IMG/VR virus record: IMGVR_UViG_3300005529_001092 | Coordinates: 1 to 35,543 of that record | Reading direction: 5' to 3' (one strand) | DNA length: 35,543 bases | Source of the DNA: a virus | Shown here: positions 1 to 35,543 of the stretch, in pieces | How the letters are laid out: each line of letters opens with the position of its first letter | Position numbering within the stretch: position 1 is the first letter of the stretch | Position numbers and translations under genes: made by a program | The notes under the pieces: generated by a model | The model's database searches: none | Told to the model about the DNA's origin: nothing | The model's input: only the letters and a program-made list of their open reading frames with translations

Positions 1-120
1 GGGACCGCGAGCGCCCCACTCATTCAGGGCGTGCTTGGTGATGATGTTGGTATGCGAGTCGCTCTCTTCCAGCCAGAACTCGCGATCCTTGGTTAACACG
101 AAACTTGCGAATTTGCACAT
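1..120 (-). CDS. Hypothetical phage protein, 3' part cut by window edge
   Basis: An open frame reads leftwards from ATG at 120 off the left edge, giving 40 residues that begin MCKFASFVLTKDREFW. A strong ribosome binding site (GGGAGAGAG) sits 6 bases upstream. The pattern of a short beta strand, a Trp and then an SDSH..II segment recalls small conserved phage proteins of unknown function, but I cannot name a family with certainty. It is the most distal visible gene of the leftward set. Two copies of the recurrent 13-bp box lie just upstream at 148-160 and 182-194. Confidence 0.6.
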   Translation of the reverse strand, partial: MCKFASFVLTKDREFWLEESDSHTNIITKHALNEWGARGP

Positions 121-147
121 GTCGTCTCTCTCCCTTGACTTCTCAAC

Positions 148-160
148 TATGCGCCTGACT
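148..160 (+). repeat. Recurrent 13-bp box, copy 1
   Basis: TATGCGCCTGACT, followed by AAAT. It contains the exact 10-bp core GCRCCTGACT and lies in the intergenic space upstream of the leftward gene starting at 120. It belongs to a family scattered over the window in both orientations. Confidence 0.7.
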
Positions 161-181
161 AAATGGTGTGTCAATCAAAAA

Positions 182-194
182 AGTGAGCCTGACT
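182..194 (+). repeat. Recurrent 13-bp box, copy 2 (one mismatch)
   Basis: AGTGAGCCTGACT, followed by CAAAATGG. It matches the box except for one core base and lies 22 bases from copy 1 in the same orientation, so the two form a tandem pair between the genes at 1-120 and 291-614. Confidence 0.6.
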
Positions 195-290
195 CAAAAT
201 GGATGCACTGAAGTAATGCGCCGGGTTACGTACCGGCCCCGAGTACCACCTCGGACGCACCGCTTGCCGTAGGATCGGCCGCGGCGGAGC

Positions 291-614
291 TTAGTAAACT
301 CGCGTCCATCGTGCATCGCGGTGATATTGGGCGAGAAGTGCATCAAAGGCGGCGCGTGTCGTGACCTTGATTGCCGGATCGCTCTTTTCGCCGTCCCAAG
401 ACACCTCGAACAACTCAGAGCGGTAGCTCATCAGCGCGAAGTTCCTCTGAATCGTGCTGCCATTGGAGTAACGCGCCGATTCCACAGGAACGCAGCGAAA
501 GGCGATATTGATTGCATCGCGGCTGGAAAGGAACCCAATCCCTTTTCCATCTACAGAAGCGATTGGGGTGGTGCGCTGCTTCTCGGTCGAATAATTCTTG
601 AATATCTTCACCAT
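291..614 (-). CDS. Hypothetical protein, 107 aa
   Basis: The start chosen is ATG at 614, which has a good ribosome binding site (AGGAG, 7 bases upstream) and begins MVKIFKNYSTEK. The frame is open further upstream and runs straight into the IS1595-type transposase fragment, so a 287-aa fusion could also be made. Nothing in the 107 residues resembles the second half of an IS1595 transposase: the expected second catalytic Asp, the HTN motif and the Glu are missing. I therefore read it as an independent gene whose upstream side was joined to a transposon fragment. It is mixed alpha/beta with no membrane segment, and I do not recognise a family. Confidence 0.6.
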   Translation of the reverse strand: MVKIFKNYSTEKQRTTPIASVDGKGIGFLSSRDAINIAFRCVPVESARYSNGSTIQRNFALMSYRSELFEVSWDGEKSDPAIKVTTRAAFDALLAQYHRDARWTRVY

Positions 615-638
615 TTTCAATCTCCTACGAGGCTGGTT

Positions 639-1154
639 ACCGCCGCGCTCCCGAAGCCCCACAACGGCAACCTTGCCAACGGAACCCCGACCAGCGTTCA
701 GCTTTTTGGACTCGTGCTTATTGGCTTCCTTGCCGCCGAAGAATGCCTCATCGACTTCGACAACGCCTTGAAGCTTAGCCAGTTCCCCACCGCAAGCCTC
801 ACGCAAGCGGTGGAGCATGAACCATGCCGACTTCTGCTGTACGCCAATCTCTTTGGCGATCTGCATGGACGAGATACCCTTGCGGGCAGTCACAAGCAAG
901 TACATAGCATAGAGCCATTTATGGAGCGGTATGTGCGACCGCTCGAAGATGGTCCCGGTACGGATTGTAAAGTCAATCTGGCACTTATTGCAGCGGTGGA
1001 ATCCGGCTTTACGCGGCGTGATGCGATCCTGACCGGCGCACGTAGGGCAGGTAACACCCTTGGGCCAGAGACGGCTTTCAAGATACACACGGGCCGTCTC
1101 TTCGTCGGGAAACATCTCGAACAACTTGAAGGTGCTGATTGTCGAACGGCTCAT
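639..1154 (-). pseudogene. IS1595-family transposase, N-terminal half only
   Basis: Residues 1-172 match the ISXO2/IS1595 transposase pattern. There is a CPTC...CNKC zinc ribbon at 36-58, a helix-turn-helix around 94-120 (ISSMQIAKEIGVQQKSAWF), and the first catalytic Asp in EVDEAFFGG at 133-141, followed by GKVAVVGLRERGG. After about residue 172 the similarity stops and the frame passes without a stop into the unrelated 107-aa protein. The second Asp and the Glu of the DDE triad are absent, so it cannot transpose alone. ATG at 1154 overlaps the upstream stop (ATGA), which suggests translational coupling. It may be an IS remnant or a domesticated DNA-binding module. Confidence 0.8.
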
Positions 1155-1378
1155 GCTGCTGTCCTGTCAACTATCCGGCCAATTTCAGAAGCCTCCCATT
1201 CGACCCGTTTTCCGCTATCGGACTCCAGCACCTCTACCTCAAAAGCAAAAGGGTTCCCGTTAATCAGCCGCGCCGCTTCGACGCACGGTTCAACTTGAGC
1301 ACTATGAAGAGTGCGCCGTACAGTTCGATCTCCTTCGCGGTAGCACCAAACTACGCAATACTTGCTTGCGGTCATCAT
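1151..1378 (-). CDS. Hypothetical protein, 75 aa, coupled to transposase fragment
   Basis: Several in-frame ATGs exist. I chose 1378 (MMTASKYCVVWCYREGDR) because GGAGG lies 8 bases upstream; a longer form from 1393 lacks a good site. The protein is small, with Cys and Trp in the first strand and an acidic end (EVEVLESDSGKRVEWEAS). I recognise no family. It overlaps the transposase fragment by 4 bases (ATGA), so the two are probably co-translated. It is the first gene of the leftward set, and its promoter should lie in the 1379-1762 control region. Confidence 0.55.
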   Translation of the reverse strand: MMTASKYCVVWCYREGDRTVRRTLHSAQVEPCVEAARLINGNPFAFEVEVLESDSGKRVEWEASEIGRIVDRTAA

Positions 1379-1485
1379 GGGCATTTCCTCCATGCGTTTA
1401 AGGTATTTTAGTCCCTCACGGAAGTCAACAGTTATTTTAGGAAATCTTGTGGACAAGGGAGTCAAAGACATAATTCCCGAAAAAT

Positions 1486-1502
1486 ACTGCACCTGATAAA
1501 AA
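1486..1502 (+). promoter_or_regulatory. 13-bp box copy 3 with extended -10-like TGATAAAAA
   Basis: ACTGCACCTGATA is followed by AAAAGTACAGTACC. The end of the box forms TG-A-TAAAAA, a weak extended -10. No good start codon follows closely on this strand. Confidence 0.4.
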
Positions 1503-1520
1503 GTACAGTACCAAGGTAAT

Positions 1521-1542
1521 ACTGCACCTGATTTGCTATGAT
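1521..1542 (+). promoter_or_regulatory. 13-bp box copy 4 with extended -10 TGCTATGAT
   Basis: ACTGCACCTGATT is followed at once by TGCTATGAT (TGn plus TATGAT at 1537-1542), a good extended -10 element. No classical -35 is needed for such a promoter. A transcript from here would run through the 1550-1760 leader into the small terminase gene. Confidence 0.5.
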
Positions 1543-1632
1543 GATCTCAAGCAGTTCCGCCGGCTCCGCGAATCAAGTTGGTCGGCTCTTGAGCGCATCC
1601 AGGCCGTAAGGCAAATGCAGCGAAAACGCGCA

Positions 1633-1652
1633 CATGCGGTGAAAAACGCATG
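1633..1652 (+). repeat. Short inverted repeat in the control region
   Basis: CATGCG and CGCATG flank an 8-base loop (GTGAAAAA). It could be a small hairpin or a dyad for a DNA-binding protein such as the small terminase. Only the symmetry is seen; the function is a guess. Confidence 0.3.
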
Positions 1653-1735
1653 CGGATCAGCGCCAGAAAGCGCGGAAGCAGACGGAACGAACACGCGCGC
1701 GTAGTCAAAAGCCGGCAGTGTCTCCAAACCATAAA

Positions 1736-1756
1736 ACTGCGCCTGACTGGTATGAT
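1736..1756 (+). promoter_or_regulatory. 13-bp box copy 5 with extended -10 TGGTATGAT, terS promoter
   Basis: ACTGCGCCTGACT runs into TGGTATGAT, with TATGAT at 1751-1756. Only six bases (AGAGAC) separate the -10 from the ATG at 1763, so transcription would begin at or next to the start codon and the mRNA would be leaderless or nearly so. No strong ribosome binding site precedes the ATG, which agrees. Confidence 0.55.
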
Positions 1757-1762
1757 AGAGAC

Positions 1763-2242
1763 ATGTTGCGCGGACGCCCAAAAATACCTTACGACGCAGA
1801 GCTTGCGGAGATGATCTGCGAGCGCATTGCAACGTCTGACGACGGCCTTGAGCAAGTGATTGACGAGATGAGGCTTACGCTCGGCGATCGCGTGCCTGGA
1901 TTGACCACGATCTACCGGTGGCTTGAGGAAAGCGCTGACTTCGCGGAGAAATCCGCGCGCGCTCGGACCTTACAAGCGCAATTGCTGCATGATCGGGCGC
2001 AAGTGCAGGCCAAAACTCCGCTGATTGGCGTTGTGCGCAAGATTGAGCGCAATGGCGAGAAAGAGACGGTCACGGAGACCACGACAGATAACGTCGAGCG
2101 CTCCAAGCTGCTAGTGCAGACGACTCTGCGGCGGGCCGGGCAACTCAACCCGAAGAAGTACGGGGAAAAGGTCGGCATTGCCGGCGCAGACGGAGACGGC
2201 CCACTCGAGGTTGTGGTACGGCATATCGGAGGCGGACAGTGA
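1763..2242 (+). CDS. terS: Terminase small subunit
   Basis: This is the DNA-recognition subunit of the packaging motor, 159 residues from ATG 1763. The N-terminal GRPKIPYDAELAEMICERI pattern and the following TTIYRWLEES helix-turn-helix (about 50-60) match the Sf6-type small terminase family. A central helical oligomerisation region and a C-terminal tail ending in VVVRHIGGGQ follow. An in-frame upstream start at 1718 would overlap the promoter box, so I prefer 1763. It opens the late operon, overlaps the next gene by GTGA, and lies two small genes upstream of the large terminase. The extended -10 six bases upstream implies leaderless expression. Confidence 0.85.
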   Translation: MLRGRPKIPYDAELAEMICERIATSDDGLEQVIDEMRLTLGDRVPGLTTIYRWLEESADFAEKSARARTLQAQLLHDRAQVQAKTPLIGVVRKIERNGEKETVTETTTDNVERSKLLVQTTLRRAGQLNPKKYGEKVGIAGADGDGPLEVVVRHIGGGQ

Positions 2243-2418
2243 GCGATGAGTTAAAGATTGTGCTGATGAAAATCCTCGTACTGCAGCAATCAGCCTTTTT
2301 GCGCATAGCCAATCTGCATGTACAGCAGAGCATAGAGGCCAAGCAGGCTGAGCTCGAGGGCCTTGCTCGCGAGTCGAAAGAGGCCCAGGCGCTTATCCAA
2401 CAGATCATGGGGTGGTGA
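2239..2418 (+). CDS. Small coiled-coil hypothetical protein, 59 aa
   Basis: GTG at 2239 overlaps the terS stop (GTGA) and has GGAGG 6 bases upstream. The product begins MSDELKIVLMKILVLQQ and is almost entirely helical, with heptad-like Leu, Ile and Ala spacing and many Gln, Glu and Lys residues (HVQQSIEAKQAELEGLARES). It ends in IMGWW-less GW before the stop. No family is recognised. Its place between the terminase subunits suggests a packaging accessory or oligomerisation partner, but that is inference from position only. Confidence 0.6.
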   Translation: MSDELKIVLMKILVLQQSAFLRIANLHVQQSIEAKQAELEGLARESKEAQALIQQIMGW

Positions 2419-2423
2419 TAATT

Positions 2424-2708
2424 ATGGCGAGTCCCTCTTTCGGACCACTGGGCGGCCTTATTGACTTCTTCGGAGGCGGTCGCGGCAACGTGCAGCGGCT
2501 CCTGCAGGCGACCGATCCAACGCGCGGGCCTGTGTTTCCGTTTGTAGCGCCGCTTGAGCATATGCTTGGCATCGGCGGCCAGGCGCAGCCGGACACAAGC
2601 TGGCACGATGGCATGGTGCAAAAGGCGACGCAGAGCTTTGCCAAGCCGAGCGGCAGCGCGGAGGCATCCCAGCCCAAGAGCGTGCTGGCTCTCAAAAAGA
2701 GCAAGTGA
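2424..2708 (+). CDS. Hypothetical protein between terminase subunits, 94 aa
   Basis: The start chosen is ATG 2424 (MASPSFGPLGGLIDFFGGGR), with a G-rich site (GGGGTGG) upstream. The N-terminus is Gly- and Phe-rich, the middle holds a conserved-looking PFVAPLEHMLG stretch, and the tail is Lys-rich (ALKKSK). It has no membrane segment and no recognisable family. It overlaps the start of the large terminase by 4 bases (GTGA), so translation is probably coupled. Small Gly-rich proteins in this position occur in other podovirus-like genomes, with unknown role. Confidence 0.6.
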   Translation: MASPSFGPLGGLIDFFGGGRGNVQRLLQATDPTRGPVFPFVAPLEHMLGIGGQAQPDTSWHDGMVQKATQSFAKPSGSAEASQPKSVLALKKSK

Positions 2709-4318
2709 GTCGGCTACTCGACATCTCGATGCAGCCGAAGCAATCGGCGCTGTATCGGCTGATAAAAGATAGCCCCGTCCCTGTCATCGGCGCGGGCGGC
2801 GGCCGTGGATCAGCCAAGTCCTCAGCGGTTGACCGTTGCGCTATCACTCTGATGTACGAACGGCCCGGTATTACGGTATGCCTGGTAATGCGCACGTGGG
2901 TTAAGCAGATGGTACCCTTCCATCTCAAGGCCATCCGGCGCGATTTCCCCGAGCTGAGCAAATACCTCAAAGAGTCGCCGCCGGCCGAATTGACTATTGG
3001 CCGCTCGCGGATGGAATTCAAATATGCCGAAAACTACAACGCCGTGGAAGAGGCGTTTCGCTCGGGCAATTACGACCTGATCGTGGTGGATCAGGCTGAG
3101 CAGTTCACCTGGCGCGAGCTGGTGGAGATGCGCAAGGCGGCTCGATCGCGCGGCGGCAAGACGGCCAAGTTTGTGCTCGTCTTCAATATGCGCGGGGCGA
3201 GCATTCAGGAGTTACGTAAAGTCTTTTACCTTAAAGAGATAAGCGACCCGCAAGATTACACATTCATCAAGTTCAACCCCTGGGATAACGTCGAGTGGGT
3301 ACGGGCCTCGCTCGAAGAGGACGGCTACACCGAGGTCGATTATTACCGCTGGACCGATGAGCAGCGCAAGAGCTATGCGGCGCAGCGCGGTCCCTACACG
3401 CGCCAGCTTGCCAACGACGATCCGGTCATCTCCAAGGCTGACTGGGAAGGCGACTGGGATTCGCTGGAGGGTACGTACTTTGCCAGCAGCTTTGACCTGG
3501 AGTCAACGCGGATCGATGCGGAGTTGGTTACCAAGCTGCACAAGCCGTGGGCGACACATTGGACCTCGCAGGATTGGGGCAAAGCGCACTGGTGCGTCAC
3601 ATTCTGGTGGTCGCGGACAACGCTGTCGCCTGCAGAGGCAAAAGAGTTGCTGGGCTGGGATCTGGTTAAGCCGATCAACGTGACGGCACTCTACCGCGAG
3701 CTGATCGTCAACGAGACGGACGCGCCGGCTGTGGCGCAGACCATCGTCGAGTGCACGCCGACTGATGAGCGCAAGAAGCTGAAGGCGTATTTCCTGTCAC
3801 CGGAAGAGGTCACGGACGATCCAAACTCGATTGGTTCGCAACAGACTAAAATCCTGCGGCCTGCGGGTTTGCCGGGCGCAATCAAGGCGGACAATGACCG
3901 CAAGGGCGGTTACGGGCTACTAGCGAATATGTTCCGGGCGTCGAAGGGTAAAGGCTGGGGCCTGGACAAAGAGGGCAATCGGTTTCAGTATGACGATGCG
4001 CTGCTGATCTCGGTCGAGTGCGTCGAGGCGCTTAACTCAATTCCGCTGCTGTTGCGCGATCCAAAGAACCTGGACGATGTGCTAAAGACTGATTTGAGCA
4101 CCGCCAAGCTCGAGCAGGACTGCGGCGATACGATGCGGTATGGCGTTAAGTCAATGCTCGCGCCACGCAAGCAGACCGCCGAAGAGCAATACCAGCAGAA
4201 GATGGCGGTTGCGACGCCAAAAGACAGACTTCTGTTAACATGGCAACATGAGGTCAAGAAGCAGAAGGGCGGGCGCGCGAGTATGCCGCCGAGCTGGAAA
4301 GGTAATCTGACTCGATGA
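2705..4318 (+). CDS. terL: Terminase large subunit (ATPase and nuclease)
   Basis: This is the motor that pumps DNA into the prohead and cuts it, 537 residues. The Walker A-type loop is GGGRGSAKSS at about 31-40, and Walker B is YDLIVVDQAEQ at about 122-132, where the usual DEA/DEP is DQA followed by E. The C-terminal RNase H-like nuclease is marked by SQDWGKAHW around 288-296 and by later acidic residues near ISVECVEAL and GDTMRYG. The GTG start overlaps the previous stop, and the end overlaps the next gene by ATGA. Length and order fit the family. The Gln in Walker B is a small oddity; the following Glu may be the catalytic one. Confidence 0.92.
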   Translation: MSRLLDISMQPKQSALYRLIKDSPVPVIGAGGGRGSAKSSAVDRCAITLMYERPGITVCLVMRTWVKQMVPFHLKAIRRDFPELSKYLKESPPAELTIGRSRMEFKYAENYNAVEEAFRSGNYDLIVVDQAEQFTWRELVEMRKAARSRGGKTAKFVLVFNMRGASIQELRKVFYLKEISDPQDYTFIKFNPWDNVEWVRASLEEDGYTEVDYYRWTDEQRKSYAAQRGPYTRQLANDDPVISKADWEGDWDSLEGTYFASSFDLESTRIDAELVTKLHKPWATHWTSQDWGKAHWCVTFWWSRTTLSPAEAKELLGWDLVKPINVTALYRELIVNETDAPAVAQTIVECTPTDERKKLKAYFLSPEEVTDDPNSIGSQQTKILRPAGLPGAIKADNDRKGGYGLLANMFRASKGKGWGLDKEGNRFQYDDALLISVECVEALNSIPLLLRDPKNLDDVLKTDLSTAKLEQDCGDTMRYGVKSMLAPRKQTAEEQYQQKMAVATPKDRLLLTWQHEVKKQKGGRASMPPSWKGNLTR

Positions 4319-4608
4319 ACTGGCTCGAAGCCTTCTTTCCCTACCGCTCGCACCTCGAACGCGAAATCGAATATCTGCGCGCGCAGCTTGCCCAGCAGCA
4401 GAGGCGGCGCGATGAGCTTGAGGCTGTTCTGGCCGAAATCGCCAAGCCTCGCCCTACGGTGAAATTCAAGCCTGAGCCGGATGGCAAATGGACCAAGGTA
4501 GAGCGTCGCCCGCTTGGCTGGGACGACTACCGGGCCAATCAGCGTGCGCAAACTAGTCAGGTGCAGTCTGAGGAAAAGGGAGAACAGAATGCAAGATCCA
4601 ATGGTTGA
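4315..4608 (+). CDS. Coiled-coil hypothetical protein, 97 aa
   Basis: ATG 4315 overlaps the terL stop by 4 bases. The first third starts with an aromatic N-terminus (MNWLEAFFPYRSHLEREIEY) and continues into a coiled coil rich in Leu, Gln and Arg (QLAQQQRRRDELEAVLAEIA). The rest is a polar tail with a KWTKVERRPLGWDDYR segment. Such small coiled-coil ORFs often follow terL in podovirus-like genomes, but no function is established to my knowledge. A copy of the 13-bp box lies inside the gene at 4555-4567. Confidence 0.65.
   Translation: MNWLEAFFPYRSHLEREIEYLRAQLAQQQRRRDELEAVLAEIAKPRPTVKFKPEPDGKWTKVERRPLGWDDYRANQRAQTSQVQSEEKGEQNARSNG
4555..4567 (-). repeat. Recurrent 13-bp box, reverse copy inside CDS
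   Basis: AGTCAGGTGCAGT on the plus strand is the box in reverse orientation with an intact 10-bp core. It lies just before the ribosome binding site of the gene that starts at 4589. Confidence 0.6.
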
Positions 4609-4849
4609 CATGATCCGCAAGGCTGGCACAGACGCGCAGGCCGCGCGCGATAAGCAGGCGAGCGCCGGCAGTAAGCCGCCGATTGAGCAGAACCCGCAAG
4701 CTATGCGCTGCATCGACGAACTGAAGCAGATGGGCTACACCGCTGAGGATGTTGAGCGGGCGATGGGCGGTGGCGAGGAAGACGACGAGCAGCAGGACTC
4801 TGGCGCGCAGGCAACACAGGCGGCGCCGTTGAACATACCCGGAACATAA
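4589..4849 (+). CDS. Hypothetical acidic protein, 86 aa
   Basis: The start chosen is ATG 4589 (MQDPMVDMIRKAGTDAQAAR), with AGGGAG 6 bases upstream. The gene overlaps the end of the previous gene by 20 bases in another frame. The middle reads IDELKQMGYTAEDVERAMGG, which looks like a small UBA-like three-helix fold, and the tail is acidic and Gln/Ala-rich (EEDDEQQDSGAQ). The UBA-like reading is from the LKQMGY...DVERAM spacing only and is tentative. It sits between terminase and portal; its role is unknown. Confidence 0.65.
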   Translation: MQDPMVDMIRKAGTDAQAARDKQASAGSKPPIEQNPQAMRCIDELKQMGYTAEDVERAMGGGEEDDEQQDSGAQATQAAPLNIPGT

Positions 4850-4866
4850 CCAAAGGAGAGAGACCG

Positions 4867-4929
4867 ATGAGTTACGACGAAAAGATGAATCTAGGTGCGG
4901 GATTGCGCGGAGCAATCACGCTCTATTAA
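4867..4929 (+). CDS. Tiny ORF, 20 aa, with a strong ribosome binding site
   Basis: ATG 4867 is preceded by AAAGGAGAGAGACCG, a near-ideal initiation region. The 15 bases from GGAG to ATG (4855-4869) are identical to those before the GroES-like gene at 11327-11341. The product begins MSYDEKMNLGAGLRG and stops after TLY. It is either a genuine micro-peptide or the start of a gene truncated by a frameshift: the following 150 bases carry other open frames but no convincing continuation. Confidence 0.45.
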   Translation: MSYDEKMNLGAGLRGAITLY

Positions 4930-5082
4930 CCCCCATCTCTGCCGCGGAAAACCTCGCCTTGGGCGCGGGCGAGCGGACGCCGGAAATCATGCCGGCATGG
5001 AGGCTGACCTTCCATTTTCCTACGCTCTCGGCAGCGAGATGCAGACGGCACGCGGCAGGGAGCGCCCAAACTTGAGGCAGGC

Positions 5083-5295
5083 ATGACCGATCCTACTGGC
5101 ACAACCGACGAATTGCGCAGCGTAGACCAGCGCATTGCAGACCTGGAGCATGACAATAATCTTCTGCGCGCGGCGTTTGCCGAGGTCATCACCTCTAATT
5201 TCCTTTTGCGCAAGTCGTTCGAAGAGATGACTGAGCGCAACATCAAGCTGGTTAAGCGCGTGAATGAATTTCTAGATCGATGGACGGTTGCCTGA
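5083..5295 (+). CDS. Coiled-coil hypothetical protein, 70 aa
   Basis: ATG 5083 has TTGAGG about 7 bases upstream. The product is one long helix with heptad repeats (RSVDQRIADLEHDNNLLRAA, later KSFEEMTERNIKLVKRVN) and no membrane segment. It ends in TGATG, sharing a base with the portal start, so the two genes are probably coupled. No family is recognised; a position right before the portal suggests a head-assembly helper, which is inference. Confidence 0.65.
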   Translation: MTDPTGTTDELRSVDQRIADLEHDNNLLRAAFAEVITSNFLLRKSFEEMTERNIKLVKRVNEFLDRWTVA

Positions 5296-7757
5296 TGGCC
5301 GAAGAGATGATAGGCACACAAACCGAGACGATCGAGGCTGAGCAATACAAGCCCGGCGAGTTGGCTCCCGCCATCATTACACCTCGAGAGATGTTCAAGC
5401 CAGACGACCTGAAAAAGCTGGCAGTAGGCCTCGAAGGCACCATCCTTGATCTCGTTAAAAGCACCTCACTTACCGATGAGGCCGCGCGACGCTTTAGCGT
5501 GCTGCAGACGTGGCAGAACCGGCACATGGACCGCGGTTATCAGTATCTTGAGACGGATCGCAGTGGCGGCTGGACGATTGCTGGAGCGCAAGGCAATGAC
5601 AAGAACCCTATTGCGGCACAGGATGACGCTAACCTCTACCCCACCAACATCTTTTCCGCGCAAGGCGACATTGCGACAGGAGCGCTTAACCGTGGCGAAA
5701 TCAAAGTTAATTTCTTTCCCTCGCGATCTAAAGTCCCACTCGAAGTTGCTTGCGCTTCCGAATCGAACCGGTATAAGCATGTCTGGCGGAAGTACAATCC
5801 TGAACTGCAAAGGGATATCACCAGTCTCGCCTGGACAGACTGTCGGGCGCTTGTCTGGACGCGATCTGTCGCAGATTGTGCCCGATTCGGATACGGCGAT
5901 GATTCCGTTACGCCTCGCGTCGTAGAGATTAGCACGCCCTTTGGCGTCATGGAATCGCGCGGGCCGATGATGAACGATAAGCTGTGCGACTGGAGTTATG
6001 CGCAGCTATTCGAGGAGCAGGATTACGCCATCGCGCGGGCTGCCTACCCCTGGATGGGCGACAAGATCAAGCCATCGTGGGGAACGGCGGGCGAGCTTGA
6101 GTTTGAGCGGGTTGCGCGCATCAATACGCGCATCGGCATGATGGGGCGCACGCTGCTTGGTTCGAGCGGGCTGCGCGAAACTACCATGGCCTACACGTGG
6201 CTCAGGCCGGGCATGTTCTGGGATGACAAGGTTCGCGCCGAGATGCGCGAGGTACTGCTGAAAAACTTCGAGAAGGGTCTGTTCGTCATCACGGCCGGCG
6301 AAAACATCTGCTGCTGCTGGGAAGAGTCGATGGATGATCACCTGGCGCTGGCGATGTTCACGCGCGGCTTTGGGCAGAATAGGCGCGCTCTGGGTGAGAG
6401 CGATGTGCCGATTCAGAAGCGCATCAACATATGGTCTGACCTGTGGGATAAGACTGTGCGCGGGGCAATCCCAACCAATGTGCTGGACTCGGACGCCTTC
6501 AACGCTGAGGCCGTAGCGGGCCTCGAATCATCGCCGACGCGCTTTATCGCTGCGGCTGTGCCGGAAGGCCGAACCATGGCTGACCTGTACGGGCAACTCC
6601 CTGCTGCGCAACTGCACCCCGGCTTTGCTGAGATGCTGCAGTGGTATCTCGGTCCACTGATTCAATCGATCGATGGCGCGACGCCCGCATTGTTCGGCGG
6701 CGGCGAGGGTGAAGACAATACGGTTGGCGCCACGCAGATACGCTTACAGCAATCGCTTGAGCGTTATGGGCCGCCATGGATGGCGACGAACCGCGTGATT
6801 GCCAGGGCCGCTCAGCAGGCCGCGAAATGCTGCGGCGAGAATGGCAACAGCCTGATTTCGGACAATGTGCCCGGCGAGGGCGATGTGACGGTCGATCCTA
6901 CGCGCATGGCGGGCAATCCGTACTGCGAACCGGAAACGCTGAACCAGATCCCCGAGAGCGGTGCGCAGCGGCAGGCCAAAGTAATCCAGATTCTTGACAT
7001 GGCGCAACAGAGCCCGCAGGCGGCAGCGCTGATCGCAACTCCATCAAATGCGCGCGAGATCGTGAAGGCGTTGGGTGTTGACGAAATAATTACGGTGGAC
7101 GAGGCGGAATCAGAAGACTTGGCGCTCGAAAATATCGAGACATTGTTGGATGGCGAGCCGCTGATTAATCCGGCCTATGCGGAAATTCAGCAGCAGCTCG
7201 AGCAAATGAGTCAGGTGCACTCTGCGGCTAAAGAGATGGCCGCTGGCGTGGTGCAGTCAGGCCAACCGCTTGATCCGGAAGAGATTGAGCAGGGTCAGGG
7301 GCTTGAGGATCAAGAGGCGCAACTCCAGAAACAGCTTGCACAGACGCCGCAATATCTGCCGTCGATTCCGGTACCCGATGATGAGTCGCTCGATTATTCA
7401 ACCATCGCGGCCACTGTGTTTGCGTGGATGCAACAGCCGACCGGGCGCGGACTGCGGCGCAAGGCCGCACAAGAGCAAGAGGGCGGCGAGAACTGGAAGA
7501 AATGGACGAACGTTTTCCTCTACTGGAAGGCAAACAAGGATCTGGCTGCGAAGTTTACGCAGGCCAGCGCGCCACCTCCGAAGGTGAACATTACCGGAAA
7601 GCTGACGCCCGAGCAGCAATCGCAGATTCTTCTCCAGGCGGCCGGCATCCAGACCGATCCGTCTACGCTCGGGCAGCCGAATGAGGTTGAATCGGAGACG
7701 ATTCAGAGGGCCGATGGCTTCTCGGAGGTAAAGCAGCGCGCGCGGAGGCGGTTGTGA
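5295..7757 (+). CDS. Portal protein
   Basis: This would form the dodecameric ring at the unique capsid vertex through which DNA enters and leaves. It is 820 residues from ATG 5295 (MAEEMIGTQTETIEAEQ), placed at a TGATG junction with the previous gene; an ATG 15 bases upstream is possible. The length and a Gln/Glu-rich helical C-terminal region (about 600-680) fit the large podovirus portal type. The central part has typical portal features: repeated Trp- and Tyr-rich stem and clip segments and the PALFGGGEGEDNTVGATQIR loop. Position between terL and the scaffold/capsid genes supports the call. Confidence 0.85.
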   Translation: MAEEMIGTQTETIEAEQYKPGELAPAIITPREMFKPDDLKKLAVGLEGTILDLVKSTSLTDEAARRFSVLQTWQNRHMDRGYQYLETDRSGGWTIAGAQGNDKNPIAAQDDANLYPTNIFSAQGDIATGALNRGEIKVNFFPSRSKVPLEVACASESNRYKHVWRKYNPELQRDITSLAWTDCRALVWTRSVADCARFGYGDDSVTPRVVEISTPFGVMESRGPMMNDKLCDWSYAQLFEEQDYAIARAAYPWMGDKIKPSWGTAGELEFERVARINTRIGMMGRTLLGSSGLRETTMAYTWLRPGMFWDDKVRAEMREVLLKNFEKGLFVITAGENICCCWEESMDDHLALAMFTRGFGQNRRALGESDVPIQKRINIWSDLWDKTVRGAIPTNVLDSDAFNAEAVAGLESSPTRFIAAAVPEGRTMADLYGQLPAAQLHPGFAEMLQWYLGPLIQSIDGATPALFGGGEGEDNTVGATQIRLQQSLERYGPPWMATNRVIARAAQQAAKCCGENGNSLISDNVPGEGDVTVDPTRMAGNPYCEPETLNQIPESGAQRQAKVIQILDMAQQSPQAAALIATPSNAREIVKALGVDEIITVDEAESEDLALENIETLLDGEPLINPAYAEIQQQLEQMSQVHSAAKEMAAGVVQSGQPLDPEEIEQGQGLEDQEAQLQKQLAQTPQYLPSIPVPDDESLDYSTIAATVFAWMQQPTGRGLRRKAAQEQEGGENWKKWTNVFLYWKANKDLAAKFTQASAPPPKVNITGKLTPEQQSQILLQAAGIQTDPSTLGQPNEVESETIQRADGFSEVKQRARRRL
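7209..7221 (-). repeat. Recurrent 13-bp box, reverse copy inside portal gene
   Basis: AGTCAGGTGCACT is a perfect match to the reverse of the consensus AGTGCRCCTGACT. It lies within the C-terminal part of the portal gene, where it encodes part of MSQVHSAAK. Confidence 0.65.
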
Positions 7758-8374
7758 AAGAACAATTGGTTGGCCTGGTGGCGCGTCATGGCGAAACAGA
7801 CCTCAATGACCAGAACTGTTTTCGGTCTTGGCTGGATGTGCCGCTGAATGCCACCGGCTTGGAGCAGGCGCGAGCTGCAGCAAAGTTCCTGAAGAAGTAC
7901 GACATTGCCACCGTCATCAGTTCCCCGCTGTTGAGGGCTTTCGTCACCGCAGACTTTGCCGCCGGCCAGCACAATCTCATGGTCTACCAGCACCGCGGGT
8001 TGTTTCCGTGGCGACTCGGCGTATTTTCTGGCCTGCCGCGCAAGCAGAACAATGATGCGCTGCGGCTGTTTGTGAAGAATCCCGACGTGACAGTGCCGGG
8101 CGGCGAAAGCTTACGCGATTTCGAGGACCGCCAGTTTGCTTTCTGGCGTGCGGCGCTCAATAAGGCGCGCAACGAAGGCTTGACGCTATTTGTGGCGCAC
8201 ACGTCGAACGTGGTGGCCCTGGAAAACATGACCAGCGAGGGCGACGCGGCTGAGCCAGAGCAATCGGACACGGTAAAGCCGGGCGGCGTCGCGGCGATCT
8301 ACTGGAACGGCAAGAATCATCGCATTGAGCCGGTATTCGGACAGCCCGAACCGGCGAAATTTGGCGGAAGTTAA
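7754..8374 (+). CDS. Histidine phosphatase family protein
   Basis: A 206-aa phosphoglycerate-mutase-like fold. The signature LVARHGETDLN is at 8-18 with catalytic His12. SSPLLRAFVTADFA (about 55-68) supplies the conserved Arg, PGGESLRDFEDR follows, and the second catalytic His is in VAHTSN (His149). All core residues for phosphomonoesterase chemistry via a phosphohistidine are present, so it is probably active. The substrate cannot be read from the sequence. GTG 7754 overlaps the portal stop (GTGA). A metabolic-type enzyme translationally coupled to portal and followed by scaffold is an uncommon arrangement. Confidence 0.88.
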   Translation: MKEQLVGLVARHGETDLNDQNCFRSWLDVPLNATGLEQARAAAKFLKKYDIATVISSPLLRAFVTADFAAGQHNLMVYQHRGLFPWRLGVFSGLPRKQNNDALRLFVKNPDVTVPGGESLRDFEDRQFAFWRAALNKARNEGLTLFVAHTSNVVALENMTSEGDAAEPEQSDTVKPGGVAAIYWNGKNHRIEPVFGQPEPAKFGGS

Positions 8375-8404
8375 TCAACAACAGGCTTGTCAAGAGGAGA
8401 CATT

Positions 8405-9703
8405 ATGGACGGGACCGATTTGGAACTGCCTGTCACAGAAATTGAGTCAGGCGCACTTTCGGACGATACATCGCAAGGTGGCGAACAGACGATCGATACC
8501 GGCGCTGACACTGGCGATGGTCAAAGTATCGAGGGCACCGGCGCAGAGGGTGAGAGGGGTGGCAGCGGTCAGGGTGGCCAGCAACAGCCTGTCATCACCG
8601 GAAAATCGGTGCGCGATGCGGTTCGATCGTTGTCGGAGGCGCATCCGGAGCATGCCAAGCTGCTCAAGACGCTGGCCGATACGCATTTCACGGTTGCGAC
8701 AGCTTACAAGGCATCCTTCGCTACGCCGCGCGATGCGCAGGCTGCAAAATCGCTGATCGATGGCCTTGGCGGTGTGGATGGAGCCACGGAGCTGCAGCAA
8801 CGCATTGCTGGCTACGACGCGCAGGAGAGTGGCCTTGAATCAGGCGATCCGGCCGTCCTGGATAGCTTCTTCAAGGACTACCCTGACGGCGCGGCTGCTC
8901 TGGCTCCGCATTACCTCGAACGGCTGGCCTCAACCAACCCGCAGGCATTTCAGGCGACAGTGGCTCCGTATGCCCTGGGGCTCTTGCAGCAGGCTGGCGT
9001 CGATCAGCATTTGGCGGCATTGCTGAATGAAACAGATGCCGGACGGATCAAGGCGGGCATTCAGCAGCTCGCCGATTGGTTTGCCCGGCAGAATCAGGGC
9101 CTTGCGCAGATCAGGCAGCAGGCGACAACCAAAGTTCCGGGTGCCGATAAGATTGAGCAGGAACGAAAAAAGCTGTCTGAGGAGCGCGAGACGCTATTCA
9201 AGTCGAACGTCAACCAAAGCGCGGCCTCGCAAATCATCCCACACTTGAATCAGACCCTTGACAAACTGGCGAAAGAGCGCGGGCTTAATAATAGCCAAAA
9301 GCAGCAGATGTACAAAGCGATCTGGCAGTCTGTGGTTGCCGATATCGATGCCGATAAGGCCCACATGCAGCAGGTTGACTTGCGGTACGCCAACAAGGCG
9401 CGACAGGCCGCCGATATCGCCAAGTACATTGCCGACGATTTCAAGCGGCGCATTACCGATAAGGCGGAAAGTGTCATCAACTCTTACTATCCCAGCAAGC
9501 GCGGCGGTGGTGGCCAGCAAAATCAGGGTAACGGTGTAGTCAAGGCCGGGACGCCGAAGACGGCGCCGGGCGGTGGTCCCATCAAGGTAGCGGCCAAGCC
9601 TGCCGACAGCGAACTTGACCTTAACCGAGCCGATGCCTTTGAACTGATGTTCAAGCAGGAAGCCTGGACGAAGGCCGGACGGCATATTACTTGGCGCAAA
9701 TAG
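8405..9703 (+). CDS. Probable capsid scaffolding protein
   Basis: 432 residues from ATG 8405 (MDGTDLELPVTEIESGALSD), with AGAGGAG 7 bases upstream. The N-terminal 70 residues are acidic, Gly/Gln-rich and disordered. The middle is helical, and 240-340 holds a long charged coiled coil (KIEQERKKLSEERETLFKSN). The C-terminus is basic (KAGRHITWRK). This composition and the position immediately before the major capsid gene fit scaffolding proteins, which vary greatly in sequence. A reverse copy of the 13-bp box lies in the first 18 codons at 8445-8457. An alternative is another head-assembly protein. Confidence 0.7.
   Translation: MDGTDLELPVTEIESGALSDDTSQGGEQTIDTGADTGDGQSIEGTGAEGERGGSGQGGQQQPVITGKSVRDAVRSLSEAHPEHAKLLKTLADTHFTVATAYKASFATPRDAQAAKSLIDGLGGVDGATELQQRIAGYDAQESGLESGDPAVLDSFFKDYPDGAAALAPHYLERLASTNPQAFQATVAPYALGLLQQAGVDQHLAALLNETDAGRIKAGIQQLADWFARQNQGLAQIRQQATTKVPGADKIEQERKKLSEERETLFKSNVNQSAASQIIPHLNQTLDKLAKERGLNNSQKQQMYKAIWQSVVADIDADKAHMQQVDLRYANKARQAADIAKYIADDFKRRITDKAESVINSYYPSKRGGGGQQNQGNGVVKAGTPKTAPGGGPIKVAAKPADSELDLNRADAFELMFKQEAWTKAGRHITWRK
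8445..8457 (-). repeat. Recurrent 13-bp box, reverse copy near scaffold start
   Basis: AGTCAGGCGCACT is a perfect reverse match, about 40 bases inside the scaffold gene. Confidence 0.65.
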
Positions 9704-9728
9704 TGCACCTGACTAAATGTGCTACACT
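9702..9728 (+). promoter_or_regulatory. Box plus extended -10, major capsid promoter
   Basis: AGTGCACCTGACT, a perfect box, overlaps the scaffold stop codon. Six bases later comes TGCTACACT, an extended -10 with TACACT at 9723-9728. Predicted initiation is near 9735, which puts the 9736-9794 hairpin at the very 5' end of the capsid mRNA and gives a leader of about 205 bases. A dedicated strong promoter before the capsid gene makes sense because this protein is needed in the largest amount. Confidence 0.6.
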
Positions 9729-9735
9729 GATTTCA

Positions 9736-9794
9736 GTAGGGGGCCTCTCGGCATTCCTTTAAAAGAGAAGGTACGTGCCTTGAGGTTCCCCTAC
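9736..9794 (+). ncRNA. Structured 5' leader hairpin of the capsid mRNA
   Basis: Four nested helices fit one long stem: GTAGGGG (9736-9742) with CCCCTAC (9788-9794), CCTC (9744-9747) with GAGG (9782-9785), GGCA (9750-9753) with TGCC (9776-9779), and CCTT (9756-9759) with AAGG (9768-9771). The loop is 8 bases (TAAAAGAG). This gives 19 pairs in 59 bases, separated by small internal loops. At the predicted mRNA 5' end it could protect the transcript from decay, as known for 5' hairpins such as that of ompA. A regulatory role is also possible. Downstream, 9805-9852 can form further alternative pairings. Confidence 0.6.
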
Positions 9795-9942
9795 CCAATC
9801 GTCTCGCCGGACGGTAAACGGCGCTTCGCCCAGCATCGGCGTTAAAAGATGCCTCCACTCAGCCGAGTCCCGCTGTGAACAATTCTCTGAGACTGAACCA
9901 GATTAAACGGATGCGCAAACTCGCGCGTCCAGGAGAATTCTC

Positions 9943-11277
9943 ATGGCAATCGGCACAGAATCCGCAGTATCTTCGGTTGAACTCGAAGATTTTGCACCTC
10001 TTATTCCCTCTCTTATCCCGATGAGCGACTCGCTGTATTCGCTCGCCAAGGACCGCTTTGAATCCGTACCGGTGTCGGTGACGACTACCGCCGGATCGAC
10101 CGTGCGGCCCTCTTTCCGTGTGCCTTTCCGGGCGCAGGGCGGCGCAGCGATTGCACAGGGCACTGGCAATGGCGACGCGCTTGGCCGCGGCAATGCTTCT
10201 GTGTGGCAGGACTTTGTTCTGTCGCCTGTGTGGCACTATGCCGTGAACGAGATCACGCATCTTGCGCAGTTGGCAACTCGCGGCAAGGGCCGCGCGAAGA
10301 TCAGCTTGCGCGCAGAAGAGATGAAGAATGCCTACGACTCGGCCATCGCCGGTATCGAAGGCATCATGTACGGCGACTCCTCGGGTGCTATCACGCAGAT
10401 CCCCGCGACCGCAACTGTCTCTTCTAACAGCGGTACCGGGAACAACACCAGCTTCATCACCGGCATTCGGGCCATGGCCTTCACCGATAACCAGGTGATT
10501 CAGGTGTTTCCGTCTGAAGGCGGGGCATCGCGCGGGACTGCAACCATTTCGGTTAACGACCCGGCGAGCTCGACCCTGTTCTTTTCGACGGTGCTGCCGT
10601 CGACCGGCGGCGCTACGCAGGTTGGCGATTTTCTGATGATCGCCGGATCGAGCGGCGCACTGGGCCAGGGCGTATACGGCACAACGTCGTGGATTAACAA
10701 CGCCACGGCCGGAACACAGGCCGGCATCGATCGCGCCAAGTTTCCGAACCGCATTACCTCGCCTTCGGTCAATTTGGCGGGCGGATCGGTGACAGCATCG
10801 CTTTCAGGTCGCATTCTGGCGCTACTTGGTCGTGCTATGGGCGCGGACAATCAGAGCAAGGATTCGGCCATCTTCCTGATTGGCGAAGATCAGCGGTTCG
10901 CTATCGACACCACGACCTACTACAACAAGCAGATCGTGATTCAGGGCTCAACCAGCGATGGCAACACAGGCAAGACGCCGGATGTTTCCAAGAAGTATTT
11001 CTCGGGAACTTATGGCGGCCGTGAAACCCACGTGAGCTATGTTCAGCCCCTGGGCCGCATCGACCTGATGCTGACCAAGGAATGGACTATTGGTGAACTG
11101 GTTCCGCTGCAACTCTACGACTTCGGCAACGGCGTCACCTCGATGCCGGTGCCGGACCCGAGCGGCAACGGATGGCTGACCTCGAATCAGTTTGCGTTCG
11201 AGTCATCCTTCAATATCGCCTGCTCTGCTCCGAAGCACCAACTGTATGTGTACGGAGCGTCCGAACCAACCATTTAA
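9943..11277 (+). CDS. Major capsid protein
   Basis: 444 residues from ATG 9943 (MAIGTESAVSSVELEDFAPL), with CCAGGAGAA 8 bases upstream. It has the composition of a HK97-fold or related coat protein: Gly/Ser/Thr/Ala-rich and few cysteines, with a spine-helix-like stretch (RAKISLRAEEMKNAYDSAIA), a Gly/Thr-rich insertion (about 150-240), and a C-terminal region ending KHQLYVYGASEPTI. The position after scaffold, the own promoter and structured leader, and the following GroES-like gene all support high-level capsid expression. The precise coat family cannot be assigned by eye. Confidence 0.82.
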   Translation: MAIGTESAVSSVELEDFAPLIPSLIPMSDSLYSLAKDRFESVPVSVTTTAGSTVRPSFRVPFRAQGGAAIAQGTGNGDALGRGNASVWQDFVLSPVWHYAVNEITHLAQLATRGKGRAKISLRAEEMKNAYDSAIAGIEGIMYGDSSGAITQIPATATVSSNSGTGNNTSFITGIRAMAFTDNQVIQVFPSEGGASRGTATISVNDPASSTLFFSTVLPSTGGATQVGDFLMIAGSSGALGQGVYGTTSWINNATAGTQAGIDRAKFPNRITSPSVNLAGGSVTASLSGRILALLGRAMGADNQSKDSAIFLIGEDQRFAIDTTTYYNKQIVIQGSTSDGNTGKTPDVSKKYFSGTYGGRETHVSYVQPLGRIDLMLTKEWTIGELVPLQLYDFGNGVTSMPVPDPSGNGWLTSNQFAFESSFNIACSAPKHQLYVYGASEPTI

Positions 11278-11289
11278 CTGAACCCCAAA

Positions 11290-11318
11290 GCGGGGCTGCG
11301 GTAAACGCCGCGCCCCGC
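11290..11318 (+). terminator. Strong stem-loop after the capsid gene
   Basis: GCGGGGC-T-GCGG pairs with CCGC-GCCCCGC around a six-base loop: 11 GC-rich pairs with one bulge. It lies in the 61-base gap between the capsid and GroES-like genes. No T-run follows, so it is more likely a partial terminator or an mRNA 3'-end protecting or processing hairpin that keeps capsid mRNA in excess than a full stop. Confidence 0.5.
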
Positions 11319-11338
11319 ACTTATCAGGAGAGAGACCG

Positions 11339-11812
11339 ATGGCAACCGATGTGATGGAAATTTCAGATCGTCGCGCGATGACGATCAAGGCTGATGCAGA
11401 GGCGCTGACGGGAACCGAACCCGAAGCCACCGAACCGCAACCTGCGATTCAGACCGTGGCCGAAGTGGATCGCGTGTACGGCGACCCGCTGCCGATCTTT
11501 GACCGCATCTTGATCAAACAGGGTGCGCCGGAAACTACGTGGGGAGAGAGCCGCATCGTGATTCCGGACTATGTGCAGAAGGCGCCGAACATGGGCGCTG
11601 TGGTGGCGTGCGCCAAGCATTACATCGTGGATGGCAAAGCGTTCCCGATGGATGAGCTGGTAAAGCCGGGCGACCTGGTGACCTTCTCCAAGTTCAATGC
11701 CGAGGAGATCGAGCGCGACGGAGAAACCTACGTTCTGTGCTCTGTCTTCGATGTGAAGCTGATTGAGTCTGTATCGTTCGCCCTCGGGGTGAGCCATGCA
11801 AGCGGCCTCTAA
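11339..11812 (+). CDS. GroES-like co-chaperonin (Cpn10 family)
   Basis: 157 residues. About 47-148 follow the Cpn10 pattern strand by strand: PLPIFDRILIKQ, then GESRIVIPDYVQKAPNMGAV (the equivalent of GIILPD...P..G.V), VKPGDLVTFSKFNAEEIERD and GETYVLCSVFDVKLIES at the end. The first 45 residues are an extra polar arm absent from bacterial GroES. The mobile-loop region between KQ and RIVIPD is short (GAPETTWGES). It would cap a GroEL ring to help the capsid protein fold, as gp31 of T4 does. It lies directly behind the major capsid gene with an excellent ribosome binding site, and no GroEL is seen here, so host GroEL is the likely partner. Confidence 0.85.
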   Translation: MATDVMEISDRRAMTIKADAEALTGTEPEATEPQPAIQTVAEVDRVYGDPLPIFDRILIKQGAPETTWGESRIVIPDYVQKAPNMGAVVACAKHYIVDGKAFPMDELVKPGDLVTFSKFNAEEIERDGETYVLCSVFDVKLIESVSFALGVSHASGL

Positions 11813-12509
11813 TGCGCGGCCCGAACGACTGCGTTGCCCTGAGCGGTTTCAGCGTCGCCTTACCGAAGTGGGCGGCCTGAATCGCTACCGGCAACCCAAC
11901 TACCGCCTTGCGTGGGCTCAGACAGAAACAACCCGGCAGGGCGGCGAGTGGGAGGCGGAAGGCGAAACGTTCCGCGGCTACAAAGACGTGCTCCTGGGCG
12001 ACGGCCTACCGCATTGGATGCTTCTGCAATGGTGCGACGCGGGCAAGAGCATCGATATGCCGCATCTGCCGCCGCAAGGTCCGGTGTCGTGGCAGGAAGA
12101 GAACCGATGCCCGAAAACCAGCCTCCAGATTCTTGGCGAATATCCATACCACGGCAGCTATCAGATTGCATTGAACCTGATAGCCAAGACGTTTATCAGG
12201 GGCCAGCTTTTCATCGAAGCCTTTCCTCTGTCTTCGGAAATTGTCGAGATGATGGTGCCGATCATCAGGGCGTCGATGGAACTTTCCATTGAGGCGAAGC
12301 GGCGCTGGCTCGATGAGCAGAAGGAGAAAGAAGAAGACTCCCGCGCCCGAACGTTCGAAGATGCATGGCGCAGTTGTGAACGCAAATCCACGCTGGCTTC
12401 TACGGCGTGGCTGGAAGATAAGCAGCGCCAGATTGAGCGCATGGCAAATGCAGCCTTTCTGGCGAGACTCCACCGCAACAAGCGCTTTCAAGCGCCAGGA
12501 AGGATCTAA
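11796..12509 (+). CDS. Conserved phage hypothetical protein, 237 aa
   Basis: ATG 11796 overlaps the end of the GroES-like gene by 17 bases; GGGGTGAG lies just upstream. The N-terminal third has a RYRQPNYRLAWAQTETTRQG-type segment followed by aromatic beta strands (LPHWMLLQWCDAGK), resembling uncharacterised proteins often found behind capsid genes in environmental phages. The second half is helical and highly charged (AKRRWLDEQKEKEEDSRART). No enzymatic motif is visible. It could be a head-completion or accessory factor; this rests on position alone. Confidence 0.7.
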   Translation: MQAASNARPERLRCPERFQRRLTEVGGLNRYRQPNYRLAWAQTETTRQGGEWEAEGETFRGYKDVLLGDGLPHWMLLQWCDAGKSIDMPHLPPQGPVSWQEENRCPKTSLQILGEYPYHGSYQIALNLIAKTFIRGQLFIEAFPLSSEIVEMMVPIIRASMELSIEAKRRWLDEQKEKEEDSRARTFEDAWRSCERKSTLASTAWLEDKQRQIERMANAAFLARLHRNKRFQAPGRI

Positions 12510-12511
12510 AC

Positions 12512-13318
12512 ATGCCAGTTATCGAGAGACCCGATTTAGCGGAAACACGGGCCGAGAGCCTGAACGACAGCATCACGCCGAATACTCTGACATCGAGCAA
12601 CGACACCTTTGGTGCGCCGAAGGTGGAGATTTACGTATATAACGTAGCGAAGTTCGGCTGGGATTCGCGCGACGGTATTTCGCGACCACCGAATCATCCG
12701 CATCTGACCATCGCGCCCTGCCCTGAAGATCAGGATTACGTGCTGGTGGGACGCTTGCAGCACCCTTACCCGGAAATCTGGTACGACCAGAACAATGAGC
12801 GGCAGGTGCGCCACGTGGACGGATACCGCGAGGCCACCAAGATGCTATCACCGCGCAATCCGGGGATCGATCAGAACTGGGATGCGGAAGACGGAATCAA
12901 TCGCTTCGACAACTTGAATGCGCTGGGCGTCTTTTGGTCCAAGCACAATCCTCCGCTCGATTCCGAAGTGAAAGCAGCCACGGCTCGCCTGGAGAAAACA
13001 TTCCGCGCCGAGCTGGTGAGCATGAACAAGATTGAGCGCGAGAATCCACAGGAGGCGCCAGCGCGGGCCAACAAAATCTCACGCGCTGCGGCCGAATATT
13101 TCGGCACGCCGCGGTCATGGCACCAGTTCGACTTGTCGGCGCGCCAAGCAACGGGTGGCCGAGTTCCCTGCCCCAATTGCGCGGAACCGATCGTAACCGG
13201 AGCGGCTGTGTGCCGGCATTGCGATGCGGTGCTGGATGAGGAGAAAGCGCGACAGTTTTATCCCGACCGGTTCAAGAATCCGGTGGGCAGGCCGCGCAAC
13301 ACAGAAGCGGCGGTGTAA
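12512..13318 (+). CDS. Hypothetical protein with C-terminal zinc ribbon, 268 aa
   Basis: ATG 12512 has AGGAAGGA about 9 bases upstream. The first 170 residues look globular (VEIYVYNVAKFGWDSRDG, later PEDQDYVLVGRLQHPYPE). Near 220-240 there is a CPNC...CRHC zinc-ribbon pair followed by a basic tail ending GRPRNTEAAV. Similar ribbon-tailed proteins occur beside the preceding gene type in other phages, but no function is known to me. It lies in the head region and may be a structural or assembly factor. Confidence 0.7.
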   Translation: MPVIERPDLAETRAESLNDSITPNTLTSSNDTFGAPKVEIYVYNVAKFGWDSRDGISRPPNHPHLTIAPCPEDQDYVLVGRLQHPYPEIWYDQNNERQVRHVDGYREATKMLSPRNPGIDQNWDAEDGINRFDNLNALGVFWSKHNPPLDSEVKAATARLEKTFRAELVSMNKIERENPQEAPARANKISRAAAEYFGTPRSWHQFDLSARQATGGRVPCPNCAEPIVTGAAVCRHCDAVLDEEKARQFYPDRFKNPVGRPRNTEAAV

Positions 13319-13324
13319 CAACCT

Positions 13325-13403
13325 TCCACGGGCTGAGTAGCGCAGCAATTGGCGGGCTATGCAAACGGTCTCGGCTATGCCCGGCGCGAGCAAGGCCCGT
13401 GGA
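13325..13403 (+). ncRNA. Structured intergenic RNA element
   Basis: TCCACGGGC (13325-13333) is perfectly complementary to GCCCGTGGA (13395-13403) and closes a 61-base interior. Inside, CGGGC (13353-13357) can pair with GCCCG (13379-13383). It sits upstream of the GTG start of the next gene. The size is close to that of a tRNA, but there is no TTCRA T-loop or anticodon arm. A 15-codon frame (13359-13406) runs through it. It could be an mRNA processing or regulatory hairpin. Confidence 0.5.
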
Positions 13404-13419
13404 TGACACGAGGTGATAG

Positions 13420-14253
13420 GTGGCGGTAGGCGGCCAAGGAAGTTATCCCAGTCTCGAAGTGATCGCGAATCTGGCGCGCACGATCGTCAATGACGACAAG
13501 GCGGGTGCTACGGGTACGCCGGGCGAGGGACAAATTCTTACCGACTCAAGCGCTACGCTGCAAAACCTCATGAACTCAGCTATCCGTGATACGTATCGGG
13601 ATTGCAGCATCAGCGGCCAGCCTACGCTCATCAAAGACAACTACCTTCTGCTTGGATTGCCGCCGGTCAATAGCGCCCTCGGCCAGGGCGTGCAGAATCC
13701 TGCGGTGCAGGTAGCCATCCAGTTCGCTGGCTACTTCGACGGGCTGCAGATGTGGCCGAATCTCACGCTGCCTTCGGACCTGATTTATCCGCTGGAGATG
13801 TGGGAACGGCAAGCGGGAACAGCTAACCTTCCATTTGTGCCGATGCGCCAAGCGACCGGCGCGCTACGCTCACGCAATCAGGTGCAATGGCTGGGCGAGT
13901 GGGAATGGCGCTCCGATGGAATCTGGATGCCAGGCGCGACACTCGCGCGCGATGTGCGGCTGCGCTATATCTGCACGTTCGCCGATCTGGCTGCGCCGAA
14001 TATCGATTGGAAACAGACATACGTGCCGATTCTCGATTCGCAGGATGCCATCGCGGACAAAATTGCCGTGATCTATGCAAGGCGACTCGGAGGGTCGGCG
14101 CTCGCGGACGCGATGATGGCGGCCAAGGCGTCCATCTTCAAGCTCAAGCAGCGCATCACGAGAGACCGTCAAAAAATCGACTACCAGCGGCAGCCTTACG
14201 GAGGCTCGAACAACACGCAATCCGGCGGCGCGCTCTCACAATGGCTTTTCTAG
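13420..14253 (+). CDS. Putative head-tail connector or head-completion protein, 277 aa
   Basis: GTG 13420 has GAGGTGAT 7 bases upstream; no suitable ATG lies nearby. The protein starts MAVGGQGSYPSLEVIANLAR. It then has a mixed helical and beta body with many Trp and Tyr residues (LIYPLEMWERQAG, VQWLGEWEWRSDGIWMPG, LRLRYICTFADL), followed by a helical end and a Gln/Asn/Gly-rich tail. Helical N-terminus plus beta core, size and position after the capsid genes are like adaptor proteins that sit below the portal in podovirus-like phages. The assignment is by position and shape, not by a diagnostic motif. Confidence 0.55.
   Translation: MAVGGQGSYPSLEVIANLARTIVNDDKAGATGTPGEGQILTDSSATLQNLMNSAIRDTYRDCSISGQPTLIKDNYLLLGLPPVNSALGQGVQNPAVQVAIQFAGYFDGLQMWPNLTLPSDLIYPLEMWERQAGTANLPFVPMRQATGALRSRNQVQWLGEWEWRSDGIWMPGATLARDVRLRYICTFADLAAPNIDWKQTYVPILDSQDAIADKIAVIYARRLGGSALADAMMAAKASIFKLKQRITRDRQKIDYQRQPYGGSNNTQSGGALSQWLF
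13876..13888 (-). repeat. Degenerate 13-bp box, reverse copy
   Basis: AATCAGGTGCAAT keeps the ATCAGGTGC core of the GCACCTGAT variant. It lies inside the connector-like gene and may be chance. Confidence 0.3.
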
Positions 14254-14263
14254 GAGAACAAAC

Positions 14264-14650
14264 ATGGCAATCGCGGCAACTTTGACGGTCTACAACGCAC
14301 CTTACGGCATCGACCAAACGGCGGTGCGCAGCATTCTGCGCGGCAAGCTGGTTTGGGCGGCCGGAACTTACGCGGCTGGCGGCGTCACGCCCAATGCGCC
14401 ACCGTACGCTGACGTTTCCGGCGCGAATGTGCTCTTGGCGACGCAGAATGTACAGCCTGATTCGATCGATATCAAATCAGTTGCGGGCAGCGGCTTCATC
14501 TATCAGCGCAATAACTCGACGGGCAAGATTCAGATCTTCACAACCGGGTCGGCAGCGGGCAGCGCGCTTGAGGAACTGCCGAACGGGGCATTGCCGGCGG
14601 GTGTGACCGGCGATGTTATCGAATTCGAGGCGAGCTGGGTGCGCGCGTAG
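14264..14650 (+). CDS. Small virion or decoration-like protein, 128 aa
   Basis: ATG 14264 has TAGGAG 8 bases upstream. The sequence is beta-rich, with a pattern seen in small structural proteins following capsid genes: a variable N-terminal strand (ATLTVYNAPYGIDQTAVRS), a Gly/Ala/Pro loop, GFIYQRNNSTGKIQIFTTGS, then ELPNGALPAGVTGDVIEFEA. This ends in the typical GDVIEFEASWVRA strand. It probably decorates the capsid or tail surface. No enzymatic residues and no cysteine are seen. Confidence 0.65.
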   Translation: MAIAATLTVYNAPYGIDQTAVRSILRGKLVWAAGTYAAGGVTPNAPPYADVSGANVLLATQNVQPDSIDIKSVAGSGFIYQRNNSTGKIQIFTTGSAAGSALEELPNGALPAGVTGDVIEFEASWVRA

Positions 14651-14698
14651 CTGTCAAGCGAAGTTCTCACCTGTTTGTTCGGATTCGGTAAATATTGA

Positions 14699-17600
14699 AT
14701 GGCCCACAACGTCAAAGGTCGCGGCACGGCGGTCCTCGATACCATGTCGGGGACCGTTTCTTTGGCTCAACCGGAAAGCATCCCGGAGGGCGGCAGCCCG
14801 CGCAACCAAAATTGCACCTTCGCGGTCGGCACGGTCGCGACGCGGCGGTCTCTGCAGAATCAGTATTCGTTTCAGGGCAGCAGTGTCACCAAATTGCCGG
14901 CCCATGCAGTCTCTACACCTAACGGCGCATCGGAGCCGTGGACGAACCCCGCCGGCGTTGAAGGGGCATCCAGTTTTGCCACTGTGTCATTCGGCCCCGG
15001 CACTCAAACGCGCAACCCGGCTACGGTGGTTTCGAGCGGCGCGGGTATCCCTTGGAATAATGCGCAGGATGCCGCCTCGGGTGGGGTGGGCAGCGACGAA
15101 ACCGCTGTCATTATCGGCTTTTCGATCACCGCCAATGTGGTGAGCTTCACGCTGGCCCCGATGACGACGCCCTTTGTCGCCGGACAGCCGGTGACAATCT
15201 TCAATCTCCAAAATGGGACTTATCTCAACACGCACGTCTTGACAGTCCTTTCCTCGGGGCTAAGTGATACCACTTTTGAGGCGAGCTTTACGCATGCCGA
15301 TGTGGCGGCAACCACTGACGCAGGCGTAGCAATACCCAGCACAGCATTTGCCTCTGCCATCAATGAGGGGTTGGTGCCGCCGGTTGGTCAGTATGTCGCC
15401 TTTGCGTCGCCGGCAGGATCGGATAGTGGACCTGTTTCTACCGGCGGCGGCTGTTTCGGCGACATCTTTTTCTTTCATGTATGGATGAATGGCGTAACCG
15501 GCGTAAACGGTTGCCCCTTCGGCGGCGGAACGATCGGCACCACCAGCTCCACTTTCGTAGCGCCGCAGTTGCCGCCCGGAGCTGTCGTGCAGGCCATCAT
15601 CCCGGTAGTGAAAGGCACGACTTACGACAATAGCGCGTTTGCCTTTCAGGAGTTCTCTTACACGACGCCATCAGGCACATCGGCTATGACGCTGGATGGG
15701 ACTCTTCAACAAGGCTCTAGTCTCGGAACGGACCTATCGATACTGAGCAGCCTCACCTTTAGGATGAGCGCGGAGAGCACCCAAAACGAACTCCCTGGAG
15801 TATCGCGGACTTTTGGGTCAAACATCCAATTCTTCGGCGTAGCGATTCTTTACACTGCACCATCCCCTACGCCGGCGACGCAGCTACAAAACCTGGATGC
15901 TTCTGATTTTGGCTTTACCGTTGGGTCAGGTGCACTTTCCGGCGTACAGGTTAATTTCGATGCCGGCATGCAGTTCGGAACCGCTGCCACGCTCATAGCG
16001 CAGCTCACATTGGGCGGCGTGCCAGTGGGAACGCCCAAACTCATCAGCGCGGGGCCGTGGGCTACGAGTTACACCCTTGGCGGACCTACCGATCTATGGG
16101 GCCTGTCGTCGCTGACAGGAGCCCAGGTAAATGATCCCAGTGGTATCGGCATCATCATCAGCGGCACATTGCTCGATGGATCTCAGGTTGATCTCAACAA
16201 TCTGAGCATGACGATTGATTTCCCTTCTCCGACGACTGCGGATTTCCTCGACGCCACACAGTACGGATTTAATCTGACGACGCCGGTTACAGGCCTCGCC
16301 GGATCGTTTGCCGGTTCGGGCTCTGGGCAAATCTCTGTGCAGTTGCTTATGAACGGAGCGCCGGTCGGGACCGCCAAGCAATTCACGTTGCCTGGCAGCA
16401 CTGCTATCGTCACTTTTGGCGCGCCCACCGATACTTGGGGCCTTGGCGGCTTCACGGATGCACAATTGAATGCCACCACATTCGGATTGCGCTTTGCTCT
16501 GGTGTCAGGCACAAGCGCCAGCATCCAAGATGCGCAACTTGTCGCATGGATCGCGCCCGCCGCAGCCAACTTCGATTACGTAACCACGTTCGAGGATAGC
16601 TTTGGCAATATCTTCACGCTTGCGCTCGACTCGAAGGGCGATTTCTGGATTGAGGATGTGCTCAACAATCCGAACGTGCTTACGCCCTTGTTTGAGGGCA
16701 TGCCGAATAACAGCTTTGCCTCATCGTTCACGGCAGACTCGCGCCAGTTTATCGCAATCTCGAATCTGCTTGCAGGCAACTATCCGCCACAGAGCTATGG
16801 TCAGTATCGCGACCGTGTTTCACAGGTGGGTCCGGGCGCAGCGCCCGCCTTTGCCGGCACACTGACCAGCGGCGCAACGGCTAACATCACCGCCTACTCT
16901 GCCTCGGGAAGCACGCTGACACTTACAGCCGCCAATACATTCTCTGCCGCCGAAGTGGTGACCATTCAGGCAAGCAGCGGCGATCCACTTTTCCCGCTCA
17001 ACGGACTCAGCTTCAATGTGCTAGGAGCGGGGCTTTCCCCTACGCAGTTTGAAATCTCAACTTCCGCCATTACGGGTAGCGGCAGCTCGACCGCAACCGC
17101 TATCGGCACGTACACCTATCCCATTGCGGCATCTCCAAACGGCATCACACAGTTTCCTTTCTGGAATCAGGCGCAAGGATATCAGTCGCAGTTCGATGAC
17201 ATTCTGTGGAGCGCGGGGCCGGGCTCAACCTCATCAGGCAACGTCATCACGATCTATTACCTGCAGGGCAGCCATGGATTGCCAGATGCCAATCTGGTGG
17301 CCGCCGTGCAGGCGCAAAAGTTCCCGGTCTATGTCTACGTCTCGGGTTGCACCAATCAGCCGCGGGCGAATGGCACATGGCTGGTAACGAGCGTGGGTGT
17401 GGGAACGCCGCCCGGCGGCGCCGCGACGCGCTGGTACTTCACTTTCAACATCAACGAAACCGGCTATCAGAACGAGGGCAGCGGCGCTAACTCTGCACCG
17501 GGCCAGTATCAAATGACGGTGGCGACACTGACCACCACGCTACCGCTGCCGGGCGTGGCAACCGGCGATTCCATCACAGTTTCCGGCGTTCCGGTGACCT

Positions 17601-20119
17601 CGTGGAATAACACTTGGCCGATCGTGGATTCGCTAAACTCGGGATCATACTCGATTTCGCAGACCTCGATGGATTCCTCGGGCACGGCTACCTATAACTG
17701 GGCTCTGGCGGGCAGCACATCGGCCGCGCCGCAGCCGGGCCAGCTTGTGACGGTTACGGGAACGCTGAACGGGAATGGTGTCTTCAATGTCACAGACGCC
17801 GTGATTGCCACCGTAACGGGATCTTCGTCGGGAACTTTCACCATCACCGGATTTGCGCCGCAGGTGATCACGTCGCAGGTGGAGTCCGGACAGGCTACAA
17901 CTTCGGGCACGCAATTCCAGATCGACCCCGGCGCGTTGACGCTGAACAGTTCAGATAATCCGATCTACGGCAACTCGGGCGGCGGCTATGTGACGCTGGT
18001 TGGATCAACTTCAGTGGTCATCGCACCCGGCACGCGCAAGGGCACAGTTTTCTTTATCACCCGCAATGGCTATTGGACAGCGCCCGCGCCTCCGGTGCAA
18101 TTTACCGTAGCGCGCAACTCAAATTACATCAAAGTCTCGAACATCCCAATCGGGCCGCCCAACGTGATTGCGCGCGGCATTGCGCTTACCGAGGCGGGGC
18201 AGAATGGGCAGCCGGGAGCCAGCTTCTACACGATCCCTGAGCCGGTGCAGTATGTCTTCAACGGAATCACGTATCTTTCGTCTTCGCTCATCATCAATGA
18301 CAATTCGACTACGAATGCCCAGTTCACTTTTCCCGATTCTGTACTTTTAAATGCAGAAGAGATTGACATCCAGGGTAACGATCTTTTCAACCTGACAGAA
18401 CTGGGTGATTCGGCCTGGTGCACCCAGTATCACGGCCGCAGCGTATGGGGCAGGGTCAGCAACAAAGTCCCGAACTTCCTCAATATGAGCTTCGACGGGG
18501 GATATAACCCCAACCCAGCCGGAAATCTGTTGCCGCTTGGCTGGGGCGCTGACCTTACCACGATGCCGTTCAACTCGCAGCCGACGTTGCTGGTGTCACC
18601 GATCTTTGGCAACTCATGGTACATCCTGAACCAGACAGGCAGCCCGGCGGCAGCGCTGGGGCGCATCACGCAAAGCGCTTACCGCGACTACAACAACGTT
18701 GCTATCCTGCAGCCCGAGATTGCTTACTCTGTGCGTGTGACATGCCGCACGCCCGGTGGCGCAACCGTGGGCGCGCTGGTGGTGGACCTGACCGGAGCGA
18801 ATACCGGGAACGGCTACGGAAACACTTATGGCACCTTCACGCTGAATACGAGCGCCATGACTACGGCCATGGCGACTTATAGCGGCACGCTGCTGACAAC
18901 ACCGTTTGCGAGCGTACCCACGGACCTGGTACTGCGCGTGTGGGCAGCGAATCTGGCTGCAGGCGGCGACATTGAAATTGATCGCATTGAGATTTTTCCC
19001 ACCATTGCGCCGGTTAACCTGACCGGGCTCACGATGAGCTACAAGAACGACTGGGAATCGTTCGACCTGGTGACAGGCGGTACCGATACCAACACAGTGA
19101 ATGCGCAGCCAGCCAACGGCGCTTTTGTGATTCACGATCAGCTTTACGTGGTGAAGGAAAGTTCGCTGGGCTACCTGAGCGATACGCCTAATCAAGAGCC
19201 GGCCAACTGGAACCCTTTCCGCGAAGTCTCAAACGTGGCGGGAGCCGCCGGAATCAACGCCTTCGACGTGGGCGAGGAATGGGCCATCATGGCCTGCCAG
19301 AACGGCCTCTATGCGTTCAACGGCGGCGCTCCGGTGCCGATGCATCAGGAAATCCTTGAGATTTGGCGATCGATCAACTGGAATTATGGGCACACCATCT
19401 GCGTGCGCAACGATGTGGCGAATCGACATATTCTGATTTCGGTGCCGATGGCTACGCCGAATCAATGGTGTCCGGATTTCCCGGTGAACGCGAATCCGAC
19501 CGCGCCCAATGTGGTACTGTGCCTGGACTACAAGGGCATCGAGACTATCGAAGAACTGATAGGGGCCGCGCCAATCCACATCACCATGATGGGTCAGATG
19601 GCGGTTCACGATCTGCGCCGCAAGTGGTCTCTGTGGTCAATTACTTCGCCGTACATGGCGGTGTGTAAGCGCAGCGAATTGCTCAGCGAGATGCTCGTCT
19701 GCTCCGGTTTGGGCGATGCAGCGCTGTCGTCCTTTGCGAATCTTATCCCCGGCGCCGACAACGGCGTACCGTTCACGCACAGCTATTGCACGTATGGGTT
19801 TGTGGATGAGAAGAAAGCAGAGCAGAACCCGATGCTCGGGCAGTGGAATAAGCGGTATGCGTGGTGGGATGCGATTCTGCGCGGACAGGGCAAAGGCACG
19901 CTGACTTTCTTCCAGAACATTCTCGCAGCGCCATTCCCGTGGACGGTGCCGGGTGGTGTTACGCTGACCGACCCCGCCCCGAATGACCTCTCCGGGCCGC
20001 TGAACGAATATGCGATGCGGCTCTTTGTTGAATTCAAAATGAACGGTCTGAATACGCGCTTTAGCTGGCAATGCATGCGGCTGGCTGCGAATCCAGACCC
20101 ATGGCAACCAATCAGGTAA
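14699..20119 (+). CDS. Giant tail or nozzle-type virion protein, 1806 aa
   Basis: The start MAHNVKGRGTAVLDTMSG and PESIPEGGSPRNQNCTFAVG followed by TRRSL resemble the N-terminus of phage nozzle or packaged-DNA-stabilising proteins. The C-terminal about 350 residues (VIHDQLYVVKESSLGYLSDT, then EEWAIMACQNGLYAFNGG and ISVPMATPN) look like their beta-propeller core. Between these lie inserted modules: a beta module at about 137-212, two tandem related domains of about 100 aa at 399-503 and 517-618 (each with a V.L.L.G.PVGT.K......PTD.WGL core), and further beta modules near 729-805 and 1010-1065. The insertions explain the unusual length. The ATG has no clear ribosome binding site. It probably forms the tail tube/tip with host-facing domains. 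Confidence 0.7.
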   Translation: MAHNVKGRGTAVLDTMSGTVSLAQPESIPEGGSPRNQNCTFAVGTVATRRSLQNQYSFQGSSVTKLPAHAVSTPNGASEPWTNPAGVEGASSFATVSFGPGTQTRNPATVVSSGAGIPWNNAQDAASGGVGSDETAVIIGFSITANVVSFTLAPMTTPFVAGQPVTIFNLQNGTYLNTHVLTVLSSGLSDTTFEASFTHADVAATTDAGVAIPSTAFASAINEGLVPPVGQYVAFASPAGSDSGPVSTGGGCFGDIFFFHVWMNGVTGVNGCPFGGGTIGTTSSTFVAPQLPPGAVVQAIIPVVKGTTYDNSAFAFQEFSYTTPSGTSAMTLDGTLQQGSSLGTDLSILSSLTFRMSAESTQNELPGVSRTFGSNIQFFGVAILYTAPSPTPATQLQNLDASDFGFTVGSGALSGVQVNFDAGMQFGTAATLIAQLTLGGVPVGTPKLISAGPWATSYTLGGPTDLWGLSSLTGAQVNDPSGIGIIISGTLLDGSQVDLNNLSMTIDFPSPTTADFLDATQYGFNLTTPVTGLAGSFAGSGSGQISVQLLMNGAPVGTAKQFTLPGSTAIVTFGAPTDTWGLGGFTDAQLNATTFGLRFALVSGTSASIQDAQLVAWIAPAAANFDYVTTFEDSFGNIFTLALDSKGDFWIEDVLNNPNVLTPLFEGMPNNSFASSFTADSRQFIAISNLLAGNYPPQSYGQYRDRVSQVGPGAAPAFAGTLTSGATANITAYSASGSTLTLTAANTFSAAEVVTIQASSGDPLFPLNGLSFNVLGAGLSPTQFEISTSAITGSGSSTATAIGTYTYPIAASPNGITQFPFWNQAQGYQSQFDDILWSAGPGSTSSGNVITIYYLQGSHGLPDANLVAAVQAQKFPVYVYVSGCTNQPRANGTWLVTSVGVGTPPGGAATRWYFTFNINETGYQNEGSGANSAPGQYQMTVATLTTTLPLPGVATGDSITVSGVPVTSWNNTWPIVDSLNSGSYSISQTSMDSSGTATYNWALAGSTSAAPQPGQLVTVTGTLNGNGVFNVTDAVIATVTGSSSGTFTITGFAPQVITSQVESGQATTSGTQFQIDPGALTLNSSDNPIYGNSGGGYVTLVGSTSVVIAPGTRKGTVFFITRNGYWTAPAPPVQFTVARNSNYIKVSNIPIGPPNVIARGIALTEAGQNGQPGASFYTIPEPVQYVFNGITYLSSSLIINDNSTTNAQFTFPDSVLLNAEEIDIQGNDLFNLTELGDSAWCTQYHGRSVWGRVSNKVPNFLNMSFDGGYNPNPAGNLLPLGWGADLTTMPFNSQPTLLVSPIFGNSWYILNQTGSPAAALGRITQSAYRDYNNVAILQPEIAYSVRVTCRTPGGATVGALVVDLTGANTGNGYGNTYGTFTLNTSAMTTAMATYSGTLLTTPFASVPTDLVLRVWAANLAAGGDIEIDRIEIFPTIAPVNLTGLTMSYKNDWESFDLVTGGTDTNTVNAQPANGAFVIHDQLYVVKESSLGYLSDTPNQEPANWNPFREVSNVAGAAGINAFDVGEEWAIMACQNGLYAFNGGAPVPMHQEILEIWRSINWNYGHTICVRNDVANRHILISVPMATPNQWCPDFPVNANPTAPNVVLCLDYKGIETIEELIGAAPIHITMMGQMAVHDLRRKWSLWSITSPYMAVCKRSELLSEMLVCSGLGDAALSSFANLIPGADNGVPFTHSYCTYGFVDEKKAEQNPMLGQWNKRYAWWDAILRGQGKGTLTFFQNILAAPFPWTVPGGVTLTDPAPNDLSGPLNEYAMRLFVEFKMNGLNTRFSWQCMRLAANPDPWQPIR
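15924..15936 (-). repeat. 13-bp box, reverse copy inside giant tail gene (one mismatch)
   Basis: GGTCAGGTGCACT differs from the reverse consensus at the first base only. It is located in the first of the two tandem domains. Confidence 0.5.
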
Positions 20120-20122
20120 GGT

Positions 20123-20698
20123 ATGGCGACACCGGCAGGAAGTCTCGACGGCGGCAGGCTGCTCAACGAGGTGGCGTTGAAAGATCCTCGCCTTGGGCAA
20201 CTTCTACAAAACGTGATCGACGGAATCAACCGGCTGGGGCTGAATGTGGGTGCGTCTCCGGTGGGCGATGTGACGCCGCCAAAGCCGCCCGATTCGGTCT
20301 CGGTGAAGGTGTCGGGCGAGATGATGCACATCTCCATCAATCACGCGGGGGAACTAAACCGCGGCGTGCGGTACTTCTCGGAAATATCGACTTCGCCGTC
20401 TTTCGGGCAGCCTATCGTGATCGACCACGGCACCAGCCGCACGTCACATCCGATCCCGCTACCAACACAGGATGACAGTAGCAGTCCGGTTACATACTAC
20501 GTGCGATCGTATGCGCAGAATCCGGGAGGCCCGCCGTCCGCGCCGACCGTGGTGGGCGGCATTGGCTCGCCTACAGGATTCACCATGACCGGCGGCACCA
20601 AAATGACGTTGCTGCCATCGACCGGCAGCGGCACGGCACCCAGTACCGGCCAGAGCGCTGGACAAGGCATGGGACGGTTTCAAAAGAGGCAATCATGA
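20123..20698 (+). CDS. Fibronectin type III-like virion protein, 191 aa
   Basis: ATG 20123 follows the giant gene by three bases. The N-terminus is helical (LDGGRLLNEVALKDPRLGQL), then from about 55 there is a single FN3-like beta sandwich (PPKPPDSVSVKVSGEMMHIS, with VRYFSEISTSPSFG, ending TYYVRSYAQNPGGPPSAP). The tail is Gly/Thr/Ser-rich. FN3 domains on phage virions usually mediate weak surface contacts. The layout suggests a small accessory protein attached to the tail. The end overlaps the next start by ATGA. Confidence 0.72.
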   Translation: MATPAGSLDGGRLLNEVALKDPRLGQLLQNVIDGINRLGLNVGASPVGDVTPPKPPDSVSVKVSGEMMHISINHAGELNRGVRYFSEISTSPSFGQPIVIDHGTSRTSHPIPLPTQDDSSSPVTYYVRSYAQNPGGPPSAPTVVGGIGSPTGFTMTGGTKMTLLPSTGSGTAPSTGQSAGQGMGRFQKRQS

Positions 20699-21093
20699 TT
20701 GTGCGCGATGCGACATTTGAGGACAGCAGTACCATTTCGGAAATTCACGCCGCAATGGGGCTTGACTACCGCTTACCCGATCTGAACTCGCCCCTATTCT
20801 TCGTGCGCAAGGTGGCCGAGCGGGATGGAATCGTGCGCGGGGCATGCTTTTTGCGGATTTGTGCCGAATGCTATCTGTGGCTTGCGCCCGAGCAAACTGC
20901 ACCTGATAAAATGAGAACCATGGAAGCCTTGCAGCCTGAAATTCTGCGCGCTGCTTGGGCGAAAGGCCTTGACGATATCGAGGCCCGCATTCCTGAGACC
21001 CTAGAACGCCGCTTTCATAAGCGCCTGACGCAGCTTGGATGGACGGCTAACCGCAATGGTTGGCACCCATGGTCTAGGGAAACATATGCGTGA
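20695..21093 (+). CDS. GNAT-like phage protein, 132 aa
   Basis: The beginning MIVRDATFEDSSTISEIHAA and the following DYRLPDLNSPLFFVRKVAER, GIVRGACFLRICAECYLW match small acetyltransferase-fold proteins often found in tail or lysis regions of phages. The fold looks reduced: I cannot see a clear acetyl-CoA loop (Q/RxxGxG/A), so catalysis is doubtful. The C-terminus is a Trp-rich segment (LGWTANRNGWHPWSRE). A forward 13-bp box with an extended -10 (TGATAAAAT) lies inside at 20896-20912, seven bases before an in-frame ATG at 20920, so a shorter internal product of 57 aa is conceivable. Confidence 0.7.
   Translation: MIVRDATFEDSSTISEIHAAMGLDYRLPDLNSPLFFVRKVAERDGIVRGACFLRICAECYLWLAPEQTAPDKMRTMEALQPEILRAAWAKGLDDIEARIPETLERRFHKRLTQLGWTANRNGWHPWSRETYA
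20896..20912 (+). promoter_or_regulatory. 13-bp box with extended -10 inside CDS
   Basis: ACTGCACCTGATA overlaps TGATAAAAT (TGn plus TAAAAT at 20907-20912). ATG 20920 follows after seven bases, in the same frame as the GNAT-like gene and with the same geometry as the small terminase promoter. It is an internal promoter candidate for the genes from 21086 onwards. Confidence 0.4.
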
Positions 21094-21637
21094 CGCAGCC
21101 AATGCGGCGTTGAATGCCGCCAAAACAGCCTCTACAACCGCTGGACAGTACGGCTCGACAGCCGCCGGCATCGGCGCGAACCTGGTGCCCTTTCTGACGC
21201 GCCAGATGACCAATCCGCAGGGCATGAGCCAGCAGGATATCGGTGCGCAGTTGACGAGCGAGCTTGCGGGCACGGGCGGCGCAACCTCTGGCCTGACCGG
21301 TGCGGCCAATAAAATGGCTACCGTCACGCGCAACCCGATGGGCTTCTCGGCGGCGCTCGATGCGGCGGCACGCACGGCTGACAAGGCGAATGCGGGCGCG
21401 GGTGAAAGAATTGCCGCCAACAATGCCAACATCAAACTCCAGCAGCAGAACGAGGCCGCGCAGCAGCTTGGCGGCCTGTATGGAACCGCGGGCAGGCTTG
21501 GCGTGGAATCGCAGGGGCAGGTTGCGCCGGATGTGAACGCGGCGGCTGATGCGAATAAGACCGGATGGCTGCAGAACATGACGGATATTATCGGTTCGCT
21601 GTCGGGTGCTTCAAAGGGACCGATGAAATACGTCTGA
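21086..21637 (+). CDS. Candidate internal virion protein, 183 aa
   Basis: The start chosen is ATG 21086 (MRDAANAALNAAKTASTTAG), with AGGGAA about 7 bases upstream; the longer form from 21035 would overlap the previous gene by almost 60 bases. The protein is extremely rich in Ala, Gly, Asn and Gln, almost all helical, without cysteine and without a typical TM segment. In podovirus-like phages, such low-complexity helical proteins after the tail gene are often internal or ejection proteins. No motif confirms this. Confidence 0.55.
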   Translation: MRDAANAALNAAKTASTTAGQYGSTAAGIGANLVPFLTRQMTNPQGMSQQDIGAQLTSELAGTGGATSGLTGAANKMATVTRNPMGFSAALDAAARTADKANAGAGERIAANNANIKLQQQNEAAQQLGGLYGTAGRLGVESQGQVAPDVNAAADANKTGWLQNMTDIIGSLSGASKGPMKYV

Positions 21638-21644
21638 GGCTACG

Positions 21645-22985
21645 ATGGCGCTGACTGATCTCCTGCCTAACTCGAATGATCCGCTGAATCTGAACGCTCC
21701 GCGTGTGTCCGCATTGCGTCCGGTTGGCCCAGAGCCTACGGCACCGGTGAATATGGGCGATGCGCCTATGCCGCAGTTGCCCACGCTTCGGCCCTTAGTG
21801 ACTAGCCCGCGCGAGCAACAGATTCAATCATTGACGCAGAAGATTAACGCATTCGAGAATCCTGGACCGTCGAAGCCTGGATTCTGGCACCGGCTCGGGC
21901 AGATTTCAGCCAGGATCGGCAACATTGCGGGCGATGTGGTTGCCCCGCACACGATGGAACTTATCCCCGGAACGCAATTGAATCGCGAGATGCAGCACCA
22001 GCAGAATTTGGCTGAGCGCGCCGGTTTGCAAAAGCAGGATTTGGACGAACAGAACGCAGCGAGCGAGAATGCTTTGCGCGGCGCACAGACGGCGGAAATT
22101 CCAGCGCGGGCCAACCTGGAGAATGCCGAGGCCGACAAAGACCGGGCGGCGGTGGCGAACGGCCCGGACCTCGCCACGGCCTATGCGCACCGGGTCAATC
22201 AGGTGCTTAGGGAAAACGGCGATCCCTCCACAGATCCGACAGTGATGTATTTACAGCACGCGATCACAGATATTCAGCGGAAACCTTTGCCGAAGGGGCT
22301 TGAGAAAGTTGACCTCGTTGGTCCGGATGGCAAGCCGATGGCGGCTAACTATGACCCCGCAAAGGGCGTTTATACCGATGCGTCCGGCAAGGTTATCCCG
22401 AATCCGAGGCCATACGAAAAGCCGAACCAAGCTGGCATGGTTACCGTGGTTGCCCCAGATCCCAATAACCCCGGCGGCGGTATTGTCGAGCGAGTAGGAG
22501 CAGGCGCGCATTTAGCGCCGGGCTCCATGACGGCATCGCAGTACGGCGTCGGCGCTGCGGCGGATGTGAAGCAGGACAAGGCGCGCAAGCAGGCGGCAGA
22601 AGAGGCGCAGAAAGACTACAAGCTGATGCAGACTCTTGCCGCCAATCCGTCGCCTACAAACGATCTTGCCATGGTGATGCACTACATCGGCGCGACCAAG
22701 CCGGACTCCATCGGCAAACTACGACTCAACCAGAACGAAATCGCTCTCGTGATGGGAACGCGCAGCAGCTTTGGCGATCTTGAGGCGATGGAAGAGAAAG
22801 TGCGCAACGGGCAAAAGTTGACGCCCGAGCAGCGCAACAACATGCTGGAGACCATGCGCATTCTTTCCGCGTCGTCAGGCGATACGGGCGGTGGACCGCA
22901 GATGATTCGGGCGCGCGATCCGCAGGGTGTGTTGCACGAAGCCCCGGCGGGCACGCCGCTGCCGGCGGGATGGAAGGCTGAATAA
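21645..22985 (+). CDS. Candidate internal or ejection protein, 446 aa
   Basis: ATG 21645 has TGAGG 7 bases upstream. The N-terminal 80 residues are Pro-rich and extended. A strongly helical segment (LNREMQHQQNLAERAGLQKQ and QDLDEQNAASENALRGAQTA) follows at about 105-160, then a Gly/Pro-rich middle, and a second helical region (KQDKARKQAAEEAQKDYKLM). The C-terminus is a short beta-like piece. Long coiled-coil segments with low-complexity linkers and the neighbourhood suggest a protein carried in the capsid and ejected with DNA. This is inference; no lytic transglycosylase motif is visible. Confidence 0.55.
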   Translation: MALTDLLPNSNDPLNLNAPRVSALRPVGPEPTAPVNMGDAPMPQLPTLRPLVTSPREQQIQSLTQKINAFENPGPSKPGFWHRLGQISARIGNIAGDVVAPHTMELIPGTQLNREMQHQQNLAERAGLQKQDLDEQNAASENALRGAQTAEIPARANLENAEADKDRAAVANGPDLATAYAHRVNQVLRENGDPSTDPTVMYLQHAITDIQRKPLPKGLEKVDLVGPDGKPMAANYDPAKGVYTDASGKVIPNPRPYEKPNQAGMVTVVAPDPNNPGGGIVERVGAGAHLAPGSMTASQYGVGAAADVKQDKARKQAAEEAQKDYKLMQTLAANPSPTNDLAMVMHYIGATKPDSIGKLRLNQNEIALVMGTRSSFGDLEAMEEKVRNGQKLTPEQRNNMLETMRILSASSGDTGGGPQMIRARDPQGVLHEAPAGTPLPAGWKAE

Positions 22986-23956
22986 TGGCGGGCTGGGTTG
23001 TAGTTCCGAATGGCGACACCTCCGCATGGAAGCCTGTGCGGGAGGCGAGCGCACCCGTGTCCACGCAGCCAGAGGATACGCGCAATGATGCCCAGCGCAC
23101 ATTCGACAGCGCCACCAAATCAGTTCCCATCGACCTGACGCATGGATTGGGGAATGCGCTCAACTCCACACTCGGCAATCTGGGGGGCGGCGCTCTGAGC
23201 TTGGCGGCCCCGCTCTTTCATCCGATTGCCACAGCGCATGGCCTACGCGATTTGGTGACGCCGCAGAGCGCAACCGAGCAGGGCGCTTCGTTCCTCGGGC
23301 CGGGAATAGTCCCGATGCTGCATATGGCTTCTTCGGCGGTTAATGCGGTGAAGCCGAAACAAGGTGAAACGTTCGGCCAGAATGCAGCCCGCGCTGGCGG
23401 TGAAGCTATCTCGGCAATTCCGGCTGCGACGGCCGCGGCATTTGGAGACGAGGCTGCCGGTCTACGTGATCTGATACCCACCAAGGCGGGCGCTGGCCGT
23501 TTGTTTGAGTCGGTCATGAATGATGCCGCCACGCAACCGGTAAAGCTGACGCGCTCTATGGAACCCCTGGAGCGCGCACAGCAGATTTCTGCGCGCGGTG
23601 GCAACACTGTATCAGCGGTCGACAATCTCTACAAACGCATCAACACGATCAACCCACTGGATTACCGGGAGGCTCGTGATTGGGCTTCTAACCTTTCCCG
23701 ACTTTCAGGTCAAGATGCTATGAACGCCTCGCCGGCCCTGAGGGCTCAGATTGGCAAACTATCGCATGCGTTCAATGAGGATGTAGGGGACGCGGCAGCG
23801 GCGGTTGGACGCGGTGAGGATTACGCCAAAGCTATGCGCGACTATGCGCGCGCCGCCAAACTGAGCGATCTTTTCGATACTGTGAAGAAACATGCAATTC
23901 CGGCGGTAGCGGGTGGTGGTCTTGTGGCTGCAGGCCTGAAGGAGCTGCTGAAATGA
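22985..23956 (+). CDS. Candidate internal or ejection protein with hydrophobic ends, 323 aa
   Basis: ATG 22985 shares its A with the previous stop. A Gly/Ala/Leu-rich amphipathic region (LGNLGGGALSLAAPLFHPIA) lies at about 65-84, and a hydrophobic segment (HAIPAVAGGGLVAAGLKELL) closes the protein. The middle is helical, with an RLSGQDAMNASPALRAQIGK helix and an ARDWASNLSRLSG segment. Membrane-active helices in a protein of the late operon fit a role in making the DNA passage through the cell envelope, but no family motif is visible. Confidence 0.55.
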   Translation: MAGWVVVPNGDTSAWKPVREASAPVSTQPEDTRNDAQRTFDSATKSVPIDLTHGLGNALNSTLGNLGGGALSLAAPLFHPIATAHGLRDLVTPQSATEQGASFLGPGIVPMLHMASSAVNAVKPKQGETFGQNAARAGGEAISAIPAATAAAFGDEAAGLRDLIPTKAGAGRLFESVMNDAATQPVKLTRSMEPLERAQQISARGGNTVSAVDNLYKRINTINPLDYREARDWASNLSRLSGQDAMNASPALRAQIGKLSHAFNEDVGDAAAAVGRGEDYAKAMRDYARAAKLSDLFDTVKKHAIPAVAGGGLVAAGLKELLK

Positions 23957-24082
23957 TCAGAGGTAGCGATCAAACGGATCGCTCTCGGAATCGCCGCGGC
24001 GACGGCGCGCCTTCTGTGACTTCAAATCAAACCAGACAAGCCACACCAAAATCACAACGGAGCAGACTAGAAACAGCAGCAT
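23957..24082 (-). CDS. Antisense small membrane protein, 41 aa
   Basis: This lies on the strand opposite to the late operon, in the 180-base gap between two virion genes. ATG 24082 has GGAGG 5 bases upstream and its own promoter at 24103-24131. The product is a single N-terminal membrane helix (MLLFLVCSVVILVWLVWF), then a short basic then acidic tail (KARRRRGDSESDPFDRYL). The positive residues after the helix predict an outside N-terminus or a signal-anchor topology with the tail in the cytoplasm. Size and layout recall small lysis, exclusion or moron peptides. The promoter, ribosome binding site and codon phase argue for a real gene. Confidence 0.65.
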   Translation of the reverse strand: MLLFLVCSVVILVWLVWFDLKSQKARRRRGDSESDPFDRYL

Positions 24083-24102
24083 TCGGCCTCCGCTAAAATG
24101 TA

Positions 24103-24131
24103 AGTATAGCGCGGCCTAAGACAAGGAGCAA
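24103..24131 (-). promoter_or_regulatory. Sigma-70-type promoter for the antisense 41-aa gene
   Basis: Read leftwards: TTGCTC (24131-24126), 17 bases, TATACT (24108-24103), then about 14 bases of leader with GGAGG before the ATG. The spacing is canonical. The -35 overlaps the ribosome binding site of the rightward gene at 24137. Confidence 0.55.
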
Positions 24132-24136
24132 CGGCA

Positions 24137-24922
24137 ATGCCACCTTATTTGAACTCGACTTTCGGACCACCGTACAAGAAGACGCTGCGCATGCAGTACG
24201 GCGTTGTGCCGATCTACCTGTTCGGCCGCAAGGATTCGCAGACTAACCCCTTTGTTTTCAAGGTGACTCAGGTTGCGCTCACCTCGAATGTGGCGACGCT
24301 AACAGTGCAGCTTGTCTCGGGCGGCGGCGGGGCTCCCAACGACTTTCCGGCATCGCCGCAGGTGGGCCAGAACCTCAGCGTTCTCGGCACGCAGACAGCC
24401 AGCGGCGCGTTCAACGTGGGCTTTACACAGGTCACGGCATCCACGGTTGACCCGACGACCGGCGCGGGCACGATCAGCTTTGCGCTGATGCACGCCAACG
24501 TGGGCGCAACCGCCGACTCGGGGCAGCTTGTGCTGGAACCGCTCGAAATCCCCGATCTGGTTGACAGCGTGACGGCATCCATCCCGGTAGCGCAGATCTT
24601 CACGCCCGATGACAGCGACAACTCACGCTGCATCTTCGCTGAGGCCAAATGGACCGGAACCTTGCCGACTAGCGCAACGATCAAGCTGCAGGTTGCCAAC
24701 GTAGACGAAGACTCGCGCTATCAAGTGGTGCAGAACTCCTACGGGACAGCCCCGGGTGCGATCGTGGCCCAGAGCGATTCACTAGCAACCGTGGCGGCAG
24801 GCGCTGTCACTCAGTCAGGCGCACAATACCAATACATCATGGGCAAGTTCATCCGCGCGAAGATAACGGCCATCACGGGTGGCGACAATACGACCGGGCT
24901 CATCTTAACTTTGTTCGGCTGA
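24137..24922 (+). CDS. Beta-rich virion protein, 261 aa
   Basis: ATG 24137 has AAGGAG 8 bases upstream. After a short N-terminus (MPPYLNSTFGPPYKKTLRMQ), residues 35-135 carry the same beta module seen in the giant tail protein: a variable strand (LTSNVATLTVQLVSG), VGQNLSVLGTQTASGAFNVG, then FALMHANVGATADSGQLVLE. The second half is another beta sandwich with DDSDNSRCIFAEAKWTG. No signal peptide is present, unlike the next four genes. It is probably a tail or fibre-base component. Two reverse 13-bp boxes lie near its end. Confidence 0.65.
   Translation: MPPYLNSTFGPPYKKTLRMQYGVVPIYLFGRKDSQTNPFVFKVTQVALTSNVATLTVQLVSGGGGAPNDFPASPQVGQNLSVLGTQTASGAFNVGFTQVTASTVDPTTGAGTISFALMHANVGATADSGQLVLEPLEIPDLVDSVTASIPVAQIFTPDDSDNSRCIFAEAKWTGTLPTSATIKLQVANVDEDSRYQVVQNSYGTAPGAIVAQSDSLATVAAGAVTQSGAQYQYIMGKFIRAKITAITGGDNTTGLILTLFG
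24813..24825 (-). repeat. Recurrent 13-bp box, reverse copy
   Basis: AGTCAGGCGCACA has an intact 10-bp core, near the 3' end of the beta-rich virion gene. It is followed 112 bases later by another copy. Confidence 0.55.
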
Positions 24923-24924
24923 TG

Positions 24925-24937
24925 AGTCAGATGCACT
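24925..24937 (-). repeat. Recurrent 13-bp box, reverse copy before adhesin cluster
   Basis: AGTCAGATGCACT (one core mismatch) in the 27-base gap before the first signal-peptide gene at 24950, directly upstream of its ribosome binding site. Confidence 0.55.
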
Positions 24938-24949
24938 CTTGGAGTAACG

Positions 24950-26227
24950 ATGCGTGGATTGGCATTACTTTCGTGTTTTCTGGCGCTGCCATTAGCGGTA
25001 TCAGCCCAGTACGGCCGCATGGACTTCTCGCTGCAGAGCGCACAGGGCCAGGCGATTGCCGGGGCTACGGTGAACGTGTACACGCAGCCATCTTGCGGGG
25101 CCGCGGCGGGCGGGTTGGCAACACTCTACCCGGCGGCGACGGGGGGCACACCGCTTACGCAGCCGCTCTCTACGGATGGCTTTGGATCAGCCTTTGCCTA
25201 TGCCGCACCGGGATGCTACACGGTTGTCTACTTCAGTCAGTTTACCGGCACACGGACATTTGCCGATCAGGTGCCGGCGACGAATGGCGCGAGCATCTCA
25301 TTGAGCACGCTTGGAACTGGCGGCGCGTCGACGCTGATCGGGTCGCTTCTCAACATCCCGCAGTATCAGAGCCAAATCTCGCTAACAACCACAGGCACGA
25401 GCGGAGCGGCAACTTTGACCGGGGCCGTCATCAACATCCCTCAGTATCAGTGTGCGCTTACGCTGACCACAACGGGAACAAGCGGCGCAGCCACATTGAG
25501 CGGATGCACGCTGAATATCCCGCAGTACACGGGCGGCGGTGGCGTTAGTGGGCAGGCAAGCGGCGTCATCGGCCTCGCCACAAACGCGACTACAACCGGG
25601 GCCCAATCGCATATCGATGAAAACACGGCTGGTCAGGACACGGTCAATCAAAGACTGGCGGTCAATGATCCTTCGGACCCCACCGAATGGATCCTTACGC
25701 CTACTTCTCATGCGTGTGCGCTCATAACCGGAGCCTTTTCGATTTGCCCGTCCGATAGCCTGTCATCTGGCAGCGCTCTGCAGGGCCCCGATGCTCCCGG
25801 TTCTGGCGATCAGATTATCTACGTGACCAATACTGCCGGCGTGATGAAGATCAAGTTTGTTACGCCAGGCCCGGGATTGTCATTTTCCGGTGGCACGCTG
25901 TCGGCCCCGTTCTCCTGTCAACCTGGTTTAGGGGATGGATTGAATGCGATCGCTGCGGGAACCTATCTTCAGTCCACATGCAAGAACACCAGCGGTGTGA
26001 CCATCACGATCCACGGCATCCAGTGCTTCACGGACAACAATGGGTCGAGCACAATGAATGTAACGAACGGGGCCGGAACCGGATTGCTCACTGGCGCGGT
26101 CACCTGCTCAAACAGTTTTGCGGCTGGTACGCAGAGCGGAACAACGACTATCGCTAGCGGTGATTATTTCAAGTTCACTTTTGTGGCTGATGGCACCAGT
26201 AAGCAAACGACATGGGTGATATTTTGA
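24950..26227 (+). CDS. Tail-fibre-like protein with Sec signal peptide, 425 aa
   Basis: The N-terminus MRGLALLSCFLALPLAVSAQ is a classical signal peptide with cleavage after SAQ or SA. A fibre-type N-terminal domain follows (AQGQAIAGATVNVYTQPS, then LSTDGFGSAFAYAAPGCYTV). Three tandem repeats of about 25 residues come next, ending in LNIPQY, INIPQY and LNIPQY and including TGTSGAATL, a motif typical of phage fibre shafts. The C-terminal third is a beta domain. Ten cysteines outside the signal, an even number, suggest disulfides and hence an extracytoplasmic location. A secreted fibre encoded in a virion operon is unusual. Confidence 0.7.
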   Translation: MRGLALLSCFLALPLAVSAQYGRMDFSLQSAQGQAIAGATVNVYTQPSCGAAAGGLATLYPAATGGTPLTQPLSTDGFGSAFAYAAPGCYTVVYFSQFTGTRTFADQVPATNGASISLSTLGTGGASTLIGSLLNIPQYQSQISLTTTGTSGAATLTGAVINIPQYQCALTLTTTGTSGAATLSGCTLNIPQYTGGGGVSGQASGVIGLATNATTTGAQSHIDENTAGQDTVNQRLAVNDPSDPTEWILTPTSHACALITGAFSICPSDSLSSGSALQGPDAPGSGDQIIYVTNTAGVMKIKFVTPGPGLSFSGGTLSAPFSCQPGLGDGLNAIAAGTYLQSTCKNTSGVTITIHGIQCFTDNNGSSTMNVTNGAGTGLLTGAVTCSNSFAAGTQSGTTTIASGDYFKFTFVADGTSKQTTWVIF

Positions 26228-27015
26228 TGCGCACTCTCATTGCGATGATGTTGATTTCCTCGTGCCTGTCTGCGTCGGCGCAAATTGTAAACACCGGGCG
26301 GCATCGCGGGTTATTTACACCTACCGGTACTACAAATCACGCGCGGCAATTCAATGGCACGAGCGACTCACTACAGTCCGCATCCCCTCTTTCTTCCTTG
26401 AGTGGCGTTGGGACCGTGAGCCTCGCATTCTGGATGTACTGGGATGCCTTCGCGAATAACGATGAACTAGCTTTTGAATCTTCGGCGAACTATAACTCGA
26501 ACAATGGAGCTTTTCTCGTTGACCCTAATACTTCGGGAGGTGGCGGCGTAAGCGCAGGAGTCTTCCAATATTCGGTCAACCTTGCCGGTGCTGGAGTGCA
26601 TCTTGATTGCGCTTTTACGCGACCATCCGCTGCGGCGTGGCATCAGTATGTGCTCATCCTCGACGCGACGTCAGGATCCTGCGGAGCTTATGTAGACGGC
26701 GCGGTTCCATCCGGACTGACTACGGTCAACTCGCACACGGGAACTTTTTCAAGTCAGACGCTCAACGTGATGAGCCGTAATAATGCGTCTCTGTTTGGGG
26801 CTGGGCGTATGTCTGAGATATCGGTCTTTAGTGGAACCATCAATTCTTCTGACGCATCGCTACTTGCCGCCTGCGGTCGTCCCACCTCTGTATCCAGCGC
26901 TTCGCTTCTCTACTACTGGCCTATCAATCAGACCTCTCCCGAAACGCCGACGACAGGAGGCATCAACCTTACTGTTAACGGCACAACCAACGTGGCAAGC
27001 CTATGCTCATTTTAA
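26227..27015 (+). CDS. LamG/concanavalin-like secreted protein, 262 aa
   Basis: The start chosen is ATG 26227, at a TGATG junction with the previous gene; an upstream in-frame ATG gives five extra residues. The signal peptide is MRTLIAMMLISSCLSASAQ. The mature part is one jelly-roll domain of the LamG/concanavalin type (HARQFNGTSDSLQSASPLSS, VSLAFWMYWDAFANNDELAF, WHQYVLILDATSGSCGAYVD, GRMSEISVFSGTINSSDASL). Four cysteines in the mature part. This fold usually binds glycans or surface polymers. It is probably a surface or fibre-associated adhesin. Confidence 0.75.
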   Translation: MRTLIAMMLISSCLSASAQIVNTGRHRGLFTPTGTTNHARQFNGTSDSLQSASPLSSLSGVGTVSLAFWMYWDAFANNDELAFESSANYNSNNGAFLVDPNTSGGGGVSAGVFQYSVNLAGAGVHLDCAFTRPSAAAWHQYVLILDATSGSCGAYVDGAVPSGLTTVNSHTGTFSSQTLNVMSRNNASLFGAGRMSEISVFSGTINSSDASLLAACGRPTSVSSASLLYYWPINQTSPETPTTGGINLTVNGTTNVASLCSF

Positions 27016-27023
27016 GGAACATG

Positions 27024-28526
27024 ATGAAGAGACTTATCGCTTTGATTCTCCTCGCCACAATGCCGATCCTAGCGCAAAGCGGGCGCGGTTCTATCAGGGG
27101 AGAGGGAAGAATATCTTCCGGAGTGAGCGCGATCAATTCGGGCAGCGGAATCATCGGGTTGATCGACGGGAGCTACAATTTGGCATTCAACGACTCGAAT
27201 AACGTAATCGAGGGAATGCGCTTCGTCAATTCTCAGTTCCAGCAGAAGTCGCCTCTCCCGAATGCCGCAGCGGATTCGTGTACGTCTGTCTATAACAACA
27301 AAATCTACATTATAGGCGGCTATGGAACTTCGAGTTCCACCCAACTCGACTTCGTGCAGATCTACGATCCTACGACTGATATATGGACCCAGGGGTCGGT
27401 TCTCCCTGTGGCGGAATGGGGCGCTGCTTGCGCGGTCTATAACGGCAAAATTTACCTGTTCGGCGGAGTCGTAAGCGGAGGCGGCGGAGGGGGCGGCGGA
27501 ACCGCGAACGCTTACCTCTATGACATTGCCGGTGATTCGTGGTCGTCTCTCACATCGCTGCCTTCTGCCATCCCCGACGGCATGATGGGGGTCACAGTGG
27601 GCAGTGATATTTATCTGCTCTTCGAATCGAATTTTTGGCGGTTTGACCCATCTGCAGCAGGAGGCATGGGCTCCTACACTGCGCTTACGGCGGCGCCAAC
27701 GGCAGCGCAGGTCCAGTGGGCAGCGACGGGCTATGTAAACGTGAGCGGCGATGATCGCATTTACTTCATCGGCGGCAGCACGAGCGCAGGCAGCGGATAT
27801 GGCAACGGTAACTACTATTACAGCGTGACGAATTCGGCCTGGAGCGGTGCGCAAGCGGCTGCTCCGTTCAGCGCCCATGGTCAACTGCAGGGAGCCGTAC
27901 TGAGCGGCCAAATTTATTACATCGCCGGCTACGATGGCACCGTGTTTTGGTCTGATCTGTACGCTTATAATCCATCCACGAACTCGTGGTCTTCAAAGTT
28001 GGCCACAATGAGTCAATGGCGCGATGGAGTCGCGGGCGGATTCTACGGCAACACGATCTATGTCATTGGTGGTAGAAACGCGAATGCGCCGAATGCTTTC
28101 GGGATCTCCGCAAACGAGGCTTACCAAGTCGGATCAACCGTGATTCCGCAAACCTTCACAAAGATCCAATTGCATTACAGTAGTCCTTCCGGCGGGAACG
28201 TCCATCTCGGCATCTATTCCGATTCGGGAGGAGCTCCAGGCTCGCTCATTCTTGACGCTGGTGCTGTGTCGATTGTGAACGGATGGACGGCGATCACGGG
28301 ATTGAGTTTGTCGTCATTGACTCTGGGCACTAACTATTGGCTGGTTTTTTTGCAGGACTCATTCAACAATATTTCGTACACATCAGGAGCTCCGTCAGGT
28401 TCTGTGGCCGGCGCACACTGCTCAACTACCGGTACTTCCTACGGGTCGTTACCGTCTACGTTTCCGGCTGTTGGAATGACGTGTCAGGTGGGATCGATGT
28501 ATGCCGAAAAGTTGTCGGTCAACTGA
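27024..28526 (+). CDS. Kelch-type beta-propeller secreted protein, 500 aa
   Basis: The start chosen is the second of two adjacent ATGs (27021 and 27024), AAGGA being 5-6 bases upstream of it. Signal peptide MKRLIALILLATMPILAQ. The body carries six kelch-like strands, each of the IYIIGG type (KIYIIGGYG, KIYLFGGVV, DIYLLFE, RIYFIGGST, QIYYIAGYD, TIYVIGGRN), so a six-bladed propeller at about 65-370. A C-terminal beta domain follows (about 375-500). Four cysteines in the mature part. Kelch propellers often bind carbohydrates or proteins. The 3' end overlaps an antisense small gene by 8 bases. Confidence 0.78.
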   Translation: MKRLIALILLATMPILAQSGRGSIRGEGRISSGVSAINSGSGIIGLIDGSYNLAFNDSNNVIEGMRFVNSQFQQKSPLPNAAADSCTSVYNNKIYIIGGYGTSSSTQLDFVQIYDPTTDIWTQGSVLPVAEWGAACAVYNGKIYLFGGVVSGGGGGGGGTANAYLYDIAGDSWSSLTSLPSAIPDGMMGVTVGSDIYLLFESNFWRFDPSAAGGMGSYTALTAAPTAAQVQWAATGYVNVSGDDRIYFIGGSTSAGSGYGNGNYYYSVTNSAWSGAQAAAPFSAHGQLQGAVLSGQIYYIAGYDGTVFWSDLYAYNPSTNSWSSKLATMSQWRDGVAGGFYGNTIYVIGGRNANAPNAFGISANEAYQVGSTVIPQTFTKIQLHYSSPSGGNVHLGIYSDSGGAPGSLILDAGAVSIVNGWTAITGLSLSSLTLGTNYWLVFLQDSFNNISYTSGAPSGSVAGAHCSTTGTSYGSLPSTFPAVGMTCQVGSMYAEKLSVN

Positions 28527-28656
28527 ATTTGTCATCCCATGCTCGCTTTGGCGGAATCCCACGGCAAACATCGAACAAGAACCAGACGAACCCGATAGGC
28601 CAGAGAATCAGGCGACTTAGAAATTTCCAGAGGCGGATGCGGGTTTCAAACTGCAT
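28519..28656 (-). CDS. Antisense small membrane protein, 45 aa
   Basis: Read leftwards from ATG 28656 in the gap between the kelch and lipoprotein genes. The N-terminus is basic (MQFETRIRLWKFLSRL), then one aromatic-rich membrane helix (ILWPIGFVWFLFDVC) and a polar tail (RGIPPKRAWDDKFS). No good ribosome binding site is seen. A TAAAAT hexamer 18 bases upstream of the ATG is a possible -10. The size, one-helix layout and orientation parallel the 41-aa gene at 23957-24082, and both end in an acidic/aromatic tail. It may be a chance frame, but the parallel raises confidence. Confidence 0.5.
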   Translation of the reverse strand: MQFETRIRLWKFLSRLILWPIGFVWFLFDVCRGIPPKRAWDDKFS

Positions 28657-28690
28657 GGCGCAAGGGTAGCAGAAATTTTAAGGAGGAAAG

Positions 28691-29236
28691 ATGAAACGAT
28701 TGATCTTGTTAGCTGCAACTTTAGTGTTAAGTGTGGGGTGCCAAGCTCAACTTCCGCCGACAACCTGGCAGGTGGCTGTGACTTGGCAGGCGCCGCAGGC
28801 GAATACAAATTGGGCGGGTTGCACGGCGCAGAACCCGTGCACTTATGCGGTAAGCCGGATTGCGGTGGCCTCGGGAACCATCTGCCCCACGCCTTCAGGC
28901 GGAAACTACGCGCTGGCCGGCAACTCGGCTTCACAGGCATTGAACTTTCTCGACACCGCAGTTACTCCCGGCACGAGTTACTGCTATCTCGTACAAACGC
29001 AGCAGGTGATTCCGCCAGCGACTCAGCCAGCGACGTCGAGTCCCTCGAATACCGCTTTCATCGCGGTGCCCGCAAACCCCGGACCTCCGACCGCACCATC
29101 TTTGACACCTTCAACTCAAAGCACGCAGACGGGATCGGTTGAAAAGCCGATGCCTGAGCCGACGTCGGCAGTCGCTGGTAAGCCGAGTTCCGCCCCGGTC
29201 GGCCTGGTAGCAGTCGTTGTGAAACAAAAGCGCTAA
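28691..29236 (+). CDS. FN3-like lipoprotein, 181 aa
   Basis: ATG 28691 has AAGGAGG 6 bases upstream. The N-terminus MKRLILLAATLVLSVGCQAQ is a lipoprotein signal with lipobox LSVGC (Cys17), so it is probably an outer-membrane or inner-membrane lipoprotein. An FN3-like beta domain (WQVAVTWQAPQANTNW, later ALNFLDTAVTPGTSYCYLVQ) contains four cysteines in two likely disulfides. The end is a Pro/Thr/Ser-rich tail ending VVVKQKR. It is the fourth exported protein in a row. Surface receptor, exclusion factor or virion accessory are all possible. Confidence 0.7.
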   Translation: MKRLILLAATLVLSVGCQAQLPPTTWQVAVTWQAPQANTNWAGCTAQNPCTYAVSRIAVASGTICPTPSGGNYALAGNSASQALNFLDTAVTPGTSYCYLVQTQQVIPPATQPATSSPSNTAFIAVPANPGPPTAPSLTPSTQSTQTGSVEKPMPEPTSAVAGKPSSAPVGLVAVVVKQKR

Positions 29237-29241
29237 TATCC

Positions 29242-29568
29242 ATGGCAATTTTTGACAATCCGAGAGACCTGCTGGAGCGGCTGGATGAGATTGCCGCGCA
29301 GGGCCGTCAGAATGCTTCCAATCTGGAACTAATCAGCACGAAGCTGTTCGGCTCCGAAGAAGACCATTTTGCGGCTGGCAGGCTACCTGTGCTTGAGCGC
29401 GGCTTAGAGTCTCTTACCGCTCGACTTGGAGCCATGGAACACAACGACGCGCGGCTACAGGGGCAGCGTAAAGCCTGGAGCGGCGCGCTCTCGTTTGTCG
29501 GTAAGGCAATTCTCGCAGCGGGCAGCGCGCTTATGGGCGCCGTCTTCGGAGCACATTTTCACAAATAG
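29242..29568 (+). CDS. Coiled-coil protein with C-terminal TM helix (holin-like), 108 aa
   Basis: A long amphipathic coiled coil (NPRDLLERLDEIAAQGRQNA, LERGLESLTARLGAMEHNDA) is followed by a polar basic stretch and one C-terminal membrane helix (SFVGKAILAAGSALMGAVFG), ending AHFHK. Coiled coil plus C-terminal TM is the layout of XhlA- or type-III-like holins, which act with an endolysin, but no endolysin is seen in the window. The ATG has no clear ribosome binding site. Alternatives are a membrane-anchored virion protein or a spanin partner. Confidence 0.55.
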   Translation: MAIFDNPRDLLERLDEIAAQGRQNASNLELISTKLFGSEEDHFAAGRLPVLERGLESLTARLGAMEHNDARLQGQRKAWSGALSFVGKAILAAGSALMGAVFGAHFHK

Positions 29569-29581
29569 TGGTGTAGAATTC

Positions 29582-29594
29582 AGTCAGGCGCACT
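29582..29594 (-). promoter_or_regulatory. 13-bp box, reverse copy beside -10-like TAGAAT
   Basis: AGTCAGGCGCACT is a perfect reverse match in the 42-base gap before the gene at 29611. TAGAAT at 29574-29579 (TGTAGAAT) is a -10 candidate on the plus strand; the box would then lie over the initiation site, as an operator might. On the minus strand TCTACAC would follow the box, as in the copy at 9702. Confidence 0.45.
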
Positions 29595-29610
29595 TTTACG
29601 GAGAGACCCC

Positions 29611-29784
29611 ATGCTAGGTGAGAATTGGCCCAAATGGTTGTGCTGGTTGCTGTGGGTGATCGGCGTTCCCCTTGTATGTCCTGACTGCAAGAATCGCGGC
29701 GGCGTGTATCAGCGCGTCTGTGATGAATCGCAGCACCACCTTTGGACCCGGTGCGGGCGCTGCGAACCTTACCAAAACATCTGA
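29611..29784 (+). CDS. Small membrane protein with zinc-ribbon-like tail, 57 aa
   Basis: ATG 29611 has ACGGAGAG 6 bases upstream. The N-terminus WPKWLCWLLWVIGVPLV is a Trp-rich membrane helix. The rest is CPDC at 23-26 and CGRC at 48-51 with two His between, a layout like a small zinc ribbon. No family is recognised. A gene directly between the holin-like protein and the lipoprotein suggests a lysis or envelope role. Confidence 0.65.
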   Translation: MLGENWPKWLCWLLWVIGVPLVCPDCKNRGGVYQRVCDESQHHLWTRCGRCEPYQNI

Positions 29785-29795
29785 GGAGAGATCAC

Positions 29796-30404
29796 ATGAA
29801 AAAGTTCTATCTGTTTTCTGGCCTAGCCCTGCTCGGCTTGGCTGCAACCGTATGCATGACTGGCTGCGCAGGATTGCCCCAATGGCTGGCGGACGCCAAT
29901 AACCTACTGCCGTTGTTTGTGGCGAGCGCCGGATCAATTCTGACAGCCATAGGCGTTCTGAGCGGCAATCCAGCCCTGGCGACTGGGGCCTCTACGATTG
30001 CTGGCATCGCCACAGAGGTGGAGGACAGTATAAAGGACGTGCAGGCTATGGTAGCTGCATATCAAGCCAATCCGGGGACCACAACCTTGGAAAAAGTTGA
30101 GAGTGCGGCACAGGCAGTCATTACCAGCCTGCAAAAGCTGTTGGGCGATTTTGGCATGCCTGCGGATAGCGTAGCCCCGTTTCAGTCGCTGGCTCAATTA
30201 TTGCTGACGCAGTTCGAGGCGTGGGTTTCCACTATCCAAAGCATCAAGACTGCTACAGAAAATTCAACCGGCCTACATGCGGCTCTTTTGGCTCATGCCG
30301 CAGTCGCCAAGCTGCCGCAGGTTCCGATGGATGCCGCGCATTACAAGCAAGCGGTCAATGGCCTAGTGTCCCAGTATCCCGACTCGGGACTGAAATCCAT
30401 CTGA
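29796..30404 (+). CDS. Lipoprotein, 202 aa
   Basis: The start is ATG 29796, with GAGGAGAG 6-7 bases upstream. MKKFYLFSGLALLGLAATVC leads into MTGCAG, a lipoprotein signal with two cysteines; the second (Cys24) is the likely lipidated one. A hydrophobic Ala/Gly/Ser-rich segment (LLPLFVASAGSILTAIGVLS) follows, then alpha-helical heptads (LEKVESAAQAVITSLQKLLG) and a C-terminal helical end. It is probably an envelope-anchored helical protein. Together with the two previous genes it could form a lysis or envelope cassette; it is not a typical spanin and no enzyme motif is seen. Confidence 0.7.
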   Translation: MKKFYLFSGLALLGLAATVCMTGCAGLPQWLADANNLLPLFVASAGSILTAIGVLSGNPALATGASTIAGIATEVEDSIKDVQAMVAAYQANPGTTTLEKVESAAQAVITSLQKLLGDFGMPADSVAPFQSLAQLLLTQFEAWVSTIQSIKTATENSTGLHAALLAHAAVAKLPQVPMDAAHYKQAVNGLVSQYPDSGLKSI

Positions 30405-30498
30405 AACACTCCATTCGCGAGGGCTCGCGCAGAAATGTGCGGGCTCTTGCTTCGTTACCTGCGTGACATATCAGATTAACTATTTGTCGGGAGGGTGG

Positions 30499-30759
30499 AT
30501 GTCAAAACTCAAGCTCAACGGTAAGCCATTCAACCTGAAACCAGCATCACCCACGGAAACGAAGCTGCTGCACTTTCTTTCCAGAGCTCCTGTGGACGAG
30601 ATCTATACGATCCCCGAATTGTCCAAAAAAACTGGCTGCGCTCGATGCTCTATCGAGAGGTGCGAGGCTTTAGCGGAGTTTACAACGCTGCTCGGCCCAC
30701 GGCGCTATTGGGGAAACCCTAAGGCTATCGCAGAGCTTAGACGGCAGGCGGGCGCATGA
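30499..30759 (+). CDS. Winged-helix-like hypothetical protein, 86 aa
   Basis: ATG 30499 has GGAGGG 5-9 bases upstream. The N-terminus MSKLKLNGKPFNLKPASPTE is followed by helices and a turn pattern that looks like a winged helix-turn-helix: KLLHFLSRAP, then YTIPELSKKTGCARCSIERC, then a beta hairpin-like LLGPRRYWGNPKAIAELRR. A DNA-binding role, perhaps in control of the late or lysis region, is inferred from this pattern only. It overlaps the phosphoesterase start by 4 bases (ATGA). Confidence 0.55.
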   Translation: MSKLKLNGKPFNLKPASPTETKLLHFLSRAPVDEIYTIPELSKKTGCARCSIERCEALAEFTTLLGPRRYWGNPKAIAELRRQAGA

Positions 30760-31634
30760 AAATTGCCGATGCCGTAACAGTTAAGGTCCAATCGAATAAG
30801 AAGAAGGCGGACTTCCAATGGCGCGAATGGTGCGACCACGCCGAGAAGACGCAGGAGCTCTACAAGCGCGCCAGCGTCTCGCAGAAGTTCGCCAAGATCA
30901 CGCTGGGCGATGGTAAGACGCCAGTCTGCCTGCTCCCCTTCTCAGACCAGCACATCGGTGCGCGCGGGATGAATTACAAGATTTTCCGCGCCATGACGGA
31001 AGAGATTCTCTCCGACCCGCACATCTATCTGGGAATCATCGGCGATCTGGCCGAGTTTGCCATCAAGCTGCGCAGCGTGGCCGAGATATGCGCGCAGATC
31101 TTCAGTCCTGAAAAGCAGATGCAGTTTGTGGAGAACTGGTTTGAGGAGATAGCACCCAAAGTGGCGTTCTGCTCATGGGGTAACCACGAAGACGAGCGCA
31201 CCGAGAAGCAGGCCGGTTTCGGCGTGATGAAGTGGCTGATGGGCAAGCGCGCCGTTTACTTCGACGGCATTGGTCATGCTGATGTGATGGTGGGCAAGCA
31301 AACCTACAATTTGGCGGTGTCGCACAAGTTCCGCGGCTACTCATACATGAATCCGTGCCACGCCGGCCAGCGTTACATGCGCTTTCAGGGCGTTGACCGG
31401 GAGATTGCCGTGATGGGCGATATCCACACGCCAGCCTTCATGCACTACTACGATGGACCGCGAGAGCGCCTGTCCCTGGTGGCCGGAACGCTCAACATTG
31501 GCTCACTCTATGCCGAGCGGTACTTTTCGATTTTCACGCAGCCGCAGTACCCCTGCATTGTTCTCGACAACAAGGTACACAGCTTTCAGCCATACAAGAA
31601 TCTGGCGGCGTGGAAGCTGACCACGCAAGGTTGA
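30756..31634 (+). CDS. Calcineurin-like metallophosphoesterase
   Basis: 292 residues with all main metal-site motifs: SDQHIG at 63-68 (Asp64, His66), GDLAEF at 96-101 (Asp97), GNHED at 142-146, SHKFRG at 189-194 and GDIHTP at 221-226. This is the pattern of two-metal phosphoesterases of the phage or exonuclease SbcD-like type. The substrate may be DNA, RNA or a nucleotide. The first 55 residues are an extra charged helical N-terminus. A gene in a late-operon tail, following an HTH-like gene and preceding a SprT-like gene, suggests a set of DNA- or protein-processing accessory functions. Confidence 0.88.
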   Translation: MKIADAVTVKVQSNKKKADFQWREWCDHAEKTQELYKRASVSQKFAKITLGDGKTPVCLLPFSDQHIGARGMNYKIFRAMTEEILSDPHIYLGIIGDLAEFAIKLRSVAEICAQIFSPEKQMQFVENWFEEIAPKVAFCSWGNHEDERTEKQAGFGVMKWLMGKRAVYFDGIGHADVMVGKQTYNLAVSHKFRGYSYMNPCHAGQRYMRFQGVDREIAVMGDIHTPAFMHYYDGPRERLSLVAGTLNIGSLYAERYFSIFTQPQYPCIVLDNKVHSFQPYKNLAAWKLTTQG

Positions 31635-31638
31635 GCCC

Positions 31639-31950
31639 ATGGCCCTATCGCATGCGCAGCTTCGCCGCTGGTATGTCGCTTACAACAAGCGGTGGTTTGG
31701 CGGAAAATTGCCGGACGACATGGACCTGTTTTATGCGCCGGACGACAAAGCGCATGGTCTGGCTATCTGCCATGAGAACGGCGAACGGATGATCAAGATC
31801 GACACGGCGATTGCGGGTTCGCGATGGGCCAAGATGACCCTGCTGCACGAGTGCAATCACCATTACACGGGCGACTTTACGCATGGCGTAAGGTTTCAGG
31901 CCGGCATGGCACGGCTGGCTACGCTGGGGGCATTTAGGGGGATCTGGTAG
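31639..31950 (+). CDS. SprT-like zinc metalloprotease domain protein, 103 aa
   Basis: A minimal SprT-like fold: MALSHAQLRRWYVAYNKRWF, then GGKLPDDMDLFYAPDD, the catalytic HECNH at 70-74 and, seven residues further, the conserved HGVRFQAGM with a possible third zinc ligand. The HExxH motif fits a metalloprotease. SprT and Spartan proteins cleave DNA-bound or cross-linked proteins in cells; phage versions are mostly uncharacterised. It is only about 100 residues, so it is a bare catalytic domain without the usual C-terminal zinc ribbon. Confidence 0.82.
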   Translation: MALSHAQLRRWYVAYNKRWFGGKLPDDMDLFYAPDDKAHGLAICHENGERMIKIDTAIAGSRWAKMTLLHECNHHYTGDFTHGVRFQAGMARLATLGAFRGIW

Positions 31951-32229
31951 ATGCTGAGCGGAAGTATAGAGAAGGACTCACTGGAACTGTTCTTTGAGGG
32001 CATCCGGTCATCTTGTAATGAGCATGCCAGGCGCAAGGGCTATACGGAGCGAGGGGCTGGTGATGGCGATGTGCTCGGCCCGGTGCTTAATACGATCGGA
32101 ATTACCCAGGCTCATGCGCTCGGGGAAATCATCACCAAGGTTGTGGAGTTTAGGAGATCACCCCGTCGAGTGCTTGCCGAGAAGATGGCGGGCTGGGCGT
32201 GGCGCCTGTGGCTTAGCTGCGAGGAGTGA
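31951..32229 (+). CDS. Phage hypothetical protein, 92 aa
   Basis: ATG 31951 comes directly after the previous stop. The protein is helical, with a conserved-looking second half: GDVLGPVLNTIGITQAHALG, then EIITKVVEFRRSPRRVLAEK and MAGWAWRLWLSCEE. The helix pattern recalls small proteins related to phage nucleotide-house-cleaning families, but no catalytic residues can be assigned. It is the last rightward gene and overlaps the leftward gene at 32213 by 17 bases. Confidence 0.6.
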   Translation: MLSGSIEKDSLELFFEGIRSSCNEHARRKGYTERGAGDGDVLGPVLNTIGITQAHALGEIITKVVEFRRSPRRVLAEKMAGWAWRLWLSCEE

Positions 32230-32467
32230 GTTGCGCGCTACGATCCTCCACTTTTGGTAAGTCTTCCAGCGGTATCCGATCCACGCGAACTCTGCGCACC
32301 TGGATCACCGATGGGCTGTGTGTCTCGGGACCGCCGTAACCGCCGCGCCTCAGCCTGGCTACCTCTGCTGCTGCCTGCTCCAACGTCGAGACCAGCGTAG
32401 GACAGCCATAAGAGCCTTCTCGCGGCCAGTAGATATCTACGCGAAGCTGATCGATTTCGGAGATCAT
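32213..32467 (-). CDS. Hypothetical protein, 84 aa
   Basis: Leftward gene; its ATG at 32467 lies directly after the stop of the upstream gene and has GAAGGAG about 8 bases upstream. The product begins MISEIDQLRVDIYWPREGSY and has a helix with EQAAAEVARLRRGG. Its length, ribosome binding site and tight packing argue that it is real. No family is recognised. The 3' end overlaps the convergent gene that ends at 32229. Confidence 0.55.
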   Translation of the reverse strand: MISEIDQLRVDIYWPREGSYGCPTLVSTLEQAAAEVARLRRGGYGGPETHSPSVIQVRRVRVDRIPLEDLPKVEDRSAQLTPRS

Positions 32468-33076
32468 TCAGAAGACTCCTTCAGGCCCGACGCCTTGGGA
32501 GTGGGCGGCAACAGTTTTCTCTATCAGGATCGCCGTGGAGTAATCCGGTTGCCAGACAGATATCGATTCATTTGCTATGTTGAATGCCGCGACAGCTGCT
32601 TCAAGTTCATCTACGCCGTTCAAGTCGTTAACATCGGCGTCTTCCCACATATGTTCGAGCATATTCTCGTAGAGGCTTTCCGTGGTTGCTTTCACAACCC
32701 CGACATCTTTGCAGGCCCAGATGTACTCTGGCTCTTGTCCTTCCAGATAATCATCAATGGCGCTCTCGACATCTTCGTAATACCTGTCGTCGCGACCATA
32801 GACCATTCCGCCTTTGTATTCGCTGGGAAGAATCTTGGTCGCCTTCTCGAACCGCTCGGCTTCTTTGATCCGCTCTCTTTCGCGCCACTCGGCATCTCGA
32901 CAGTCGAGGCATTTTGTATCGTAAGTGCGCTCTACCTTTTTGCCACACTCGCAGATAAGCTCGCCATGGCATTTCTGCGCCTGCGCTTCGTTGCCGAACA
33001 CGGCACGGCATTCGGAGCAATAGAAAACTCCCGCCGCTGATCCATCTTTCTTGTAAAGCTCAATCGCCTCGCTCAT
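32468..33076 (-). CDS. Zinc-ribbon hypothetical protein, 202 aa
   Basis: The ATG at 33076 has GGAAGGAG about 8 bases upstream. The first 60 residues carry cysteine pairs: FYCSEC, a KCHGELICEC, and KCLDC, so likely two small zinc ribbons. A charged helical region (RERERIKEAERFEKATKILP) follows, then an acidic C-terminal half (RYYEDVESAIDDYLEGQEPE, MWEDADVNDLNGVDELEAAV). Similar proteins with DUF-type zinc ribbons are common in phage early regions. The function is unknown; DNA or protein binding is plausible. Confidence 0.68.
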   Translation of the reverse strand: MSEAIELYKKDGSAAGVFYCSECRAVFGNEAQAQKCHGELICECGKKVERTYDTKCLDCRDAEWRERERIKEAERFEKATKILPSEYKGGMVYGRDDRYYEDVESAIDDYLEGQEPEYIWACKDVGVVKATTESLYENMLEHMWEDADVNDLNGVDELEAAVAAFNIANESISVWQPDYSTAILIEKTVAAHSQGVGPEGVF

Positions 33077-33079
33077 CCC

Positions 33080-33193
33080 CTACTCCTTCCCGCCGCCCGG
33101 TTGGGGCGCTAGCGCTTGATCGATGAGAATAAGCAGCGCAAGTGCTCCCTGCTGCGGTACGACCATGTTGCCAAGTCCTCGGAGTTGATCTTG
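33080..33193 (-). pseudogene. C-terminal motif of a C5 cytosine methyltransferase, separate frame
   Basis: QDQLRGLGNMVVPQQGALAL followed by a helical LILIDQAL end is the typical C-terminal motif X of C5 DNA methyltransferases. It is in the frame of the N-terminal catalytic part, but not in the frame of the ORF that precedes it. The TAG lies 3 bases before the next gene start. So this is the original end of the methyltransferase, reached only after a -1 shift near 33195-33215. Confidence 0.72.
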
Positions 33194-33741
33194 TCGGCTG
33201 AAATCCATCCCTCGGGAAGTCCCATCATCCACGCTACGAACTTCGGATTCAGCATCTTCTTCTTTGGCGACCGCTGGCGCGAGCTCTGGGCGCTCTCTGA
33301 GGATTCGAGTCCATGCGTCTCTGTCGGATGGGCCGGGAGGAAAGAGTGCTCGATCATGGCTGGCAATGTCGGCCCTGCTGGGCGGTTGAAGTGTTCCACT
33401 GTCGCTGCCCCCCCCGATTCGCTCTTGTAATCCCGTGCCGCAGGAGTAGGGAATTGCGTCAACCTCGCCTGTTGATCCAACCCCATCTCGTCTTTCCGGT
33501 CCCCGCCTCTGGATCGAAACGAGTCCGTCGCTGGTGGCTGCCATAGTTCCACTGCTCCTTCCAGATCAATTCCGCCAGTATGCTTAGGGGTGCTCACAAG
33601 GTTGCCCCCCCCCCCGAAGGCGTGTTCGGTGTGGGCCATAGCTTCCGAGACAAGATCGCGATGCCTGCCGCCACGTTCTCTATGGCCTGCGCCTGGCTGT
33701 CCGTGCGAGTTGTGCGCATGTGGCGTGCTCCAGTTATTCAT
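33109..33741 (-). CDS. C-terminal/target-recognition part of C5 methyltransferase, second frame
   Basis: 210 residues from ATG 33741, with GGAG 5 bases upstream; the start overlaps the previous stop by 8 bases (ATGAATAA). The text is typical of the repeat region of phage cytosine methyltransferases: NNWSTPHAHNSHGQPG, RERGGRHRDLVSEA, then ELWQPPATD, FPTPAARDYKSES, LPAMIEHSF and LNPKFVAWMMGLPEGW. After GW it should continue with motif X, but that lies in another frame. Two G-tracts (G11 at 33605-33615, G8 at 33408-33415 on the minus strand) run through it and could slip. It may be translated as a separate subunit or be part of a decaying gene. Confidence 0.65.
   Translation of the reverse strand: MNNWSTPHAHNSHGQPGAGHRERGGRHRDLVSEAMAHTEHAFGGGGNLVSTPKHTGGIDLEGAVELWQPPATDSFRSRGGDRKDEMGLDQQARLTQFPTPAARDYKSESGGAATVEHFNRPAGPTLPAMIEHSFLPAHPTETHGLESSESAQSSRQRSPKKKMLNPKFVAWMMGLPEGWISADKINSEDLATWSYRSREHLRCLFSSIKR
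33408..33415 (-). repeat. G8 homopolymer tract
   Basis: Eight consecutive C on the plus strand, so G8 in the coding strand of the methyltransferase C-terminal ORF. A one-base slip moves translation into another frame. Confidence 0.8.
33605..33615 (-). repeat. G11 homopolymer tract
   Basis: Eleven consecutive C on the plus strand (G11 coding), encoding GGGG in the target-recognition ORF. Long G-tracts are classic phase-variation sites, and also common sites of sequencing error. Confidence 0.85.
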
Positions 33742-34570
33742 CGAACTCCACGGCTCTTATTGCTAGCGGTACGCCGGCACCATTGCCGTTGTTTGCGGTC
33801 TGCTTCAACTTCGATTGCCTCGTGCGCCAACTCTCTGCCGATTCGCCGTCATTCATCGCATTCGCGTCAGGCGTAGGCCAATTAGCAGCCTGCTCTCGGA
33901 TATTTACAAACCCATTGTGACCGTTGCCCCTCCCAAAGAATCCTGCGCGTTCCGATGATTCCCACAGCATTCGGAGTCCTCGGCACGAGCGGTAGGCCAA
34001 GCAGAACCATCTAGCCCGTTTGTGCGGAGCCCCAACTTCGGCTGCTGATAGACGTATCCATTCCGCATGGAACCCCAAAGCGGCCAAGTCTCCAAGAACA
34101 AACCAGAGTCCGGCAGGCAGGATATAAGTCTGCCATCTTCGCTCGTCACGATTCCATCGCCAGCGTCGAACCTTGTGCCCCACAGCGATTCCCGGCACAT
34201 TTTCCAAATACAGCCATTCTGGCTGAATCTCGCCAATGCAACGGCGGAAGTCGTTCCAGAGTTGGCCGTGCTTTCCAACGATTCCTTTGCGCCGTCCGGC
34301 GACGGAATAATCCGGGCACGGGAATCCGCCAATGATGCCATCCACAAGGCCGCGCCACGGCTTGCCGTCGAAGGTTCGCACATCAGACCAGATAGGCGCA
34401 TCATCAAGGGATTTCTCTTCAATACGAGTCGCCAAGATTGCGGCTGCAGGAACTTCTGCCTCCACATAGCAGACACAGCGAGCATCTGGCACAGCGAGTC
34501 TGACGGTAAGGTCGATTCCCCCAATTCCTGAGAAGAAGGAGGCATATGTGATTTCGGAATATGTAGCCAC
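33734..34570 (-). CDS. C5 cytosine DNA methyltransferase, catalytic part
   Basis: 278 residues from GTG 34570, with the core motifs: I FFSGIGGIDL (12-21), IV GGFPCPDYS (81-89, catalytic Cys85), VI ENVPG (123-127) and VIII APHKRAR (181-187). It transfers methyl groups from SAM to cytosine. After about residue 195 the text is less regular; the canonical WPTARAEDSE segment is in the other frame of the same DNA (residues beginning near 34010). The frame resumes (REQAANWPTPDA) and ends at 33734. It therefore looks like the N-terminal half of an originally single gene of about 497 codons reaching 33080. A competing ATG at 34572 belongs to the other frame. Confidence 0.8.
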   Translation of the reverse strand: MATYSEITYASFFSGIGGIDLTVRLAVPDARCVCYVEAEVPAAAILATRIEEKSLDDAPIWSDVRTFDGKPWRGLVDGIIGGFPCPDYSVAGRRKGIVGKHGQLWNDFRRCIGEIQPEWLYLENVPGIAVGHKVRRWRWNRDERRWQTYILPAGLWFVLGDLAALGFHAEWIRLSAAEVGAPHKRARWFCLAYRSCRGLRMLWESSERAGFFGRGNGHNGFVNIREQAANWPTPDANAMNDGESAESWRTRQSKLKQTANNGNGAGVPLAIRAVEFDE

Positions 34571-34581
34571 ATTATTCAGAT

Positions 34582-34956
34582 CTACTCCCCCTCCTCGCCC
34601 TTCTCGGTCGCGGCGAGGGCGGCGAGAGAGGCGCTAGCCAGCGTCGCCTCCACGTCTTCAATGCAGCGGGCCACGATGTAGGTGTGGCCCCGGTCTGTGA
34701 CCATGGTCTGAAAGTATTTCTGTAGCTCAGACTGCTTGCCCTTCTGCGTCTTGCATTCAATCCACAGAGGATGCGGCCTGCCATCCACTTCGGGAAACGC
34801 GAGCAGATCAGCCATGCCAGGCGTACCGTAGGGGATAGCCCTCTGGCGGCCCTTGTATTCTGCGAAGGAGACCCCGCTCTGCATGCGGAAGGCGAGAATA
34901 TGCCGCGCCGTCAGGTAGTCTAAGATTGCGCGCTTGACTGCGGATTCTGGCGTCAT
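34582..34956 (-). CDS. VRR-NUC domain nuclease, 124 aa
   Basis: A small PD-(D/E)xK nuclease. The key residues are Asp50 in GTPGMADLLAF and Glu67/Lys69 in PLWIECKTQKGK, followed by the conserved QSELQKYFQ helix. VRR-NUC proteins are structure-specific endonucleases, in phages usually linked to recombination or resolution of branched DNA. ATG 34956 overlaps the previous gene by 4 bases (ATGA). The last 20 residues are an Ala/Glu-rich low-complexity tail (LAALAATEKGEEGE). It is complete in length for the family. Confidence 0.87.
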   Translation of the reverse strand: MTPESAVKRAILDYLTARHILAFRMQSGVSFAEYKGRQRAIPYGTPGMADLLAFPEVDGRPHPLWIECKTQKGKQSELQKYFQTMVTDRGHTYIVARCIEDVEATLASASLAALAATEKGEEGE

Positions 34957-35543
34957 GCCACCCTCCGCGCCAACTGCATCATGCGCTCAATGCGTTCCGA
35001 CTTGATGCGCTCGCGCTCCGGATTTTTGTTGACGACCGTTTTCTTTGCCGGCACTGCGCGGGGTCTATAGGTTCGGTTCGGGCCGCGATAAATGCCCTCT
35101 GGACACTTGGGCCAGCGGAAACCCATCTTCCGGCTGATATAGAGACAGGTGGAATGGTGGACGCCGAGAATCCGCGATGCCTCTCCCAGCCAGATGCCGC
35201 TCTCGGCTAATTCCTTAGCTCTGCCCCAATCCACACTTCGCGGTTTGCCGTTTTTGAACCGAATGCCCAACACGGCCTGGTATTTCCTCAGGGATTCATA
35301 AGAACGCCCAAGCCTCCGCGCCGCTTCAGTCTTCGCGCATCCCGTAGTCGCAAGCTCTCGCAGAAGAGTCGTATCATCGGAGGTCCAGCGCCGCCTTGGA
35401 CGCGCCCACTGCAGTCCTAAATGTTGCGTTATATACCAGCAGCTCGACGGATGTATGCCTAACCTACGCGCGGCTTCATTCATCGAGATGCTACCTCCCG
35501 ACAACGCGCTCACCTCGTCCCAATTGATTCGACGCGTTCTCAT
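34953..35543 (-). CDS. Three-repeat helix-turn-helix DNA-binding protein, 196 aa
   Basis: The first codon visible is ATG at the right edge (35543), so an earlier start outside the window is possible. Three tandem HTH units of about 50 residues can be aligned: SISMNEAARRLGIHPSSCWY at about 18-37, GCAKTEAARRLGRSYESLRK near 68-87, and IWLGEASRILGVHHSTCLYI in the third. The first and third end in a shared GLQW/GFRW, and each has an A.R.LG core. The C-terminus is basic and helical (KKTVVNKNPERERIKSERIE). It probably reads a multi-part DNA site; a regulator is the likely role, but a transposase-like HTH array is an alternative. Confidence 0.75.
   Translation of the reverse strand: MRTRRINWDEVSALSGGSISMNEAARRLGIHPSSCWYITQHLGLQWARPRRRWTSDDTTLLRELATTGCAKTEAARRLGRSYESLRKYQAVLGIRFKNGKPRSVDWGRAKELAESGIWLGEASRILGVHHSTCLYISRKMGFRWPKCPEGIYRGPNRTYRPRAVPAKKTVVNKNPERERIKSERIERMMQLARRVA

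Follow-up and report, generated by a model that had tools for sequence, protein, structure and literature searches.

Why would a tailed phage place export signals on the proteins that look like its own receptor-binding parts? The question is raised by four consecutive genes in a 35,543-nt record of a soil-type phage (IMG/VR record IMGVR_UViG_3300005529_001092, hereafter the window), since standard accounts place assembly of every tailed-phage structural protein in the host cytoplasm. The original prediction described four fibre- or adhesin-like genes with Sec or lipoprotein signals and even cysteine counts, and this observation is confirmed here. The window holds a short-tail-type phage module, in which the four genes follow ejection-type genes and are themselves followed by a coiled/TM protein and a lipoprotein (Table 1). 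Predicted export signals on such proteins are found in this phage, in its relatives and in many unrelated phages, and the proteins carry paired cysteines as if folded outside the cytoplasm, which suggests that part of the virus particle is made in a different compartment and joins it late.

Table 1. Coordinates of the features discussed, in the window and in loci of other phages (L numbers designate viral loci, G numbers phage genomes).
Sequence	Position	Strand	Feature	Basis
Window	2705-4318		terminase	
Window	5280-7757		portal	position and size
Window	7754-8374		histidine-phosphatase/phosphoglycerate-mutase-like gene between portal and scaffold, an odd place for a metabolic-type enzyme	by eye; conserved in G013 (41%)
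Window	8387-		scaffold	
Window	9943-		major capsid protein (MCP)	position
Window	11339-11812		GroES-like co-chaperonin gene directly after the major capsid gene	PHROG 3188, 1.2e-8; conserved in relative G013 (38%)
Window	14699-20119		1806-aa protein	
Window	20695-21093		small acetyltransferase-like (GNAT-like) gene	by eye; kept in the tail module of most syntenic relatives (40-70% identity)
Window	21035-23956		ejection-type genes	position and composition
Window	24137-24922	+	conserved virion gene directly upstream of SP1 in the relatives	34-58% identical and followed by the SP1 orthologue in L255, L258, L259, L260 and L261/G013
Window	24950-26227	+	gene 1 (SP1), tail-spike/fibre-type receptor-binding protein	orthologues; tail spike match of the L260 orthologue C-terminal part
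Window	24950-25006	+	predicted Sec/SPI signal peptide of SP1	GGAG 8 bases upstream of the ATG; kept in 5 syntenic orthologues
Window	25007-25294	+	virion-anchor-like domain of SP1 (predicted tail-spike head-binding fold)	38-72% identical in 5 orthologues; structure model
Window	25292-25538	+	three GTSG..NIPQY fibre repeats in SP1	translation; motif shared with fibre genes in more than 200 viral loci
Window	26227-27015	+	gene 2, signal-bearing protein, lectin-like by weak resemblance	signal rule; 23% identity to a ctLwi270 protein; no Pfam hit
Window	27024-28526	+	gene 3, signal-bearing kelch propeller plus C-terminal domain	Pfam; homologue in L002
Window	28691-29236	+	gene 4, signal-bearing small protein	perfect AAGGAGG site; homologues in L245 and L227
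Window	29242-29568	+	coiled protein with C-terminal TM segment, first gene after the array	translation; a similar-looking but non-homologous coil/TM gene follows the array in L254
Window	29796-30404	+	probable lipoprotein next to the array (position suggests the lysis region)	MKKFYLFSGLALLGLAATVCMTG/C
L254 (G002)	5051-6136	-	signal-bearing DUF2961 protein inside the spike array, possible exported glycan-cutting enzyme; 3 Cys	
L002 (G001)	11818-12168		116-aa stand-alone protein (..DPEGNPLANGFLLFELSQDG..) that looks like a spike-anchor domain alone, without a signal, just downstream of the signal-bearing fibre and kelch genes; a possible docking adaptor	
L129	3614-4666		member of a recurrent low-GC family, MKQLLPLFLFLLPCLAWA/QYPSNGNQKITLGEQTTADGL.., with a signal	
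L241 (phage ctLwi270, MW202554)	206-997 and 12297-13322		'concanavalin A-like lectin' and 'tail collar domain' genes with signal-peptide-like N-termini, without Gln at +1	deposited complete podovirus genome

All four ORFs are present, although two starts deserve comment: gene 2 most likely begins at 26227, where its ATG overlaps the gene 1 stop as TGATG, rather than at 26212, and gene 3 begins at 27021 or 27024, behind AAGGA. The predicted signals are MRGLALLSCFLALPLAVSA/QYG, MRTLIAMMLISSCLSASA/QIV, MKRLIALILLATMPILA/QSG and MKRLILLAATLVLSVGCQA/QLP (slash, cleavage site). Signals were called with a simple rule of our own rather than SignalP (basic n-region, 8-residue uncharged hydrophobic core, -3/-1 site), which returned these four genes plus the lipoprotein at 29796 and no other ORF of 80 aa or more in the window. 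On internal Met codons the rule gives 4 false positives in 849 (0.5%), it calls none of 12 P22 structural proteins and it does call the P22 Rz1 lipoprotein. Shuffling each protein reaches the observed N-terminal hydrophobicity with p = 0.007, 0.022, 0.004 and 0.0007. A negative signal prediction for most of the four would have counted against the observation; start-site context, shuffling and the rule all came out in its favour. Every predicted site has Gln at +1, the pattern described as the Bacteroidetes Q-rule (PMC5837995).

The mature parts have 10, 4, 4 and 4 cysteines, as originally stated, whereas the claim of almost none in neighbouring virion proteins is true only of close neighbours: the nearest virion genes (24137, 22985, 21645, 20123 and the MCP) have 0-1, but the portal has 11 and the 1806-aa protein 14. 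The lipobox proposed for gene 4 (SVGC) is ambiguous, having Ser at -3, where an aliphatic residue is expected, and CQA/Q fits signal peptidase I equally well and matches the Gln at +1 of the other three. Of the domains proposed, kelch is solid (Pfam E = 5e-27; PF24681 95 bits, PF01344 82.5 bits), while LamG and FN3 gave no Pfam hit and remain unconfirmed labels.

Viral scans with gene 24137 and SP1 as single queries found nothing, but a scan with the 1806-aa protein and its homologue in the relative G013 returned twelve syntenic relatives. In L255/L256, L258, L259, L260 and L261 (which is G013) the homologue of gene 24137 is followed by an SP1 orthologue, in L260 after two further signal-bearing genes; L262 has no detectable SP1 homologue but has a protein there with a signal-like N-terminus. 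The six SP1 orthologues all have a signal, whose sequence drifts (mean pairwise identity 37%) ahead of a conserved anchor domain (mean 57%), and then part ways into unrelated C-terminal parts, one of which, in L260, matches PHROG 4636, tail spike protein (1.7e-15). A signal-less form from an internal start was considered and rejected, since Met24 of SP1 has no SD and is absent from most orthologues.

The domain directly behind the SP1 signal was modelled with AF2 at pLDDT 92.7 (a model from five distant sequences had reached only 43). Its top solved match is the tail spike of cyanopodophage Pan3 (Z 9.6), with P22 head-binding domains at Z 7.5-7.8, and among viral models (BFVD) it matches N-terminal domains of tail spikes/pectate lyases (E 3.5e-5, TM 0.8). 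The fold belongs to a common transthyretin-like group and non-phage proteins score nearly as well, so this alone is not proof. At the sequence level the link of the window's own anchor to solved spikes is weak: SP1 close orthologues alone give no significant PDB sequence hit and the profile-profile match to the anchor family has an hhalign probability of 13%. In other phages the case is plain. L154 and L102 carry a signal directly before a domain shared with the signal-less spikes L113/L073 (L154 is 48-49% identical to them), and the joint profile hits 7eeq 'Tailspike head-binding domain' at 2.8e-12; L102 also has a Pfam Collar domain, and the second signal protein of L012 has a Gp53-like tail-fibre C-terminus.

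For the other three genes, the 64% identical homologue of gene 3 in the otherwise unrelated 99-kb phage L002/G001 has a different signal of the same type and the same four cysteines, and sits right behind a signal-bearing fibre. Gene 4 has a signal-bearing homologue in that same phage (L245, 1.7e-8) and one in L227 (9.8e-8). The protein that gene 2 resembles, in phage ctLwi270, is itself signal-bearing and annotated as a concanavalin A-like lectin.

If the signals work, mature proteins meet an oxidising compartment and cysteines should pair, an even-Cys bias being a reported trait of exported bacterial proteins (PMC7678975). Over about 240 viral loci sharing the GTSG..NIPxY fibre motif, deduplicated signal (+1 Gln) proteins with at least two mature cysteines were even-numbered in 22 of 22 cases (p = 2.4e-7; 18 of 18 without the window's own), against 264:201 for signal-less proteins and 25:22 for signal-less motif fibres. 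With a cleavage choice that does not favour Gln the ratio is 31:6, and Gln is still found at +1 in 61 of 99. In the syntenic relatives the even:odd counts are 9:1 and 36:37 for signal-bearing and signal-less proteins, respectively, two of the nine repeating the first set. The anchor pair C49/C89 is present in the window and four orthologues and lost together in the sixth sequence. In loci of GC 0.44 or more, signal proteins have 1.45% Cys against 0.41% in signal-less motif fibres, but in low-GC (Bacteroidota-like) loci signal-bearing fibre proteins have almost no cysteine, so cysteine richness is not a general mark. These data bear on the possibility that the hydrophobic N-terminus is an uncleaved tail plug and that the proteins assemble in the cytoplasm, as classic tail spikes do. 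Cleavage here is predicted from sequence alone, but the even-Cys pattern of signal-bearing proteins only, the frequent Gln at +1, the short h-regions, the drift of the signal and the lack of a conserved internal start make this reading very unlikely.

Such arrays are not limited to this lineage. G002, a more distant relative (terminase 45% identical), has at least four clear signal genes in the same place, including a DUF2961 protein (GH172-like) whose 3 Cys are an exception to the even pattern, plus a small one with a doubtful signal. Fibrisoma montanum, a cultured Bacteroidota species, has tailed-phage-type modules with signal-bearing proteins after the tail genes at two places, identified by gene order and eye. 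Low-GC loci hold a large family (MKQLLPLFLFLLPCLAWA/QYPSNGNQKITLGEQ..) next to signal-less NIPxY fibres, often paired with a second signal gene (MRYLFLFLPLFSFA/QDVV..). The trait is not universal: related queries in annotated phages mostly hit generic fibre parts, and an isolated Leeuwenhoekiella phage and a crAss-like phage with related fibre parts have no signal. A scan of genome contigs with the terminase found nothing and a motif scan of genomes gave only two hits; GC 0.58 and Gln at +1 would fit an Acidobacteriota or Bacteroidota host, which is only a guess.

Taken together, we consider it somewhat more likely than not that the four genes are the phage's receptor-binding set, made as secreted proteins. 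What the sequences themselves establish is a cleavable-looking Sec signal at a real start site in each gene, its retention in SP1 orthologues, a tail-spike-type anchor fold (as modelled) directly behind the SP1 signal, a fast-changing C-terminal part and cysteines in pairs; export is thereby well supported. The remainder is inference, including presence in the particle: the proteins would cross the inner membrane by Sec, lose the signal to host signal peptidase I (usually exposing Gln), form disulfides in the periplasm and wait there or at the cell surface until lysis mixes the compartments, when the SP1 anchor would dock onto finished virions, with the lectin-like, kelch and gene 4 proteins binding with it or acting on host glycans. 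An anchor conserved behind the signal is hard to explain unless it still binds virions, and P22 spikes add spontaneously to finished heads in vitro as the last step. However, no route by which tailed phages mount periplasmic proteins is known to us, and we found no virion proteomics for any of these phages.

The main rival, which we regard as unlikely but not excluded, is that the proteins are exported without being virion parts and coat or modify the infected cell's surface, masking or destroying receptors to block superinfection or to stop progeny sticking to debris, the spike-like anchor then being an inheritance used for host-surface attachment. Signals and cysteine parity need only export, sugar-binding and enzyme-like folds (kelch, and DUF2961 in G002) suit surface glycans, and Porphyromonas gingivalis phages encode Q-rule signal proteins proposed to modify the host surface (PMC10367356). 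On the other hand, the array lies inside the virion module after ejection-type genes, the anchor is conserved while C-termini vary, which is the usual pattern of virion receptor-binding proteins, and no signal-less spike was seen at that place in these relatives. Less likely still, the same exported protein could mask receptors during infection and dock at lysis: nothing in the sequence separates the two uses and gene multiplicity (4-5 per array) would allow division of labour, but there is no positive evidence for masking in this phage. That these are cargo (moron) genes for the host's own adhesion or carbohydrate use is a remote possibility; kelch, lectin-like and GH-like folds are common in secreted bacterial proteins, but SP1 is syntenic in the lineage, neighbours conserved gene 24137 and has tail-spike homology, and no integrase was seen in the window. 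The original prediction, which proposed periplasmic or outer-membrane assembly of receptor-binding parts, host-surface remodelling or a decoy/exclusion system, is therefore supported in part: the anchor-type domain behind the signal favours the first, while a surface or exclusion role stands as an alternative.

A more general reading, which we hold only tentatively, is that some tailed phages build their particle in two compartments, head and tail in the cytoplasm and disulfide-bonded spikes exported to the periplasm, joined only when lysis brings the two together. Literature searches, confined to open-access text, found no report of signal-bearing tail spikes, and absence of a signal peptide has been used as support for a phage origin of receptor-binding proteins (PMC6199706). 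If receptor-binding proteins are routinely exported first, annotation pipelines will miscall them, work on these proteins would need to account for disulfides and export, and an unstudied last assembly step, with a possible self-exclusion role, becomes testable, for which the F. montanum prophages give a cultured starting point.

Among known systems, the closest are the tail spikes of P22 type (gp9) and of cyanopodophages Pam1/Pan3, which share the N-terminal anchor fold, the position after ejection-type genes and the variable C-terminal receptor-binding part. P22 gp9, however, begins with the anchor, has no signal and folds in the cytoplasm, whereas here a predicted Sec signal precedes the anchor and cysteines are paired and partly conserved, so that we file SP1 as a signal-bearing variant and not as a plain member. 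The Q-rule proteins of P. gingivalis phages (PMC10367356) are likewise phage-encoded with SPI signals exposing Gln, but those are of unknown function, while several of the present ones are identifiable tail-spike/fibre proteins at the receptor-binding locus. Phage surface-exclusion lipoproteins (Cor, Llp, Lom/Bor type) are also phage-encoded exported envelope proteins, yet they are small single genes outside the virion module, in contrast to an array of large fibre, kelch and lectin-like proteins inside it. Finally, kelch propellers occur in phage fibre gene clusters such as that of L004 (a 263-kb phage contig), where the kelch tail-fibre genes have no signal peptide.
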